Shown here: positions 1-64,000 of the stretch, piece by piece | How the letters are laid out: every line of letters begins with the position of its first letter | Position numbering within the stretch: the stretch's first letter is position 1 | Assembly: GCA_001458075.1 (NCBI GenBank) | Contig: LN899469.1 | Span: 2,557,501 to 2,621,500, forward strand | Reading direction: 5' to 3' | Source of the DNA: Idiomarinaceae bacterium HL-53 | GTDB taxonomy: Bacteria > Pseudomonadota > Gammaproteobacteria > Enterobacterales > Alteromonadaceae | DNA length: 64,000 bases | Program-made: the position numbers and the translations under genes | The notes under the pieces: generated by a model | Databases searched by the model: none | What the model saw: only the letters and a program-made list of their open reading frames with translations | What the model was told of the DNA's origin: nothing

Positions 1-87
1 CGAGTACAACGAGTGAATCATCAAATGAAGTAGTTGTTTTACTTCAGTTTGAAAACCATGCTTTTCTACATTTTGCGTTTCAGCCAT
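1..87 (-). CDS. htpG: HtpG (Hsp90 chaperone), N-terminal fragment, runs off the left edge
   Basis: Only the first 29 codons are in the window. They read MAETQNVEKHGFQTEVKQLL and continue with the HLMIHSLYS segment typical of the HtpG N-terminus. HtpG is a cytosolic ATP-dependent chaperone, and these residues begin its ATP-binding domain. The start at 87 is supported by an AGGAG ribosome site ten bases upstream. A heat-shock promoter lies about 45-70 bases upstream of the start, which fits the usual control of htpG. The fragment is too short to show up as a long open frame but is unambiguous by sequence. The rest of the gene lies left of the window. Confidence 0.93.
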   Translation of the reverse strand, partial: MAETQNVEKHGFQTEVKQLLHLMIHSLYS

Positions 88-132
88 AGCTGACAATCTC
101 CTGAGTAGTTTGACTTTTCAATCCTTGAAAAG

Positions 133-160
133 ATATGGGGATATTGTCAGCTATTTAAAG
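133..160 (-). promoter_or_regulatory. Heat-shock (sigma-32) promoter of htpG
   Basis: Read on the minus strand, there is CTTTAAA (154-160), a 13-base spacer, then CCCCATAT (133-140). The sigma-32 consensus is roughly CTTGAAA, 13-15 bases, CCCCATnT, so only one base of the upstream box differs. It sits just beyond the stop of the sulfotransferase and points at htpG, a known heat-shock gene. An 11-bp inverted repeat (87-97 and 143-153) has one arm in the spacer and the other at the htpG start. Confidence 0.8.
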
Positions 161-166
161 GGGAAG

Positions 167-955
167 TTATTCGTAACCGAGTAATTTTCTTAACCCAGGT
201 GCAGCGTAGTCGACCAATTCCTTCTGCTTAGGCGGCAATTCCTTTGGAATCTCAATACTCAACCCAGACAAATTATCTCGGAAAGTACCACTTTGCTTCT
301 TGTCAGAACCTATTGTCACTCTATCTTTCCAATCTTCGGGTAACCGCTGACGCCCCGGTACTCGCAGCAGGTCAGCAAAATACTCTTCAGCCGCTGGGTT
401 ATCAATATTTTTCAGATGGAATAAAACCTCCTCCATCTTCACTATCTTCACGTTAGTCCCCATCCAACATGCTGCGTTATGAGTAAAGATCTCAAGTAAC
501 GAAGGTGCCTTTTGATAAATACCAAATATCATCATATTGAGAACTTCCTCTACCGAAACACGACCTCCTTTTAATGGTTCCATTGAGCCCTGAAAATTAT
601 CGGATAGGAAGAACCGGGCGCGCGCAAGTACCCAATCATAAGGATCACGTACTACAAGAATGTGTTGTGTTTCATGTAGAGCGATTACAGAAGCATCTGA
701 AAATAAAAGGTGCCCCCAACTTAACCTTGGCACACTCGGATCAAAGGCTTTCAAATGCTTGTTTAAAACTGGAATCTGTATAAACGTGTCATGATATTGC
801 TGCTCAACAGGAACAAACATTCTGAAAATATTACGAACCAAATGCGTGCCACACTTTGGTACTGAGTTCAGAAAGACCCCCCGAGTCAAGGGTGTTTGAG
901 TAAAGTTCTTATTCAATTCGTTCAAAGTATCGGACTTTGCTAATACTCGTGGCAT
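167..955 (-). CDS. Sulfotransferase-domain protein
   Basis: A 262-residue protein with the PAPS-binding signature of sulfotransferases: SVPKCGTHLVRNIF at residues 31-44 (the 5'-phosphosulfate loop) and VVRDPYDWVLAR further on (3'-phosphate binding). Such enzymes move a sulfate group from PAPS to an alcohol or amine; bacterial members often modify surface glycans or lipids. The substrate cannot be read from sequence. The frame stays open to a GTG at 1006, but that codon lies inside the terminator of the preceding gene. The ATG at 955, with AGAGAG a few bases upstream, is the likely start. It is a lone gene between a TonB receptor and htpG, so horizontal acquisition is possible. Confidence 0.75.
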   Translation of the reverse strand: MPRVLAKSDTLNELNKNFTQTPLTRGVFLNSVPKCGTHLVRNIFRMFVPVEQQYHDTFIQIPVLNKHLKAFDPSVPRLSWGHLLFSDASVIALHETQHILVVRDPYDWVLARARFFLSDNFQGSMEPLKGGRVSVEEVLNMMIFGIYQKAPSLLEIFTHNAACWMGTNVKIVKMEEVLFHLKNIDNPAAEEYFADLLRVPGRQRLPEDWKDRVTIGSDKKQSGTFRDNLSGLSIEIPKELPPKQKELVDYAAPGLRKLLGYE

Positions 956-982
956 GGGATATTTCTCTCTTAAATCTAATAA

Positions 983-1010
983 AAAAGTGCCGACAAATGT
1001 CGGCACTTTT
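983..1010 (-). terminator. Intrinsic terminator after the TonB receptor
   Basis: A 12-bp perfect stem (983-994 with 999-1010) around a four-base loop. On the minus strand the right arm ends in a run of six T. It lies about 20 bases after the stop of the receptor gene at 1032 and separates it from the sulfotransferase. Confidence 0.88.
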
Positions 1011-1031
1011 AGATGTTAACACCGTCAGCTT

Positions 1032-3995
1032 TTAGAAGCTGTATTGTAAGTTAACGAATGCTCTACGACCCAATAGGTCATACTGGCTGTAGAAAGCAGC
1101 ATTACCGACACGGCTAATACCTGCACCCGCACTTACTTTAGGTGGTTCTTCGTCAAGTAAATTCGCGACACCAACTGTGACCGACATGTCGCTTCCGAAG
1201 TCTTTTCCAAACGATAATGAATGGTAAACAACTGCGTCTGCGTCAGCCTTCAAAATCACATCTTCGCCCCATAGGGTACTCTCAACACCACCGATGCGGC
1301 TTACTTCAGATACTTCACCGATGTAACGAGCTGTCCAGTTGAGCGCCCAGTCGTTGCGGTATAAACCGACAGTAAAGTTACCTACGTGTTCAGGGCTACC
1401 AAAGCGTCCCACCCGATCGATGTACTCACTTGTTCTGAACAACTGAGTCGCAGCTTCTAATTGAACAGTGTGCTGATATCTCACATCTAGAGTGGCCCAA
1501 CCGCCTAAATCAAACGGGTAGTTCATCTCAATGTCGACACCACGGTTTACTTGCTTCGCAATATTCAAGTAGCCGCTGTACACTTCTTCAATGCGCAAGT
1601 CGTCAGCACGGAAGAACTGGTCACAAAGTGGTTCCGTAGAGAAACTCTCAGACGCGTAACATTGACCCACGATTTGACCCGCTGTTAACTGAGTTACTTC
1701 GCCGTCGATTTCGATCTCGAAGTAGTCAACGCTCAAGCTGAAGTCAGTCCAATCAGGCAACCACACAAAACCAGCCGTGCGAGCAATAGAAGTTTCAGCT
1801 TCCAGCGAGCCTGCACCGCCGCCAGTAAATACAGTCGCGGTAATTGCGCCACCCGCGAAATCGGCTGGAATACCATCCGCTTCACAGTTTTCCGCAACTA
1901 TTGGATCGATGCTACCATCGGCTACACCATCACCCCAGTTTATACATGGGTCTATTGTACGCTGACCCACGAAACTCGTTTGGTTGTTCAAATACAGCTC
2001 ATAAAGTGCTGGAGAGCGGAATGAAGTACCTTGTGAAGCACGGATTCTGAATCCTCCACCAACTAACCAGTTAATATTTGCCTTGTACGTAGAGTCCGAA
2101 CCATACGAAGAAACATCTGTATAACGTGCTGATACAGTTAGGTCTAATTCTTCAACCAAAGCGACGTCTCTCAACAACGGTAGATATAACTCCCCGAATA
2201 TTGCACGCGTAGACGCAGCACCTTCAGTAATACCTGCAGCTGTTTGACCCCAACTATTACGAGCCAGTGTCACCTCACCCGGAGTATCAATGATTTCGTC
2301 TCGCTGATAAGAAACACCGAACGCCGTGCTCACCATACCTGCTGGCAATGAGAACAATTCACCTGAGAGTGAAGCTTCAACAGTGCGCTGGGTATATTCT
2401 GTATTTCCTGTTTCTTGTCCGAATAAGAACGCTCGCACTTCGTCACTAATATCACCCGCGAGGAACTGAGGATCTAACCAAGGAACATCAATACATGGAA
2501 CTTCGCGCACTGGCGTGATTTCGCCCTCACATGAGCCGCTAGTAAAATTGTAAGGTGAAATCGCATCTTCATAAATGAGTTTGCTCGTATAATCACCATC
2601 ACTTAAAGAATCTTGATAGCTAATGTCCCAGAACCAACGACCATTTCCTAAATAACCATCGGCACCCACCATGAGGCGGCGGTAATCAACCACGATGTTA
2701 CTACCCGAATGGTCTGTGATCGGAGTTGGACTCAACCACTGAGCACCTGTCCATCCTTCGCTCATAGAGTTGCCCGCGAAGAAGTCCTCGTTATACATAT
2801 AACTCCAGAACTGGCGATAACCATTCGTTGTTGTTTCACGACGGTTCATCAACACTTCCGAATAAAGTGTAAAGTCTGGGTTTACCCAATATTCTGCGCC
2901 ACCGAACAAGGTCATTGTTTCTTGCTCTGGACCTAAAGAAACAAGACTTTGAAACGGATGGCTCGCATTAGTTACACCCTGTGAAGTTGCATCATAGGCG
3001 ACAGGGAACCAACCTTCTGGAGTACGCATGTGTGCTGGGTTATCAGGATCCGGGTCGAAACCAGGAATATAGTTGGCTAAGTCACCATCGTAATCAAACT
3101 GCGCTTTTGCGCGGGTTGGCACGTTTGTAGAACCAGACACCGATTCCGCGTAGTCATAAATCCAAACATGTCCCCACAAGAGATCATTACAATGATAATC
3201 ACCTGTTCTTGGATCAACTACATCAGCACGCTCACCCGTATCTGGATCAAACACGTAGCTCTGTGCACAGTCTAGGAAGCTACGGTCACCACGTTGCAAT
3301 TCGTTACGCTTATTGTAGTCACCTACAACTCGAAATGCCCAGTTATCAAAACTGCGACCGAAAGTACCGTTTGCACGTAAAGACTCTCCACCCGACTCAG
3401 AAGGCTGGCTCATGTTTAAATTTAAGCTGCCTTCATCACCTTCTTTGGTCACAATATTCACAACACCAGCAACGGCGTCTGATCCATAAAGTGAAGAAGC
3501 GCCATCTTTCAGAATTTCAATACGGTCAATTGCGGCAAGAGGGAGAATATTCATATCAAACGCTGCAACCTGACCACGAGTACCCGCAGGGCCTATACGG
3601 CGACCGTTCAAAAGAACGAGTGTACGATTCGCGCCCAAACCGCGTAACGACAGTGACTCTGTACCCACGCCACCAGCAGTAACAAAAGCAGTTGATGCTT
3701 CCGCAGTCACTTGGTTAGCACCAGCTGCGATTGTTGAAGAACGCAGTAAGTCACCCAAATTAGTGAAACCTTGCGTGATTGCATCGCCAGCATTGATAAC
3801 TTGAACAGGTGTCGCTTCATCTAGGCCATCCGAACGAATACGTGAACCCAATACCTGAATACGCTCAGCCTGTTGCTCTTCAGCCTCTTCGCCTTCTTCT
3901 TGCTGCTCTTGTGCTGAAACAGAAAACATCGTTCCTGCAAGCACACACCCAACAGCAAGGGCTATTTTTCTTTTTGTAAAGTCTATGGAAGCCAT
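1032..3995 (-). CDS. TonB-dependent outer-membrane receptor
   Basis: A 987-residue TonB-dependent receptor. It has a signal peptide ending near SVSAQEQ and an acidic Glu-rich linker. A TonB-box-like segment (RIQVLGSRIRS) leads into a plug domain with the usual LRGLGANRTLVLLNGRR and DGASSLYGSDAVAGVVNI stretches. A beta-barrel follows, ending in ...VNLQYSF with terminal Phe. It imports a large or scarce substrate using the proton motive force through TonB. The ATG at 3995 has AGGA six bases upstream and begins a proper signal peptide; an in-frame start at 4076 would add 27 unlikely residues. The substrate is unknown. It resembles the second receptor at 13,911 in plan and may share the nearby TonB2 system. 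Confidence 0.92.
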   Translation of the reverse strand: MASIDFTKRKIALAVGCVLAGTMFSVSAQEQQEEGEEAEEQQAERIQVLGSRIRSDGLDEATPVQVINAGDAITQGFTNLGDLLRSSTIAAGANQVTAEASTAFVTAGGVGTESLSLRGLGANRTLVLLNGRRIGPAGTRGQVAAFDMNILPLAAIDRIEILKDGASSLYGSDAVAGVVNIVTKEGDEGSLNLNMSQPSESGGESLRANGTFGRSFDNWAFRVVGDYNKRNELQRGDRSFLDCAQSYVFDPDTGERADVVDPRTGDYHCNDLLWGHVWIYDYAESVSGSTNVPTRAKAQFDYDGDLANYIPGFDPDPDNPAHMRTPEGWFPVAYDATSQGVTNASHPFQSLVSLGPEQETMTLFGGAEYWVNPDFTLYSEVLMNRRETTTNGYRQFWSYMYNEDFFAGNSMSEGWTGAQWLSPTPITDHSGSNIVVDYRRLMVGADGYLGNGRWFWDISYQDSLSDGDYTSKLIYEDAISPYNFTSGSCEGEITPVREVPCIDVPWLDPQFLAGDISDEVRAFLFGQETGNTEYTQRTVEASLSGELFSLPAGMVSTAFGVSYQRDEIIDTPGEVTLARNSWGQTAAGITEGAASTRAIFGELYLPLLRDVALVEELDLTVSARYTDVSSYGSDSTYKANINWLVGGGFRIRASQGTSFRSPALYELYLNNQTSFVGQRTIDPCINWGDGVADGSIDPIVAENCEADGIPADFAGGAITATVFTGGGAGSLEAETSIARTAGFVWLPDWTDFSLSVDYFEIEIDGEVTQLTAGQIVGQCYASESFSTEPLCDQFFRADDLRIEEVYSGYLNIAKQVNRGVDIEMNYPFDLGGWATLDVRYQHTVQLEAATQLFRTSEYIDRVGRFGSPEHVGNFTVGLYRNDWALNWTARYIGEVSEVSRIGGVESTLWGEDVILKADADAVVYHSLSFGKDFGSDMSVTVGVANLLDEEPPKVSAGAGISRVGNAAFYSQYDLLGRRAFVNLQYSF

Positions 3996-4137
3996 AACTT
4001 TCCTCGTGTGTGTATTATGATTTTTATTTCCCTGGGGGTGTACATTGCACTCACGTTTCTTCCAAATGCACACCAATAGTGATTTGTCTGTTCATGGGCA
4101 GCAACGCACGATTCTCTAATATTGAAAATTATGCGTC

Positions 4138-4149
4138 GTATTGCAATAC
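4138..4149. promoter_or_regulatory. 12-bp perfect palindrome upstream of the TonB receptor
   Basis: GTATTGCAATAC reads the same on both strands. It lies about 145 bases upstream of the receptor start in an AT-rich stretch that should hold the promoter. It could be a repressor or activator site for the receptor. One palindrome alone is weak evidence. Confidence 0.3.
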
Positions 4150-4195
4150 TTTTTTACAAATTTTATTAACAAATTTGAATTTTTAGTGATCTTAT

Positions 4196-4801
4196 TTATT
4201 CAAAGCGCTTTCGCCCTTTAAAAGCGTGACCGAGAGTACGATGATCGACATATTCAAGTTCTCCCCCAACGGGAATTCCGTGGGCAATACGGGTGGTAGA
4301 AATGTGATACTTTGAGGCAGTTTCGGCGATATAGTGAGCGGTTGCGTCACCTTCGGCGGTAGGATTAGTGGCAAGAATGACTTCTTTAATTTGGCTTTGC
4401 TGAAAACGTTTTTCTAGCAGATCTAAACCAATGTCTTTGGGGCCAATACCATCGAGTGGGGAAAGGTGCCCCATCAATACAAAATACAAGCCTTCAAATG
4501 ATTCTGTTTGTTCAACAGCGATAACATCTGCTGGTGACTCAACAATACAAAGTGTTTGGGCGGCTTCACGTTGTGGGTTCGTGCAAATGTGGCACTGCTC
4601 ACTTTCGGTGAGCGTACGACACGTCACGCAACGACCCACCACAGCAAGTGCATGCGTAAGGGTTTGAGTTAACTTTTCTGCACCCGGACGCTCTCTCTCA
4701 AGCAATTGAAACGCCATGCGCTGCGCACTCTTTTGCCCTACTCCAGGCAAAACGCGCAACGCTTTAATGAGTTCAGCAATCGCAGGGGAGAATTGAGACA
4801 T
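4196..4801 (-). CDS. recR: Recombination mediator RecR
   Basis: A 201-residue protein of normal RecR length. The N-terminal helix-hairpin-helix ([14 protein letters not shown]) is followed by a four-cysteine zinc finger (CVTC and CHIC pairs). A Toprim domain begins at [14 protein letters not shown], and the C-terminal [20 protein letters not shown] segment is characteristic. RecR works with RecO and RecF to load RecA on single-stranded gaps. It lies nine bases after ybaB and close to dnaX, the classic dnaX-ybaB-recR operon order. Confidence 0.97.
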
Positions 4802-4810
4802 TTTGACGCC

Positions 4811-5143
4811 TTAGAATGGAAGTTTAAAACCTGGTGGTAAACCCATGCTGCCAGCAACACTTGCCATTTTCTCTTTCGACGTTTCTTCTACACGGCGAAC
4901 GGCGTCGTTACAGGCAGCGGCAATCAAATCCTCGAGCATTTCGCGATCGTCTTCATCGCCAAACAGACTAGGATCAATTTCGACACGCTTCACATTATGA
5001 TTACCATACATAGTGACCTTGACCATGCCTGCACCGGCTTCGCCAGTTACTTCCATGCTTGCGATTTCAGCTTGTACTTTCTGCATGCGCTCTTGCATTT
5101 GCTGCGCCTGCTTCATCATATTTCCCATACCGCCTTTGAACAT
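4811..5143 (-). CDS. ybaB: YbaB/EbfC nucleoid-associated protein
   Basis: A 110-residue YbaB/EbfC family protein starting [20 protein letters not shown], with the usual Met/Gln-rich helical N-terminus and the LPPGFKLPF ending. Family members are small dimeric DNA-binding proteins that coat the nucleoid. The frame extends upstream to 5197, but the ATG at 5143 has AGAG upstream and gives the standard N-terminus. It sits between dnaX and recR, which supports the identity. Confidence 0.95.
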
Positions 5144-5197
5144 ATTCACTCTCTTTCTGTTTTTAAAATGATAAGATTTATGGCAAGACACACACAC

Positions 5198-7003
5198 TTA
5201 ATGTTGGCGCTGTATCGAGCCCTCGACAATGTGCGCACCCAGCGCTGTCTGCAACCTTTGCACACCTGCATTCTCTTGAATTCTTTGAGTTGCCACAGAC
5301 AATTGATACTCATTAATTTTTTGCTGAATTTGAAATGGTGTGTCAGTTAAGTCACTAAACCGAAACTCTAGTGGTGCGTCATGAATGAGAGCCCTCAGAG
5401 CTTCCTTAATCTGCGCTCCCATTTCTTCACTAAACATCGCTTGTTGAGGCGCATCGATCACTAAGCAATATCCGTCACCTTCACGTTCCATGTGCGTGTG
5501 CAACAACAACTGTCTCGTAAGGCCCACCACATTAAGACCGGCAAGTACCGCAGACCAATCATCGACATCGGCTGCCGACCGCACCGCAGGACTCAACTCC
5601 TTGTGCTGTTTCTCAACCTGAAATGAGGGTGCCTCCTCGGCTGCCTGTTGGCTTTCTATCTCAACAGGCATTGCTTGCAATTCAGGCTTTGGGTCAGGCT
5701 TTACCTCAGGTGTTTCATCGCCTTTAAATAGCTCATCCCTCATTGCCAACAACGATTGCAAGTCATCATCGACATTCGCAGTAGGTTGAGACTGAGACAC
5801 CGGCTGCGGTTTCGGTTCTTCTGTCGGCGCGGGCTGCGCAATCGAATCTGGATGCACGCTTGGCTCAGGCTTTGACGCTCTCAGTGTAGGCACTTCCGGA
5901 ACATCAACCGACGCATTACCTAATCGAAACGCGAGCAACCGTAACAGTGTCATTTCCACCGCTGAAAAAGCATCGACAGCATAGGGCAATTCCTTGCGGC
6001 CCTCTAACACCAATCGGTACCATACTTGAATTTGCTCAGCAGGCATGACATCTGCCAACGCCTTCAACTCCGTGTGATGTTCCACCAAGCCAGAATCCAC
6101 AAAATCGGGTGCTATCTGGATCAGCGCCAACTGATGCAACGAACTCTGCAATTCTGTCAGTAGCTCCGCGACATCTGTCATTCTGCTCGCAAGTGAACGT
6201 AACTGCTGTAGGGAAGCCGAAACGTCACCATTGACCAACACCGAGAGTATCCTTAAGTTTTCTCGCGGGTTCAAACTACCCAGCATGGAAGCGACCACTT
6301 GCTCACTTACTTGCTGATTGCCCTGAGCAATTGCTTGATCAGTTAAACTTAGCGCATCACGCATACTGCCCCGCGCGGCCTTGGCTAATAATTGCAACGC
6401 CGGCGGCTCGAACTGAATCGACTCTGCCACCAAAATCTTCTCAAGCTGCTCTGAGATTTCCTCTCGAGTTAAAGCTCGCAATTGAAATTGTAAACAGCGA
6501 GAGAGAACCGTTACTGGAAGTTTATCCGGATCAGTAGTCGCTAAAAGGAAAATGGCGTGCTCGGGAGGTTCTTCCAGAGTTTTTAATAACGCATTAAAAC
6601 TATGGCGCGAGAGCATGTGAACTTCGTCAATCAAATAGACTTTATACCGGCCTTGAGACGGTCTGTATTGAACGTTATCTAGAATTTCTCGAGTATCTTC
6701 AACCTTTGTGCGAGAAGCCGCATCAATTTCCAATAAATCGACAAACCGCCCCTCGTTGATCTGAAGACAGGTATTACACTGACCACAAGGAGAAGCACTC
6801 ACACCCTGTTCACAGTTGAGGCTTCGGGCCAATATTCTTGCAATCGTGGTTTTTCCTACACCTCGTGTACCGGAAAGAAGATAAGCATGATGCAATCGCT
6901 GATGGGTTAAGGCATTCGTAAGAGCTTCTAAAACGTGCTGCTGTCCCACAACTTCCGAAAATGTTTTGGGTCTCCATTGCCGTGCCAACACTTGATAACT
7001 CAT
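5198..7003 (-). CDS. dnaX: DNA polymerase III subunit tau/gamma
   Basis: A 601-residue clamp-loader ATPase. Visible features are the MSYQVLARQWRPKTF start, Walker A GTRGVGKTT, a Cys-rich zinc module after SLNCEQ, DEVHMLS as Walker B, and LLKTLEEPPEH. A long Pro/Gln/Glu-rich linker (about residues 380-470) leads to the C-terminal tau region that binds DnaB and the polymerase core. It assembles the replicative holoenzyme and loads the sliding clamp. I saw no E. coli-type A-AAA-AAG slippery heptamer, so a separately made gamma is not evident. It heads the dnaX-ybaB-recR cluster. Confidence 0.96.
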   Translation of the reverse strand: MSYQVLARQWRPKTFSEVVGQQHVLEALTNALTHQRLHHAYLLSGTRGVGKTTIARILARSLNCEQGVSASPCGQCNTCLQINEGRFVDLLEIDAASRTKVEDTREILDNVQYRPSQGRYKVYLIDEVHMLSRHSFNALLKTLEEPPEHAIFLLATTDPDKLPVTVLSRCLQFQLRALTREEISEQLEKILVAESIQFEPPALQLLAKAARGSMRDALSLTDQAIAQGNQQVSEQVVASMLGSLNPRENLRILSVLVNGDVSASLQQLRSLASRMTDVAELLTELQSSLHQLALIQIAPDFVDSGLVEHHTELKALADVMPAEQIQVWYRLVLEGRKELPYAVDAFSAVEMTLLRLLAFRLGNASVDVPEVPTLRASKPEPSVHPDSIAQPAPTEEPKPQPVSQSQPTANVDDDLQSLLAMRDELFKGDETPEVKPDPKPELQAMPVEIESQQAAEEAPSFQVEKQHKELSPAVRSAADVDDWSAVLAGLNVVGLTRQLLLHTHMEREGDGYCLVIDAPQQAMFSEEMGAQIKEALRALIHDAPLEFRFSDLTDTPFQIQQKINEYQLSVATQRIQENAGVQRLQTALGAHIVEGSIQRQH

Positions 7004-7057
7004 TACAACCTCGTTGCGCTTATCTCTCGAACGGAGTGGATTTCTTAATGACTCATC

Positions 7058-7621
7058 CTACTTTATATCATCGTAAGCAACAACGGCATAACTTGAAACA
7101 CCTTTTTGAGCGAGCACTCTCCGTCCCGGCAAGTATAGCAACTCCGCGAGAAACGCCGCTTCAACAATAGTGGCAGGTGTTTTCTTCAAAAGATCGATTG
7201 CCGCACCAATCGTACCACCAGTAGCTAACAGGTCGTCCATAACCACAACTCGGTCGCGTCGATGAAGACTGTCTTTATGCAACTCTAGTGCGTCGTTACC
7301 ATATTCAAGTTCATAAGATTCATGGTGACAATCGCGAGGTAACTTTCCCGCCTTACGAATGAGCGTCAGGCCCACACCCAAACGGTCCGCCAACGCCGCC
7401 GCAAAAATAAAGCCACGCGCTTCAACCGCAACTATCTGCGTTAATCCAGAATTTTCGTAACGCTCATGAAACAAGTCGATGCTATAACGGAGTGCTTTTG
7501 GATCCGCCAGTGCAGTTGTGATATCACGAAAAACAACACCAGGCCGAGGAAAGTCGTGAACATTCGTGATCGCCCGTTGAATGTAATCACTTCTCAAATC
7601 CGCACACACATAATGGGTCAT
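7058..7621 (-). CDS. apt: Adenine phosphoribosyltransferase
   Basis: A 187-residue type I phosphoribosyltransferase with FPRPGVVFRDITTALADP near the N-terminus, EARGFIFAAALA, and the PRPP-binding loop VVVMDDLLATGGT. It converts adenine plus PRPP to AMP in purine salvage. It starts immediately after the stop of the receiver-domain gene upstream (7622), so the two are probably on one transcript, and it is followed at about 55 bases by dnaX. The close link of apt with dnaX is common in gammaproteobacteria. Confidence 0.95.
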   Translation of the reverse strand: MTHYVCADLRSDYIQRAITNVHDFPRPGVVFRDITTALADPKALRYSIDLFHERYENSGLTQIVAVEARGFIFAAALADRLGVGLTLIRKAGKLPRDCHHESYELEYGNDALELHKDSLHRRDRVVVMDDLLATGGTIGAAIDLLKKTPATIVEAAFLAELLYLPGRRVLAQKGVSSYAVVAYDDIK

Positions 7622-7999
7622 TTAGGCAATATCCTGTTCTGCATAATCGTTAAGCGCCGCAGCCAAATCACCTTTATTAAGCGGCTTGGCAAGCACCGTA
7701 TTTATGTTTAATTTTTCAGCTCGAGCCGCAACGAGTGAATAATCGTCAGTCGTCAGCAATACAATGGGAACGTTTTTGTAAAACGAATCCTCACGCAGGT
7801 TACGTGCAAGCACCAAGCCATCCATCAATGGCATCTTGTGATCTGTGATGATCAAATCAAAGCGCTTATTCAACGCCAAATTCAGACCACCCAATCCATC
7901 ATTCGCAGTCGCAGGTGAGTACCCTAGCGCCTGCAATATCTCGATTAATTGGCTCTGCGTTGCAAGATTATCTTCAACCAATAAAATACGCTTTTTCAT
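7622..7999 (-). CDS. Single-domain response regulator (CheY-like)
   Basis: A 125-residue stand-alone receiver domain. It shows the acidic pocket at E9-D10, the predicted phosphorylation site D53 in DLIITDHKMP, a conserved Thr in VLLTTDD, and the Lys in VLAKPLN. There is no output domain, so it must act by protein contact, as CheY or Spo0F types do. No histidine kinase is adjacent; the nearest kinase in the window is at 34,880. Its stop abuts the apt start, which suggests co-transcription. The partner is unknown. Confidence 0.88.
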   Translation of the reverse strand: MKKRILLVEDNLATQSQLIEILQALGYSPATANDGLGGLNLALNKRFDLIITDHKMPLMDGLVLARNLREDSFYKNVPIVLLTTDDYSLVAARAEKLNINTVLAKPLNKGDLAAALNDYAEQDIA

Positions 8000-8039
8000 T
8001 CATCATCCCTTTCAAGCTCGGCTTCCCTTTGCGCTAGAA

Positions 8040-8168
8040 TTACGCAGCGCCGAATAGCTGAACCAATCTAAGAACCGGGGTGAGCGACGCAATGCCCACA
8101 AAGGCAATAACCGCAAATAAAATATGACGCTTACCCGCGGCTTCTTGGAATTCGTGATTCTCTGACAT
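8040..8168 (-). CDS. Small predicted membrane protein, 42 residues
   Basis: A 42-residue frame beginning MSENHEFQEAAGKRH, followed by one hydrophobic helix (about residues 16-40, ILFAVIAFVGIASLTPVLRL and on). The ATG at 8168 has AGAGGTG six to twelve bases upstream, a good ribosome site. The in-frame ATG at 8264 has none obvious. It precedes the receiver gene by 40 bases on the same strand and may share its transcript. I do not recognise the family. Small single-span proteins of this type often bind larger membrane complexes, but no role can be assigned here. Confidence 0.55.
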   Translation of the reverse strand: MSENHEFQEAAGKRHILFAVIAFVGIASLTPVLRLVQLFGAA

Positions 8169-8327
8169 AAGCACCTCTAAACCTTTAATATCAACAGCTT
8201 GAGAAAACAAAATGATTATTAACTTCATTTCGTTGCGGCGGATTTTACACGAAATAGATGACAAGATAAAGAAACCGATCTGTAAGCAAAAAGCTAATAT
8301 AAAAGCTTAACCTGAGTGCAGTGTGCA

Positions 8328-8405
8328 GTGCATGCACAAGCAGACTCTATGAAGGCATGGATGCCGGAATAGGCGCGCCCATGGACGGCTCGAAGCGTGT
8401 CTGCT
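8328..8405. repeat. Nested palindromic element, REP-like candidate
   Basis: GTGCATGCAC (8328-8337) is followed by an outer 7-bp inverted repeat AGCAGAC (8339-8345) and GTCTGCT (8399-8405). Between these arms lie GGCAT-GG-ATGCC (8354-8365), GGCGCGCC (8372-8379) and CCATGG (8379-8384). This dense, GC-rich palindrome pattern is unlike the AT-rich flanks and is typical of dispersed intergenic repeats. Whether it recurs in this genome cannot be seen here. Confidence 0.45.
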
Positions 8406-8464
8406 GGGTGTGGACTGCCCACTGCTCAAGCACAACGCAAGCTTTTACCTAACCCAGAACATAA

Positions 8465-8498
8465 AAAAGCTCGCAAAGCGTTAGCCTTGCGAGCTTTT
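8465..8498 (-). terminator. Intrinsic terminator of the TonB2/TPR operon
   Basis: A 12-bp perfect stem (8465-8476 with 8487-8498) and ten-base loop. On the minus strand it ends in a run of T. It lies just after the stop of the TPR gene at 8520, closing the six-gene operon. Confidence 0.87.
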
Positions 8499-8519
8499 CA
8501 AAACCAAAGTCTCGAACCG

Positions 8520-9827
8520 TTACAGTTCTACACCTCTGTTTTGCGCTGTCTGGCGGATAAATCCAAGCCAGCTCTCTGCATTACGGCGAGTTGCCGAGTA
8601 ACGAGTTGCATTTTCCATCGCATTCAACGCTTGGCGGTACTGACGACTATAAAAGTGTGCTTCCGCAAGAGACATATAAAGACGACCCGTTAAAGCGTTG
8701 TCACTTGGCTCCAAATCGATCGCACGCTGAAAAGACTGCGCTGCACGTCGGTATTCTTCAGCCAATGCAAAGGCATCGCCTTGAGACCGAAGGTACGAAA
8801 TTTGATCTTCGCGTTCTTCAGCAAACTCAATCGCTTTTTCGTATGTTTCGGCAGCACGTTCAAACTCACGTGCAGTGTAGAAACTACGGGCTGCTGATGC
8901 CCAGTTCGACTCAGTTTCCTCGATATCGCCATTATCTAAGTGCCGAGACATCACAACACCCGCATGATAAGGAATGCTGCTATTCGAAAACATTTGAACT
9001 AGGTAACGAAAATCAGCCGAACGTTCCAAGTAGCCTGCATCATAAGCAATCGCCAACGTCGCAAGCGCTTTGTCAGTTTGTTCATTCAGTGCGTAAAACG
9101 CACCCAACTGGCTCCACCAACGAATTTCGCCTGGAAGTGCGTTCAGACCGTCTTCAAGAACACCTATCGCATTCGCAATATCGTCCTGCTCGTAATAAGC
9201 ACCGATCATGAGAACATAAGGATTCCGATTCGGCTCATCATAATGCTCTAGCGATTTTCTCGCGAAAACAACAACCCGATCGAAATTCTTCAGCTCCATG
9301 TGCGCTGCGGCCATACGAAACAGAATATCCGCGTCCCACTCACCTGAGAATTGAAGATAGCGCTGGAACGTATCAATCGCATCTTCATACTCTTCTTCTT
9401 GCAGCTGCAAGTTGCCTAACAATTGCAAAGAAGCACTCTGATCTGCAAAACTCAATAGATCATAGCTCACTGCTTCCTCAAGAAGCTCGAGCGCTCGCTC
9501 AGGTTGAGCTTCGTCCTCAGGCAGTGCCGCGTACATGGTACCCAGAAACCGCCCAATGTAGGCTTTCTCATAGTCAGTCCGCGGATTCACGTCTTGGAGT
9601 ACAACAATCGCTCCAGGAATGTCCTCTGCTTCATACAACTCGAACGCTTCAACAACGGCACGAGCAAGGCGATCCCCTAACGCAAAAGTGCGTCGGTTAT
9701 CTTTCATTGTTTGCAACTCATCTTCCGTAGGAATTGAGAAGCCCACATCAGTACCTTGCGCGTAAACAGGGAGCAAGCTCGCGCTAAACATTGATAACGC
9801 CGCTACTAATGAAATAATCAGCTTCAT
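8520..9827 (-). CDS. Periplasmic TPR protein of the TonB2 cluster
   Basis: A 435-residue protein with a signal peptide (cleavage near PVYAQG) and many helical tetratricopeptide-type repeats, for example QLLGNLQLQEEEYEDAIDTF and YRRAAQSFQRAIDLEPSDNA. TPR repeats are protein-binding scaffolds. It is the last gene of the DUF3450-TtpC-ExbB-ExbD-TonB-TPR operon and begins three bases after the tonB stop, so it is probably an accessory periplasmic part of the same energy-transducing machine. Its exact job is inferred from context only. A terminator follows. Confidence 0.85.
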   Translation of the reverse strand: MKLIISLVAALSMFSASLLPVYAQGTDVGFSIPTEDELQTMKDNRRTFALGDRLARAVVEAFELYEAEDIPGAIVVLQDVNPRTDYEKAYIGRFLGTMYAALPEDEAQPERALELLEEAVSYDLLSFADQSASLQLLGNLQLQEEEYEDAIDTFQRYLQFSGEWDADILFRMAAAHMELKNFDRVVVFARKSLEHYDEPNRNPYVLMIGAYYEQDDIANAIGVLEDGLNALPGEIRWWSQLGAFYALNEQTDKALATLAIAYDAGYLERSADFRYLVQMFSNSSIPYHAGVVMSRHLDNGDIEETESNWASAARSFYTAREFERAAETYEKAIEFAEEREDQISYLRSQGDAFALAEEYRRAAQSFQRAIDLEPSDNALTGRLYMSLAEAHFYSRQYRQALNAMENATRYSATRRNAESWLGFIRQTAQNRGVEL

Positions 9828-9830
9828 TGT

Positions 9831-10445
9831 TTAACTCCCATCCATATTGAAATCGAGTTGAACCACTATACCTTCCTGTCGCTGAGGCACACCGTCGACC
9901 ATCTTCGGAGCATAACGCCAGCGCATTAACGCCTGGCGAGCTTCTCGGTCAAATACACGGCGCGGCTCTGCTTCAATCACTTCGACATCTTCAACACCAC
10001 CGGTTTCATTGATGGTGAAGCGCAACCGCACCCAACCTTCAATACCGTCCCGAGCTGCAGCGGGTGGATAGCGAGGTTCAACCCGAACTAAGGGTTGCGC
10101 ATCACCATCTCTCGCCATGCCTGTATTTGGACCAGAAAGTCCAGTATTTGCGGCCCCTAGATCAACGTTTCCAAGATCTAAGTTGAAGCTTACCGCGTCG
10201 TCACTTGATTGTGGCTCTTGCGGTGGGCTATCTGGCGGCTGTTCTGGCGGCTCCGGAGGTGGTGGCGGAGTCCGACGTCGTGTATCAACGTCTTGATCCG
10301 CCTGTGTTTGAACGATATCAATTGTAGCCGGGGCTTCAGGCGGCTCGTTCCGCGTCTCCCCGCCACTGATTAAGAATGCCATTAAGACAAACAGAGCGAA
10401 GGTGACAGCAGCGCCTAGTAATATTGATACTAATACGCGCACCAT
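9831..10445 (-). CDS. tonB2: TonB-family energy transducer
   Basis: A 204-residue TonB. It has an N-terminal membrane helix (residues 3-27), a Pro-rich periplasmic spacer with PPPPPEPPEQPPDSPP, and a C-terminal TonB domain from PLVRVEPRYPPAAARDGIEG through VIEAEPRRVFDREARQALMRWRYAP. It carries proton-motive energy from ExbB/ExbD to outer-membrane receptors. It starts right after exbD on the minus strand. The short spacer fits the TonB2 class, which in vibrios needs TtpC. The two receptors at 1,032 and 13,911 are likely clients. Confidence 0.93.
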   Translation of the reverse strand: MVRVLVSILLGAAVTFALFVLMAFLISGGETRNEPPEAPATIDIVQTQADQDVDTRRRTPPPPPEPPEQPPDSPPQEPQSSDDAVSFNLDLGNVDLGAANTGLSGPNTGMARDGDAQPLVRVEPRYPPAAARDGIEGWVRLRFTINETGGVEDVEVIEAEPRRVFDREARQALMRWRYAPKMVDGVPQRQEGIVVQLDFNMDGS

Positions 10446-10447
10446 AA

Positions 10448-10849
10448 TTAATCGTTCTCCGCTGCTATTGAAATTTGGGCGATACCCGCTTCCTTAATCT
10501 GGTCCATGACCTTCACAACGATACCATGCCGCGCTCCATCATCAGCTTGAATTACCACCATATCGGTAGGCTGTTCTGCCAACAAACGCTCCAGGTTAGC
10601 GCCTACGCGCTCAACGTCCACTTGACGTCGATCCATCCATACCTCACCGTTTTCACGGATTGCGATAAAGATGTTTGCAGAAGGCTTACTCGTCGCCTGT
10701 GAAGCTTCAGGACGATTAACATCGATACCTGCTTCTTTCACAAACGAAGTCGTTACGATAAAGAAGATCAACATGATGAATACGATGTCAAGCATCGGAG
10801 TCATGTCTAGTGCTGCTTCTTCCTCTTCGCGTATACGTTTACGTGCCAT
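10448..10849 (-). CDS. exbD2: ExbD proton-channel subunit
   Basis: A 133-residue ExbD/TolR protein. Its single membrane helix contains the conserved aspartate in TPMLDIVFIMLIFF, and the periplasmic domain ends VVKVMDQIKEAGIAQISIAAE. It forms the inner-membrane proton channel with ExbB. It lies between exbB (12-base gap) and tonB (2-base gap), a tight operon arrangement. Confidence 0.95.
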   Translation of the reverse strand: MARKRIREEEEAALDMTPMLDIVFIMLIFFIVTTSFVKEAGIDVNRPEASQATSKPSANIFIAIRENGEVWMDRRQVDVERVGANLERLLAEQPTDMVVIQADDGARHGIVVKVMDQIKEAGIAQISIAAEND

Positions 10850-10861
10850 AATTCTTCTCTC

Positions 10862-11389
10862 TTAATGATGAGGCATGCTATCAATTAGGTTTGCTTTCTC
10901 GCGGTTGATTCGTGAATCAAGACGCTGAACAAAAAACATTCCAGACAATGCTGCCACCATTCCCGACATGGTCGGGATTGTCGCCATTGAAATACCGCCA
11001 GCCATGAGACGCGGGTTACCAGTACCCTGTACCGACATGATTTCAAATACTGTAATCATCCCGGTGACCGTTCCGAAAAGGCCGATTAACGGACAGATCG
11101 CAATGGTAGTCTTTAGCAGCAGCATTCGCGCTGATAAATTATCCGACGCTTTGGAAATCCATGCTTCACGGATTCTATGTGCGTACCAAGAGGTGGTGTC
11201 TTCCCGATTGTGCCACTTCTGGATGATCTGTTCCCGCTCGCGCGGGAACACACCCAAAAGGTACCAATAGCGCTCGATGAGTACGATCCACATCAATAAC
11301 AACGCTATTGCCACCAGGTATAAAACATTACCACCGGTGCCAATAAAATCCCTGACAGTTTCCCAAAGCCCCATCAGGTACAATTCCAT
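10862..11389 (-). CDS. exbB2: ExbB proton-channel subunit
   Basis: A 175-residue MotA/TolQ/ExbB family protein with three membrane segments and the characteristic LIGLFGTVTGMITVFEIMSV motif followed by GGISMATIPTMSGMVAAL. It is the short ExbB of the TonB2 cluster, distinct from the longer TtpC upstream, which carries the same core plus an N-terminal periplasmic extension. It begins three bases after the TtpC stop. Confidence 0.94.
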   Translation of the reverse strand: MELYLMGLWETVRDFIGTGGNVLYLVAIALLLMWIVLIERYWYLLGVFPREREQIIQKWHNREDTTSWYAHRIREAWISKASDNLSARMLLLKTTIAICPLIGLFGTVTGMITVFEIMSVQGTGNPRLMAGGISMATIPTMSGMVAALSGMFFVQRLDSRINREKANLIDSMPHH

Positions 11390-11392
11390 GGC

Positions 11393-12781
11393 TTATTCCC
11401 CTTTCGCCGCTTGGGTCGAGTTGGTTTTTTCAGCGTGCTCGGCAACGATGCCCGCAGCTTGCTCATCAATTACATGAAGAATTGATTTCGCACGACCGGC
11501 CACAATACTGTGTACAATAATCAATGGCAACGCAGCGATTAGACCTAAAGCAGTCGTAACCAACGCCATTGAAATGTCACCTGCCATGATTCTTGGGTCA
11601 CCCGTACCAAACAAGGTAATTGATTGGAAGGTACCGATCATACCGATAACGGTACCCAATAGACCCATCAACGGTGCGATCGCAGCGAGAATCTTAATAA
11701 TGCTTACACCACCTTCGATGCTTGGAGTCTCGCGAAGAATCGCCTCATCAAGCTTCAACTCAAGGTTCTCTACATCGGTCGAGCGATTCGCGTGGTAAAC
11801 CTTCAAGATACGTCCGAGCGGGTTGTTATCAGTCGGATTGTCAGTGTTTTTCAGCTGTGTACGAATCTTCGCGCCAATCGCCGTTAATGTGACTAACTTG
11901 TAAATCGCAATGATGAAACCTAACGCTAACAAGACGGTAATCGCATAACCTACCGTGTCACCGTTATGATAATGCTCCATCAAAGTCGCTTTCTGCGTTA
12001 ACAAGCTTAGAATCTGACCACGCGACGGATCAATAAATACCGCTTCTGAGCCTGTTTCTGTATCTTCAAAATCATCAGCAGCCGCGAGCACGTGTCCCGC
12101 TGGTTGACGAGCAATCGGTTGAACTTGACCAGTCGAGTCATTGTATAACAAGTACTCACCGTCAGAGATCAGGTTAAATGAACCAATACGGATTACGTCA
12201 CGAACCTCAGTACCACCTTCTAACAATGAAACTTCTGTCTCGAATCGAGATACTTCTCCAGATTCAGTCATTTCAGTCAAAAGCGCTAACCATAACTCTT
12301 CTAGCTCGGCGATGTTTGGAAGCTCACGTGCTTCTGCAAGTGATTCCAACACTTCATGACGCCCTGGATACTGAGCACTAACGATAGACGTAGAGATACG
12401 GCCGATTGTATCGGTCGCTGAGCCACGAATAACACCGAAAATCTCGCCCAAAGTACCGATCATATTATCTAGTTCGGTTTCTTTGTTACCAATATCGATT
12501 TCGTTCTGAGCATACTCTTCTTGCAAACGAGTGCTACGAGCTTCTTCGTTTGCGAGTTGCTGCTGAGCTTCACGCAACAACGCCTGTTTGTCTGCGCGAT
12601 CTTGACGGAAAGCGCGCTCGCGCGCCTGATCAATTTGCTGATTTTCCTGACGGCTTTGTTGAACCTGCTCAAGAAGCTCTTGTAACGTCTGCGCTTCTTG
12701 TGCAGAAGCAGTAAATGACGCACCTGCAACCAATGATAAAGCTGCTGCGGCGCTTATTAAAGTTTTCATTACCTGTTTCAT
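11393..12781 (-). CDS. ttpC: TtpC-type ExbB-like protein with periplasmic coiled coil
   Basis: A 462-residue protein. A signal-like helix and a long Gln/Glu/Arg-rich coiled coil (about residues 30-110) are followed by a mid region and three membrane helices. The ExbB core includes APLMGLLGTVIGMIGTFQSI and GDISMALVTTALGLIAALP. This plan matches TtpC, the fourth component of vibrio TonB2 systems. Its start overlaps the DUF3450 stop by four bases, implying translational coupling. TtpC is thought to help TonB2 reach or energise receptors; that role is taken from the family, not shown here. Confidence 0.88.
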   Translation of the reverse strand: MKQVMKTLISAAAALSLVAGASFTASAQEAQTLQELLEQVQQSRQENQQIDQARERAFRQDRADKQALLREAQQQLANEEARSTRLQEEYAQNEIDIGNKETELDNMIGTLGEIFGVIRGSATDTIGRISTSIVSAQYPGRHEVLESLAEARELPNIAELEELWLALLTEMTESGEVSRFETEVSLLEGGTEVRDVIRIGSFNLISDGEYLLYNDSTGQVQPIARQPAGHVLAAADDFEDTETGSEAVFIDPSRGQILSLLTQKATLMEHYHNGDTVGYAITVLLALGFIIAIYKLVTLTAIGAKIRTQLKNTDNPTDNNPLGRILKVYHANRSTDVENLELKLDEAILRETPSIEGGVSIIKILAAIAPLMGLLGTVIGMIGTFQSITLFGTGDPRIMAGDISMALVTTALGLIAALPLIIVHSIVAGRAKSILHVIDEQAAGIVAEHAEKTNSTQAAKGE

Positions 12782-13566
12782 TCTGCATTCTCCGCGGCAA
12801 ATACTGGAAGACGTACGATATCGAACGCAGTTTGACGACGTGACATACGAATCGCCTGAGTTAACGGACTCAAGAAACTATCGTCAGCTTCTGACCACTC
12901 ACGTGCTTCGTTGTCCCACAACCATGCAGATTGTCCATCGAGCGTTTGCGCCATAAATACCACACGGCCCATGTGGAAAAAATCTACCGCGATTTCTTCA
13001 CCATCGATGTTCAAATTACCGCTGTATGAGTTTGGTCCTACACCGTAGTCCATCTCAATTTGGTACGCTTCAATGATCAAACGGAATTTTTCTGAATCCG
13101 TTACATCTGAACGTACCATCACGTCACGGAGACGCTGCACACGAGCTTCGCGTGATTCACTATGAATTGGAATGTCCAATCCAACGAACTCGTCTAAAGC
13201 GTCAATCATTTTGTACATCAAAGGAACCACGCCTTGGCGCGTTTCTTCGATACCATCGATTTGACGTTGCAATGATGCAAGCGTCGCATTCTGGTCATCA
13301 ACTAAACGCTGAACGTGATCGTTATAGACTTTCAAAGCTTCGTATTCAGCCACTACCGCGCGGTAGTCAGCTAATAAATCACGGCTTTGGTCGAACAGCG
13401 AATCAATACGCTCCTGCGATGCTGCCTGACTACGATGCGTCTGAGTTTGCTCAGACTGCAGCTCTTGCAAGCTTTGCGCGTTAGCTGCAACTAACCCGCT
13501 TCCCGCTAGCGCTGCCATACCAATTACGGCGGCAGCGATTTTGCTTCGTTTGATAACTGTGGTCAT
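12778..13566 (-). CDS. DUF3450 periplasmic coiled-coil protein
   Basis: A 262-residue protein with a signal peptide (GLVAANAQS) and a long N-terminal coiled coil (about residues 30-100). A conserved domain containing VPLMYKMIDALDEFVGLDIP and FHMGRVVFMAQTLDGQSAWLWD marks it as DUF3450. This family is almost always encoded just upstream of TtpC/ExbB/ExbD/TonB genes, as here, and is presumed to be a periplasmic partner. The ATG at 13,566 has GGGA upstream; the frame's TTG three codons earlier is less likely. It is the first gene of the operon. Confidence 0.88.
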   Translation of the reverse strand: MTTVIKRSKIAAAVIGMAALAGSGLVAANAQSLQELQSEQTQTHRSQAASQERIDSLFDQSRDLLADYRAVVAEYEALKVYNDHVQRLVDDQNATLASLQRQIDGIEETRQGVVPLMYKMIDALDEFVGLDIPIHSESREARVQRLRDVMVRSDVTDSEKFRLIIEAYQIEMDYGVGPNSYSGNLNIDGEEIAVDFFHMGRVVFMAQTLDGQSAWLWDNEAREWSEADDSFLSPLTQAIRMSRRQTAFDIVRLPVFAAENAE

Positions 13567-13910
13567 AGTTCCCAACCAATTTGACTTAACTTTACTTACT
13601 ACCCTGATTGCTTGTTTTTATAGAAGTTCAAGCTTGAGAGTAAGCTCCAGTTGTGTGAGTGATGAAAAAAGTTTAACACCAAAAACAAGCCATTTAAAAA
13701 ATGGCATTGCCTGAATACTCCCACGATCAGCGCGAGTCTGTCAACCGCACAAAACGCCATTGAACGTGCATTGGGTGTAAAGAATCGAAGTTTTAATCAA
13801 ACTGTCACATTCTCATTTACAAAAATTCCATAAAAAAAGCCGACTCACGAGGAGTCGGCTTTATTGGTCTTACCTGTTTCAGGTTTCTAAAAAAGCTCTT
13901 AATAAACCAA
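13567..13910. other. Intergenic region upstream of the TonB2 operon
   Basis: About 340 bases with no gene. On the minus strand a TATAAA box near 13,613-13,618, about 50 bases upstream of the DUF3450 start, is a possible -10 element; no good -35 is visible. A TCAAGCTTGA palindrome lies at 13,628-13,637, and a GCCATTT/AAATGGC hairpin at 13,689-13,705. The terminator of the second receptor fills 13,832-13,862. Confidence 0.4.
13832..13862 (-). terminator. Intrinsic terminator after the second TonB receptor
   Basis: A 10-bp stem (13,836-13,845 with 13,853-13,862), seven-base loop, and seven T on the minus strand. It lies about 50 bases beyond the receptor stop, so the receptor and the TonB2 operon are probably separate transcripts. 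Confidence 0.87.
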
Positions 13911-16655
13911 TTAGAAAGTCTGAGTGATACGGAAGTAAGTGATACGGCCGTATGCGTCATACAGGTTAAAGTTGTAGTTACGACCATCGAAGCCGATTAA
14001 CTGTGGCTCTTCTTCGGTGATGTTACGCGCACCCACTACCAAACGAGTTCCAGTAGCTAACTGATAGCCTACTTGTAAATCGTGAGTAGTCCAAGCGTCA
14101 ACGAGTCCTGACTCTCCACTCGGTCCATCTACGCTAGGAATGTGGTTGATGTTCCACGCAACTGTAAAGTCGCCCCAATTATAGATGTTGCTCAAGTTCA
14201 AGCGATACTCTGGTAGATCTTGGTCGCCAACGAAGTTACGACCACCATCGATAGTGTAAGAATTAACATAACTCATTTGGAAATTCTGGTCTAATGTACC
14301 AGCACCGCCAAAATCGAAGTTAGTTCTTACATTGATGTCGATACCATCAGTTTCTAGCACACCTTCGTTCACTGTTCCGCGCACAATACCAGTGATTGCA
14401 TTCGTTGCTGGGTCACGAGTAATAGAGAACGCATCAGGGATCGGGTCTCCAGTCGCATCGCGATTGATAATGGTCTGAGCACCCAAAGTCGATATCAGAT
14501 CTTCGATTTCGATGTTGTAGTAGTCAGCCGTCATGTTTAACCACTCAAGTGGCTGCCATGCTAAACCTAACGCATACTGAGTTGACTGTTCTGAACCTAA
14601 GTCTGGATTCGCAATCACAGTTGACTGCACCTGAACGTTACAGTTTGCAGCTTGTCCAAACGCCACACACGTGTCTTCGTCAGCAATAGAATCGGCAGAC
14701 AGAGACGGTTGTGCAGTCAACACGTCAAGTGAAGGTGCACGGAAGCCCTGACCATAAGAACCACGAACTACGAAGCTATCCATTGGAGCCCAACGGAACG
14801 AAACTTTTGGTGAAAAGTCGTTACCGTAGTCTGAGTATTTGTCGTACCGGCCTGCAATACTCACTTCGAAGTCGTAAGTGAACGGTAACAATGTTTCGAA
14901 GAACACTGAACGCACAGTACGGTCACCGCCAGCACTTGAACCAGAAGAACCACCTACCGAGCCAGACTCAGATAACGAGTCGTACTTGTCTTTGTAAGTC
15001 TCTTTACGGTAATCAGCACCAAGTACGAACTGAACAAAGCCGCCATTCATTTCCGCTACGTCGAATGCACCAGAGATGTAGGCTTCGTCTTGGTCAAACT
15101 GACCGCGACGTGAAGTCGTTACGTTCATACCACGAAGTGTATCTTCATAAGTACGACCATATTCCTCTAGGTACGCGTCGGCAACTGCTGGATCGCTGAA
15201 GCGCTCACCAAACGGGTCGCGAAGGTCATAAGAACCATCGTTTACGTAGTTACGTGCTACAGAGGATAGCAAATAGTTCTCACCAGCATTCGTAGTTCTT
15301 GAAGTGTTTTTACGAACACCGAAGTCCCAATCGATCTCCATGAAACGACCTTCTGCACCTACGAGTAGATCGTTCACTACAGCCGTTAAGAAGTTATCAC
15401 GGTTACCGAGTGCCGCGAAACGGTGCCAGTAATCAACAGGTCGTGCATTTGGGTTACCATCTGCGTCGGCAGTGCGAGGGTCATACGCCCAACCGTCTGG
15501 GTTCGTTGGGTTATTCGGACTGTCAGAGTTAACACGGCGGTTCGTATCGTTCAATGCAGGAGCGTAACGACCAAACGACTTCGTTTGTGATGAACTTGCG
15601 TTCATGTAAACAGTCCAATCGTCGTTCACGTCAACTTCACCACGAACGAACAGTGCACGGTTACCCGTAGAGGCTTCGTTTGCGTTAGTTGAGTTAAAGT
15701 CAAAACCACAGGCTTGTAATGCGTCGTCGCCATCAATGACCTGACCATTTGAACCTAAGTTGAAGTTTTCAGCACCACATCCACCAGGTATCGCGTTGAA
15801 GCCTGGCATGTATCCAGGAACGATTTCACGAATCGTGGTGTCTTCGTCGTCCGGATTTGCTTCGTAGAAATCTTCCAGTGCCTGATTGCCCTCAGCTGTA
15901 ATCGTGTCAGTCCAGTTGTTCCCATAAATTGAGAATGCTGTTGTATTCCAAGGATAGGCGTTTTCAAAAATAATATCACGGTCGTTCCAAGAAACACCAC
16001 CGATTAAGCGAGTACGGTCGCTAGAAGAGCCGAATACTGCTGAACCTTCTTCACGGTCACCCCCTTCAGAAGGAAGGCTCACAGTCGCGCCACCTAAGCG
16101 AAGCTCTGCACCGTTGAAGTCTGAACGTAATACGATGTTGATTACACCACCGATTGCGTCAGAACCGTATACTGCTGATGCACCGTCAGAAAGAACTTCG
16201 ATACGTTCAACAGCAGCAAGTGGGATTGAGTTCAAATCTTGAACCTGACCACTCAAAGGAGTTTTTGGTAATCTGCGGCCATCGATCAAAACCAATGAAC
16301 GAGATGCACCAACACCTCTCAAGTTAATTGTAGAAGCACCTTGTAGTGAACTACCAGATTGCGGACGGAACGAACCACTACTGTTAAAAGTAGTGTTACG
16401 AATTACGTCAGCGATTGAAGTTTCACCAGACAAGTTGATGTCTTCGCGGTTAATAACTGTTACTGGAAGATCACCTTCCATGTCAGTTCTTTGAATGCGT
16501 GAGCCTGTTACTTTGATACGCTCAACGCGCTCTTCTTCTGCTGCTTCTTCTTCGCCTTGCTCTTGCGCGTTGGCAACGCCAGTCATCGCAGTCGCAGTTG
16601 CACCGAACATCAGTGCTAAACGAATAGATTTAGCTAATTTACTATTGGTGTGCAT
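13911..16655 (-). CDS. TonB-dependent outer-membrane receptor
   Basis: A 914-residue receptor. The signal peptide is cut near GVANAQEQ and followed by an acidic stretch. The plug domain shows RIKVTGSRIQR, NLRGVGASRSLVLIDGRR and DGASAVYGSDAIGGVINIVL, and the beta-barrel ends ...YFRITQTF with terminal Phe. The ATG at 16,655 has AGGGAGA upstream. It lies directly before the DUF3450-TtpC-ExbBD-TonB-TPR operon on the same strand, so that system probably powers it. The plug wording is of the broad class seen for peptide or glycan uptake, but the substrate is unknown. Confidence 0.92.
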   Translation of the reverse strand: MHTNSKLAKSIRLALMFGATATAMTGVANAQEQGEEEAAEEERVERIKVTGSRIQRTDMEGDLPVTVINREDINLSGETSIADVIRNTTFNSSGSFRPQSGSSLQGASTINLRGVGASRSLVLIDGRRLPKTPLSGQVQDLNSIPLAAVERIEVLSDGASAVYGSDAIGGVINIVLRSDFNGAELRLGGATVSLPSEGGDREEGSAVFGSSSDRTRLIGGVSWNDRDIIFENAYPWNTTAFSIYGNNWTDTITAEGNQALEDFYEANPDDEDTTIREIVPGYMPGFNAIPGGCGAENFNLGSNGQVIDGDDALQACGFDFNSTNANEASTGNRALFVRGEVDVNDDWTVYMNASSSQTKSFGRYAPALNDTNRRVNSDSPNNPTNPDGWAYDPRTADADGNPNARPVDYWHRFAALGNRDNFLTAVVNDLLVGAEGRFMEIDWDFGVRKNTSRTTNAGENYLLSSVARNYVNDGSYDLRDPFGERFSDPAVADAYLEEYGRTYEDTLRGMNVTTSRRGQFDQDEAYISGAFDVAEMNGGFVQFVLGADYRKETYKDKYDSLSESGSVGGSSGSSAGGDRTVRSVFFETLLPFTYDFEVSIAGRYDKYSDYGNDFSPKVSFRWAPMDSFVVRGSYGQGFRAPSLDVLTAQPSLSADSIADEDTCVAFGQAANCNVQVQSTVIANPDLGSEQSTQYALGLAWQPLEWLNMTADYYNIEIEDLISTLGAQTIINRDATGDPIPDAFSITRDPATNAITGIVRGTVNEGVLETDGIDINVRTNFDFGGAGTLDQNFQMSYVNSYTIDGGRNFVGDQDLPEYRLNLSNIYNWGDFTVAWNINHIPSVDGPSGESGLVDAWTTHDLQVGYQLATGTRLVVGARNITEEEPQLIGFDGRNYNFNLYDAYGRITYFRITQTF

Positions 16656-17154
16656 GTAAGTTCTCCCTGGATCACTTATTGTGATTTTTAGGTTTATATA
16701 ACCTCTGGTTTTACCCTTTGGTCTAAGCTTCGATCAGCAAATTTGCTAACCAATCGAATCCGATACTAATCAAAAAAAAACATAGTGGCAACACTTGTGA
16801 AACAAGGAATGTCATAATTTTGTACAACCTTGAAAACACGGGGTGAGTTGACCTTCTGTACACAAACACAAACGAGAAACGCACAAAAACTCAATTACAC
16901 TATAATTTTCAATGAGTTAGAAAAGAGCAGAACGTTTCGAAAAGTTTAAGTAGCAAGGGAACTGCACGTAACTTCCCGAAATTTCTTTTAAATCTCGCTC
17001 TGACTATAGCAAAGCGCATACGCTTGGCAAGATGTTTTTTCAAGATTTACTTAACCAATGTGTCAATTCTGCAATGTTCTTCATGACACTCAGAGGTATC
17101 AGTGGCAAACTCACTGGCCATGAAAAGTAATTTTCTAGAAGGCAATTAAAACGA
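16656..17154. other. Divergent 499-base intergenic region
   Basis: No gene seen. It separates the leftward receptor from rightward priC and must hold both promoters. A 12-bp perfect palindrome AGCAAATTTGCT lies at 16,736-16,747, about 80 bases upstream of the receptor start, a candidate operator. A nine-A run and several AT-rich tracts follow. I could not pick convincing -35/-10 pairs. Confidence 0.45.
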
Positions 17155-17679
17155 ATGACTCAATCTCAACCGACATTGTTCTCAGCACTTTTCGAAAAAC
17201 TTGAGCAACAATGCCAGCAATTTGAAGGTGAGCTCAACAAGCAGTGGTTTGAAGACTCTCTATTTCAAACTCGCTCCACCTATTTGCGAGAGTATATCCG
17301 AGAAGCTCGAAACAACGCGGAACGTCTTTTGCAGTTATCACCGGAAAAAAAAGGCTATGATTGGTTGGCCGAGCGGCTAGAAGCCCAGCTCAATGCGCTT
17401 TCACGCGCGCTATTTCGCTTTCAGCCACCTATGGCAGAAGAGGCCCACGGCCTGCCAGCAGAAAACGCATCGGTGCTTCGCAAGCTACACGGAACACTCG
17501 TTACCTATCGAGGCTATGAAACCCGACTTGAGGATCAACTCCGCTTAGCGCAGGCAGCCCCTTCGAACACTATATCTCAAACACTTGTACTAAAAACTCA
17601 GCAAAGGCTTCAAAATTGCCAAAAGGCCATTGCTGATCTTGAAAGAAAAATTGCACTTGCGGAAGAAAAACAACGCTAG
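17155..17679 (+). CDS. priC: Primosomal replication protein PriC
   Basis: A 174-residue, largely helical protein matching the PriC family: LFQTRSTYLREYIREA near the middle of the first half, WLAERLEAQLNALSRALFRF, and a C-terminal coiled coil ending in Lys/Glu-rich helices. Length matches E. coli PriC (about 175). PriC helps restart stalled replication forks by loading DnaB. Its stop overlaps the convergent tryptophan dioxygenase stop by four bases, so the two genes end on each other. Confidence 0.82.
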   Translation: MTQSQPTLFSALFEKLEQQCQQFEGELNKQWFEDSLFQTRSTYLREYIREARNNAERLLQLSPEKKGYDWLAERLEAQLNALSRALFRFQPPMAEEAHGLPAENASVLRKLHGTLVTYRGYETRLEDQLRLAQAAPSNTISQTLVLKTQQRLQNCQKAIADLERKIALAEEKQR

Positions 17680-18761
17680 CCGTATCTTCTTAGCTTAGCC
17701 AACAAAGCACCTGGTAGAGCTGGAAGAATTGCCTTCGGTAGTAAATAGGTGGCCAAATTCATAAAATCTGCAAACACACGATTCTTTTCGGTAGTTTGGC
17801 GCAAGTAGTCGTGCCCAGACGAGCCGCCCGTTCCAATTTTAGAACCGAGCATGCGCTGCACCATCATCACATGGCGAAAGCGCCAAATTGTAATTTGCTC
17901 ATCGATATCAACCAAGCTATTGAGCACTTGCCATGGAAGGTTAAACGCTGGCTCTTCGCGGTACATATAAATAAATAGAGCAGCCTGCATGGCCTTTTGT
18001 GATAAGCGAACCCTGCCTGCGGTTTGAATCTCCTGATAACGCTCCGCATCGAATAATGCCTGAAAATTATCTCTTGTGCGCTGAACCGCCGCTAATTCGG
18101 CTTTCAACTCATCCTCCGTTAACAAAGGGTTACCCTTGATAATTTCAGCGTCTTTATCAAGTTGGTCACTCACTGCTTGCTGGTAATGTTGCCAAAACGA
18201 GAAGCTCTCCGTCTCTAAAAAGGGCATACGAGCAAGCCAAGAGTCTACCAACGTGAATAAATCCGGCTCTTGTTCAAGCGCTTCAAGATAGGCGCGATCG
18301 CTATCATTAATGCGGCTATAAAAGGAGGCCTGATCGAATGCAATGCGGCGTTCGCGGGTAATACCCAGACGAATCTCCAACTCCTTAAATTGAATACTCT
18401 GAAATCCACTCGCCGGCACTAAATAATCTCTAAACTCAAGAAAATCTTGGGGTGTCATCGTTTCTAGCACTTTAATTTGCTGATTCAATAGTTCCTGAAT
18501 CGACACCACTCGTTGAAGACGATGAACTACCGTCATCAATTTTTCGTCGGGTAAGTAACTCGCATGAAACAGCCCGTAAATCGAATGTATCTCGTGCAAC
18601 ATCTGTTTAAACCACAATTCGTACGCTTGATGTACAACAATAAATAGCATCTCATCGTGCGCTTCATCGCCGTATTTAGGACTCACTGGCTGTTGTGCCT
18701 GTAGGAGCTTATCGAGCTGCAGATAATCGCCGTAATACACTGGATCGGGCTTTTTATTCAT
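17676..18761 (-). CDS. kynA: Tryptophan 2,3-dioxygenase
   Basis: A 361-residue heme dioxygenase. Signatures are YGDYLQLDKLL, the HDEMLFIVVHQAYELWFKQMLHE helix, RFRHVMMVQRMLGSKIGTGGSSGHDYL and the heme-ligand His region. It opens the indole ring of tryptophan to N-formylkynurenine, the first step of the kynurenine route. Kynurenine formamidase and kynureninase are not adjacent, so the pathway must continue elsewhere. An enoyl-CoA hydratase ends 15 bases upstream on the same strand and may be co-transcribed. Confidence 0.93.
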   Translation of the reverse strand: MNKKPDPVYYGDYLQLDKLLQAQQPVSPKYGDEAHDEMLFIVVHQAYELWFKQMLHEIHSIYGLFHASYLPDEKLMTVVHRLQRVVSIQELLNQQIKVLETMTPQDFLEFRDYLVPASGFQSIQFKELEIRLGITRERRIAFDQASFYSRINDSDRAYLEALEQEPDLFTLVDSWLARMPFLETESFSFWQHYQQAVSDQLDKDAEIIKGNPLLTEDELKAELAAVQRTRDNFQALFDAERYQEIQTAGRVRLSQKAMQAALFIYMYREEPAFNLPWQVLNSLVDIDEQITIWRFRHVMMVQRMLGSKIGTGGSSGHDYLRQTTEKNRVFADFMNLATYLLPKAILPALPGALLAKLRRYG

Positions 18762-18776
18762 TTCTGAAACTGCCTT

Positions 18777-19532
18777 TTATTTTCTAGATGTTCTATTCGC
18801 TTTGGCCGCAATAATCTGTTGTGTCTCATCGCTTGCAAGCACTTTTAAGAAGTCTTTCAATTCTCTTTGAATACGCGCTTGCACCGGCTCTATGGGCGCT
18901 TTTAATAATTTCTTCGAAAGTCGCAAACTTTGCTTTGGCTTCCGGGCAAGGTTATCACCTACAGCGGCAACCGTGTCATCAAGCACAGCAGAAGATACAA
19001 CTTTATTTACTAGGTTAAACTCAACGGCTGTTTTGGCATCAATTGTTTCACCCAACAAGAGTAACTCAGACGCCTTCAGATGCCCGCACAGCAACGGCAC
19101 TAATTGACTTGACGCCGCTTCAGGCACTAAGCCCATATCAACAAACGGCATCACAAAAACTGCCTCAGTTGCGGCGTAAACAAGATCGCAATGCAAGAGT
19201 AATGTGGTTCCAATACCCACAGCAGGCCCCTGCACCTTGGCGACAATTGGAACATTCACTGACGCGATTGTTTCGAGGAATTTAAAGACTGGAGAATTCA
19301 TGGTGAGCTCGCCATGGCGTAAGAAGTCGGCTAAATCGTTCCCTGCACAGAACACATCGCCCGCGCTCGAAATAATAACAGCCGCAATCTTGTCATTTGC
19401 TTGCTCGGCTTGAATTAATGCGCGCGTCATTTCCGCATACATATCTTGTGTCAGTGCGTTCTTCTTCTCAGGGCGGTTTAACTTAATCTCCATTAATGCG
19501 CCTTTGGTACTTACTTCAACCCAATCACTCAT
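18777..19532 (-). CDS. Enoyl-CoA hydratase/isomerase family protein
   Basis: A 251-residue crotonase-fold protein: IKLNRPEKKNALTQDMYAEM, SSAGDVFCAGNDLADF (oxyanion region), and GPAVGIGTTLLLHCDLVYA. The second position that normally carries a catalytic Glu reads FVMPFVDMGLVPEAAS, so Glu is present in the usual VPEA context. Such enzymes hydrate or isomerise unsaturated acyl-CoA; the precise substrate is unclear. It lies upstream of tryptophan dioxygenase and may serve amino-acid or fatty-acid breakdown. Confidence 0.85.
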   Translation of the reverse strand: MSDWVEVSTKGALMEIKLNRPEKKNALTQDMYAEMTRALIQAEQANDKIAAVIISSAGDVFCAGNDLADFLRHGELTMNSPVFKFLETIASVNVPIVAKVQGPAVGIGTTLLLHCDLVYAATEAVFVMPFVDMGLVPEAASSQLVPLLCGHLKASELLLLGETIDAKTAVEFNLVNKVVSSAVLDDTVAAVGDNLARKPKQSLRLSKKLLKAPIEPVQARIQRELKDFLKVLASDETQQIIAAKANRTSRK

Positions 19533-19616
19533 ACCTAACTCGCTCCTATTTCAACTGGTTTCATCTGTGGTTGCTACCTTACCACTCGTCTGACCAGAAT
19601 AAAGGAAAAACTGAGG

Positions 19617-19645
19617 TTGAGAAAGCCACCGCAATCATGGATAAT
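19617..19645 (+). promoter_or_regulatory. Sigma-70 promoter of the SRP RNA gene
   Basis: TTGAGA (19,617-19,622), a 17-base spacer, then GATAAT (19,640-19,645). The RNA would start seven or eight bases later, at about 19,653. The bases right after the -10 are GCGCCG, the GC-rich discriminator usual for growth-rate-controlled stable RNA genes. Confidence 0.8.
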
Positions 19646-19652
19646 GCGCCGC

Positions 19653-19763
19653 GGTGGCCCCACGGGTCCCCTCGCAACGCGAACCAGCGAACCCGGTCAG
19701 GCCCGGAAGGGAGCAGCCGTAGTTGGGGTAGCGTGTGCCGAGGTGTGGCTGGTGGGGTTCACC
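19653..19763 (+). ncRNA. ffs: 4.5S signal recognition particle RNA
   Basis: The conserved apical core GGTCAGGCCCGGAAGGGAGC (19,695-19,714) is the Ffh-binding domain of bacterial SRP RNA. The ends pair (GGTGGCCCCAC at 19,653 with the GTGGGGTTCACC end at 19,763), giving a hairpin of about 111 nt, the size of the E. coli RNA. It forms the SRP with Ffh and targets nascent membrane proteins. A matching promoter precedes it. Confidence 0.95.
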
Positions 19764-19765
19764 AC

Positions 19766-20050
19766 TTAATCTTTCGCATCGCGCTCGTCTGCGCGGCGTT
19801 TTTCTAAAAACTTAACGCCCTTATCAACCGCATCCTGCACTTGCATATCCATTTCCATGCGTTTGTCAGCCGACAAGAAAAACGCCATGTCGACTTCATA
19901 ACGAATATATCGTGGCGGTAGCTGATTCAAGACTAAACAGCATAAGTCTGCTAAGAATTCGTCATCGAAGCGCTGATGTAAACCCAGCGCTTGAATGTGA
20001 TCCACCACTAAATGTTCGTAATAGTTGTGAATATCATCATTTAATTTCAT
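19766..20050 (-). CDS. ComFB-family protein
   Basis: A 94-residue protein with the ComFB signature: HNYYEHLVVDHIQ at the N-terminus and LADLCCLVLNQLPPRYIRYEVDMAFF in the middle. ComFB was first noted in Bacillus competence operons; recent work links the family to cyclic dinucleotide binding, which would make this a small signalling protein. Its start overlaps the FabH-like stop by four bases (20,047-20,050), so the two are translationally coupled. The 3' end closely faces the SRP RNA gene. Confidence 0.83.
   Translation of the reverse strand: MKLNDDIHNYYEHLVVDHIQALGLHQRFDDEFLADLCCLVLNQLPPRYIRYEVDMAFFLSADKRMEMDMQVQDAVDKGVKFLEKRRADERDAKD
19780..19803 (+). terminator. Possible terminator of ffs inside the comFB 3' end
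   Basis: CGCGC (19,780-19,784), a six-base loop and GCGCG (19,791-19,795) are followed by GCG and five T. It is short, and lies within the opposite-strand ComFB coding end, but it is the only candidate after the SRP RNA. Confidence 0.4.
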
Positions 20051-21138
20051 GCACCGCCTCCACGTTTATCCCAAGCAGCTTTAGACCCCTGGTAAAGAGG
20101 TAAAATAAGATCAAGAGCAGATAATCCATTCGCATCGAGCGTCATTTGATTATCGTTTATTGGGGTGACTCGCTCCCCCCAACGAATTAAGCCAGCGCCG
20201 CAAGTGAGCCCGCCTCCAAATACCGCAGACACGATTGTGTCACCCGGCTTCACCATGCCGGTCTCGAGAGCTTCACAAAAGGCGATTGGCAAAGTTGCCG
20301 AAGAGGTATTCCCATACTTTTGAATATTGACCATCGTCTTTCCGTCCGGCACTTTACACATTTTAGCGAGGAAATCGATCAGGCGCTTGTTCGCTTGGTG
20401 AGGGATCAACGCATCCACATCATCAATACTCTTTCCCGTTTCCTTGAATACCGCTTCAACTGCCGCACTCATTCCCTTCACCGCACGTTTAAAGATCTCT
20501 TGTCCTTCGAAGTTAAACGGCATCACGCCATCAAAGTTATAGCGGTCAAAGCTCATACCAAAGTCGAGCGCCAATACATCGCGCGCGTCTGCGTCACAAC
20601 TTACTTTCGAAGACAACAAACCCGTTTCATTGTCACTGGCCTCAAGCACCATGGCGCCAGCACCGTCACCAAAAAGCACTGCACTCTCACGCTTGGTCCA
20701 GTCGAGAATTCGCGTTAAACGCTCCGCACCAATAATCAGCACACGCTTGTGCATTCCCATACGAATCGTGGAGGTCGCAAAATGCATTGCATATAGAAAA
20801 CTACTACAGGCTGCATTCAAATCAAATGCAGCTGCTCCAGTCGCCCCAATATCTCGTTGTACTTTAGACGCAACATTCGGAATAATCTCGTCGGGGGTAC
20901 AAGTACCCACGATAATCAAATCAATCTGGTCCGCGTTTAAATTGGCCGCTGCCAACGCGTTTTTTGCTGCAATGGTGGCCATCGCTGAAGTGCCCACGGC
21001 GCTAACACGGCGTTCTTCAATGCCCGTGCGCGTTCTAATCCACTCATCAGATGTTTCCAAAAACGTCGCTAAATCATCATTGGTTAGAATCGCCGGCGGT
21101 ACACATTTTCCCCACCCCGTAATTTCAGCATATTTCAT
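20047..21138 (-). CDS. Beta-ketoacyl-ACP synthase III-like (FabH family)
   Basis: A 363-residue thiolase-fold enzyme. Catalytic Cys111 lies in LNAACSSF, His in DALIPHQANKRLIDFL, and Asn in YGNTSSATLP, the full FabH triad. FabH condenses an acyl-CoA with malonyl-ACP to begin fatty-acid synthesis. There are no fab genes around it, so this may be a second FabH with another substrate, or a related condensing enzyme. It is slightly longer than housekeeping FabH (about 320). Translationally coupled to the ComFB-family gene downstream. Confidence 0.88.
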   Translation of the reverse strand: MKYAEITGWGKCVPPAILTNDDLATFLETSDEWIRTRTGIEERRVSAVGTSAMATIAAKNALAAANLNADQIDLIIVGTCTPDEIIPNVASKVQRDIGATGAAAFDLNAACSSFLYAMHFATSTIRMGMHKRVLIIGAERLTRILDWTKRESAVLFGDGAGAMVLEASDNETGLLSSKVSCDADARDVLALDFGMSFDRYNFDGVMPFNFEGQEIFKRAVKGMSAAVEAVFKETGKSIDDVDALIPHQANKRLIDFLAKMCKVPDGKTMVNIQKYGNTSSATLPIAFCEALETGMVKPGDTIVSAVFGGGLTCGAGLIRWGERVTPINDNQMTLDANGLSALDLILPLYQGSKAAWDKRGGGA

Positions 21139-21242
21139 TGAATAAAATCCCCTCTACTGCACGCACGCAACGCGTGACTCAATAATTCTTATCGTATACC
21201 TTTATAACCAGAACACAAATTTACTGAATATAGTGAGTGCTC

Positions 21243-21827
21243 ATGGCGAGGCGTAGTTTATTTCTTATTATCGTTAATATTTGTTTGTTGTGGTCACTCA
21301 GCGCGTGCAAGTCCACACCCGAATCAGCGCTTTCGCTCGCACTCAGCGTTGAAGGTAACCGGCCTCTTCCTCCGCTGCGTATGCAGGTCACAGACATAAG
21401 GCCACAAAACCATCTGGTTCAAATCCGCCAAGGCAGGCAACCTGCAGAGTTTGCCACATCTGCACAGCCGTTGGGTAGTCTGATCAGTGATGCAGTTAAT
21501 CGCACACTCAACATTCAACCAGAATCACCACAAACCTTACATTTAAAGGTCGACCGCGCATTGTGTGAAGTACAGCAATCGCTCACTCGACATGAAGCCA
21601 TTTGTGAAGTAATCCTAATTGCCCAGAGCGAAGGCCCGAGAGGAGAACTCACGAAAACGTTCTCTCGCCGCAGAACGCGCGAGGGTCAACTTGCGGTCTC
21701 TTTAAAAGACTTGGAGGGTGATCTTTCCGACCTGTTTTCAGCCACAATTAACTCAGCACTCAATGACTCTGGCATGGAACAATGGTTAAATAGTCAAGCC
21801 GATATTTTACAAAATCAACCTCGCTAG
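21243..21827 (+). CDS. YajG-family lipoprotein
   Basis: A predicted lipoprotein of 194 residues with a lipobox at LWSLSACKS, so the mature protein begins at that Cys and is membrane-anchored. The body (PPLRMQVTDIRPQNHLVQIR and SLISDAVNRTLNIQ) matches the YajG family of unknown function. A GTG at 21,237 also opens the frame, but the ATG at 21,243 sits five bases after GTGAG and is preferred. It is the first of a forward run with a cyclophilin and an AmpG-like permease; E. coli yajG also neighbours ampG, which supports the call. Confidence 0.8.
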   Translation: MARRSLFLIIVNICLLWSLSACKSTPESALSLALSVEGNRPLPPLRMQVTDIRPQNHLVQIRQGRQPAEFATSAQPLGSLISDAVNRTLNIQPESPQTLHLKVDRALCEVQQSLTRHEAICEVILIAQSEGPRGELTKTFSRRRTREGQLAVSLKDLEGDLSDLFSATINSALNDSGMEQWLNSQADILQNQPR

Positions 21828-21849
21828 CATCATTAATAGGGTAAGTGCC

Positions 21850-22452
21850 ATGCTCAAACAGCTTTTTTCCGTTTTGGTCCTCATTTCTCTCGTGTCCTTC
21901 TCTGCGCATGCAGACGACGGCGCCGAGATTCAACCGAACAACTTGTTTCCTCGCGTCAAATTTGTAACAGCCCAAGGTGAAATGATTGTTGAATTGAATC
22001 GGATGCGAGCTCCAATCACAGTGAACAACTTTCTTCGCTATGTGCAGGACGGTAGCTACAACGACACGTTATTCCACCGTGTTGTAAACGAGTTTGTCGT
22101 ACAAGGGGGTGGCTTTGACTCAGAGTGGGAAGAGTTACCTACTTATGAGCCCATTTTCAATGAGTCAGGAAACGGTTTAGGTAATCGCTATGGAACCATT
22201 GCCATGGCCAGACAATCCGACCCACATAGCGCCACACGGCAGTTCTATTTCAACGTAAAGGATAATGAAAGCCTTGACCCAAGCGAGCGCCGATGGGGCT
22301 ATACGGTATTTGGCCAAGTGGTCGAAAATATAGAGCTTCTGAATACCTTAATGGCAGTAGATGTAGGCACTCACGAGGCGTTTGGCTATGAAAATGTACC
22401 ATTGCAGCCACTCATTTTGAAACGCGTCGAATTGCTACCGGAAGAGTTTTAA
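21850..22452 (+). CDS. Periplasmic cyclophilin-type peptidyl-prolyl isomerase
   Basis: A 200-residue protein with a cleavable signal peptide (SFSAHADD) and the cyclophilin domain: GEMIVELNRMRAPITVNNFLRYV, FHRVVNEFVVQGGGF and SATRQFYFN. It speeds cis-trans isomerisation at proline in exported proteins. The final C-terminal part of the domain is normal for the periplasmic PpiA class. It begins 22 bases after yajG and ends two bases before the AmpG-like gene, so these are one operon. Confidence 0.9.
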   Translation: MLKQLFSVLVLISLVSFSAHADDGAEIQPNNLFPRVKFVTAQGEMIVELNRMRAPITVNNFLRYVQDGSYNDTLFHRVVNEFVVQGGGFDSEWEELPTYEPIFNESGNGLGNRYGTIAMARQSDPHSATRQFYFNVKDNESLDPSERRWGYTVFGQVVENIELLNTLMAVDVGTHEAFGYENVPLQPLILKRVELLPEEF

Positions 22453-22454
22453 AG

Positions 22455-24104
22455 GTGCAAAAGAACACACTTTCTAACCCCGCGGATATTATTCGTTTTT
22501 ACCTGCAAAAGCGCTTATTGGTCATTTTTGTTTTTGGGGTTGCCAGTGGCTTTCCATGGGTTTTAATTGGCTCAGCAATGTCTGCATGGCTGAATGAATC
22601 AGGCGTGTCACGAACCGCCATCGGCTATTTTGGCGTTGTCTTCGCCATGTATTCAATTAATTTTCTGTGGTCACCTTTAGTTGACCGATTACGCATTCCA
22701 GTTCTGTGTCAAAAACTAGGGCATCGACGCGGTTGGATTCTCTTTTGCCAGTTGGCCATCATTGCAAGCTGTTTGGCACTAGCACAAATCGATTTAAGCC
22801 AACACAGCTTACATGCTGCCGGCCTCATTGCGTTGTCAGTCGCTATTTTCTCGGCAACACAAGATATCGCCATCGACGGCTACCGGATTGACTCCATTGC
22901 AGAACATGAGGGTCGGATGCAGTCAGCCGGTGCCGGTATGGCTGTGTCGGGTTGGTGGACTGGATTTGCAGGCTTAGGCGCTATTCCATTCTTTTTAAGC
23001 GATAGCGCGGTTTGGAATTGGTCGTCTATCTATATATTGCTTGCTGGGATCGTGTTCTTAATCGCCGTTGTCGGACTTATTGCCGACGAACCCAAAACAA
23101 ATCGAGATCTTGCACAACGAGAAGCCGAGCTCAAATACCAAAGGGCCGCTACCTTGGCACCCAATAAAGCACTCAGCATTCCGATCATGGGCTTAATCGG
23201 CATCGCGCTACTCGGTTGGGCGATTCTCGGCTTTCGGGGGCTTCCAGAAGCCTTATTTAGCCAAGCCTATTGGCTTTGGCTGGCATGGTTTGGCATTCAA
23301 TGCGTGCTGGTCACCGCTATTATTCGTGCACTACTGTTATTGCAGAAAGCGGCTCACTCACCCGCTAACAAGGTTTATCAGCAGATCGATAACCCGATAA
23401 CGCAACGGCACCGAGTTGCAGCTTGGCTCATTGTAACACTCGTGGAACCGCTCGCAGATTTCTTTCAACGCAATGGCGTGCGTTTTGCACTCTCCATCCT
23501 GCTATTTGTGCTCTTATTTAAAGTAGGTGAAGCGTTCCTTGGCCGTATGTCGATCGTGTTTTATCAAGAAGTTGGCTTCACCAACTCTCAAATAGGAACC
23601 TATTCAAAGCTACTTAATTGGGGGGTTACCATTTTATTCTCCTTGGTGGGTAGCTATGTAACCATGCGCACCGGTATTATTCGTGGCTTATTCATTGGCG
23701 GTATCGCTATGGCCATGAGCAACCTGTTCTTCGCCGTCATTGCCTATGTCGGCCCCAGCGTGCCGCTACTCGTTGTTTCAGTTGTTATCGATGGATTCAC
23801 AACCTCTTGGTCAACGGTCGCATTCGTAGGTTTAATTAGTATTCTTGCGAATCGGGCATTCACAGCGTCTCAGTATGCACTCATGGCGTCTATCGCTACC
23901 ATGGGCAGAACCGTACTCGGTAGCTCGAGCGGCGCCTTAGTTGACTGGTTGAATGGAAATTGGGCGTTATTCTTCGTGCTTACCACGCTCATGGTCATTC
24001 CTGGTCTTCTCTTTTTGTACAGCATTCGTAAACCAATTCAGCGTATAGAAGACGAAAACAAAGCAAAAACGGCTGCGTATGAGGCGAAGCAAGCGAATGA
24101 GTAA
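22455..24104 (+). CDS. ampG: AmpG-like muropeptide permease (MFS)
   Basis: A 549-residue major facilitator protein with about 12-14 membrane helices. The N-terminus (LQKRLLVIFVFGVASGFPWVL), WSPLVDRL and FSATQDIAIDGYRID are typical of AmpG. AmpG imports anhydromuropeptides from the periplasm for cell-wall recycling. The start is GTG at 22,455 with GAAGAG eight bases upstream; no in-frame ATG gives a full first helix. It follows yajG and a cyclophilin, and its end overlaps the PanE-like start by eight bases. Confidence 0.85.
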   Translation: MQKNTLSNPADIIRFYLQKRLLVIFVFGVASGFPWVLIGSAMSAWLNESGVSRTAIGYFGVVFAMYSINFLWSPLVDRLRIPVLCQKLGHRRGWILFCQLAIIASCLALAQIDLSQHSLHAAGLIALSVAIFSATQDIAIDGYRIDSIAEHEGRMQSAGAGMAVSGWWTGFAGLGAIPFFLSDSAVWNWSSIYILLAGIVFLIAVVGLIADEPKTNRDLAQREAELKYQRAATLAPNKALSIPIMGLIGIALLGWAILGFRGLPEALFSQAYWLWLAWFGIQCVLVTAIIRALLLLQKAAHSPANKVYQQIDNPITQRHRVAAWLIVTLVEPLADFFQRNGVRFALSILLFVLLFKVGEAFLGRMSIVFYQEVGFTNSQIGTYSKLLNWGVTILFSLVGSYVTMRTGIIRGLFIGGIAMAMSNLFFAVIAYVGPSVPLLVVSVVIDGFTTSWSTVAFVGLISILANRAFTASQYALMASIATMGRTVLGSSSGALVDWLNGNWALFFVLTTLMVIPGLLFLYSIRKPIQRIEDENKAKTAAYEAKQANE

Positions 24105-24999
24105 CCCATGGATAGTGGTCGGCAGAGGAAATCTAGGAAGCGTAATGAGCGCGCGGCTGCTGCAACAAGGGCAAGCTCTCCACCAACTATCTCGACCCTA
24201 TCAAAATCCAAACCCACAATTAACGGTCATGGGTTACACACAATTTCGGGGCACGGTCTCTCAACTTCAAGATCCTACAAAGATCCCGAGCGGTGCGAAT
24301 TGGATTATTCCGGTCAAAGCATGGCAACTAGCGAGCGTTCTCTCAACATACTCAGATGCAATTCATACGGCGAAAGAAATTTACATCAGTCACAACGGCA
24401 TGGGCGCTGCCGAATCCGAACTTGAGTTACTGAGGCACATTCCTTGTTTCGACTGGATTACGACCCATGGCGCTTGGACGAATACTGCCGGTATTGTGCA
24501 TCACTCAGGTCATGGCGAGAGCTGGGTAGGCCCGAGATTTCCAGAACACCAGCGCTCTGCAAGTGTAGATATTTTGGCCACTGCGCTTCCTCCACTCAAT
24601 TGGGACGCCAATATTCAACGCCGCAGGTGGATAAAGCTCGCAATTAATTGCTCAATCAATGCCATTGCTACTCTGGCAGATAAAGAGAACGGTGCGCTTG
24701 AAGAGAAGCCCTTTCAGCTTCAAATCGTACAGGTCTGCAACGAAGTGGCGCAGGTGTACAGGCAACTGCACACCGATGAACTTCCAGCTGAAACACTTGT
24801 GCATGCAGTGAATACCGTCATTAAGCAAACTCGGAACAATAGGAACTCGATGTTACAAGATATTCACGCAGGCCGGCCCACTGAAATTGACTTCCTCAAT
24901 GGTTACATTGAAAAAAAGGGTCAGAAACACCAGCTGCCGACCCCTTTAAATTCAGAACTCGCGGACAAAATTAGAATTTTGTCGAATCGAGTAAAATAA
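24097..24999 (+). CDS. PanE/ApbA-like ketopantoate reductase family protein
   Basis: A 300-residue protein with an N-terminal Rossmann motif VGRGNLGSVMSARLLQQG and a C-terminal helical domain with WIKLAINCSINAIATL and TEIDFLNGYIEKKG, as in ketopantoate reductases. That enzyme makes pantoate with NADPH for coenzyme A. The match is divergent, so a different 2-oxoacid substrate is possible. The ATG at 24,097 overlaps the ampG stop; an upstream start at 24,079 is less likely. Its end overlaps the convergent nuclease gene by 29 bases. Confidence 0.72.
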   Translation: MSNPWIVVGRGNLGSVMSARLLQQGQALHQLSRPYQNPNPQLTVMGYTQFRGTVSQLQDPTKIPSGANWIIPVKAWQLASVLSTYSDAIHTAKEIYISHNGMGAAESELELLRHIPCFDWITTHGAWTNTAGIVHHSGHGESWVGPRFPEHQRSASVDILATALPPLNWDANIQRRRWIKLAINCSINAIATLADKENGALEEKPFQLQIVQVCNEVAQVYRQLHTDELPAETLVHAVNTVIKQTRNNRNSMLQDIHAGRPTEIDFLNGYIEKKGQKHQLPTPLNSELADKIRILSNRVK

Positions 25000-26791
25000 C
25001 GACTGGGTTGTGATCAGAAGAGCGGTATGGCCCAGAGTTATAATAAAGGACTTGTTGCTCCTCCGACTTGAATGCGCTCTCATAACCAAAAGCCGACGGT
25101 TCATCGGCATTTACGCGCCAAATGTCCATATCCACTAACGCTGCGCTGACTTCGTTTGCTACGAAAATATGGTCCAGCGAGCCTAAACGCCCTCCAAACA
25201 CATAGCTATACACTTCTTTGTCAACCAAGTTCTTCGCGTTCGTAAAACTCGCTTCCTCAATCAATCGCGCCGGCGTTTCCATCGAATATGAATTAAAATC
25301 ACCTGCGATGATCACGGGTGCGTCTGCATCATTCGTAGGCGCTGTTTCAAGCCAGGCTAATAATTCCTGAGTCGCTTCTTCACGAGCAATACTGGCACAT
25401 CCCTGCCCATCTAACTGGTCTTGGAACCGTTCCGCATCGCCACCACAGTTGCGAGAACGAATATGATTACCCACCAGTGTAAAGCGAGCACCAGAGCCTA
25501 TCACTTCAAATGTCTGCGCAACTGGCGGACGGTGCGTCTGAAAGCTAAATGAGCCTTCATCTAAAAAGCTAGCAATCCCCACTTCAGTGACACGATCGGA
25601 ACGATAAATGAGCGCGTTCGTGATATTCGCAGCACCGATTTCTGAAACATCTAAATTCACAAAGCGAAAGGGGGTGCCCTCAACGCCGCTATTCAACTCA
25701 TCAATTAAATTCACCAATGCACTATCTACGCCAAAGCCGTTATTCTCTAGCTCTTGCAATGCATAAACATCTGCATCAATTGCACTAAATAAAGACACTA
25801 ACTTGGTTTGCTGTTGGGTAAAGTCCTCATTGTCGAGAAAATAGTTGAGCAAATTAACCGACGCAATTTTTAGATCGCCCTCACCCGCAAGAGAAGGCTC
25901 TGAAGTGCGTACGTTGAGTGTTTCAAATTGCGGCGCTTGGGTTGGGTGAATTCGGTACGAATTAAACGCTTCTGTTAAAACACCCTCCACTTGCGACACC
26001 CCATCGCCAAGGCGCACCGGATTGTCAAAACTCAACTCTGCCGTTGGATAAATTACCGGATCAGGGTTTTGTTCATTCGAGCCATCATCGAGCACAATCG
26101 CACGTGTTTCAAATGCATCAAGTTGAGACTGCGCTTGCGAGCCTGGCGCCAGCGTCTCTGTTGGCTGCCACAGCATTTCTGAAGCGATATAAAGCTCGCC
26201 ATAGCGTTGCAAATTATGATGTCCGGCAACTACCATATCGTTTTCAATGCGCACCGCCATGTTCTCGTAACGCTCAAGCATAGCGCTTTCTGTCACCGGG
26301 AACCGAAGTGTGGTCACGATCACATCACTTGTATCATCACACACCTCGAGATCTTCTAGATTACGAAGGTGCGTGCCCATATTTCCCTCGCTGACCTCAC
26401 CACGAACGACGACCCGTCGACCGATGGGTAATTCTTCATCAACCGAAGGAGCATAAATAAATAGTCCTTGGGAAGCTTCCGACTCTGAATCAAAAAGGTA
26501 ATCCATTGATTGCACAAAGAATCCATCCAAGCGCTCACTCCCTGTGAAATCTGCATGAATAACACCTGTGATATCTACCGTTTGCCCGACCAAAGGACTT
26601 TCATTGCCAGTCCCTTGAATCACCGAAAATGGAGTGTACGTACCACCACAAGCTAGCTCAGCAGGCGTTTCTTCGTTACCACCAGTGCCACCACCGGAGC
26701 CACTACCAGCACCTTCACCGCCTGAGCCGCCACCGCAACCTGAAATTAAAACAATAAGCGCAAGCGCGCTCAAACTTTTCTGTATTTCCAT
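24971..26791 (-). CDS. ExeM/NucH-type extracellular endonuclease, lipoprotein
   Basis: A 606-residue lipoprotein (lipobox LISGCGGG, then a Gly/Ser-rich linker). An OB-fold-like domain (about residues 60-290) precedes an endonuclease/exonuclease/phosphatase domain with catalytic motifs ALQELEN, GNHIRSRNCGGDA, IIAGDFNSYS and SSDHNPVVI. This plan matches ExeM of Shewanella and Xds of Vibrio, nucleases that degrade extracellular DNA for biofilm release and nutrient use. The usual C-terminal anchor seen in ExeM is absent; the N-terminal lipid replaces it. It follows ribBX by ten bases and interrupts what is usually a longer riboflavin operon. Confidence 0.88.
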   Translation of the reverse strand: MEIQKSLSALALIVLISGCGGGSGGEGAGSGSGGGTGGNEETPAELACGGTYTPFSVIQGTGNESPLVGQTVDITGVIHADFTGSERLDGFFVQSMDYLFDSESEASQGLFIYAPSVDEELPIGRRVVVRGEVSEGNMGTHLRNLEDLEVCDDTSDVIVTTLRFPVTESAMLERYENMAVRIENDMVVAGHHNLQRYGELYIASEMLWQPTETLAPGSQAQSQLDAFETRAIVLDDGSNEQNPDPVIYPTAELSFDNPVRLGDGVSQVEGVLTEAFNSYRIHPTQAPQFETLNVRTSEPSLAGEGDLKIASVNLLNYFLDNEDFTQQQTKLVSLFSAIDADVYALQELENNGFGVDSALVNLIDELNSGVEGTPFRFVNLDVSEIGAANITNALIYRSDRVTEVGIASFLDEGSFSFQTHRPPVAQTFEVIGSGARFTLVGNHIRSRNCGGDAERFQDQLDGQGCASIAREEATQELLAWLETAPTNDADAPVIIAGDFNSYSMETPARLIEEASFTNAKNLVDKEVYSYVFGGRLGSLDHIFVANEVSAALVDMDIWRVNADEPSAFGYESAFKSEEQQVLYYNSGPYRSSDHNPVVILLDSTKF

Positions 26792-26801
26792 GAGTTCCCT
26801 C

Positions 26802-27926
26802 TTAGTCTTTTTTATCTTCTATAAAATCTACAACTTCTAAACCAAATCCAGACAGGGCTGAATATTTCTTCGGTGAACTTAACAAGCGCATTTTCCCCAC
26901 GCCCAAGTCCGAGAGAATCTGAGAGCCGACGCCCACGTTTCTAGATTGATTTGAAAGTGTCGCGGTCGGTCTTGTCTCGCCTTGATCTTCAAGTTCAAAG
27001 TGCTTCACTTGCGCGATTAAATCAGCGGGCGTTTGTTGTCTGCCCAGCATCACAAAAACCCCCCCTTCTGCAGCAATTTTCCGCATCGCTCGGTACATGG
27101 GCCAGCTTCTTCTCTCCGCGCGGCTCGTCGCAAGTAAATCGTTAAAGGTATCTTGCAAATGTACGCGCACAAGCGCAGGGGTATCGTGTTGAATCTCGCC
27201 CGCAACGAGGGCGAAATGCACTTGTCCATCAACGGTATCTTGATAAGTTACACATTCAAACTCGCCATAAGCCGTTGGTAGCTTGCAATGCCCAACTCGT
27301 TCCACCGTGTGCTCAGTAAGCGAGCGATACTCTATTAAGTCAGCAATGGTGCCGATTTTGATACCATGTTCTGCGGCAAACTTTTCCAAATCCGGACGGC
27401 GAGCCATCGTCCCGTCTTCATTTAATATTTCAACAATCACAGAAGCGGGCTCAAAACCCGCCAAACGCGCTAAGTCACATCCGGCTTCAGTGTGTCCAGC
27501 ACGATTCAGAACACCACCTGGCCGTGCTTTAAGCGGGAAAATATGGCCAGGCATGACCAAATCGGTTGGCTTCGCATCTTTTGCCACCGCAGCTAACACC
27601 GTTTGCGCTCTATCTGCTGCAGAAATGCCCGTTGTCACACCCTCGGCGGCCTCTATGGAAACAGTAAAATTTGTGGCATACGGAGAGTTATTCTGCCCAA
27701 CCATCAACGGCAATCTTAGCTGCTGACAACGCGCTTCGGTCAACGTTAAGCAAATCAAACCACGTCCATATTTCGCCATGAAGTTAATCGCAGCCGGCGT
27801 CACACATTCGGCTGCCATAATGAGATCCCCTTCATTTTCGCGATCTTCATCATCCATCAGAATTACCATTTTTCCGGCTTTAATATCTTCGATAATTTCT
27901 GCCGTGCTATTCAGCGTACTGGTCAT
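26802..27926 (-). CDS. ribB: RibB with degenerate RibA domain (RibBX)
   Basis: A 374-residue fusion. The N-terminal RibB domain is complete ([40 protein letters not shown]) and makes 3,4-dihydroxy-2-butanone 4-phosphate from ribulose 5-phosphate. The C-terminal half has the RibA outline but lacks the Cys-rich zinc motif: where active RibA has LTGDVFGSxRCDC, this protein reads [20 protein letters not shown]. So GTP cyclohydrolase activity is not expected and a separate RibA is needed. Such RibBX proteins are known in Shewanella and relatives. Overlaps ribD by four bases. Confidence 0.9.
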
Positions 27927-29056
27927 TCGAGAGGCTCCTCATTCGGTGCGTTAGATTTGGGGGTATAAACAAGTTTGATATCTTCTTCGAGTTGCTGTTG
28001 GCTGACCAACTGCATCTCTAGCACATGGCTCATGTGCTGTATTCCTGTGAAGTTAAACAACGGCTTGGCATCTGCACCCAGTACTTTCGGTGCAATATAA
28101 AGAATCAATTCATCAACCAATTGTTCATGAAGTAATGCGCCAGCAAGTGAGGCCCCACACTCTGCCCAGAGTGTATGAATGTTGCGCTCTGAAAGTTTAA
28201 TTAAGAGCGCCCGCAAATCTGCTTTACCATGCTTATTGGGTACAATGAGTTCTTCCACATGCGCTGGCATTGCAATAGGCAAGGAGCGGGTTCTCACCAG
28301 CAGTACCGGTACGCCGTCCTGAAATATCGCTAAATCGGGAGTCAACCTACCCTGAGTATCCATCACTACTCGAATCGGCTGGCGAATGTTGGGTAGTGCT
28401 CTTAGCGAAGCGGTTTGAGGTCGAACGTTCAGTTGCGGATTATCTGCAAGTACCGTGTCGGCGCCTGTTAAAATAGCGCCTGCCATTGCGCGCCCTTCGT
28501 GCACATCGGCTCTTGCGAGAGGCCCGGTAATCCATTGGCTTTCACCATTCGCGAGCGCGGTACGCCCATCGAGCGAAGCTGCAAGTTTGAGCTGCACCCA
28601 TGGCAAACCACGCTCACATTGCTTTAAAAAGCCTCGGTTGAGCCACTGAGCTTGCTCAGTAAGCAAACCTACCTGCACTTCAATACCGGCATCTTGCAAT
28701 TTTCGCAGTCCGCGCCCTGCCACTTCCTTAAATGGGTCACACATGGCAACGACCACCCGCTTTACTTTCGCCTGAACAAGGGCATCTGCGCACGGGCCAG
28801 TGCGGCCGTGGTGACTGCATGGCTCAAGCGTTACATAAACTGTGGCATTCTGGGCTTTTGCGCCTGCAGCCCGCAACGCAAATACTTCCGCGTGCGGCTC
28901 GCCCGCTCGCTCATGCCAACCCTCACCCACAATTTCACCTGCTGGTGAAACAATCACACAACCAACGTTTGGATTGGGGTGAGTCGAAAACCGCCCGCGT
29001 TTAGCGAGTACCAACGCGCGTTGCATGAACTCAATATCGGAGGCGCTAAAGTTCAT
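27923..29056 (-). CDS. ribD: Riboflavin biosynthesis bifunctional RibD
   Basis: A 377-residue two-domain enzyme. The N-terminal cytidine-deaminase-like domain has the zinc motif HAEVFAL and [11 protein letters not shown], and the C-terminal reductase domain contains [23 protein letters not shown]. It performs the deamination and reduction steps after RibA. It begins four bases after nrdR and ends overlapping ribBX. Riboflavin synthase (ribE), ribH and nusB do not follow, unlike in many relatives. Confidence 0.94.
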
Positions 29057-29059
29057 AAA

Positions 29060-29509
29060 TTAGTCATCAAGGCGTGCGATTTCTTCACCGAATTCGCGAA
29101 TGTCTTCAAACGAGCGATACACTGACGCAAATCGAATGTAAGCAACTTTATCGAGCTGTTTCAGGTTCTCCATAAGGAGATTACCAATGAACTTACTCGT
29201 CACTTCCCTTTCGCCGGTTGCGCGTAACTCAGATTTCACTCGGTGAACTAGTTTTTCCAATGCTTCTAAGCTCACTGGTCGCTTTTCCAAAGCCCGTTGT
29301 AACCCTGCACGCAATTTATCTTCATTAAACGGCTCACGAGCGCCATTTGTTTTGATTACGCGGGGCATAACAAGCTCTGCGGTTTCAAAGGTGGTGAAGC
29401 GCTCTTTACATGTATTACATTCCCGGCGACGGCGCACCGACATGCCGTCTGCTACCAAACGCGAATCAATCACTTTTGTTTCTTGAGTATCGCAAAACGG
29501 ACAATGCAA
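29060..29509 (-). CDS. nrdR: Transcriptional repressor NrdR
   Basis: A 149-residue NrdR: zinc ribbon [18 protein letters not shown] with the [12 protein letters not shown] second half, then an ATP-cone ([20 protein letters not shown]). NrdR represses ribonucleotide reductase genes when dATP is high. Position between glyA and ribD matches the conserved order in gammaproteobacteria. Confidence 0.97.
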
Positions 29510-29537
29510 AGGGCGCCTCTCCTCTAACTAATACAAA

Positions 29538-30797
29538 TTAATCAACATATACAGGGAAGCGTGCACACAAAGCTTTCACTTCGTCTCGCACCTTCGCTTC
29601 AACTGCTGTGTCACCGAGGTGATCAAGCACGTCACAAATCCAATGCGCAACTTGCTCAGATTCCGGAACTTTGAATCCTCTGCGTGTAATCGCGGGAGTG
29701 CCTAAGCGTAATCCAGAGGTTACGAACGGCGAACGTGGGTCGTTGGGAACTGAGTTTTTGTTCACCGTAATATATGAGCGTCCCAGTGCCGCATCAGCAT
29801 CCTTACCGGTGATGTCTTTGTCTATCAAATCAACTAAGAACAGATGGTTTTCGGTACCGTTCGAAACTATCTTATAGCCGCGTTCTTGCATCACACGGAC
29901 CATCGCCTTCGCGTTGTCTAACACTTGCTGCTGGTACGCTTTAAATTCAGGCGAAAGCGCTTCTTTGAAAGCGACCGCTTTTGCTGCGATCACATGCATC
30001 AGTGGTCCACCTTGGTTACCGGGGAACACCGAACTGTTCAATTTCTTGTGTAATTCTTCATCGTCTTTGCCCGAGAGAATTAAGCCACTGCGAGGCCCGG
30101 CCAAGGTTTTGTGCGTGGTCGTGGTGACTACGTCTGCAATGGGAACTGGGTTCGGATATAAACCAGCGGCCACTAACCCCGCCACGTGCGCCATATCCAC
30201 CAAGAAATACGCGCCAACTTCATCTGCGATGTCGCGGAATTTTTGCCAATCGATCACGCCCGAGAACGCTGAGAAGCCAGCAATAATCAGCTTTGGCTTG
30301 TTCTCACGCGCAAGTTCCGCCACTTCTTCATAATGAATATCTCCCGTTTCCGGGTGTAAACCGTATTGCACGGCTTTGTAGGTTTTCCCAGAGAAATTCA
30401 CATGAGAACCGTGGGTCAGGTGTCCACCATGCGCCAAGCTCATCCCCAACACGGTGTCGCCTGCATTCAACAACGCCATAAATGCAGCAGCATTTGCCTG
30501 TGAGCCGGCATGCGGCTGTACGTTTGCATATTTAGCGCCAAACAACTCTTTTGCCCGCTCAATCGCTAAATTCTCAGCAATATCAACGAACTCACAGCCA
30601 CCGTAATAGCGCTTACCTGGGTACCCTTCGGCATATTTATTCGTTAACTCAGAACCTTGCGCTTCTAGCACGCGTGGGCTTGTGTAGTTCTCTGAAGCGA
30701 TGAGCTCAATATGTTCTTGCTGGCGAGTTTTTTCGGCTTGCATTGCCGCCCATAATTCCGGATCAAAATCAGCAATTTTCATATTTCGACTTAACAT
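29538..30797 (-). CDS. glyA: Serine hydroxymethyltransferase
   Basis: A 419-residue PLP enzyme with [33 protein letters not shown], and the PLP lysine in [14 protein letters not shown]. It interconverts serine and glycine while charging folate with one-carbon units. The ATG at 30,797 has GGGAG upstream; the longer frame to 30,839 would run through the leader hairpin and is rejected. NrdR lies 28 bases downstream. A hairpin and a -10 box directly precede the gene. Confidence 0.95.
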
Positions 30798-30833
30798 GGT
30801 AACTCCCAGCAGATGAATGCGATTGCAACAAAA

Positions 30834-30864
30834 ATGCACAAACTAAAAAAGTTTGTGCATTATA
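30834..30864 (-). promoter_or_regulatory. glyA promoter -10 box and leader hairpin
   Basis: On the minus strand a perfect TATAAT (30,859-30,864) is followed at once by an inverted repeat, ATGCACAAAC (arms at 30,851-30,860 and 30,834-30,843, seven-base loop) and then five T. The transcript would begin at about the first arm, so the mRNA starts with a hairpin that looks like a small terminator or a 5' cap. No good -35 is seen, suggesting an activator (MetR in E. coli) or another regulator. Confidence 0.6.
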
Positions 30865-30910
30865 GCGACTCTATGCTTCGAGAGAAACCTATGGCAAGAA
30901 TTTCAGCCTT

Positions 30911-31672
30911 TTACTCCTGCCAATCAGTCATGCCATAACGCGCCATGATAGCTGCCAATTCTCCCGACGCTCGTAAACGCTCCGTTCCCTCATTCACGAG
31001 TTGAACGTAGTCTTGTGAGCTCGACTTGGCTGGACTGCATGCAATGTACATCGGCGTAGGTTCACCGAGTAGTCCCGCAGATTTAATCCCAGACACGCCA
31101 AGTTCATTCATTTTGGCGAGCATCACACTCGGTGACTCAATCACCACATCAACGCGTCCCGCTTCTAATTTCTTAATATTCTTTTCAAGCGCATCGTTTC
31201 CGCCAAGCCCTTGAAAATTCCCCGCATTGCTTGCAATCATTGCGTCGAGTTCTTCACCATATGAATAGCCATTAATGACCGCGACGCTCTGAGAACTCAA
31301 AGAGTCTAAACCATCGTATTGCCAACTCGAACTATCACGCACAAAAAACCCAGTGCTGTCGACGCCCCATGCCTGTTCTGGAAATACAAAATCGGGCGCA
31401 TCTTCTACATACGCACCCACGACACAATCGAAGGTGCCCGCTCGCACTGAGTCGACGGCACGCTCCCAGGGCATCAATTGATAATCTACTGTATGCCCCG
31501 CTTCAGAGAAAATACGCTGCGCAAGCTCAATCATAAAACCAGGCTTATCCGCCCCAGGCGCTCCATTCATTGGATACCATTCATCTGAACGAATAGTAAT
31601 CGTGTCTGCTAGCACCGTTCCCGACGCCATCAGGCTCAACATCAGCCACACTGCATTCTTCTTGTTCATCAT
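30911..31672 (-). CDS. Periplasmic substrate-binding protein (SBP_bac_3 type)
   Basis: A 253-residue exported protein (signal peptide to GTVLADT) with the family 3 solute-binding fold: SDEWYPMNGAPGADKPGFMIELAQRIF, FDCVVGAYVEDAPDF and AGRVDVVIESPSVM. There are no permease or ATPase genes nearby, so it is not an obvious ABC transporter component. It is divergent to a porin/binding protein/chemoreceptor/kinase run, and resembles the second binding protein at 32,588. A sensory role is possible. It lies upstream of glyA on the same strand. Confidence 0.8.
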   Translation of the reverse strand: MMNKKNAVWLMLSLMASGTVLADTITIRSDEWYPMNGAPGADKPGFMIELAQRIFSEAGHTVDYQLMPWERAVDSVRAGTFDCVVGAYVEDAPDFVFPEQAWGVDSTGFFVRDSSSWQYDGLDSLSSQSVAVINGYSYGEELDAMIASNAGNFQGLGGNDALEKNIKKLEAGRVDVVIESPSVMLAKMNELGVSGIKSAGLLGEPTPMYIACSPAKSSSQDYVQLVNEGTERLRASGELAAIMARYGMTDWQE

Positions 31673-31868
31673 GCACCTACCTATTGTGTTTAGATTAATT
31701 TAAGTGTGGTATTGAATCTGATTCCATGCAATATGCAAAAATCATAGATAAGAACCAAAAACCTAATATATAAATTCAATTTTTACCTAAAAAACTAGAC
31801 ATTCGTCATAAGGTTTCCCAAAAAACACTGACTATACTTGTACTTAGATCACCCACGAGGACAACACC

Positions 31869-32561
31869 ATGAAAAACAAATCAATTGCGGCAGTACTCGT
31901 TTCTTCTTCACTTCTCACTTTTGCACCACAAGCTTCGGCAGAATGGTCATCAACCTTCACGCTGGCGAGTGATTATTTATTCAACGGGGTATCACAAACC
32001 GACGAATCACCGGCATTCCAAGCAAGTTTAGATTGGGCTGGTGAGAATGGTTGGTATGCGGGCACTTGGGCGTCGAATGTCGACTTTGGCGATGATACCG
32101 ACCTAGAAATCGATCTCTACGCCGGTATTTGGCACGAACTCAGCGATAATACTTATCTCGACATCGGTATCGCGCAATATACATACCACGGCGGCGATTC
32201 GAGTAGTGATGGTAATTACGCAGAAGTATATGCTGCTTACGGCGTGGGTAACACCGAGTTCCGCGCATGGTATGCATGGGATTACTTTGGTTCAGATGCG
32301 GGACATTTTATTATTATGGCCACGCACACAATACCCTACAGTGATCAGCTCTCATTTGAGTTGGGAATTGACCGCTCAGCAAGCTTAGACGACAACAAGC
32401 TTGAGTGGGAGCCAGGAAAAGACGCATACATTCACTATCACGTTACGGCACATTACTCGCTTCCGAGTTTCGACCTGTCTCTCGGTGTCCATAGCACAGA
32501 TCTCGACACCTATGGCGACACCACTGTACTACTCACTCTCAGTAAAACTTTGGGCTGGTAA
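31869..32561 (+). CDS. TorF-family putative porin
   Basis: A 230-residue outer-membrane protein with a signal peptide ending at PQASAEW. The TorF family pattern follows: FTLASDYLFNGVSQTDESPAFQASLDW and WYAGTWASNVDFGDDTDLEIDLYAG. Alternating beta strands fill the rest and it ends with an aromatic Trp. The function of this family is not well defined; a small substrate channel is presumed. AGGA upstream supports the ATG at 31,869. It heads a run of four forward genes. Confidence 0.85.
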   Translation: MKNKSIAAVLVSSSLLTFAPQASAEWSSTFTLASDYLFNGVSQTDESPAFQASLDWAGENGWYAGTWASNVDFGDDTDLEIDLYAGIWHELSDNTYLDIGIAQYTYHGGDSSSDGNYAEVYAAYGVGNTEFRAWYAWDYFGSDAGHFIIMATHTIPYSDQLSFELGIDRSASLDDNKLEWEPGKDAYIHYHVTAHYSLPSFDLSLGVHSTDLDTYGDTTVLLTLSKTLGW

Positions 32562-32587
32562 GTCTTCACTGAAAAGGAGCGTGTACT

Positions 32588-33340
32588 ATGAACATACTCG
32601 TTAAAAGTATTTCTGTTATCGGCTTTGCACTCGTTTCATTACTGAGTTCAACCTTTGTTAAAGCAGAAACTGTTCATCTCACCTCGTTGAGCTGGCCCCC
32701 GTATTCAGATCGCGGGCTCGATCAACAAGGCGCTTCTGTTGCTGTTGCACAAGCGGCGTTTCAAGCCATGGGCCACGAACTCATTGTCGATTTCTTTCCT
32801 TGGTCTCGAGCCGTCGCATTTGCCAGTGAGCCAGGTGGAAAATATGCCGGATATTTTCCTGAGTATTATTACGAAACCAACGATTTTGTATTCTCTGAGT
32901 CTATGGGAACTGGCCCACTAGGTCTCGTCGAAAACGTGAACAATCCGATTACGTGGCGTTCAGTCGATGATCTCGAGCAATACACCCTTGGCGTTGTTCA
33001 AGATTACGTAAACACAGAAGAACTCGATGCCAAGATTGCAAGCGGTGACATTAATGCACAAGCCGTGGTTGCAGACGATCGTAACGTGCTCAAAGTGGCC
33101 GCTGGCCGCATTGATGCCGCGGTGATCGATGCCAATGTGCTGAGCTATCTACTTGAGAATGAACCTTCGTTACGAAGTGCCGTTGGGCAGGTTCAAATGA
33201 ATGCCAATCTCCTAGTCGATAAAAAATTATTTATAGCCTTTCGAAATGATGCCGATGGTAATAGATGGCGGAATATTTTCAACGAGGGACTCGAGAAAAT
33301 AGATGTCGATGCCATTATGCAGGAATACCTCAACCAATAA
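32588..33340 (+). CDS. Second periplasmic substrate-binding protein
   Basis: A 250-residue protein with a signal peptide (TFVKAETV) and a solute-binding fold (LTSLSWPPYSDRGLDQQG, AAGRIDAAVIDANVL). It is similar in length and layout to the divergent one at 30,911. It precedes a chemoreceptor by 18 bases. AAGGAG lies just upstream of the start. No ABC permease follows, so it probably delivers a ligand to the receptor or kinase, or has an unknown role. Confidence 0.8.
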   Translation: MNILVKSISVIGFALVSLLSSTFVKAETVHLTSLSWPPYSDRGLDQQGASVAVAQAAFQAMGHELIVDFFPWSRAVAFASEPGGKYAGYFPEYYYETNDFVFSESMGTGPLGLVENVNNPITWRSVDDLEQYTLGVVQDYVNTEELDAKIASGDINAQAVVADDRNVLKVAAGRIDAAVIDANVLSYLLENEPSLRSAVGQVQMNANLLVDKKLFIAFRNDADGNRWRNIFNEGLEKIDVDAIMQEYLNQ

Positions 33341-33358
33341 TAAAGAGTGTAGTGTCTC

Positions 33359-34852
33359 ATGAAGCTAAAGAACTCAATTGCATTTCGATTGATTGTTGCC
33401 ACACTCACCGTGGTACTTGTGGTGCTACTCGCATCTGGGTTTTATGACTATTTCGGTCAAAGTAAGCGGCTCAAGGAGCGGCAAGAGAACCAACTTGTGC
33501 TCATGGAGAGTCGTTTACAACTTAACCTACCGGGTGCCATGTGGAATTTCGAGGAAGCTCAAATGGCTCGAATACTGGAGTCGGAACAACAATCAACCGA
33601 TGTATCGTTAATTCAGGTCTACAACGATCGGGATGAATTAGTCACTGCTTCACCCGGCTCTAGAACCGACCAGAGCAGAACGATTGAGCTTGCCTATGTG
33701 GAGGGAGATAACTCAACACCCTTGGGTACCGCGCGTATTTACATCGACAATTCAGAAATCGAGGCAACACTCGCTGAACTCGCCGTAGCAACCTTTATTA
33801 AAGGCATACTATTGGCGGGTTTGCTGGTTGCCGCCTTGCATTTCCTATTTAACAAAATGGTTGTAAAGCCCTTGTCGGAAGTTGCCGGCGCACTCGAAAA
33901 TATTGCCAGCGGCGAAGGCGACTTAACCAAACGTCTCACGGTTAACTCGGAAGACGAGATTGGAGGGGTTGCACGCTCGTTCAACGAGTTTGTCGATAAA
34001 ATACAGCAACTCGTACTCACCATTCAGGACACTGTAAAACAAGCGGTTCGAATTGCAGAAAGTGTCAACAATGGCACAGCTGCAGGACGCGGATATCTTG
34101 AGAAGCAACAGATTGAAACAGACCAAGTAGCAACTGCCATTACACAAATGGCCTCCGCGGCCAAGGAAATCGCACAGAGCGTCCAGAGCACGGCAGACGC
34201 CGCCGATGGCGCGAGCAACGATGCGCACAAAGTGTCTGAGATTATTCAAACCTCCATCGCCTCAATTAACCAACTCTCTGAGCAACTTAACGAGGCAACA
34301 CAAGTCGTCGGCTCGCTAGAAGACGACGTAAAGGGTATCGTATCGGTGCTCGAAGTCATTGGCAGTATCGCGGAGCAAACCAATCTGTTGGCATTGAACG
34401 CAGCTATTGAAGCCGCCCGTGCGGGCGATCAAGGCCGCGGGTTCGCAGTCGTTGCTGATGAAGTTAGAGCTCTGGCGAGCCGGACACAAGACAGCACCGC
34501 GCAAACACAGTCCACCGTTGAGAAATTGCAAAGCAGCGCAAAATCCGCCGTGCAGGTAATGGAGCAAAGTCAAAGCCAGAGCCAAGAGTCTGTGAAGCAC
34601 GCGCGTAGCTCCGGCGACTCCATTCAAAGCATTCTTGATTCCACCGGTGAAATTACCAATATGGCGACACAAATTGCCACAGCGGTAGAGCAGCAAAGTT
34701 CAGTGGCTGAAGAGCTGAGTTCGAATGTAAATCGAATTGTGGAAGCCGGTCATGACAGTCTTGCTCAGCTTCAAGCCATGACTCAACATGCAGAAGAAAT
34801 GCAACAAACCGCAGAGAAACTGCATCAACTAGCGAGACAATTTAAAGCTTAA
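33359..34852 (+). CDS. Methyl-accepting chemotaxis protein
   Basis: A 497-residue receptor. TM1 is about residues 10-27, followed by a short periplasmic sensor of about 110 residues. TM2 is at 142-164, then a HAMP domain ([26 protein letters not shown]) and the cytoplasmic signalling hairpin with [20 protein letters not shown]. It passes ligand signals to CheA/CheW. No methylase or kinase of the chemotaxis set is nearby. It lies between a binding protein and a histidine kinase, 27 bases upstream of the latter, so the cluster looks like a dedicated sensing unit. Confidence 0.93.
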
Positions 34853-34879
34853 ATTTTATGAGCTTATAGGCGAGGCTTT

Positions 34880-36976
34880 ATGAATATCAAAACACGTATA
34901 TTGGTGTTCGTAGTTTGCTTTGAACTCCTCGCCTATACCTCTCTCCAGATTTTCAATACGATTATCTATCAACGCGCTCTTAATAACTTCAAACAGAATG
35001 AAATTCGAGCGGTATTCAATAACAGCATAAACCATATCGAAAACTTAGCTGCGAGCATGGAGCAACAAGCAATCAATCTTGCAATTGCTGGTGAGCAGCT
35101 GTTTGAGCTTAAAAATACAACGCAACTTGAACTCGAAGTATTCAGCGCCACTGTGCAAAAAACGCTCCTCGATAATTTCCGCGCGTTTCCTGCGGCGATT
35201 GGCGGCGGTATTTGGTATGAGCCCTACACACTTGATCCCAACATTGAGCTGTATGGTCCTTATGTCTACCGAAACTTAGGCGAAGTAGAATTCACATGGG
35301 ACTTAAACACCCCTGAATATAATTATCCCCAACAAGACTGGTATCTTATGGCGGCAGAGGCTAATTGGGGTTTAGAGCAAACGAGCTTCAGGCCCATTTT
35401 TTGGACAGAACCCTACAGAGATGACTCGGGCAGTCTCTCTCTTATGATGACCGTCGATGCTGTGATGCTGGATGAGAATCGACGCCCTCTGGGCATGGCA
35501 ACCGTCGACTGGGCACTCGATGAACTCACTACCACTCTTGCGAGAGTGAAAGTTACAGAAAACGCGACGTCTTTTCTCCTGCATGCACACTCAGGAAAGA
35601 TTCTAAGTTACGCGCGAAACCCCAGTTTAATTATGCAAAACGCAGATTACTTGGAATGGTCTCGTGGAGAACTGCTCACCGCAGGTGCCGGTTTCCATGA
35701 ATTTGAATCCTCTGAGGGTCTCTCGGAACGACATTATATCTTTTATCAGGGCACTGAAAGCGGTTTTGTATTCGGCACTTTGGTACCTGTTTCTGATTTA
35801 CAAATGCAAGTACGCCAAGTCTCTAACCTTACCTTTATGATTGGCAGCAGTATTGGACTACTGTTCGTTCTCACTATGATCTTCATTTTGAAATGGCTGT
35901 TTACGCCATTTGACCATGTTCTGAGTACGATACAACGTTCAATCCGTTATCAAGGCGACGAGAAAGTGGAACTCAGTGCCATTCATTATGAAAAGAGAAA
36001 TGAATTCACACCCATTATTCGAGCACTTAATAGTGTCTACGATCAAATTCAGGGATATGTGAACGCCATCACAGAAACGAACCAGCAACTTCGTGCGTCT
36101 CAAGCAGAAATTCAACAGCTGAATAAAGAGTTAGAGAAGAAGGTTGCCCAGCGAACCGCGGAGTTAGAAAGCAAAACGTTAGAGGTCACTGAGTCATTAG
36201 AAAAGCTGCAAGAAACGCAAGATTTACTCATTCAAAATGAGAAACATGCTGCACTTGGACGCCTAGTCGCAGGTATTGCACATCAAATCAACACGCCACT
36301 GGGTATTTGTATTACAGCGGCCTCTACGCTACAAAGTGTCGCCAAAGACATTCACGATAAAACGAATACCGGAACCATTACCCGTTCTGAATTCGAAAAC
36401 GCGTATGCGCGAATAGATGAAACAATTGAGCTTATGAACGCTAACCTGTCTCGCGCCGCCAACTTAGTCGCGAGCTTTAAACAAGTTTCTGTCGAGCAGA
36501 GTGAACAGAGCAAACGTGCCTTCAAACTTGGTGAGTTTATCAATAACATTCTAATCTCACTGCATAGTCGCGTTGAGAAAAGTGGGCATCATGTGCAATT
36601 TACTTATAAAACCGATCCCGAAATCATCGCACCCCCAAGTGCTATTACCCAAGTCATCACACAACTTGTAGAAAACGCCCTAACACATGCTTTTAGTGAA
36701 GATTCAGCAGGGATATTAGATATCTATTTAGAGCAAGATGCAGAGGAAATAAGGCTAGTTGCTTTCGATAACGGCCAAGGCATTGATGCAGACACATTGA
36801 AGAAGATTTTCGATCCATTCTTCACCACCAAGAGTAACCAAATGAACAGTGGCCTTGGGCTCCACATCGTTTATAACATTGTAACGCAGCAGCTCGGCGG
36901 CCACATCGAATGCTGGAGCGAGGCCGGCAGTGGCACTCGCTTCACCATTCATATTCCTATCAAGAACGCTAACTAA
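34880..36976 (+). CDS. Sensor histidine kinase with periplasmic Cache-like domain
   Basis: A 698-residue kinase. TM1 is about residues 6-27. A long periplasmic domain (30-315) has dCache features (IGGGIWYEPYTLDPN, YPQQDWYLMAAE, MMTVDAVM), and TM2 is 317-341. A coiled coil is followed by an H-box with His468 (LVAGIAHQINTPLG). The ATPase domain has QLVENALTHAF, DNGQGIDADTL and GLGLHIVYNIV. It has no receiver domain and no adjacent response regulator. It ends eight bases into the convergent ettA stop. Confidence 0.9.
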   Translation: MNIKTRILVFVVCFELLAYTSLQIFNTIIYQRALNNFKQNEIRAVFNNSINHIENLAASMEQQAINLAIAGEQLFELKNTTQLELEVFSATVQKTLLDNFRAFPAAIGGGIWYEPYTLDPNIELYGPYVYRNLGEVEFTWDLNTPEYNYPQQDWYLMAAEANWGLEQTSFRPIFWTEPYRDDSGSLSLMMTVDAVMLDENRRPLGMATVDWALDELTTTLARVKVTENATSFLLHAHSGKILSYARNPSLIMQNADYLEWSRGELLTAGAGFHEFESSEGLSERHYIFYQGTESGFVFGTLVPVSDLQMQVRQVSNLTFMIGSSIGLLFVLTMIFILKWLFTPFDHVLSTIQRSIRYQGDEKVELSAIHYEKRNEFTPIIRALNSVYDQIQGYVNAITETNQQLRASQAEIQQLNKELEKKVAQRTAELESKTLEVTESLEKLQETQDLLIQNEKHAALGRLVAGIAHQINTPLGICITAASTLQSVAKDIHDKTNTGTITRSEFENAYARIDETIELMNANLSRAANLVASFKQVSVEQSEQSKRAFKLGEFINNILISLHSRVEKSGHHVQFTYKTDPEIIAPPSAITQVITQLVENALTHAFSEDSAGILDIYLEQDAEEIRLVAFDNGQGIDADTLKKIFDPFFTTKSNQMNSGLGLHIVYNIVTQQLGGHIECWSEAGSGTRFTIHIPIKNAN

Positions 36977-38633
36977 TTTTCTTGTACTTGATGCGGTGCG
37001 GCTCCATTGCATCCGCACCATAGGTTGCCTTCATGTACGCTTCATACTCTGTATAGTTACCTTCATAGAAAGTCACTTGCCCTTCATCACGGTAATCCAA
37101 AATATGCGTTGCAATACGATCGAGGAACCAGCGGTCATGCGAAATCACCATGGCCGCGCCCGGAAATTCGAGTAATGCTTCTTCCAGAGCACGCAGAGTT
37201 TCTACGTCAAGGTCATTGGTCGGCTCATCGAGGAGCAACAGGTTTCCGCCGGCTTTTAACAGTTTGGCTAAGTGCACACGATTGCGCTCACCGCCTGAAA
37301 GCTCGCCAATGCGCTTCTGCTGGTCGTTGCCACGGAAGTTGAAGCGGCCACAATAAGCACGGCTCTGCACTTCATAGTTTCCTATTTTCAGAATATCGTG
37401 ACCTTCAGAAATCTCTTCCCACACGGTTTTCTTGTCGTCCATGTCGTCGCGGAACTGATCCACAGACGCTAATTGCACAGTGTCACCAAGCTCAATAGAA
37501 CCCGCGTCCGGCTGTTCGGTGCCTGAAATCATCTTAAATAAAGTCGACTTACCCGCACCGTTCGGTCCGATAATCCCAACAATCGCGCCCTTTGGCATGC
37601 TGAAACTCAAATCGTCGATCAGTACACGCTCACCGAAACGCTTCGTTAAACCGTTTACATCTAACACCTTATCGCCTAAACGAGGACCCGGTGGAATAAA
37701 GAGTTCATTGGTTTCATTACGCGATTGGTGCTCTGCACTTTGCAGTTCTTCAAAGCGTGCCAAACGTGCCTTACTCTTCGCCTGTCGGCCCTTAGGATTC
37801 TGCCGAACCCATTCAAGTTCCTTTTGAATCGATTTCTGACGTGCCGCCTCGCTGCGTTCTTCTTGCTTCAAACGTGCGTCTTTTTGCTCTAGCCAGCTCG
37901 AATAGTTCCCTTCCCATGGAATGCCGTAACCGCGGTCAAGCTCGAGAATCCAGCCCGCCACATTATCGAGGAAATAACGATCGTGGGTAATCGCAACCAC
38001 AGTGCCTTCATAATCGTGCAGGAACCGCTCAAGCCAAGCCACCGACTCTGCATCTAAGTGGTTAGTCGGCTCGTCGAGCAGTAACATATCAGGCTTCTCA
38101 AGTAACAAGCGACAAATAGCGACTCGGCGACGCTCTCCCCCTGAGAGGTGCTCAATTTTCGCGTCCCAAGGTGGCAAACGCAGCGCATCGGCTGCTCGCT
38201 CAAGCGCATTGTCGAGGTTGTGGCCGTCGTGCGCCTGTAAAATTGCCTCGAGTTCGCCTTGGCGTTTTGCTAAGGCATCAAAATCGGCGTCCTCTTCTGC
38301 ATAGGCGGCATAAACCTGGTCAAGCTCAGTGAGCGCATTTTTTACTTCTGCGACGGCCTCTTCAACAATTTCGCGTACCGTTTTACTCGCGTCTAACTGA
38401 GGCTCTTGCGGCAAGTAACCTATTTTAATACCCGGTTGTGGGCGAGCCTCACCCTCAAACTCAGTGTCAACACCGGCCATAATGCGTAGCAAAGTCGATT
38501 TACCTGCACCATTCAAACCAAGTACACCAATCTTCGCACCCGGGAAGAAACTCAACGAAATGTCTTTCAGAATTGTGCGCTTCGGCGGCACTACTTTGCT
38601 CACTCGGAGCATGCTATAAATATATTGCGCCAT
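36969..38633 (-). CDS. ettA: Energy-dependent translational throttle protein EttA
   Basis: A 554-residue ABC-F protein with two ATPase domains: GLNGAGKSTLLRIMAGVD and GPNGAGKSTLFKMISG, each with an SGGE signature and LLLDEPTNHLD or LLLDEPTNDLD. The P-site loop between the domains includes RLKQEERSEAARQKSIQKEL. EttA binds the ribosomal E site and slows initiation when ATP is low. Length matches the E. coli protein (about 555). Confidence 0.96.
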   Translation of the reverse strand: MAQYIYSMLRVSKVVPPKRTILKDISLSFFPGAKIGVLGLNGAGKSTLLRIMAGVDTEFEGEARPQPGIKIGYLPQEPQLDASKTVREIVEEAVAEVKNALTELDQVYAAYAEEDADFDALAKRQGELEAILQAHDGHNLDNALERAADALRLPPWDAKIEHLSGGERRRVAICRLLLEKPDMLLLDEPTNHLDAESVAWLERFLHDYEGTVVAITHDRYFLDNVAGWILELDRGYGIPWEGNYSSWLEQKDARLKQEERSEAARQKSIQKELEWVRQNPKGRQAKSKARLARFEELQSAEHQSRNETNELFIPPGPRLGDKVLDVNGLTKRFGERVLIDDLSFSMPKGAIVGIIGPNGAGKSTLFKMISGTEQPDAGSIELGDTVQLASVDQFRDDMDDKKTVWEEISEGHDILKIGNYEVQSRAYCGRFNFRGNDQQKRIGELSGGERNRVHLAKLLKAGGNLLLLDEPTNDLDVETLRALEEALLEFPGAAMVISHDRWFLDRIATHILDYRDEGQVTFYEGNYTEYEAYMKATYGADAMEPHRIKYKKIS

Positions 38634-38689
38634 AACCCTTCCTATCTAAGTTGGCGTTTCACAATTAACCGCGGATTGTATCATAAGCG

Positions 38690-39451
38690 CTATCGACGAA
38701 CAGGGGTAACGGGCGCCTTTTCTGTAACCGGCCAGTCCACCTCAAACACATCTCGAACTTGTGCAGAACGTAACACATCACGTGCCTTGCCTTGCGCATA
38801 GATTCGCCTGTCATGCAGCAACACACACTGGTCGCAGTAATGCGCAGCTAAACTAATATCGTGCATGGCCACAATCACGGTTGCCCCCTCTTGAGCGCGC
38901 TGTTGCAACAATACCATAGTATCTAACTGATGCTTCGGATCGAGCCCTGAAGTTGGTTCATCCGCCAAGATCACCTGGGGCGCGCCCACGATTACTCGAG
39001 CAACCAATACACGCTGCAGTTCTCCAGCAGAAATTTGCGAGCAGGTTCTTCTTCGCAAATGCCAACAGTCTGTCGCCCGCATGGCTATTTCTACTTTTTC
39101 ATTGCACAACGCGTCAGGCCAGTCTTGGCACATAAGCGTGCCATAGCTCACAAGACGCTCTGTGGTGACATTCCATGCGACTTGCTCACGTTGCCCAAGG
39201 TATCCGAAACGTTGTGCACGCTCACGTCGAGACAAGGAAGAAATCGGCTCACCAGAAAAAAATATCTGGTTCTCATCAACCTCAAGTTGCGGCACCGAAA
39301 CACCTGCCAAAGCTTTTAGCAAGGTACTTTTACCTGCGCCATTCACGCCCATAAGTGCCGTCACTTTCCCCTGTTCAAATTCGATCTGGGCATCTCTCAG
39401 CACGCGCTGTTGCGGATAGGCTAAATGCAGCGCTTTTAATGCCAAACTCAT
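38690..39451 (-). CDS. FecCD-type ABC transporter ATPase (BtuD-like)
   Basis: A 253-residue ABC ATPase: Walker A MGVNGAGKSTLLKALAG, signature QISAGELQRVLVARVI, Walker B VILADEPTSGLD, and His switch MHDISLAAHYCD. It powers the permease encoded upstream. The ATG at 39,451 overlaps the permease stop by four bases. Sequence style fits cobalamin (BtuD), heme or siderophore importers; the substrate is unproven. Confidence 0.85.
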   Translation of the reverse strand: MSLALKALHLAYPQQRVLRDAQIEFEQGKVTALMGVNGAGKSTLLKALAGVSVPQLEVDENQIFFSGEPISSLSRRERAQRFGYLGQREQVAWNVTTERLVSYGTLMCQDWPDALCNEKVEIAMRATDCWHLRRRTCSQISAGELQRVLVARVIVGAPQVILADEPTSGLDPKHQLDTMVLLQQRAQEGATVIVAMHDISLAAHYCDQCVLLHDRRIYAQGKARDVLRSAQVRDVFEVDWPVTEKAPVTPVRR

Positions 39452-40470
39452 CGCTTTGCCCCCCAATCGATACGCTCTTTAAGAATGAGCGCCAAGAAGA
39501 AAGGCCCTCCCAGTAACGTTAATATCACGCCCACTTGCAGCGCCTGAGGCGTCGGCAACCATCGCACAAATAGGTCGGCCCATACCAGTAAGCATGCTCC
39601 ACCGAGCGCAGAGGCCGGTAGCAGTGCACGCGGATCCGAACCCACAGAGGAACGCAGCAGGTGCGGAACAATTAATCCAATAAATCCGATAATGCCAGTC
39701 ATCGCAACCGAGGCACCCACCAGCAACGCACATCCAATCAATACCTGCCAACGCCTCAGAACAATGTGAAAACCTAAAGTAGACGCGGTTTCTTCACCGA
39801 GGGTTAGGGCTTGTAAATACCGCCCAGAAGCCAACACTAAGAATGCTCCGAGAAAAATGAACGGGGCTTGAAAATACCATTGCACAATGTCCCGATTCGC
39901 GACCGAGCCTAGTAACCAAAAATTTAGTTCCTGCATAGCAAACGGGTTCGGTGCCAAGCTCAAAAGGAGTGCAACAATTCCTGCAAAAAATGCGGCCACT
40001 GCGACCCCCGAAAGTATGAGTGTTGTGATCGAAGCGCCTCGCCCTGCTATAAACCAAACGAGAGCAAGCGAGAGTAAACTCCCAAAAACAGCACCGAGCG
40101 GTAAAAGCCAACTCTGCCACAAGGCAATACCAAAATAGAGCAAAGTAACCGAGACAACGGCAGCCCCGCCCGAAATACCCATAATACTCGGTTCGGCCAA
40201 TGGATTTCTCAACAGCCCTTGCATCGCCGCGCCAGCCAACCCCAGGGCAGCCCCAACCGTTATTGCAAACAGAATTCGTGGTAAACGGATTTCAAGAAGG
40301 ATAATCTCAGCAATCATTACTTCGCCAGTTGCTTCTGGCGTCAGTGTCTGAGAACCAAGCCAAGCCGACCACAGCTTTTGCCAAGGCAGCGCAACCTCGC
40401 CTGTTCCCCATGCAAGCGCGATACCCAGTATTAGCACACTTAGTAGTATGCTGGTGAGGCGTATGCTCAT
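39448..40470 (-). CDS. FecCD-family ABC permease (BtuC-like)
   Basis: A 340-residue permease with about ten membrane helices and typical FecCD motifs: RLPRILFAITVGAALGLAGAAMQGLLRNPLAEPSIMG is present over residues 62-98, and TGIIGFIGLIVPHLLRSSVGSDPRALLP later. It is the channel for a cobalamin, heme or siderophore importer. It overlaps the binding-protein gene and the ATPase gene by four bases each, so all three are translationally coupled. Confidence 0.9.
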   Translation of the reverse strand: MSIRLTSILLSVLILGIALAWGTGEVALPWQKLWSAWLGSQTLTPEATGEVMIAEIILLEIRLPRILFAITVGAALGLAGAAMQGLLRNPLAEPSIMGISGGAAVVSVTLLYFGIALWQSWLLPLGAVFGSLLSLALVWFIAGRGASITTLILSGVAVAAFFAGIVALLLSLAPNPFAMQELNFWLLGSVANRDIVQWYFQAPFIFLGAFLVLASGRYLQALTLGEETASTLGFHIVLRRWQVLIGCALLVGASVAMTGIIGFIGLIVPHLLRSSVGSDPRALLPASALGGACLLVWADLFVRWLPTPQALQVGVILTLLGGPFFLALILKERIDWGAKR

Positions 40471-41231
40471 TCAGAACGCTCCGCAGGTTCAAGTGCAGTC
40501 GCGGTAACAACTTCAGCCAGCGCAGCCATGGCCTCAGGCAACCGTTGCGCCATACAACCACCGAGTGCTCTCGGCATTTCAATAATCTCACTGGGTAAAG
40601 CGCGGTGCCATTGATTCAAATGTGCCAATGCAAAATATTCGCTCGGCGGCTCCATTAATAACACGTCAGGCTGCAACCAAACGATCTCCTCTACCTGCAT
40701 TCGTTGCAGTACCCCCTTCTGCGTCGCAAGGTTCTGATAACCAAGCAGTGTCATTACATCATGTACCAAATTATGTTGTGCCCAGCTCCACTGGTTCGCT
40801 TGATATGCAATAAAGGTACCTCGAGGTTCACTTGGGCGGTGCGCGAGCAGTGCTTCTAATTGCGTCAGCGCACGCTGAGCCTCCTCACCCAGTGCAGCGG
40901 CGTCAATCACCTCTTGCCAATGGTTCGGTACGTCTTCAAGTTGTGTTGGCTCACTCAATTCAACTACGCTTACCCCTTGAGCGCGCAAAACACGTTTATA
41001 TTGAGGATCATTAAAGGGGTTTACCAGCACTACATCAGGTTGAAACGCTAAGACTCGCTCTATTCGGCGCCCGAAATCTTGGCTCGTCAGCAGAGTTTGG
41101 TCTGGCTGTAACCACTTTGCGATCATCGCATCATGGCAATAACTTAAAGAGGCGATTCGCTTTATTTCAGGTGCGGCACCAGCGCTACTCACAGCAAGCA
41201 GCAAAGAGAAGAAAACGATGAACCTGATCAT
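40467..41231 (-). CDS. Periplasmic binding protein of a BtuF type
   Basis: A 254-residue exported protein (signal peptide to SSAGAAPE) of the helical-backbone metal-receptor class: IASLSYCHDAMIAKWLQPDQ, FQPDVVLVNPFND, VWLQPDVLLMEPP. It captures a metal-bound ligand such as cobalamin, heme or a siderophore. The start at 41,231 overlaps the stop of the PilZ gene by four bases. An in-frame upstream start would begin inside the PilZ gene and lacks a signal peptide. There is no cobalamin riboswitch that I could see. Confidence 0.8.
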   Translation of the reverse strand: MIRFIVFFSLLLAVSSAGAAPEIKRIASLSYCHDAMIAKWLQPDQTLLTSQDFGRRIERVLAFQPDVVLVNPFNDPQYKRVLRAQGVSVVELSEPTQLEDVPNHWQEVIDAAALGEEAQRALTQLEALLAHRPSEPRGTFIAYQANQWSWAQHNLVHDVMTLLGYQNLATQKGVLQRMQVEEIVWLQPDVLLMEPPSEYFALAHLNQWHRALPSEIIEMPRALGGCMAQRLPEAMAALAEVVTATALEPAERSE

Positions 41232-43735
41232 GACAAAATTTGATCGATAAAGCCGAACCGAATCATCACCTCCGTGGTGACCGATTGCACGTCTACTAAG
41301 CCAACCACACTCCACATTTCCTCTTCGAGCGCTTCAGCTCTATGAGGTGCATATTGATTTAGGTAACGAAATTCGTTCGCAATAAACTCTGTATCTGGGT
41401 GGCCGGTATGCACGAGTGTGTAGCGCAGCGCATATACTTCCCCTTCATTAAGGCCGGTTTGGATAAACGCTTTTACTTCAGTTTCGTCAATTGAGCTCTT
41501 TAAACGCAGTCGTCGCGTCCGTAAGTTGCCATTCTCAACGGAGCGCCTCACCAACACAGTTGCATGCCACGGTTTACTGTCCGAATCCATGGCACTCCAG
41601 GTGTCCTCGAGTGTTTCCTTTACAAACGGCTCTGAAACAATAGGTTGAAGATTCAAGGAATGCCCGTCGGTGAGCTCTAAACAATTCAGCTTCAACGGCT
41701 CGTTCAATGGTGACACCCCGACCCGATGCATCGAGAACTTGCCGCCTCTTGACTTACTCAAAAACATGGGCATGCTCATAAGCGCATTACAATACATATT
41801 ACGTAAACAAAGCTGTAGCCCATGCACTGTGCCTGACTGCTGATGAGCCTTCAAACTTTTCTTATTCGCGCGAATCAAAAAGTCGAAGAATTCACGCCCT
41901 GCATGGCTTCCCTCTGGATCGTGCACACTCAAATGAATAATTGTGAGGTCTGGGCTTAAATTCATCACCTTGTAAGGAAGTTTCTTTAATTCATACTCTG
42001 GGAAATTCTTCGCTAATACCGGGAAGTCGATATGCACAATATCACCCTCATGAATATCGAGCGGGCGCTCCACTTCTACTTGTAATCCTTGGGTAGAAAA
42101 GTCTCGGGTCATGCCAAGCTGGCTGTCACCCTCGTACTGAATTCGCATTTGCGACCGATAATTGAAACGGCTCTCTTTTCGCACATTGAGAAAGTCGAAC
42201 GAAGCCCGCTTCAAATTCGCAAGCCCCCGGCGAGGATGCACGAAATCATTGAGTAGTGGCAGTTTCTCTTTATCCGCCACAAACCCCGCATAATCAGTTG
42301 CGGCGGGCGTAATATCGGTGAGTAACCCAACATGCGTGAGCCCCTCGAGCTCCTTCATAACTACTGGCGTTGGGGGTCGTTGAACAAGACCATCTTTCTC
42401 AGCAACGTCTTTTGGCAACGTAGAAGGAATCCAGGCCTTCCCCAAATCTAACCGCGTCAGTGAAAAGTGATACACACGAAAATGATTCTTACGAGATGCA
42501 TAACCCAGAAACACATTCCGAACGTTCGGATCGGTCAATTCATGCTCAGTGGCGGAGTAAAAGTAGACACTCCCCTTTCTAAGGAGTTGAAAACAATAAA
42601 AAGTAACGTCCGCAATGCCTTTCGGATTATTTTTAAGATCTCTCAACAATCGCGCCAAACGCTTACCCGAGAAGAGCCCACCCACAACGCAGTTATTGTT
42701 CTCATCTGTAAAACTGTCGAGCAGCGTCGAGTTTAGCTTCGTTTCCAACGCTAACTGCGGATACATACGCTTTTCAACACGCTTAAAAAACAGCGGCACA
42801 CCCACCATTCGAGGCAAATAAAGTTGCTCATGTGCCTTGCAGGTCAGCGACTCAACGATATTGTCTACATTCACCTTATAGCGGTGCTTGTAACCATCGA
42901 TAAAGCGAGACAGAAAAGAGTCGAAATCGTCGAAATGAACTTCAGTATCACGCTGCAATCGCAAGTACTTCGCGTTTTCTTTGACATCGACCGCCACCAC
43001 TTTATAAGCAACACCTGCGTCAATTTTCAGCGTAAATTCGCGCGCAAAGCCTGTAAATTCAACGAAAACTTCGTCATTTACTTGGATCGGGTAATTTTCT
43101 AAAGCCTCCGGTGACAACTTGAGTTTCACGCGAATACCGCTCACTGAAACGTCGGCGGTCACCGCAGGTAATTCTGCACTTCGCCACCGTAATTGTACCG
43201 AAGCAGCATAGTTCATGCGCTCTTCGCGGCGATGCGAGTACCGCCCAAACGTAAAGTAAGGCACTTCTATTGACTGTTCATGTTTCAGTTCGGTAATGTT
43301 CCGATGCACTTCATCGGCATGCGATTGGCCCGCTGTGAGCTTCTCACCGCGTCGCTTAGCCTCAAGCTGACGACGCTTGTCCTTCTCTGCAATCACTCGA
43401 TAATTATTTTCGGCCTGAAAAATGCGGTCATAAGTGTCTTGCGTAAACACCCCTTGATAACGCTCTAGGCCATCTTCAAAAATACTTATGGCGATGGAGT
43501 CCATATAATGCACCACACCCTTGTGCATATATGGCTGAACGTCTCCAACCACGCGCTTGCGCAAATCAACTTGGCGATTACATGGGGCGGCAAGCCGCCG
43601 CAATTCAGATTTTAACTGGAAGCGCTCAGGACCGCTCATATCAGCCGTTAGCATGGCAAAAATCTGATCAAACTCAGGCTCGTTTACAACGGGCTTGAGT
43701 TGTTCCAGTAGTTGCTCATGCGCAGTGTTCGGCAT
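41228..43735 (-). CDS. Large protein with two PilZ domains
   Basis: An 835-residue cytosolic protein. Two PilZ signatures are present: RREERMNYAASVQ with DVSVSGIRVKLK (about residues 168-208), and RKESRFNYRSQMRI with DFSTQGLQVEVE (about 515-560). These bind cyclic di-GMP through the Arg-rich loop and the DxSxxG turn. Other parts match no domain I know. It begins one base before the radA stop ends (TAATG) and overlaps the binding-protein gene downstream, so it lies inside a coupled operon. A link between c-di-GMP and metal-ligand uptake is a guess. Confidence 0.88.
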   Translation of the reverse strand: MPNTAHEQLLEQLKPVVNEPEFDQIFAMLTADMSGPERFQLKSELRRLAAPCNRQVDLRKRVVGDVQPYMHKGVVHYMDSIAISIFEDGLERYQGVFTQDTYDRIFQAENNYRVIAEKDKRRQLEAKRRGEKLTAGQSHADEVHRNITELKHEQSIEVPYFTFGRYSHRREERMNYAASVQLRWRSAELPAVTADVSVSGIRVKLKLSPEALENYPIQVNDEVFVEFTGFAREFTLKIDAGVAYKVVAVDVKENAKYLRLQRDTEVHFDDFDSFLSRFIDGYKHRYKVNVDNIVESLTCKAHEQLYLPRMVGVPLFFKRVEKRMYPQLALETKLNSTLLDSFTDENNNCVVGGLFSGKRLARLLRDLKNNPKGIADVTFYCFQLLRKGSVYFYSATEHELTDPNVRNVFLGYASRKNHFRVYHFSLTRLDLGKAWIPSTLPKDVAEKDGLVQRPPTPVVMKELEGLTHVGLLTDITPAATDYAGFVADKEKLPLLNDFVHPRRGLANLKRASFDFLNVRKESRFNYRSQMRIQYEGDSQLGMTRDFSTQGLQVEVERPLDIHEGDIVHIDFPVLAKNFPEYELKKLPYKVMNLSPDLTIIHLSVHDPEGSHAGREFFDFLIRANKKSLKAHQQSGTVHGLQLCLRNMYCNALMSMPMFLSKSRGGKFSMHRVGVSPLNEPLKLNCLELTDGHSLNLQPIVSEPFVKETLEDTWSAMDSDSKPWHATVLVRRSVENGNLRTRRLRLKSSIDETEVKAFIQTGLNEGEVYALRYTLVHTGHPDTEFIANEFRYLNQYAPHRAEALEEEMWSVVGLVDVQSVTTEVMIRFGFIDQILS

Positions 43736-45102
43736 TAAATAAGCTCCAGGGCTTCTGCAATGGTTTTTACCGGTTGCACTTCCATGCCTGGAGGTGGGTT
43801 CTTCGGCAAATTAGCAATCGGTACAATCGCGCGAGTGAAGCCATGCTTCGCCGCTTCGTTAATGCGTTCTGAACCGTTTGGCACCGGTCGAATTTCTCCA
43901 GACAGTCCAACCTCACCGAACACAATTAAATCTCGTGGCAACTGTACGTCTTTAAAGCTTGAAACAATTGCCAACAATAATGCTAAATCGGCACTTGTCT
44001 CAGAAATCTTTACCCCGCCGACCACATTTACGAAAACATCTTGATCGCCCAGAGCCAACCCACCATGCCGATGCAACACCGCCAACAGCAACGCCAATCG
44101 GTTCTGTTCCGTGCCCACGGCCACGCGGCGCGGGTTTGAAAGCTGAGAATGATCAACCAGCGCTTGAATTTCAACAAGTAACGGTCGCGTACCTTCCCAT
44201 ACAACCATAACCACCGAGCCGGTGCCGTGATCGTCTCCTCGGGAAAGAAAAATTGCCGACGGGTTCTTCACTTCTTTCAACCCCGACCCCGTCATCGCAA
44301 AAACTCCGAGTTCGTTCACCGCGCCAAAACGGTTCTTCGTACCCCGCAATGTCCGATAACGCCCGTCTGAGTCCCCATCGAGCATAACGGAGCAATCAAT
44401 ACAATGCTCCAGAACTTTGGGCCCCGCGAGCGTACCGTCTTTAGTCACATGGCCAACCATAATAATGGCCACTTGGTTTTGTTTGGCGTAACGCGTGAGA
44501 TATGCGGCCGTTTCTCGCACTTGGGAAACACTACCGGGTGCCGATTGAATGTCGCTCAAGTGCATCACTTGAATCGAGTCAATCACCATCACCTTAGGTT
44601 GCACCTCGTCGGCGAGCTGACAAATGGTTTCGACCGAGGTTTCGGCCAACATATTGAGCTGATCGGTCGGCAAATTGAGCCGCTGCGCACGCATTGCCAC
44701 TTGCTGTAGGGATTCTTCCCCAGTGACATACAAGGCATTCATTTTGGCCGCCAGCAAACACATGGTTTGCAGCAGTAATGTACTTTTCCCTGCGCCCGGT
44801 GAACCGCCAATGAGAATTGCAGACCCTGGCACAATGCCACCGCCGAGCACACGATCAAATTCACTAAAACCGCTCGAGAAGCGCGGAACTTGTTCAAGAT
44901 CCACTTCGCTCAAGCGCTGCACTTTTGCTTGTGTGGAACCCGCGAAGCCAGAACGCACATGCTGCCGCGCGGGGCTTGCGCCTAGCCGTACTTCGCTAAT
45001 GGTATTCCAGCTCTGACACTCAGAGCATTGCCCCATCCAACGCGGAAAGTCTGCACCACATTCGGTACAGACAAACGCGGTCTTTTGCTTTGCTTTCGCC
45101 AT
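43735..45102 (-). CDS. radA: DNA repair protein RadA
   Basis: A 455-residue RadA: zinc finger CTECGADFPRWMGQCSEC, Walker A GGSPGAGKSTLLL, the KNRFG motif in TKNRFGAVNELGVF, and a Lon-like C-terminal domain (FVNVVGGVKISETSADLALLLA). RadA helps branch migration and processing of recombination intermediates. It is the first gene of a coupled run with the PilZ protein. Confidence 0.97.
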   Translation of the reverse strand: MAKAKQKTAFVCTECGADFPRWMGQCSECQSWNTISEVRLGASPARQHVRSGFAGSTQAKVQRLSEVDLEQVPRFSSGFSEFDRVLGGGIVPGSAILIGGSPGAGKSTLLLQTMCLLAAKMNALYVTGEESLQQVAMRAQRLNLPTDQLNMLAETSVETICQLADEVQPKVMVIDSIQVMHLSDIQSAPGSVSQVRETAAYLTRYAKQNQVAIIMVGHVTKDGTLAGPKVLEHCIDCSVMLDGDSDGRYRTLRGTKNRFGAVNELGVFAMTGSGLKEVKNPSAIFLSRGDDHGTGSVVMVVWEGTRPLLVEIQALVDHSQLSNPRRVAVGTEQNRLALLLAVLHRHGGLALGDQDVFVNVVGGVKISETSADLALLLAIVSSFKDVQLPRDLIVFGEVGLSGEIRPVPNGSERINEAAKHGFTRAIVPIANLPKNPPPGMEVQPVKTIAEALELI

Positions 45103-45126
45103 CTAATCGGGCTCTCTCATTGGTCT

Positions 45127-46431
45127 TTAAGCTGATTTTTCTTCTGCTACCACATTCAAGCCCGCTTCAGGGTCGTTATAAATTGTTTCATCGAGCTTCC
45201 CTTCACTTTTACCAATCACGGTGCTGACCATCGCATCGCCCGTAATATTGACCGCCGTGCGGGTCATATCGAGTAAGCGGTCGACACCAATGATGAGTGC
45301 TATCCCTTCTACCGGCAAGCCAACCTGGTTCAATACCATTGCCAGCATAATCAAACCAACGCCAGGCACACCCGCGGTTCCAATCGACGCCAAGGTCGCC
45401 GTAGCAACAACCATCAAGTAATCCGCAATAGAGAGATCAATGCCATAAATTTGGGCAATAAATACTGTGGCAACCCCCTGCATAATGGCGGTGCCATCCA
45501 TGTTAATAGTAGCACCCAGAGGAACCGTAAACGACGACACGGTGTTGTCCACCCCAAGGCGCTGTCGAACCGTGCGAAGCGTCACTGGAATGGTTGCATT
45601 GCTACTTGAGATACTGAACGCAAATACCTGTGTACCAGCCATTTTACGAATAAACATAAGTGGGTTTACCCGTGCCAAAATCGATAACAAAGTTGGGTAC
45701 ACGATAAAGCCATGAAAAAGTAGTAACCCCAACACTGTGAAGAAGTACTTCGCAAGCCCAACGAGAATTTCCCCACCAGCAAGGTCACCAAACACGCGCG
45801 CCATCAACGCGAATACACCATACGGCGCCACATGCATTAGCAACATCACCAATTTCATGATGATCTCGTTCACATCGTCGAATACCACTTTCAAGCGCTC
45901 GCCCGGTTTACCAGCAAGCGCCATTGCGATTCCAAATAGCAGCGCAAACACAATAATTTGAAGCATGTTGCCTTCGGCCATGGCGTCAATTGGGTTGCGT
46001 GGCACCATATTCACCAACACATCAACAAAACTAGGGGCTTCTGAAGTATCGAATGCGCCCTCGGTTGGCGGTTCTAGCCCGACCCCGTTACCAGGCTTAA
46101 CAATTAAGCCAGCGATAAACAGTGCAAACGAGATCGCTATGGCAGTGGTCGCTAAGTACAGTGAAATTGCTTTTCCACCCAAACGACCCAAGCTCGCAGG
46201 GTCAGACAAAGAGCAAGTACCCACCACCAAAGAAAAGAAGACAAGCGGCACAACCAACATCATTAAACTGGTTATAAAGAACTCACCTAAGACACGGAAA
46301 ATACCGTCAATGAACAGGAAGTTCACCATACTTCCGTCGATATTCCACGGATTTAATATCGCACCCACCACACCACCGGCAATCATACCGATCAAAATGC
46401 GGCCCGTTAAACCGAGCTTTCTTATGCTCAT
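45127..46431 (-). CDS. Dicarboxylate/amino-acid:cation symporter (DAACS family)
   Basis: A 434-residue transporter with the SDF-family signatures: FSISSSNATIPVTL (reentrant loop 1), GATINMDGTAIMQGVATVFIAQ (helix 7), and AGVPGVGLIMLAMVLNQVGLP (loop 2). It takes up glutamate, aspartate or C4-dicarboxylates with Na+ or H+. Similar proteins are often called GltP or DctA; the substrate cannot be chosen here. It has its own 70-base upstream gap. Confidence 0.9.
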   Translation of the reverse strand: MSIRKLGLTGRILIGMIAGGVVGAILNPWNIDGSMVNFLFIDGIFRVLGEFFITSLMMLVVPLVFFSLVVGTCSLSDPASLGRLGGKAISLYLATTAIAISFALFIAGLIVKPGNGVGLEPPTEGAFDTSEAPSFVDVLVNMVPRNPIDAMAEGNMLQIIVFALLFGIAMALAGKPGERLKVVFDDVNEIIMKLVMLLMHVAPYGVFALMARVFGDLAGGEILVGLAKYFFTVLGLLLFHGFIVYPTLLSILARVNPLMFIRKMAGTQVFAFSISSSNATIPVTLRTVRQRLGVDNTVSSFTVPLGATINMDGTAIMQGVATVFIAQIYGIDLSIADYLMVVATATLASIGTAGVPGVGLIMLAMVLNQVGLPVEGIALIIGVDRLLDMTRTAVNITGDAMVSTVIGKSEGKLDETIYNDPEAGLNVVAEEKSA

Positions 46432-46503
46432 ATCAACCTCGTTTTAGTTATATTTATTCGCAGCCATTCACGCTCGCTACGTTATCACATTCAATCGACA
46501 AAA

Positions 46504-48438
46504 CTATATTTCTAACAAAGCCTCAAGCGACGCACGCGTGAGTTGATGATACCCGGGGCACGCCTGTTCATAGATGGCCAGCGCACGTTCACGCCCTGTC
46601 TCCGACTCCAGTAACGCCTTGTATACCGGCGTTAAATAGAGCAGTCGCCCCATACTAGTCAGCATTTCCTCAACCCGAGGTTGTGCCGGTTCATAATCAT
46701 TACGTATTGCGATCGGAAGCCAAGTGGCCAGCACTTCATTGTTCTGGGTTGCTGTGAGATTAAATTCCTCATCAAGGCGCACTAGCTGCTCTTCCGTCAG
46801 AGTTTCAGGGAGTGTACGCAAGAAATAAATACGCTCATGAATACTCCAAAGGCTTACATCGACCAGATCTGCAATCGACTCACCCGCAAGCCACACCGTT
46901 TGAATTTCATCGACCCGATGAAAGGTTTGCACACTCGGAATCTCGGCCGACTCTGGTAACCCTTCCGCATACAGCCACTCATCGACCTCTGCCCGCTCTA
47001 CAATACCCGGATAACGATCGAGTAGCTCAGCTTGCAAATAGGCGTCAAACTCTGCGGTAGTCACACTCTGGAAACTAAAATGTTCGAAATAACCGCGCAC
47101 AAAGGTATCAAAACGCTCACGGCCAAACCTCTCCTCGAGGAAGAACAAAAACTGTTGTCCCTTAATATAAGGTACGCGAGTAAAGACAGTGTCAGGGTCA
47201 CGCTGCTCAAGTTCAATATGCAGAATTTGTTCACGCGTACTTAAATCATCTATCGAGTTATGTAACGCCTGGCCATCGAGCATGCGTTCCATTTTTGCGC
47301 GCTTTTCACCATAAACCGCTTCCATAATGCGGTTTTCAACATAGGAGGTAAATCCTTCATTGAGCCATAAATCACGCCAAGTCGCGTTCGTCACTAAATT
47401 ACCTGACCAACTGTGCGCCAGCTCGTGCGCAATCAGCGCCACAAGGCTTTGATCACCCGCAATAACTGTGGGCGTGATAAACGCAAGTTGAGGGTTTTCC
47501 ATACCACCGATAGGAAAGCTGGGTGGTAACACGATTTGGTCATAACGATCCCAAGCAAACGGGCCAAACATCTCCTCAGTCACTTCCATCATATTTGTGG
47601 TGTAACCGAATTCTGCAACGGCAGCATCGAGCAATTCAGGTTCGGCGTATATCGCCATACGGTCGTTCAACGCCTGAAACTCAAGATTCCCGACCGCTAT
47701 CGCCATTAAATAAGAGGGTATCGGTTGGCGAGATACAAACTCATATTGTCCGTCTTTCACAGGGTTTGGCGTGTTAAGCGCGCCCATAAGGCCGAGCAAT
47801 TCGGGGGGAGTCGTTAATTCCGCTGAGAAGGTGAGGCGAACCGCTGGGGTATCCTGAATTGGAATCCAAGTTCTTGCATAATGCGGTTGCGATTGGCTGT
47901 ATAGGAACGGATGCTCTTTCCCTGCGGTTTTTTCAGGCGCAACCCAATCTAAGCCAGTTGCTTCCGGCGACGTCGCGTAATATACACGTATCTTCGTGGT
48001 TCCTTTCGGCAGCGCAATATAGATAGGCGTGCCCAAAATAGGATCAGCGTTCCCTAACACAAAGCTAGTGGCCACCCATTCTTCTGCAATCAGGGCCTCG
48101 GCTCTCGAAACGTTGAGTAAATGAGAATCGAGCACAATGCTCTCTACATTTTCTTGCATGTACTCTAAGGTGTATTCCGCATAACCCGTGAGCTGTTGCG
48201 CGGCAAAGTTCACATCGAGTTTTAAATGCAGATGCGGGGCACGAACCTCATTCGTATTCGCAAAGCTATGCAAATCGTCAGTAGGCGTTGGCACACGATA
48301 ATGTTCGGTTGCCTCAAACGTGGTTGCCTCCGGCTCCATGTCTGGTGCCACAACCTCATTTGACTCAGAACATGCAAGCAAAAAAGTGGCTCCAAAGAGC
48401 GAGCCGATTAAACGAATGCGCGTTGTTATTTTCATCAT
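46504..48438 (-). CDS. M1-family aminopeptidase, lipoprotein
   Basis: A 644-residue peptidase with a lipobox (FLLACSES). The M1 active site is complete: GGMENPQ exopeptidase motif, HELAHSW and a Glu 18 residues later in LWLNEGFTSY. The C-terminal armadillo-like part is shorter than in PepN, closer to leukotriene A4 hydrolase relatives. It removes N-terminal residues from peptides, probably in the periplasm. It follows prfC by 42 bases on the same strand. Confidence 0.9.
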   Translation of the reverse strand: MMKITTRIRLIGSLFGATFLLACSESNEVVAPDMEPEATTFEATEHYRVPTPTDDLHSFANTNEVRAPHLHLKLDVNFAAQQLTGYAEYTLEYMQENVESIVLDSHLLNVSRAEALIAEEWVATSFVLGNADPILGTPIYIALPKGTTKIRVYYATSPEATGLDWVAPEKTAGKEHPFLYSQSQPHYARTWIPIQDTPAVRLTFSAELTTPPELLGLMGALNTPNPVKDGQYEFVSRQPIPSYLMAIAVGNLEFQALNDRMAIYAEPELLDAAVAEFGYTTNMMEVTEEMFGPFAWDRYDQIVLPPSFPIGGMENPQLAFITPTVIAGDQSLVALIAHELAHSWSGNLVTNATWRDLWLNEGFTSYVENRIMEAVYGEKRAKMERMLDGQALHNSIDDLSTREQILHIELEQRDPDTVFTRVPYIKGQQFLFFLEERFGRERFDTFVRGYFEHFSFQSVTTAEFDAYLQAELLDRYPGIVERAEVDEWLYAEGLPESAEIPSVQTFHRVDEIQTVWLAGESIADLVDVSLWSIHERIYFLRTLPETLTEEQLVRLDEEFNLTATQNNEVLATWLPIAIRNDYEPAQPRVEEMLTSMGRLLYLTPVYKALLESETGRERALAIYEQACPGYHQLTRASLEALLEI

Positions 48439-48480
48439 AGCTTCGTTTCCTGTCCCTTTATTTTTATACGAAACGCGCGC

Positions 48481-50070
48481 TTACACTTCACGCGTTCTAT
48501 GGAACTCTACGTCTGGGTAGCGTTCTTGTGTTAACGATAAATTAGCCATGGTAGGCGCAATGTAAGTGAGGTTTTCACCGCCGTCCCATGCAAGGTTGGC
48601 TTCAGCCTTACGTTTGAATTCATCAAACTTTTTACCATCTTTTGAGCTCACCCAACGTGCAGTCGCAACTTGAATATTCTCGTAAATGGCCTCAACACCG
48701 TATTCAGACTTTAATCGGTGTACCACAACGTCAAACTGTAGCACGCCCACAGCACCGACAATCAGATCATTAGAAATCAATGGCCTAAATACTTGCACTG
48801 CACCCTCTTCTGAGAGTTGAACCAAGCCTTTCAACAATTGTTTCTGTTTGAGAGGATCTTTTAAACGAATCCGGCGGAAAAGCTCTGGCGCAAAGTTTGG
48901 AATACCCGAGAATTTGAAATCCTCGCCCCAAGTGAAGGTATCGCCAATCTGAATGGTGCCGTGGTTGTGTAAACCGATAATATCCCCTGGAAATGCAGTT
49001 TCGACCGCTTCACGGTCGCCGGCTACAAAGGTCAACGCATCGGCGATACGCACTTCTTTACCCGTGCGTACATGCTTCATTTTCATGCCTTTTTCATAGA
49101 CCCCCGACACAATCCGCAAAAACGCCACGCGATCACGGTGCTTCGGGTCCATGTTGGCCTGAATTTTAAACACAAAGCCAGAAAATTTAGACTCTTCGGC
49201 GGCGACAGTATTCCCTTGCTCAGTTCCCCGTGGCTGCGGTCTGGGCGCCCACTCAACCAACCCATCAAGCATATGATCCACGCCAAAATTACCAAGCGCC
49301 GTCCCAAAGTAAACTGGGGTCAGATCACCTTCGAGGAACATCTCTAAATCAAACTCGTGCGAAGCGCCCTTCACCAAGTCAATTTCATCGCGCAATTCAT
49401 CGGCATAACTACCAATACGCTTATCGAGCTCAGGATTATCGATACCTTGAATAATGTCTAAATCTTGAATACGGTGACCTTGGCCACTCTTATATAAAAT
49501 CGTTTCGTCACGGAGTAAGTGATACACGCCCTTGAAGTTCTTGCCTTGTCCAATTGGCCAAGTAATGGGCGCGCAAAGTATATTCAACACACTTTCAACT
49601 TCATCCAGCAATTCCAAGGGATCCCGAATGTCGCGATCTAATTTATTCATGAAAGTGATAATGGGTGTGTCACGCAGCCGCGTCACTTCCATTAGCTTAA
49701 TAGTTCGCTCCTCAACCCCTTTGGCAGAGTCAATGACCATCAAACAGGAGTCTACCGCCGTCAATGTGCGGTAAGTGTCTTCCGAGAAATCTTCGTGGCC
49801 CGGCGTATCAAGTAGATTCACTAACGAGTCGTGATATGGAAATTGCATCACCGAGGTGGTCACCGAGATACCCCGCTCTTTCTCCATTTCCATCCAGTCA
49901 GACTTTGCATGCTGTCCCGACTTCTTGCCCTTCACCGTACCTGCTTTCTGAATTTTCTGACCGTGCAGAAGTACTTTTTCAGTAATGGTGGTTTTACCCG
50001 CGTCTGGGTGCGAGATGATAGCAAAGGTCCTTCGCTTATTGATTTCATTGAGAAAATCTTGGTTTGCCAT
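48481..50070 (-). CDS. prfC: Peptide chain release factor 3
   Basis: A 529-residue GTPase. The G1 motif is in [20 protein letters not shown], then [30 protein letters not shown] and [10 protein letters not shown]3 recycles RF1 and RF2. The gene is full length and intact, but its 5' end lies at the boundary with the integrated element. In SXT/R391 insertions the element supplies a new start and promoter for prfC; the first residues [12 protein letters not shown] differ from E. coli MTLSPYLQEVAK, in line with this. Confidence 0.96.
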
Positions 50071-50326
50071 GTATAAATTCTTTTAGTTTGTACACGGATT
50101 TGTACACACTTTTGGAAGTACTCTCTTTTCAGTTCTTCGCTTGTCAAATCCGTCGTGTTAATCGTAATTGGCCGCTATTTTCGCTGATCTTGACTTTATA
50201 AACAATCAATGGTTATCTAATCGGTTACCATTTACTCTCAGCGTGCGCCAATGCTCAGTTGTAGCTGTTTGCAATCGTTGCTTCTTCAGCTCATGAACAA
50301 CTGTGGCTAAACCACAAATTCCTTCG
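50071..50326. other. Element end region upstream of prfC
   Basis: About 256 bases between prfC and setR, with no gene. It should carry the new prfC promoter and perhaps integrase or recombination-factor sites. Two direct copies of TTTGTACAC lie at 50,087-50,095 and 50,099-50,107, each with a TGTACA palindrome. A TTGACA at about 50,143-50,148 (minus) has no good -10 at the usual spacing. Confidence 0.45.
50087..50107. repeat. Paired TTTGTACAC direct repeats near attR
   Basis: Two 9-bp identical copies start 12 bases apart, so they face the same way on almost one turn of helix. They lie 17-37 bases upstream of the prfC start. Candidate protein site, for example an arm-type integrase site or a regulator of prfC. 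Confidence 0.4.
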
Positions 50327-50974
50327 CTACCAGAAATCGATGATAGCTTGTCGTACTACACCGATGATGGTGCAGTTGCCGTTGATCGGTATTGCAGGGT
50401 ATTGCGGGTTCAAAGGTTTTAGGTACTTCTGTTCACCATCAATAACCAACTGCTTAAAGGTCGCTTCTTTCGAATCATCCAAACGCGCAACAACCAATGA
50501 ACCTGATGAGTAAGGTAACTCAGGATCAACAACGATCACTGCTCCCTCAGGTATGGATTTTTTTCCGCTTGGATTTTCCATACTGTCGCCTTTTACGCGA
50601 AGTGCGAAACAACCCTCATGTGCTTTCCCAGTGACGTCACGCCACTCCTCAGCATCTTCATGGGCAAATCCCTCCGCTATTTCAGTCCAATCACCGGCCT
50701 GAACCCAGTTAATGAGAGGAATTCTTCCCTTAATATCAGGCCCGACTTCTACATTACCGACCCCCAAGCCAATCTCGCCATCACCTGTGGCGAGCCAATG
50801 AGCATTCACGCGAAGCGCCTCCGCGATCTGCATGGTGTAACGAGACCTAGCCGATTTACCAGAGCAAATCTGGCTGATCGACTGCTGTTTAATACCAATG
50901 CGACGAGCCAACTCAGACTGAGTCACCCCAGTAAGCTGCAAGGCATGGTTTAGTCGTTCGGATAAAGTTTTCAT
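50327..50974 (-). CDS. setR: CI/LexA-like repressor SetR
   Basis: A 215-residue repressor. An N-terminal helix-turn-helix (TQSELARRIGIKQQSISQI, residues 18-36) is joined to an S24 self-cleaving domain. The probable cleavage site is Ala93-Gly94 (NWVQAGDW), nucleophile Ser131 (VKGDSMENP) and Lys174 (EATFKQL). In SXT/R391 elements SetR shuts off transfer and is cleaved with RecA help after DNA damage. Divergent to croS, with four operators between them. Its -10 box lies so near the ATG that the mRNA would be almost leaderless. Confidence 0.9.
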   Translation of the reverse strand: MKTLSERLNHALQLTGVTQSELARRIGIKQQSISQICSGKSARSRYTMQIAEALRVNAHWLATGDGEIGLGVGNVEVGPDIKGRIPLINWVQAGDWTEIAEGFAHEDAEEWRDVTGKAHEGCFALRVKGDSMENPSGKKSIPEGAVIVVDPELPYSSGSLVVARLDDSKEATFKQLVIDGEQKYLKPLNPQYPAIPINGNCTIIGVVRQAIIDFW

Positions 50975-50982
50975 AAGCCCGT

Positions 50983-51011
50983 ATTCTACAAATAAAACTG
51001 TAGCCTTTCAA
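50983..51011 (-). promoter_or_regulatory. setR promoter
   Basis: Minus strand TTGAAA (51,006-51,011), 17-base spacer, TAGAAT (50,983-50,988), each one or two bases from consensus. Only eight bases separate the -10 from the ATG at 50,974, so the transcript would have a leader of zero to three bases, as for lambda cI from PRM. Operator 1 fills the spacer. Confidence 0.75.
50988..51001. promoter_or_regulatory. SetR/CroS operator 1
   Basis: ACA-AATAAAAC-TGT. First of four sites with the form ACA-N8-TGT in the setR-croS gap. It lies inside the spacer of the setR promoter, so a bound protein would block setR. Confidence 0.75.
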
Positions 51012-51024
51012 CAATTTTAACTGT
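51011..51024. promoter_or_regulatory. SetR/CroS operator 2
   Basis: ACA-ATTTTAAC-TGT, the second site, 23 bases from the first. It touches the -35 boxes of both divergent promoters. Confidence 0.75.
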
Positions 51025-51053
51025 TGACTTATCTACAGTTTAAACTGTAACAT
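51024..51053 (+). promoter_or_regulatory. croS promoter
   Basis: TTGACT (51,024-51,029), 18-base spacer, TAACAT (51,048-51,053), directed at croS at 51,092. Operator 3 lies in the spacer and operator 2 abuts the -35, so repressor binding would close it. Confidence 0.6.
51035..51048. promoter_or_regulatory. SetR/CroS operator 3
   Basis: ACA-GTTTAAAC-TGT, a perfect 14-bp palindrome and the best-formed of the four sites. It lies within the croS promoter spacer. Confidence 0.78.
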
Positions 51054-51064
51054 TCAATCTTGTA

Positions 51065-51078
51065 ACAGTTTTTATTGT
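51065..51078. promoter_or_regulatory. SetR/CroS operator 4
   Basis: ACA-GTTTTTAT-TGT, the fourth site, 30 bases after the third and just upstream of the croS ribosome site (AGGAGA at 51,082-51,087). Slightly less symmetric than the others. Confidence 0.65.
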
Positions 51079-51091
51079 AACAGGAGACGGT

Positions 51092-51343
51092 ATGGAAGTG
51101 TTCAACACGACACAAAAACATCTCCGCCGTGCCATTGACTTGGTCGGCGGGCAATCAGCATTAGCACGAGCCATCAACTCAAAGCAGCAAAACGTCTGGT
51201 TTTGGTTGAATAAATCAGGGCGTGTTCCCGCTGAATTCGTTTTACCCATCGAACAAGCTACGCAAGGACAGGTAACCCGATCCCAGTTAAGACCTGACAT
51301 CTATCCCGAATGCCCAAGCGAGCTGAAAGCCAGTAACCAGTAG
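51092..51343 (+). CDS. croS: Cro/YdaS-like DNA-binding protein CroS
   Basis: An 83-residue helix-turn-helix protein: LRRAIDLVGGQSALARAINS is followed by KQQNVWFWLNKSGRVPAEFVLPIEQAT, the YdaS/Cro pattern. In SXT, CroS antagonises SetR and is needed to turn on transfer after damage. AGGAGA five bases before the ATG supports the start. It faces setR across the four-operator region, as cro faces cI in lambda. Confidence 0.85.
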   Translation: MEVFNTTQKHLRRAIDLVGGQSALARAINSKQQNVWFWLNKSGRVPAEFVLPIEQATQGQVTRSQLRPDIYPECPSELKASNQ

Positions 51344-51398
51344 GATTAAGGGCAAGTAATGGTCAGCATTTTACGTAAACACAGAAGCGAGAACCTCC

Positions 51399-52268
51399 AT
51401 GCGTGATTATGGCAAGGTCTATACCCGCTTTTGGCTAAAGCAAAATGTTTTGTCCTGGAGTGACTCTGCGAAGTTGCTAGGACTGTATTTGCTTACATGC
51501 CCACACTGTAATTTGCTTGGCTGCTTTCGATTGCCGATTGGTTACGTTGCTTCTGACTTGAACTGGGATGAGCAACAAGTTGCTAAGGCTTTAAGTGAGT
51601 TAGAACAAGATAAGTTCCTGATTCGTTGCGAGGAATCCGGTTGGACTTTGATTCGGAGCTTTCTGAAGCACAATCCAATCGAAAACCCAAACCAAGGTAA
51701 GGCAGCCTTTCGGTTACTTAAAGATGTACCTGCCGACTTCGTTGGTATGGCATCGCTTTTGAAATCTCTTGCCGCTTTCCAAGCTCGGCTTCCAGAAGAA
51801 TTTTCATCATTGTTTATGCCTGATGGCAACCCGGTAAGGGACTCTCAACGGTCGGATGACTCTGAGAGAAGCAATAAACCAACAGTTAAAACTGTTGACC
51901 ACATACAGTTTGAAGACTTCTGGGATGTACAAATACGCAAAGAAAAAAAAGCGAAAGCCAAAGAAGAATGGCTACGCATGGGCCTCAATGAAGACCATGA
52001 ACTCGCCTTGGAAGTGCTAACACGCTGGAAAGAGCAACGAGACAACCGATTACAGTATCAAGATCGGACTAAGACCCCTATGCCACATAACTGGCTTTTA
52101 AACCGGCAATGGGAAGACGAGTACGTTCGCATTGATGAAGTACAGCAATCATCGACGAGCCTAAAGGGCAGCAATCACCAATTGAATATTGAAGAAAGCA
52201 ATCGTCGCATCGCTGAAAGCTGGGCCGGACCAGGTATTCGGGAGGTTCGTTCAAGTGCAGGAGGTTGA
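51399..52268 (+). CDS. DnaT/phage O-like replication protein
   Basis: A 289-residue protein with an N-terminal winged-helix region like phage replication initiators (KVYTRFWLKQNVLSWSDSAK, SDLNWDEQQVAKALSELEQ). A polar linker (about residues 145-170) precedes a C-terminal segment with FWDVQIRKEKKAKAKEEW and TPMPHNWLLNRQWEDEY, seen in DnaT or O-type proteins that recruit primosomes. It follows croS, the place of O in lambdoid phages. Function is inferred from fold-like motifs and position. An operator-like palindrome sits inside its linker coding region. Confidence 0.62.
   Translation: MRDYGKVYTRFWLKQNVLSWSDSAKLLGLYLLTCPHCNLLGCFRLPIGYVASDLNWDEQQVAKALSELEQDKFLIRCEESGWTLIRSFLKHNPIENPNQGKAAFRLLKDVPADFVGMASLLKSLAAFQARLPEEFSSLFMPDGNPVRDSQRSDDSERSNKPTVKTVDHIQFEDFWDVQIRKEKKAKAKEEWLRMGLNEDHELALEVLTRWKEQRDNRLQYQDRTKTPMPHNWLLNRQWEDEYVRIDEVQQSSTSLKGSNHQLNIEESNRRIAESWAGPGIREVRSSAGG
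51882..51895. promoter_or_regulatory. Operator-like palindrome inside the replication gene
   Basis: ACA-GTTAAAAC-TGT, the same ACA-N8-TGT form as the four setR/croS operators, with flanks extending the symmetry to CAACAGTT and AACTGTTG. It lies in the linker coding region of the O-like gene, followed about 50 bases on by an A-rich tract. It may be a fifth repressor site, or part of a replication origin. Confidence 0.5.
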
Positions 52269-52917
52269 TAAACGCGAGTTTGCTGAAGTTTGGGGAGCAG
52301 CTTGGGCCATGTATGGCAAAAGCGTATCACCGCAATTGCTATCCATCGCATTTGAAGCCCTTCGTGCTTATAGCATTGAAGAAGTGCGAATCGGTCTGAC
52401 TCGGCATATTCAATCACCGGATACTGGGCAATTTTTTCCAAAGCCCGCTGACGTCATCAAGCATATCGATGGCAACTCGGGTTCAAGAGCCATGATTGCT
52501 TGGAACAAAGTTGACAAGGCTGTTCGTCAGGTTGGCGCTTGGACATCCGTGATGTTTGACGATGCACTTATCCACCGCGTGATTTCAGACATGGGGGGAT
52601 GGGTTGAACTCTGCAAAGTTGATGACAGGGAATACCCCTTTAAGCAAAAAGAGTTTTTAACACGCTACCAGGCTTACTTGCTGCGCGACGAAGTGGGTGA
52701 ATACCCAAGGCTATTACAGGGTATTGCAGACCATCAGAACCAGCAAAAAGGATTTGATATGCAAGCGCCGGTTGCCGTGGGCGACTGGTCAAAAGCAGCA
52801 CAAGTTTATACAAGAGGCATCGCTGACTTTAGCGCAGTGCCTTTAAAAAGAATAAGCCCGAAAGCCATTCAGGCGCTTCTCGGAAATCAATTAGAGGACA
52901 AAAATGAAAACGATTAA
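52255..52917 (+). CDS. Phage P-like replication accessory protein (DUF6475-like)
   Basis: A 220-residue protein. Its N-terminal half shows FAEVWGAAWAMYGKSVSPQL and FFPKPADVIKHIDG, a pattern of phage-type helicase-loading proteins and of DUF6475. GTG at 52,255 has GGGAGG ten bases upstream and overlaps the preceding gene by 14 bases; an ATG at 52,189 in the same frame would overlap by 80 and is less likely. With the O-like gene before it, this is a lambda-like O-P pair. Role inferred. Confidence 0.6.
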   Translation: MQEVDKREFAEVWGAAWAMYGKSVSPQLLSIAFEALRAYSIEEVRIGLTRHIQSPDTGQFFPKPADVIKHIDGNSGSRAMIAWNKVDKAVRQVGAWTSVMFDDALIHRVISDMGGWVELCKVDDREYPFKQKEFLTRYQAYLLRDEVGEYPRLLQGIADHQNQQKGFDMQAPVAVGDWSKAAQVYTRGIADFSAVPLKRISPKAIQALLGNQLEDKNEND

Positions 52918-53452
52918 AGCAAAAACCATTGCCCTAGTGATAGCCATGTCTGCAAGCACTTCAATCTATGCGTTTCCGGGCTATCAGTGGGAAAAAGCAG
53001 CACAAAGCGTTGGTATCGATCCAGTCATGCTCTACGCCGTTGCCTTGGCTGAGTCGGCCTCACATCGTGGTCTCAACATGACCAGTCCATGGCCATACGC
53101 AATTCGCAATGGTTCAAATGCAACCTACGCCAAATCTAAGACAGAAGCAGAGCAACTGTTAAACCAGGCACTACAAGAGACTGAAAAATATCAGCTCGAT
53201 ATTGGCCTTATGCAAATCAATTTGCATTGGCATGGGCATCGGGTGAGCTCAGCAGCGGAACTGCTAGACCCCATCACCAACCTTACGGTCGGCTCAAGTA
53301 TTCTGGCCGAAGCAATCAAGTCTTCACCAAATGATTTTGAGCTTGGCATAGGCCGCTATCACAGTTGGAACGAAGAGCGTGCACGCTGGTATGGGCAAAG
53401 AGTGCTTTCTATTTATCGCAATATTTTACATGAACTGGAGGTCCGTCAATGA
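52904..53452 (+). CDS. Lytic transglycosylase (SLT)
   Basis: A 182-residue secreted protein (signal peptide to SIYAFPGY) with an SLT fold: catalytic Glu50 in YAVALAESASH, then LDIGLMQINLHWHG and a GIGRYHSWNEERARWYGQ tail. Such enzymes cut peptidoglycan to let a conjugation apparatus span the wall. It overlaps the P-like gene by 14 bases and setD by four, so the forward genes form one operon. Confidence 0.85.
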   Translation: MKTIKAKTIALVIAMSASTSIYAFPGYQWEKAAQSVGIDPVMLYAVALAESASHRGLNMTSPWPYAIRNGSNATYAKSKTEAEQLLNQALQETEKYQLDIGLMQINLHWHGHRVSSAAELLDPITNLTVGSSILAEAIKSSPNDFELGIGRYHSWNEERARWYGQRVLSIYRNILHELEVRQ

Positions 53453-53748
53453 CAACCAATCAACAAGACTTCTATCAATTAAATTTGGCGTACCTACACG
53501 CAGCGCGAGAATTAGCGCGAATTGATCCGCAAGAGGCGGTCTTGCGCTTTGGACTTACACGCGACGTGGTTGATGCACTGATTAATGCTGGTGTTGACGA
53601 CCTGCAACGAGTGGCGACCTCATCATTCATGCTGTTTCAACCAAGGGGTAACCAAAGCCAACTGATTGAGATGGTGAAGAGCAAAGGCACAGGTATCCCA
53701 AGAATCGCTTATTTATTATCAACCCTAAACAACAAGGGGGATGCATGA
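53449..53748 (+). CDS. setD: FlhD-like activator SetD
   Basis: A 99-residue protein resembling flagellar regulator FlhD: FYQLNLAYLHAARELARIDPQEA, FGLTRDVVDALINAG. In SXT/R391, SetC and SetD form an FlhC/FlhD-like complex that activates int and transfer genes. It overlaps the transglycosylase and setC by four bases each, typical of translational coupling. Confidence 0.85.
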   Translation: MTTNQQDFYQLNLAYLHAARELARIDPQEAVLRFGLTRDVVDALINAGVDDLQRVATSSFMLFQPRGNQSQLIEMVKSKGTGIPRIAYLLSTLNNKGDA

Positions 53749-54278
53749 TTGATAACCTGTCCAAAAGTGAGCTGTTTACCCGAGCCTCGCTGCTTATTAA
53801 GTACGGATTTCGAACGACCATTATCGCGCTCGATACTGGTTTGCCAATCCACATTATCAGAAGGCTTCACAAAGAAGTGACGGGCAAGTCACCTTGTCCT
53901 GGTCAATTGCCAGAATCTGATGCCATCGTTAAAAGCAGAAGAGCCCTAGTTGAAGGCTCCCTGCTGATGGCGCTTTATGTCAATATTGGTGGTGATAATG
54001 TCTACAAGCAATTAAATATTGATGCTTTGATGAAAGCTTACGATGCGTACTTGGTTGCAAGGGAAGAAGCAGATCTTCCAGCTGAGATCCCCTGGAAAAA
54101 ACTAACCATCAATGAAGGTTGGGTTTTAGCTCGTGATTTAAGATCACAGCTTGCATCCTTACACCGGTGTCGATGCGGTAGTCTGTATTTGACGGTATCT
54201 CAACAGCGCATTCAGCTTAAATGTCCTGTGTGCGAGATTATGGCCGAGCAAACCACTAGAGCACTTTTTGAGAACTAA
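53745..54278 (+). CDS. setC: FlhC-like activator SetC
   Basis: A 177-residue FlhC-like protein. The N-terminal helices (LFTRASLLIKYGFRTTIIAL) precede a zinc site with Cys142, Cys144, Cys160 and Cys163 (RCRCGSLY and LKCPVCE). It pairs with SetD as master activator of SXT/R391 transfer. The setD-setC order and overlap match the family. Confidence 0.87.
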   Translation: MIDNLSKSELFTRASLLIKYGFRTTIIALDTGLPIHIIRRLHKEVTGKSPCPGQLPESDAIVKSRRALVEGSLLMALYVNIGGDNVYKQLNIDALMKAYDAYLVAREEADLPAEIPWKKLTINEGWVLARDLRSQLASLHRCRCGSLYLTVSQQRIQLKCPVCEIMAEQTTRALFEN

Positions 54279-54332
54279 CATGCTGATACATGATTTGATT
54301 GTGCACCGCCTGTGCACTTGGAGAGTACTAAG

Positions 54333-54764
54333 ATGACAAGCTTACTTAAATCTTTACCAGCACGCTGCTGGGTTATTTCACTGGGGCTTTTTCTGGCGAC
54401 TTTGGCTGTGGCTCATTTTTTTCCCTCAGAAATATTAACAGCATCTGCCAAGTTAGCGGCTTTGCCATTTCTGTTCTGCACCGTCGTTTTTTTCAGCTAC
54501 TTGGGATTCAAAGCGACCTGTAACCCCATCGGCCTTATAGCCATCACCACTATGTTTTTAGCAATCGCATATTGGCAAGCGAGTTGGACAATTGTTGGTT
54601 TGGGACTCTTTTTCATAGTTATTTGTACTGGAATTAGATTCTTGAGCAGCCAAGTTAAAGATTCGGGTAGAACTTTGAGCATTGAAGAAAAATGGTATTG
54701 GTATAAGCTCCATTCGTTTTTTGATGGCTTTTATCCAAGGTATCCCAAAAAGCCAAAAAAATAG
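54333..54764 (+). CDS. eex: Probable entry-exclusion protein Eex
   Basis: A 143-residue protein with about four hydrophobic segments (VISLGLFLATLAVAHFF, LAALPFLFCTVVFFSYLGF, two more to about residue 100) and a polar, basic cytoplasmic tail. The ATG at 54,333 follows GGAGAG and gives 143 residues, the length I recall for SXT Eex, an inner-membrane protein that blocks entry of the same element. It sits beside traG, as eex does. No sequence alignment was possible, so identity rests on size, topology and position. Confidence 0.65.
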   Translation: MTSLLKSLPARCWVISLGLFLATLAVAHFFPSEILTASAKLAALPFLFCTVVFFSYLGFKATCNPIGLIAITTMFLAIAYWQASWTIVGLGLFFIVICTGIRFLSSQVKDSGRTLSIEEKWYWYKLHSFFDGFYPRYPKKPKK

Positions 54765-54786
54765 CCAGCCCACCACAAGCTGGCTA
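54755..54786 (-). terminator. Intrinsic terminator after traG
   Basis: Stem TAGCCAGC (54,762-54,769) with GCTGGCTA (54,779-54,786), nine-base loop, and seven T on the minus strand. It stops traG-side transcripts and overlaps the eex stop codon. Weaker in the forward direction. Confidence 0.82.
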
Positions 54787-54796
54787 CCTTCTATTT

Positions 54797-57700
54797 TCAG
54801 TTCCTTCCTGATGCCTGGTTATAGGCCCTAATATCGATCAAGTTGTTCTGAGCATAATCTCCCGCAAGGGATGCATTTGAGATCACCGCTATCTGCTTAT
54901 CCACAAATGCTTTATCTTCTTCGGACACACTGTCAGGGATGTAACCGCCACTCTCATCCTTTTGACGATAGTCATTTAGCATTTGCTCCCTTAGACCAAG
55001 CATTTCAGGCGACCAACTCGATGAGTCTTCAGAGTTGAAAACGCGCCCCGCCAAACCTTCATTGAAAGCTTGAGCGAACACTTGACTTTGTATCGGAGTC
55101 AATCCCATTCTCTGCCCTTCGCTGTATGCTTCCTGTTTAAAATCATCGGCGTACTGTTCTAAGAACTCACCATACCGATTGTTAACTGCCGCACCAAATG
55201 CCCCCGCCAACATGGCTTCAGACTTAGTGCCCCAGTTTACTTCGGAGGCATACTGCGAACTCGATCCACTGTATGCATCATTAAACGCCGTCAATGGATT
55301 TTCCAAAGAGGTTCCGGCATCAACGGCGGCTTTTAAGCCATCCCAGGTTGATTTGCTGGCCACCGTTGCATTGTGCAAGAAACCTCGTGAGCCAGGATCT
55401 TCAAGCGCTTGTTCTTTGTAACTCTCATAGTCTTCGCCAAAGTGATTCAAGGTATGCAGTGCTGCATCAGTATGCTTGCCACTGAAATCACCAATAGCAC
55501 TGGCGCTGTTGAAGAACATTTCAGCACCAGAAACTCCGCTATCATCAGCCATAATGCGTGATCGCCACTGAGATCCAGCCTCACTGTTTAGTCCTGATTG
55601 ATAGGTACTTGTGTCAGAAGCTACGGCCTGCTGAGCTTGCTGCTGATGCTCATTCAACTGTCCATCTATACCAAACAGATTGGTTTGGTAAGCCGATTGA
55701 GCTGCGTTGAACTGAGTTTGAACTGTTGCTGCATCCTCGTATCCGCCCAATACACCCGATTCAACTTGGCTTTGAGTACCACCAAAAGTAGGTGCAGTTG
55801 ATGACAAGCCTTCATTTGAGCGCGGCTGTATCGAGCGTAAATCAGCTCCGGTAGCCATGGCCATAACCGTCATTGCAGCTTGATAATCATTGTCGCGTTC
55901 AGCGGGCGTTGAAGAGTTGCTATAGGTTAAAGACTCCATAGCTGCGGCCACATACGCCTGATTATCCTCAGGTAACAAGCGCTGATACATTGGAAGGTTT
56001 TCACGTAAACGGTTACCTGCTTCAACATGCTGGTTCATATAGCGACCTAAATAATCCATGACTTCAGGATTGTCCGCCGCTAATCGGGTTAACGTCGCAC
56101 CATCAGTATTTCTTTGTCCTGATAGACTGTAGCTGGCCTGATCAAGCTCACTAAAGCGATTTGATGCCGTGACAACGTCTTGTGCTGAACTCTGAAGTGA
56201 CTGATAGTCTTGGTTAGACAAGGACATCTCAAAGCCAGAACGTCTTGAGTCTGAAAGGTCCTTAACCATTGCATCGCGATACTCAGCACGTCGTGAATCA
56301 CTCGATGCCAAGCTTTGCATCTCCCCAGTGAGCGTATTTGCGGTCGTAGATCGAGAACTGCCTTCTGACGACTCAACTTGGCCACTAAAGTTACCACCTA
56401 AATCCAGCCCTGCTCGTACCCTTGATAGTTTTGGTACACGAGATGAGTCTGGCTTATCGACTCCTGGCAAGTTGCCCTGTGGAGAATCATTGCCGCCAGT
56501 ACCAAGAAGCCTTCCAAGAAAGCCCTTATCAGCAACTTCTTTCTCACCGGGATTAGTAATGGTTCCATCGCCACCGACCCTTAGGCCTCCCGATAGCACG
56601 CCCGATACCAAGCCACGTACAGCATCTTTTTTATCGTCTCCAAAACCATACCGAGTTTGCAGGTCATCAGTAACCTGATTAACAACGGCGCTAGATGCGG
56701 AGTTAGAAGAACCAATCTGACGTCCAACCGAAGACAGGTTGTCGTAACTTAGCTTTTCACCAAAAGTTCGACTCATGGTATTGCCAACCTGACGACTAAA
56801 GGCTTGGGTTGCCTGAGTCATGGATTCTTTTGCAGAGCCGACCATTGAACCCACCGCATTTCCGACAGAGAAACTGCTAAGTAGGTTTGACGCGCCGGTC
56901 ATAGCAGAACCAGTGAGGGCTGAATTTTGGAACATTGACTGTGATTGCATCACCGGGGCATTTTTCGCGACATCTGGACTTGCCATCTTTTCATCAATTG
57001 CATCACCGTTTTGAAGACGTCCAGCCAAGTGGGTAGCGGTTATTGCTGAGCCATACACGAGCATGAGCGAAATCGCCGGAACACTCGACGCCAACATGCC
57101 GCCAGTAGCTATCCAGGTTTGCAGCACTGAATCCATCTGCATCATCCCAGCAAAAGATGGCACTTCTGTACCTGCAAAGGCATCAAGAGCCGACATTTTC
57201 CCTGCAACGGTTAAATGAATATACAGGTTAATGATGGCCATGACAGGCATCCAAAGTTGAATCCAAAGCAGGATTAACAAGTACTTCCCGGCCATTCGCA
57301 TCCCGATTTGGCCAAGGGCAATCACAAAGGCCATCAATGGGGTGATGGCGTAAATGAAACCCTCAAAAAACGTCATCATCGGACGAACGATACTTTGGAA
57401 CAGGGTCTGCTCCGCCGCCCATTGCGTATTGCGCTGCTCAATCGCTTGGTTAACCATCACGGCAGCGGTGAAAGCTTGATCATCCATATACTTGCCCGTC
57501 ACGCTTTGCTCATAAATAGGCAAAAGCACCGACGAGGTCATGTACTCTTGGGTGTTAACCGAGGCCAAACCAAGATTATTCAGTGCATTTCGGATCACGT
57601 CATCAGTGTCCGTTGCTGACGAAGTCCCCAATGAGGCCGACAGAACCTGTTTAAGCCTTGGAATGAAGGTTGATTCTGTCATGAGTTTCAGCTGGCTATA

Positions 57701-58366
57701 GGCATCGGTGCAGTCCAGATCGCTACTGCTACCACTGAGCATGATGCGCGTGCCATAAATGCGCGAATCAAACCTAAGCGCAGTCATCGGGTTAGGATCA
57801 CTCAGCACCTGATCGAGGTTCTTTTGGCCAATGTCGATACCAATCAAGGTGCACTCTTTGATGTAGTTAAACCACGATTGCTCTATGTCCGAACCGCCGA
57901 CACGATTTGCATCACCCAACCCAGAGCGATCCATCACCTGTTTTCTCACTTTAATCAGTGACTGTAAACTGGATGCAAAGCCGTATTCCGTCATCGCGGG
58001 AGTTGAGAACGCCGTTTCAAACAATCGCGTGATTTGAAAGCCAACTGTAGAAATCGTACTGCCTGCGGCAGCAACACCGATGGGCACATTATCAACCACT
58101 CGAACTTGTCCCGTGTACGCATCCTCAATGCTCACTCGAGTACTGGGTCCAAACATGGTTGCAAAGACTAGCCATGAGACTAAAACGTGCTGAAAGTTAA
58201 TCCCACGACCACCTTGCATTAAGGCCTGAACAGAGACCATCAATACCCCAATGAGCAAGCCAATCCGAACCATTGAAGTAAAGTCGCCTGTACCAGTGAT
58301 CATCGCGACAGCGTTCAAGACCTGCTCTAAAAATGCCGAATCCCCGATGGAATAGATCTCCCACAT
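54797..58366 (-). CDS. traG: Mating-pair stabilisation protein TraG
   Basis: A 1,189-residue F-type TraG. The N-terminal half has several membrane helices (for example residues 30-75, 335-390 and 425-450). The C-terminal half is a long polar domain, Ser/Gly/Gln rich, which in the donor contacts the recipient Eex. Residues 606-608 are P-G-E. From memory of SXT work, this triplet marks the S exclusion group, while R391 has T-D-D. It follows traH by three bases. Confidence 0.93.
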   Translation of the reverse strand: MWEIYSIGDSAFLEQVLNAVAMITGTGDFTSMVRIGLLIGVLMVSVQALMQGGRGINFQHVLVSWLVFATMFGPSTRVSIEDAYTGQVRVVDNVPIGVAAAGSTISTVGFQITRLFETAFSTPAMTEYGFASSLQSLIKVRKQVMDRSGLGDANRVGGSDIEQSWFNYIKECTLIGIDIGQKNLDQVLSDPNPMTALRFDSRIYGTRIMLSGSSSDLDCTDAYSQLKLMTESTFIPRLKQVLSASLGTSSATDTDDVIRNALNNLGLASVNTQEYMTSSVLLPIYEQSVTGKYMDDQAFTAAVMVNQAIEQRNTQWAAEQTLFQSIVRPMMTFFEGFIYAITPLMAFVIALGQIGMRMAGKYLLILLWIQLWMPVMAIINLYIHLTVAGKMSALDAFAGTEVPSFAGMMQMDSVLQTWIATGGMLASSVPAISLMLVYGSAITATHLAGRLQNGDAIDEKMASPDVAKNAPVMQSQSMFQNSALTGSAMTGASNLLSSFSVGNAVGSMVGSAKESMTQATQAFSRQVGNTMSRTFGEKLSYDNLSSVGRQIGSSNSASSAVVNQVTDDLQTRYGFGDDKKDAVRGLVSGVLSGGLRVGGDGTITNPGEKEVADKGFLGRLLGTGGNDSPQGNLPGVDKPDSSRVPKLSRVRAGLDLGGNFSGQVESSEGSSRSTTANTLTGEMQSLASSDSRRAEYRDAMVKDLSDSRRSGFEMSLSNQDYQSLQSSAQDVVTASNRFSELDQASYSLSGQRNTDGATLTRLAADNPEVMDYLGRYMNQHVEAGNRLRENLPMYQRLLPEDNQAYVAAAMESLTYSNSSTPAERDNDYQAAMTVMAMATGADLRSIQPRSNEGLSSTAPTFGGTQSQVESGVLGGYEDAATVQTQFNAAQSAYQTNLFGIDGQLNEHQQQAQQAVASDTSTYQSGLNSEAGSQWRSRIMADDSGVSGAEMFFNSASAIGDFSGKHTDAALHTLNHFGEDYESYKEQALEDPGSRGFLHNATVASKSTWDGLKAAVDAGTSLENPLTAFNDAYSGSSSQYASEVNWGTKSEAMLAGAFGAAVNNRYGEFLEQYADDFKQEAYSEGQRMGLTPIQSQVFAQAFNEGLAGRVFNSEDSSSWSPEMLGLREQMLNDYRQKDESGGYIPDSVSEEDKAFVDKQIAVISNASLAGDYAQNNLIDIRAYNQASGRN

Positions 58367-58369
58367 TAT

Positions 58370-59758
58370 CTATTCCCCCAGCGCCGTAGATTTAACGGTG
58401 TAATAACGCTGTTTGCGAATGGTCTGAATCACCTGGTTAAAATGCGCCAGCAATTCTTGCTCTGAGCCGTATCTTCGCTGCAACGCAGCGTACTCCTCAT
58501 TGATTTGGCGACGTGCACGTTCAAGGTCTTCCGTTAATAACTTCGCATAGGCATGATCTTCCACACCGGAGGTACTTCTAGCTGCATTGAGCATGTCTTC
58601 AACCAATGCTCGGGCCATCTCAACAGCAATAAATGGCGCAGCTCTTGAAGCAAACGACCTAGCAGCCCCTTCATTTAAAGCAGAAAGTGTTCGAATCATG
58701 CCGCCAATGCTTGCAGGAGCCGAGGTCATAAAAGCCTTTTCGGTGGTGCTAGCAGCTCCTGTATTTCGAGCAAACTTAAAAATAATGCCGTTACTAGAAC
58801 CTGTACCAAGAAGTAAATTTTCGACCTGAGTTGATAACCCGGTTAGGGTCACGTTAGTGATTGTCGGATTTAGACAGCCGTCTTGTGTCACTGTGTCACA
58901 TCGGTACATAGCGACGTTACCGCCATGAATTAGATGCTCAATAGTCACTTTATTGCCATTCAGTCTGGTCAGTTTTGGGGCTTTACCTTGGCCATCAGCG
59001 GCATTCGCTAAATCACCAACGATGATCGAGCCCGTCACGGACATAACCGCTTCAAGAAAACGATCATCCCCCGATGCAAACCAGCTTGATGCCGAATGAC
59101 GTTTCAGTGCTCGCCAGACCAAATTACCTTTAATCGTTTTGTTCACATCAGATGCCGCGACACTTGAAGCATTCTCGTAAGGGTTCTTACCGTTGGATTC
59201 ACTCCAACTGGTAAAAACGTCTCCAGCCCCTTTAAGTGAGCTCAACATGCTGGCTTCTGTTTGCCCCTTTTTACCAAAAGCAGCCAGGGTATCGTTCACG
59301 ACTCCCTGAGCCATTTGACAGGAATTGCCGAAATACTCGTTCAACTGCTGGATTTTCTTTTGCAGTGTCTCCATGTGCTGGGAGCATTTCTCACACATAG
59401 CACTGAGCGCCAATTGGAATGCATATCCCTTGGCGTTTGCAGCAACAGAGCGAAGTAATTGAACAAACTGATCCGCGTTAACAAATGACAAACTTCCAGC
59501 GAACATATCAATGCCGCCACAACCGGCTTGGAATGACGGTGGCACCATAGAGACGAGGTTCTCATTCATGATCCTGTTACGAACAACAACACTTCCTCCA
59601 GATATAACGCCACGTCGTTGACTCTCGAATACACCAGGCGCAGTGCTGTTGGTCATTGAACCAAACAACTGGTTCATCTCCTGTTGCAAACTTGCTTGGC
59701 TCATAGACGAAAAACCAATCGCACAGGCGATTAACGATACTTGAAATACTTTTTTCAT
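58370..59758 (-). CDS. traH: Conjugative pilus assembly protein TraH
   Basis: A 462-residue periplasmic protein with a signal peptide (SMSQASLQ) and F-type TraH features: PPSFQAGCGGIDMFAGSLSFVNADQF, a CEKC pair and a C-terminal coiled coil. TraH helps extend or retract the mating pilus with TraF. It ends three bases before traG and starts two bases after the traF stop. Confidence 0.95.
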   Translation of the reverse strand: MKKVFQVSLIACAIGFSSMSQASLQQEMNQLFGSMTNSTAPGVFESQRRGVISGGSVVVRNRIMNENLVSMVPPSFQAGCGGIDMFAGSLSFVNADQFVQLLRSVAANAKGYAFQLALSAMCEKCSQHMETLQKKIQQLNEYFGNSCQMAQGVVNDTLAAFGKKGQTEASMLSSLKGAGDVFTSWSESNGKNPYENASSVAASDVNKTIKGNLVWRALKRHSASSWFASGDDRFLEAVMSVTGSIIVGDLANAADGQGKAPKLTRLNGNKVTIEHLIHGGNVAMYRCDTVTQDGCLNPTITNVTLTGLSTQVENLLLGTGSSNGIIFKFARNTGAASTTEKAFMTSAPASIGGMIRTLSALNEGAARSFASRAAPFIAVEMARALVEDMLNAARSTSGVEDHAYAKLLTEDLERARRQINEEYAALQRRYGSEQELLAHFNQVIQTIRKQRYYTVKSTALGE

Positions 59759-59760
59759 CG

Positions 59761-60705
59761 TTATAACCCTCCTTGTGCACGCAGATAGCGAACAAGGAAC
59801 TCAGGGTCCTGTAATATCTTTTCGTTAAGCTCTTGGACTGACATCGCGAGTGACACGCCGGGTTGAACAGGCCTGGTGGCATAGTAAGTTTGATCGTCAA
59901 TCCAACCGGCTTGATGGGCTGCAAGAATGATTCGATTATTGAGCTCATCAAGGCTCATTGCGCCCTGGCCAATCGGAGTGATGACATTAGGCGGGTCTAC
60001 TAAGAAGACCGCTGGAACAGTCGTAACGGACAACGATTGTGCTTGTCCTGAATCGACTTTGTAATTTGGAAATTCTCCACTAGGTAAAGGCAAGCCATCG
60101 ACAGCAATAGCAAACACCTCGAAACCGTAGTTCAAAGCCATGGATTCGATGATAGGCGCTTGAGCATGGCAGTAAGGGCAATCCGAACGATAGAAGAAGA
60201 ACAAACCAGCCCGTTTTGCTACTTCACCTAAAGCAATATCTCGTTGAGAGCCAGCTTCTCGATCCATCCGATTGGCAGCATAAGTAGCCAAGGGTCTGCG
60301 ACTGATTTCATCCAAAACAGGATCGCCCATGACCACCTGCTGACTAACATCAGCAAATAGTGAGCCCTTATCCATCATGACGCGCTGGAGATACAGATAG
60401 GCTCTAACGTTCTCATTCGTCGGCTCATCAATTGCCTTGTCCATGAACGACTGCATGTGCTCTCGGAACCAGGCAGCACTGAAGAGTTTTAGCTCGTCCT
60501 TAGTGGGCTCCATGACTCCAGATTCTGGCTTTATTTGCTCTTCAGCCTCCGCTGGTTCAGGAATGACCCGATACCAAAACCAGCCTTCCTGACCACGCTG
60601 ATAGAATGGACCATCACTGGCATGGGCGGGCAAGATGAATAGAAAGAAAATAATGATTGGGATGGTCACCCACAGGATAAACCAAGGTAACAAAGGGGTT
60701 CTCAT
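59761..60705 (-). CDS. traF: Conjugative pilus assembly protein TraF
   Basis: A 314-residue exported thioredoxin-like protein: N-terminal membrane helix (residues 8-28), then FFFYRSDCPYCHAQAP with the active pair Cys176 and Cys179. F TraF and its relatives help fold and assemble the transfer pilus; here the CPYC motif suggests disulfide activity. First of the leftward traF-traH-traG run. Confidence 0.92.
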   Translation of the reverse strand: MRTPLLPWFILWVTIPIIIFFLFILPAHASDGPFYQRGQEGWFWYRVIPEPAEAEEQIKPESGVMEPTKDELKLFSAAWFREHMQSFMDKAIDEPTNENVRAYLYLQRVMMDKGSLFADVSQQVVMGDPVLDEISRRPLATYAANRMDREAGSQRDIALGEVAKRAGLFFFYRSDCPYCHAQAPIIESMALNYGFEVFAIAVDGLPLPSGEFPNYKVDSGQAQSLSVTTVPAVFLVDPPNVITPIGQGAMSLDELNNRIILAAHQAGWIDDQTYYATRPVQPGVSLAMSVQELNEKILQDPEFLVRYLRAQGGL

Positions 60706-60944
60706 TGTCAGCTCCAGAAAATTTCATAGAGCTAACATGCTAAAGATCCCCGTTAGAGCGATTGGACAGATAGATGAAGGAATTGTGTGTGTTTCTGACT
60801 ATAGGGAACTGTCAACCCAACTCAGCTGACTTGTCACTATCTCGATAATGCCTATGATATAAAACTGACACCCAACTCAATAAACAATCTCGACTTCAAA
60901 ACAATGACATTTCGTTGATCAATGGCCTTTCTCCACAAAAAACG

Positions 60945-62372
60945 TCACCGATTAAAAACCTTAGAATAAAGGGCATTAATAAAAATGCTGCACTGCTCTT
61001 TCATTTTCCTGTTAAAATCAATATACGTATCTTCAGGTATTTTTAGAAAAAGAACATGGAACGGTATCTCTTGTCCTTGCTGCTGAATAATATCTGAAAT
61101 CACACCCTGTGTTTTTTCAAGGTTAAGTGAAGCCCATCGTTCTTCTGATATAGGGTAAATAAATCCACATCCCTTGATTGCGGCAACATTTCCATGCTGC
61201 CCTATGTAAGTATGTAGCTGAAAAAGATCTTCACGCTTCACCCCAAATTGTGAATCAAATGCTTTATACTTCACATCAAATACGAATAAACTCTCATCGA
61301 TTTCTATAACAAGATCAGGTTCAAGTTTTCTCATATAACCACTGAGAGCACCAGATGCTATTTGCTGACGTTGCTCGAACTTACCTAGCAGGCGTAGCCC
61401 ATCTCGCTTGATGAGCTTACGAATGAAATATTCAAACAACATCGAAATATCGAAAAAGAAAGCACTCGAATCCTGCTGCGAATCAAAATCAGAGCCCTTC
61501 CTGTCAATGACTTGCTTAGATAAGTCAATGAGCACGTTATAATCATTGTAGAAAGGGTTGGTGAAATGAGAAGTCCTCAAAATTTCTTGCTGTGACCTTT
61601 TAATCCCCTGATTGGCAGTCAGAAATGCACTATAGATATTTCGTGTTTGGTGACAAAATGAGTAATGTGCAACTGCTTCATAAGCTTTTATAAAAAGTGA
61701 AGTTGCAGGGCTGTCGTAGCTGTGCTCTCGGTACGAGCATAAATATTTTCCAGATGATTTATTCTGGAAATAATCTGTAGCATTTATAGTTCCCCTTACG
61801 CGGGAAATACGATCATTTCTTGTAATATAAGTCTTTGGCAAGCCTAGGCGGTAGGCTCTCTTAAACTTAATGTTCCACAGATATGCTAAAAGCCACTCGT
61901 AACCGTCTGCGTGACTTTCTCCTCCAATGTTTTCTAATTCGAGAAATCCATCGGCATCTGCAATGATGTATTGAAGGAAAGCATCACCAAAACGTGAGCT
62001 GATCTTCAGAGAGTAATCTCCTCGCTTAACAAATCCGATTAGATTGCCCGTGTCGAGATTAAAATTTCTGGCATCCGTACCAGAGACACCGATGAAACCG
62101 CCATCTGTATTGTGTTCGTAATCTTCATCATTGAAGAGTATTAAAGCATCGGAAATATTATCATTCAGCGTTTTTTCGACATCACGAGATACCGAATTCA
62201 AAAAGTGCCAAATTGCAGACTCGTCGTTATGAGGATAGGTCCATTGTCCTTTTGATTTGGCACTAAGGGTTATCGACTTACCTAAACGTCTATTTGTCAA
62301 AATGCCTTCGCTGACAAAATAGGACTGGTTATCGACCAGTGTGCCGTTCTTAATGATATCGAAAAGCCACAC
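60945..62372 (-). CDS. mcrC: McrC-like restriction endonuclease subunit
   Basis: A 475-residue protein of the McrC/LlaJI family. The C-terminal part has a PD-(D/E)xK nuclease core (LEPDLVIEIDESLFVFDVKYK), and the N-terminal part is a beta-rich McrB-contacting domain. It partners with the adjacent McrB-type GTPase to cut modified DNA. GTG at 62,372 begins three bases after the mcrB stop. It lies past traF, a cargo site in SXT/R391 elements (hotspot HS3 by my recollection). Confidence 0.82.
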   Translation of the reverse strand: MWLFDIIKNGTLVDNQSYFVSEGILTNRRLGKSITLSAKSKGQWTYPHNDESAIWHFLNSVSRDVEKTLNDNISDALILFNDEDYEHNTDGGFIGVSGTDARNFNLDTGNLIGFVKRGDYSLKISSRFGDAFLQYIIADADGFLELENIGGESHADGYEWLLAYLWNIKFKRAYRLGLPKTYITRNDRISRVRGTINATDYFQNKSSGKYLCSYREHSYDSPATSLFIKAYEAVAHYSFCHQTRNIYSAFLTANQGIKRSQQEILRTSHFTNPFYNDYNVLIDLSKQVIDRKGSDFDSQQDSSAFFFDISMLFEYFIRKLIKRDGLRLLGKFEQRQQIASGALSGYMRKLEPDLVIEIDESLFVFDVKYKAFDSQFGVKREDLFQLHTYIGQHGNVAAIKGCGFIYPISEERWASLNLEKTQGVISDIIQQQGQEIPFHVLFLKIPEDTYIDFNRKMKEQCSIFINALYSKVFNR

Positions 62373-62375
62373 AGT

Positions 62376-64000
62376 TTAAACCCCAAATGCCTTTCCGAAG
62401 GAGCTAATCAGCTCAGTCTCCTTACCTGTTCCACGAAGATACTCCTGTAATAACGGACGAATACAATCATCCCATACACGCTCTCGCACCTCCGAAACTG
62501 TAAGGCTGGTTGCATACTTTAAGTCCATCAAATAGGCATGACCAATTTGGTAATCATTACCAAGCAAAGGTTCTTTAGCTATCAATTCATTCAAGCGTTC
62601 AAGGTTATCCACCAAGGGCAGCCAAGCTTTGCAAAATTGGTTCAAATGGTATTTCAATAGCGCCATATCAGGCACCACTTCTTCCCAACGGAATCTTCGA
62701 CGCAAAGCAAAGTCAAAACTTTCGACACTTCTGTCTATCGTGTTCATCGTTCCAATAAGATAGATGTTTGTTGGAATGAAGAACAAATACCCTTGTGCCT
62801 CCTTAAGCATACCAGTATGTTCATTGTTCAGATTGGAATATTGGGTTTTAACGCAACCTCTAGTACCTCGGTATTCCAGACAGTACATTAACTCACCAAA
62901 AACGCGAGACAACTCAGCCCGGTTTACCTCATCAATTATGAAGAAAAATGGTGGTACTGCTTCCGATACAAGCTTGGATATATCTGATATTTCGAAAATA
63001 TCCTGCCAATGCTCGCCTGATAATTTTTCTCTAAACGGGAGAAGTTCCTTGATAGTAAGAGACTCCCACCTCTGAGTAAGTCCAAGCCCATATAAATCGA
63101 TTTCCCACTTACCAGCGCTTCGGCAAAACTCTTTAAAAACACCATTTTGCAACGTTAATTGAGAGTTCCCATCATTGTCCAAAACCGGACGTAGCCCTTC
63201 CATAAAGTCTTCATAACTGAAAGAAGGATGAAATTGAACCAACTCAATCTGACTTGCATGTGTGAGACGGCTGTAGGGAGCAAATTCCTCTTTCCAGATG
63301 TCAAACAAAAGCGAAGTTTGCAGGCGTGCTTGATAAGTTTTCCCTGTCCCCGGCGCACCGTATTTAACAATCTGCTTCTTTAAACTGAATGGGTTTGACA
63401 AATTCTCGTAAAGCACCCAAACAAACTGACTAAGATAAAACTCATCAGTTTTACCTTCCCTAAGCTCATTATCAAACTCGCTTTTGATGCTCTTTAATAG
63501 AAAAATGTTTTTAGCAAACCAGCTTTGATTTTCTTCTGCTGGGTATACTGGAATTATCCCTTCGCGTATAAGCCAACTAAAAACCTGATTGAATTTACCG
63601 GAATCAACCGTTGTGGAGACTTCGAGCGTACAAGCTGCTGCCACTCGATTAACGAGAACAGGGTTGTTGGATTTACCTTGGTTAGCCCACGTATCAGCAA
63701 AAACCGTGAAGTTTTCACTGTTTGGAATCAATATAAATTGTTCTAATGCGGATATGAAATCCTTGTTTTTAATGAATGACTGGAAATTGTCATTGCTCAA
63801 CACAGACTGTCCGCGAGAAGCGATACCGTTACTCTTCTCATAGATTAACTGCTTCAGAAAAGCTTCATCATTTTGAGACAAGCCTTCTCCAGATGTGATT
63901 CGCTCACGGATTTGAGCGACCTGACTGTAAAAGTCTCGATAGGCTTTGTGCCATCCATTGACTTCATGCTTCCTGTTCTCAATAAGATATTTATATAGGT
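62376..64000 (-). CDS. mcrB: McrB-like AAA+ GTPase, 5' end beyond the window
   Basis: At least 541 residues. The AAA+ core has Walker A YGAPGTGKTY, FFIIDEVNRAELS, and the McrB GTP-specificity motif MNTIDRSVESFDFALRRRF. A frame-opening TTG at 63,881 is not the real start: reading on upstream gives LYKYLIENRKHEVNGWHKAY and further open codons to the window edge, with no stop. So the N-terminal DNA-recognition domain lies outside. It powers McrC cleavage of methylated DNA and likely protects the host and element from phage. Confidence 0.85.
   Translation of the reverse strand, partial: LYKYLIENRKHEVNGWHKAYRDFYSQVAQIRERITSGEGLSQNDEAFLKQLIYEKSNGIASRGQSVLSNDNFQSFIKNKDFISALEQFILIPNSENFTVFADTWANQGKSNNPVLVNRVAAACTLEVSTTVDSGKFNQVFSWLIREGIIPVYPAEENQSWFAKNIFLLKSIKSEFDNELREGKTDEFYLSQFVWVLYENLSNPFSLKKQIVKYGAPGTGKTYQARLQTSLLFDIWKEEFAPYSRLTHASQIELVQFHPSFSYEDFMEGLRPVLDNDGNSQLTLQNGVFKEFCRSAGKWEIDLYGLGLTQRWESLTIKELLPFREKLSGEHWQDIFEISDISKLVSEAVPPFFFIIDEVNRAELSRVFGELMYCLEYRGTRGCVKTQYSNLNNEHTGMLKEAQGYLFFIPTNIYLIGTMNTIDRSVESFDFALRRRFRWEEVVPDMALLKYHLNQFCKAWLPLVDNLERLNELIAKEPLLGNDYQIGHAYLMDLKYATSLTVSEVRERVWDDCIRPLLQEYLRGTGKETELISSFGKAFGV

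Follow-up and report, generated by a model that had tools for sequence, protein, structure and literature searches.

What element occupies the 5' end of prfC in Idiomarinaceae bacterium HL-53, and where does the start of this gene come from? The window, a stretch of 64 kb (G000:C1:2557501-2621500) in a single-contig genome of 2.74 Mb, holds the right 14 kb of an ICE, with about 58.0 kb more beyond the window end. Sequence comparison identifies it, with a probability of about 97%, as an SXT/R391 (type 1, prfC-targeting) ICE of 71.9 kb that looks structurally complete and whose right end fills the end of the window. It is a further member of an already known family, in prfC as usual.

Identity of the element

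The ICE of E. coli ET734 (NZ_CP100922.1) shares the prfC site and matches window positions 50000-64000, including McrBC, at 96.7% identity and 100% coverage, far beyond chance; 7 of 5426 E. coli genomes match this stretch. The gene order in ET734 is identical: prfC, LexA-like repressor, Cro-like, FlhD-like, FlhC-like, eexS, traG, traH, traF, McrC, McrB. The three following stretches of the element match E. coli ICEs at 94–97%, with best coverages of 100%, 81% and 70%. Int is 99.8% identical to that of ET734 and xis 100%, nearly identical Int being a hallmark of the SXT/R391 family. The SetR and SetCD control genes, also typical of the family, were identified with Pfam, which speaks to their presence only.

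Mechanical calling gave 68 ORFs of at least 60 aa, an antisense ORF standing in for croS. At least 90% identity over at least 90% of the length, against ET734 or E. coli WP4-S18-ESBL-08, is reached by 59 of these. Among the nine below this mark, four have no match in either reference ICE and a Mod-like ORF is 71% identical, and these five are in cargo sites; the others are eex (89.6%), one ORF truncated where the reference locus ends and two doubtful ORFs of 62 and 105 aa. Support for the family backbone, which comprises 52 core genes in the literature, consists of these 59 matches to two family members. Composition does not reveal an edge of the element, as its GC content is near that of the host except in McrBC, and a tRNA search of the 64-kb window found none.

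The initial annotation had placed an SXT/R391-type element in the prfC 5' end, listing a CI-like repressor, croS, setD/setC, an eex-like gene and traF-traH-traG. All of these genes were found (Pfam; NCBIfam for eex), and the placement is borne out by the match to ET734, the att cores and the integrase. The names set, cro and s-genes for right-end genes are those that we presume to apply, while the domains themselves come from profile matches. The family was also said to be best known from Vibrio and enteric hosts, to which it should be added that Idiomarinaceae are already published as SXT/R391 hosts, as passages of PMC7251087 and PMC8399275 state.

Junctions and the hybrid prfC

The attL 17-bp core is at G000:C1:2679444-2679460, a distance of 71,944 bp from the attR core (Table 1). 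Comparison of both junctions with those of ET734 narrows the crossover to 17 bp within prfC codons 19-24, and the break point in ET734 is at the same place in the gene. The initial annotation had set the limit of the element at 50040; the edge is instead the 17-bp core inside prfC. On the attL side, the displaced host prfC start, codons 1-27, is at 2679434-2679514, and a tyrosine recombinase (integrase) of 413 aa is at 2677393-2678634, adjoined by xis. The integrase and the attL with the displaced prfC 5' fragment, which the initial annotation had proposed to look for, are therefore present in the same contig, about 70–72 kb from the right-end features in the window.

The prfC reading frame is open, in agreement with its earlier description as intact. 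As also proposed, its start is supplied by the element: att comparison assigns codons 1 to about 19 and the upstream region to the ICE, with the native start stranded at attL. Such a hybrid prfC, with promoter region and N-terminus apparently taken from the element, is typical of the family; a passage of PMC8409611 describes SXT as giving prfC a new promoter and N-terminus. A simple sigma-70 scan of the leader found no consensus promoter.

Copies of a 14-bp arm-like site are found near attR (Table 1) and at contig positions 2679049 (one mismatch) and 2679299. These are the three occurrences in a 90.4-kb stretch around the element (at most one mismatch, both strands), and all are in the last 600 bases of its two ends. 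Integration is best explained by the tyrosine integrase having recombined the circular element with the host within the 17-bp core, which displaced the host's own promoter and initial codons to attL and gave prfC the promoter and start of the element. The gene adjoining attL, which we take to be DUF368-like, proved unusable for locating the empty site by synteny; among the genus members listed, G010 has this gene and prfC on different contigs and G003 lacks the gene.

Table 1. Features of the element right end and of prfC, in window coordinates.
Feature	Position	Strand	Evidence
prfC (release factor 3), hybrid	48481..50070	-	open ORF and att comparison; about 19 codons from element, rest from host
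attR 17-bp core, element right edge	50000..50016	.	junction comparison
Element right-end leader: prfC promoter region and first codons	50017..50326	-	att and leader comparison
TTTGTACACACTTT, putative integrase arm-type site	50099..50112	.	both strands, at most 1 mismatch
Terminator-like stem-loop after setR	50301..50317	-	sequence scan
setR, CI/LexA-like repressor	50327..50974	-	Pfam S24 and HTH; 99.5% to ET734
croS-like Cro protein	51092..51343	+	Pfam YdaS_toxin; P22_Cro below cut-off
Conserved ICE gene	51399..52268	+	99% to ET734
Conserved ICE gene, start uncertain	52189..52917	+	ET734 label DUF6475
Lytic transglycosylase	52904..53452	+	Pfam SLT
setD, FlhD-like	53449..53748	+	Pfam
setC, FlhC-like	53745..54278	+	Pfam
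eex entry exclusion protein	54333..54764	+	NCBIfam EexR/EexS; 92% to ET734 EexS
traG	54797..58366	-	Pfam TraG_N
traH	58370..59758	-	Pfam TraH
traF	59761..60705	-	Pfam TraF
mcrC-like, cargo beside traF (HS3 by position)	60945..62372	-	ET734 label; NCBIfam McrC below cut-off
mcrB-like GTPase, 547 aa, on to window 64019	62376..64000	-	Pfam AAA_5; NCBIfam McrB below cut-off; ET734 label

ICE-type prfC leaders in genomes with and without the element

Int identity is 95–100% at 54 of the 55 loci from one-genome-per-species data; several loci are partial, and most carry titles of marine gammaproteobacteria. By record title the hosts include Alteromonas, Pseudoalteromonas, Shewanella, Vibrio, Marinomonas, Providencia, Yersinia and Aliidiomarina quisquiliarum, as well as Idiomarina loihiensis SN11 (residues 128-413 only); Marinomonas fungiae contributes four of the 54 loci. 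Within the window's genus, the ICE leader and setR are at prfC in 3 of 17 genomes, which are HL-53 itself, G007 with Int at 100% and G005 with no Int match above 35%. An even draw across the class found leader plus setR in 1 of 368 other genomes, as a 50-base match only.

The 311-bp right end is matched in 38 of 394 genomes of the order, this host included. Full-length matches at 98.7–100% occur in 11 genomes, with setR adjoining in 11/11. Five others (G305, G114, G259, G199 and G166) have at least 195 aligned bases at 73–88% and no setR by tblastn within about 1.5 kb. An ICE may thus leave prfC with a replacement start that is then inherited. There is, in our estimate, an even chance that the right end stays when an SXT/R391-type element is lost, that prfC of some ICE-free marine gammaproteobacteria is permanently on a fossil ICE promoter and start codon, and that prfC of HL-53 was already such a scar before the present element arrived. 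The element would be lost by deletion, not by clean Int/Xis excision, and its right end would be retained because it now drives prfC. Alternatively, at rather less than even odds, the ICE leader itself derives from a marine host, Idiomarina-like or other, whose prfC promoter and start an ICE acquired, in which case the likeness is not a scar.

For two genomes, G305 and G517, a heritable replacement start left by an ICE is likely. In G305 the ICE-type stretch before prfC extends over 433 bp at 82% and includes about 115 bp of a decayed 3' setR that scores 102 against 47 ± 7 (maximum 70) in 300 shuffles. Its best Int match is 24%, no second, displaced prfC start was found there, and the prfC start of G284, the sole congener compared, is different. 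Only 19/40 bases agree before the ATG because of a one-base insertion. The setR remnant sets the direction as element to host, since a decayed part of the ICE setR before the same leader is not obtainable by capture from a host. In G517, on one contig without an SXT-like Int (best 28%), the ICE-type stretch of 305 bp at 87% starts 2 bp past the position of the setR stop in the ICE. The locus is otherwise colinear with that of congener G536, at 77% over 1183 bp on the prfC side and 72% over 1739 bp for the transporter gene and beyond, and no second prfC start is among the matches listed. As its homology begins at the setR boundary, G517 also fits the element-to-host direction, with no setR letters of its own.

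Capture by the ICE is favoured by the scarcity of such remnants. None is above noise in G517 (38, with a maximum of 65 in 200 shuffles) or in G506 (43, maximum 80 in 200). In a hunt through eight ICE-free loci, only G305 was clear of the shuffles; G163 lay at the margin (74, with a maximum of 73 in 100 shuffles), and the other six (G114, G259, G199, G166, G139 and G295) did not rise above noise. Displaced or ICE-free leaders of several families likewise have in common a promoter block of about 50 bp, which in G398 has a native-looking context, beside an ORF that is RimI-like by eye. Because this core block is so widely shared, an ancestral ICE may have captured a marine prfC leader, perhaps as the first event. 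Leaders of various lengths are found in the genus of G114, where loci from 30 of 59 genomes were surveyed: leader plus setR in 3, a contig edge in 1, the leader alone over at least 195 bases in 3 (G114, G517 and G506), 38–89 bases in 10 and none in 13.

The displaced start of HL-53 at attL is itself similar to the ICE leader: identity is 90% over 49 bp in the promoter region and 83% over 70 bp spanning the start. With the coding part left out, the match score is 73, whereas none of 200 shuffles exceeded 27. Of the 40 bases directly preceding the ATG, which in the ICE contain the TGTACA repeats, 28 are the same as in the ICE. Thirteen congeners reach at most 15/40 (two of them 9/40 and 12/40), and 20,000 random 40-mers of the window at most 23/40. 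Upstream of prfC, 12 of these 13 element-free congeners are at z ≤1.5 against the ICE leader and L016 is at z 7.2 over a 42-base promoter-like match; G013 was left out, its prfC being at a contig edge. The native upstream sequence shared with element-free strains that the initial annotation had allowed for was thus not seen, and the lack of the full leader in the 13 congeners speaks against capture. With congeners lacking the leader, the displaced start of HL-53 is more simply explained as a scar that an earlier element left, although this is unproven and no setR remnant is seen there.

Of the 55 integrase loci, 41 have a left junction. Three (L129, L155 and L174) are too short, leaving 38 that with this host make 39 displaced leaders scored, one of which (L145) does not read as a prfC start. 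Six are above z 20, six between 10 and 20, and the other 27 below. The displaced leader of I. loihiensis SN11 is 81% identical over 194 bp and keeps both TGTACA repeats. Tandem SXT/R391 arrays at prfC are established, according to passages of PMC2786100 and PMC4489591. No paper on prfC leader scars was found in the open-access literature, to which the search was confined.

Cargo, integrity and significance

The cargo is in fixed intergenic hotspots, judged by gene order, as is usual for the family. With the hotspots as defined in passages of PMC2791158, McrBC beside traF is in HS3, an AbiEi/AbiEii pair beside traA (PADLOC) in HS2 and two genes beside traL in HS1; the latter four ORFs are those without a match in the two reference ICEs. 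The McrC/McrB-like cargo at 60945-64019 was unnamed in the initial annotation. A further block codes for a candidate defence protein (PDC-S11), a protein of 1293 aa that weakly matches DdmD, a helicase as labelled in WP4, a WYL regulator and a methylase of type III, with the helicase and methylase perhaps forming a type III restriction-modification pair. The PADLOC scan comprised nine entries, of which the McrB entry is only 21 aa and another is a piece of an 823-aa ORF; the McrC-like protein had no PADLOC match at 1e-5.

In its left part, the ET734 ICE has BREX and other genes and, as annotated, IS interruptions, whereas the HL-53 element has the type III methylase block and a relaxase ORF without interruption. 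The WP4-S18-ESBL-08 ICE (NZ_AP022095.1) shares the tra region and the DUF4268/helicase/methylase cargo block, but its methylase is only 71% alike, nothing in it matches the AbiE pair and its umuC is incomplete as annotated. SXT and R391, as portrayed in passages of PMC2791158, have the integrase, prfC site, backbone with hotspot cargo, SetR/SetCD and Eex in common with the HL-53 element. In contrast to them, rumAB is uninterrupted here, the UmuD and UmuC reading frames being open, and no antibiotic-resistance gene name occurs in the E. coli annotation of the matched stretches.

It is unlikely that the element is an immobile SXT/R391 remnant fixed in the host. Integrated copies can be defective, and the relaxase gene of the ET734 ICE is interrupted as annotated, but in HL-53 both att cores are present and the ORFs of the relaxase (716 aa), TraD, TraC, TraN, TraG, setCD, Int and xis are all open. 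A different integrative element sharing only the prfC site is highly improbable, for although other islands do occupy prfC, such as the decayed one in G065, whose Int fragment is 53% like that of SXT and which has hipB/hipA-like ORFs, the 96–97% DNA identity along the backbone already refutes this for the window. The SXT/R391 element in HL-53 is predicted to be active and mobile, and prfC to be expressed. As known for SXT, with regulation by SetR and SetCD described in parts of PMC4344509 and PMC4489591, SetR would repress the operon until cleaved upon DNA damage; SetCD would then turn on the int, xis and tra genes, and the element would excise and transfer.

The element adds one member, with defence-type cargo, to a family noted for its role in the spread of drug resistance. 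Its backbone is 96–97% identical to E. coli copies from sediment, pigs and a chicken, which fits marine-enteric circulation. The result on the leaders, if it holds, outweighs the new family member in importance. If true, scars change the reading of prfC leaders, as a mobile element would give a translation gene a new promoter and start that outlast the element itself. Every leader of this kind would then document that an ICE once sat at prfC, and past infections could be traced in genomes now without the element.

Cargo of the HL-53 element

Within the cargo block that the SXT/R391 element of HL-53 (G000) has in common with the ICE of Escherichia coli WP4-S18-ESBL-08, the type III methylase (G000:C1:2668384-2670234) has only 71% identity to its counterpart, whereas the remainder of the block is 93–100% identical. 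The subunit that bears the recognition function may have been exchanged here. The McrBC region (window:61001-64000) is AT-rich at 39–41% GC, compared with 43–50% in the other parts of the element in the window.

Additional prfC starts and right ends

Locus L045 (G005:C9, about 8121–8350) has a second prfC start fragment carrying an ICE-like leader, which adjoins an ORF resembling AbiEi of the HL-53 element. An SXT-like integrase (Int) is absent from this genome. The arrangement may be a tandem or rearranged element. In L238 (G185:C22:288500-306000) there are two ICE-type right ends spaced about 12 kb apart, the second matching over 204 bp at 92%, which may be tandem or truncated elements. In Providencia rettgeri PROV023 (L142), the prfC start displaced to attL is MTDQNFLHEVSTRR, with an ICE-like promoter block, which is unexpected in an enterobacterium.

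Other occupants of prfC

In L237 (G065:C4:348000-357000), prfC is the site of a decayed island.

Features of the decayed island in L237
Feature	Position	Remarks
prfC start fragment	about 3892–3960	
Int N-terminal fragment	4177–4386	53% like SXT Int
hipB- and hipA-like ORFs		labelled by eye
Second-kind prfC leader	after the hipB- and hipA-like ORFs	TTGTACAAAATGGGAATTT

HsdR-like (restriction) or AbiEii-like ORFs, labelled by eye, are immediately 5' of the prfC leaders in L092, L097 and L098, from genomes without the repressor gene setR at this leader. With such neighbours, prfC may serve more widely as a site for defence islands.
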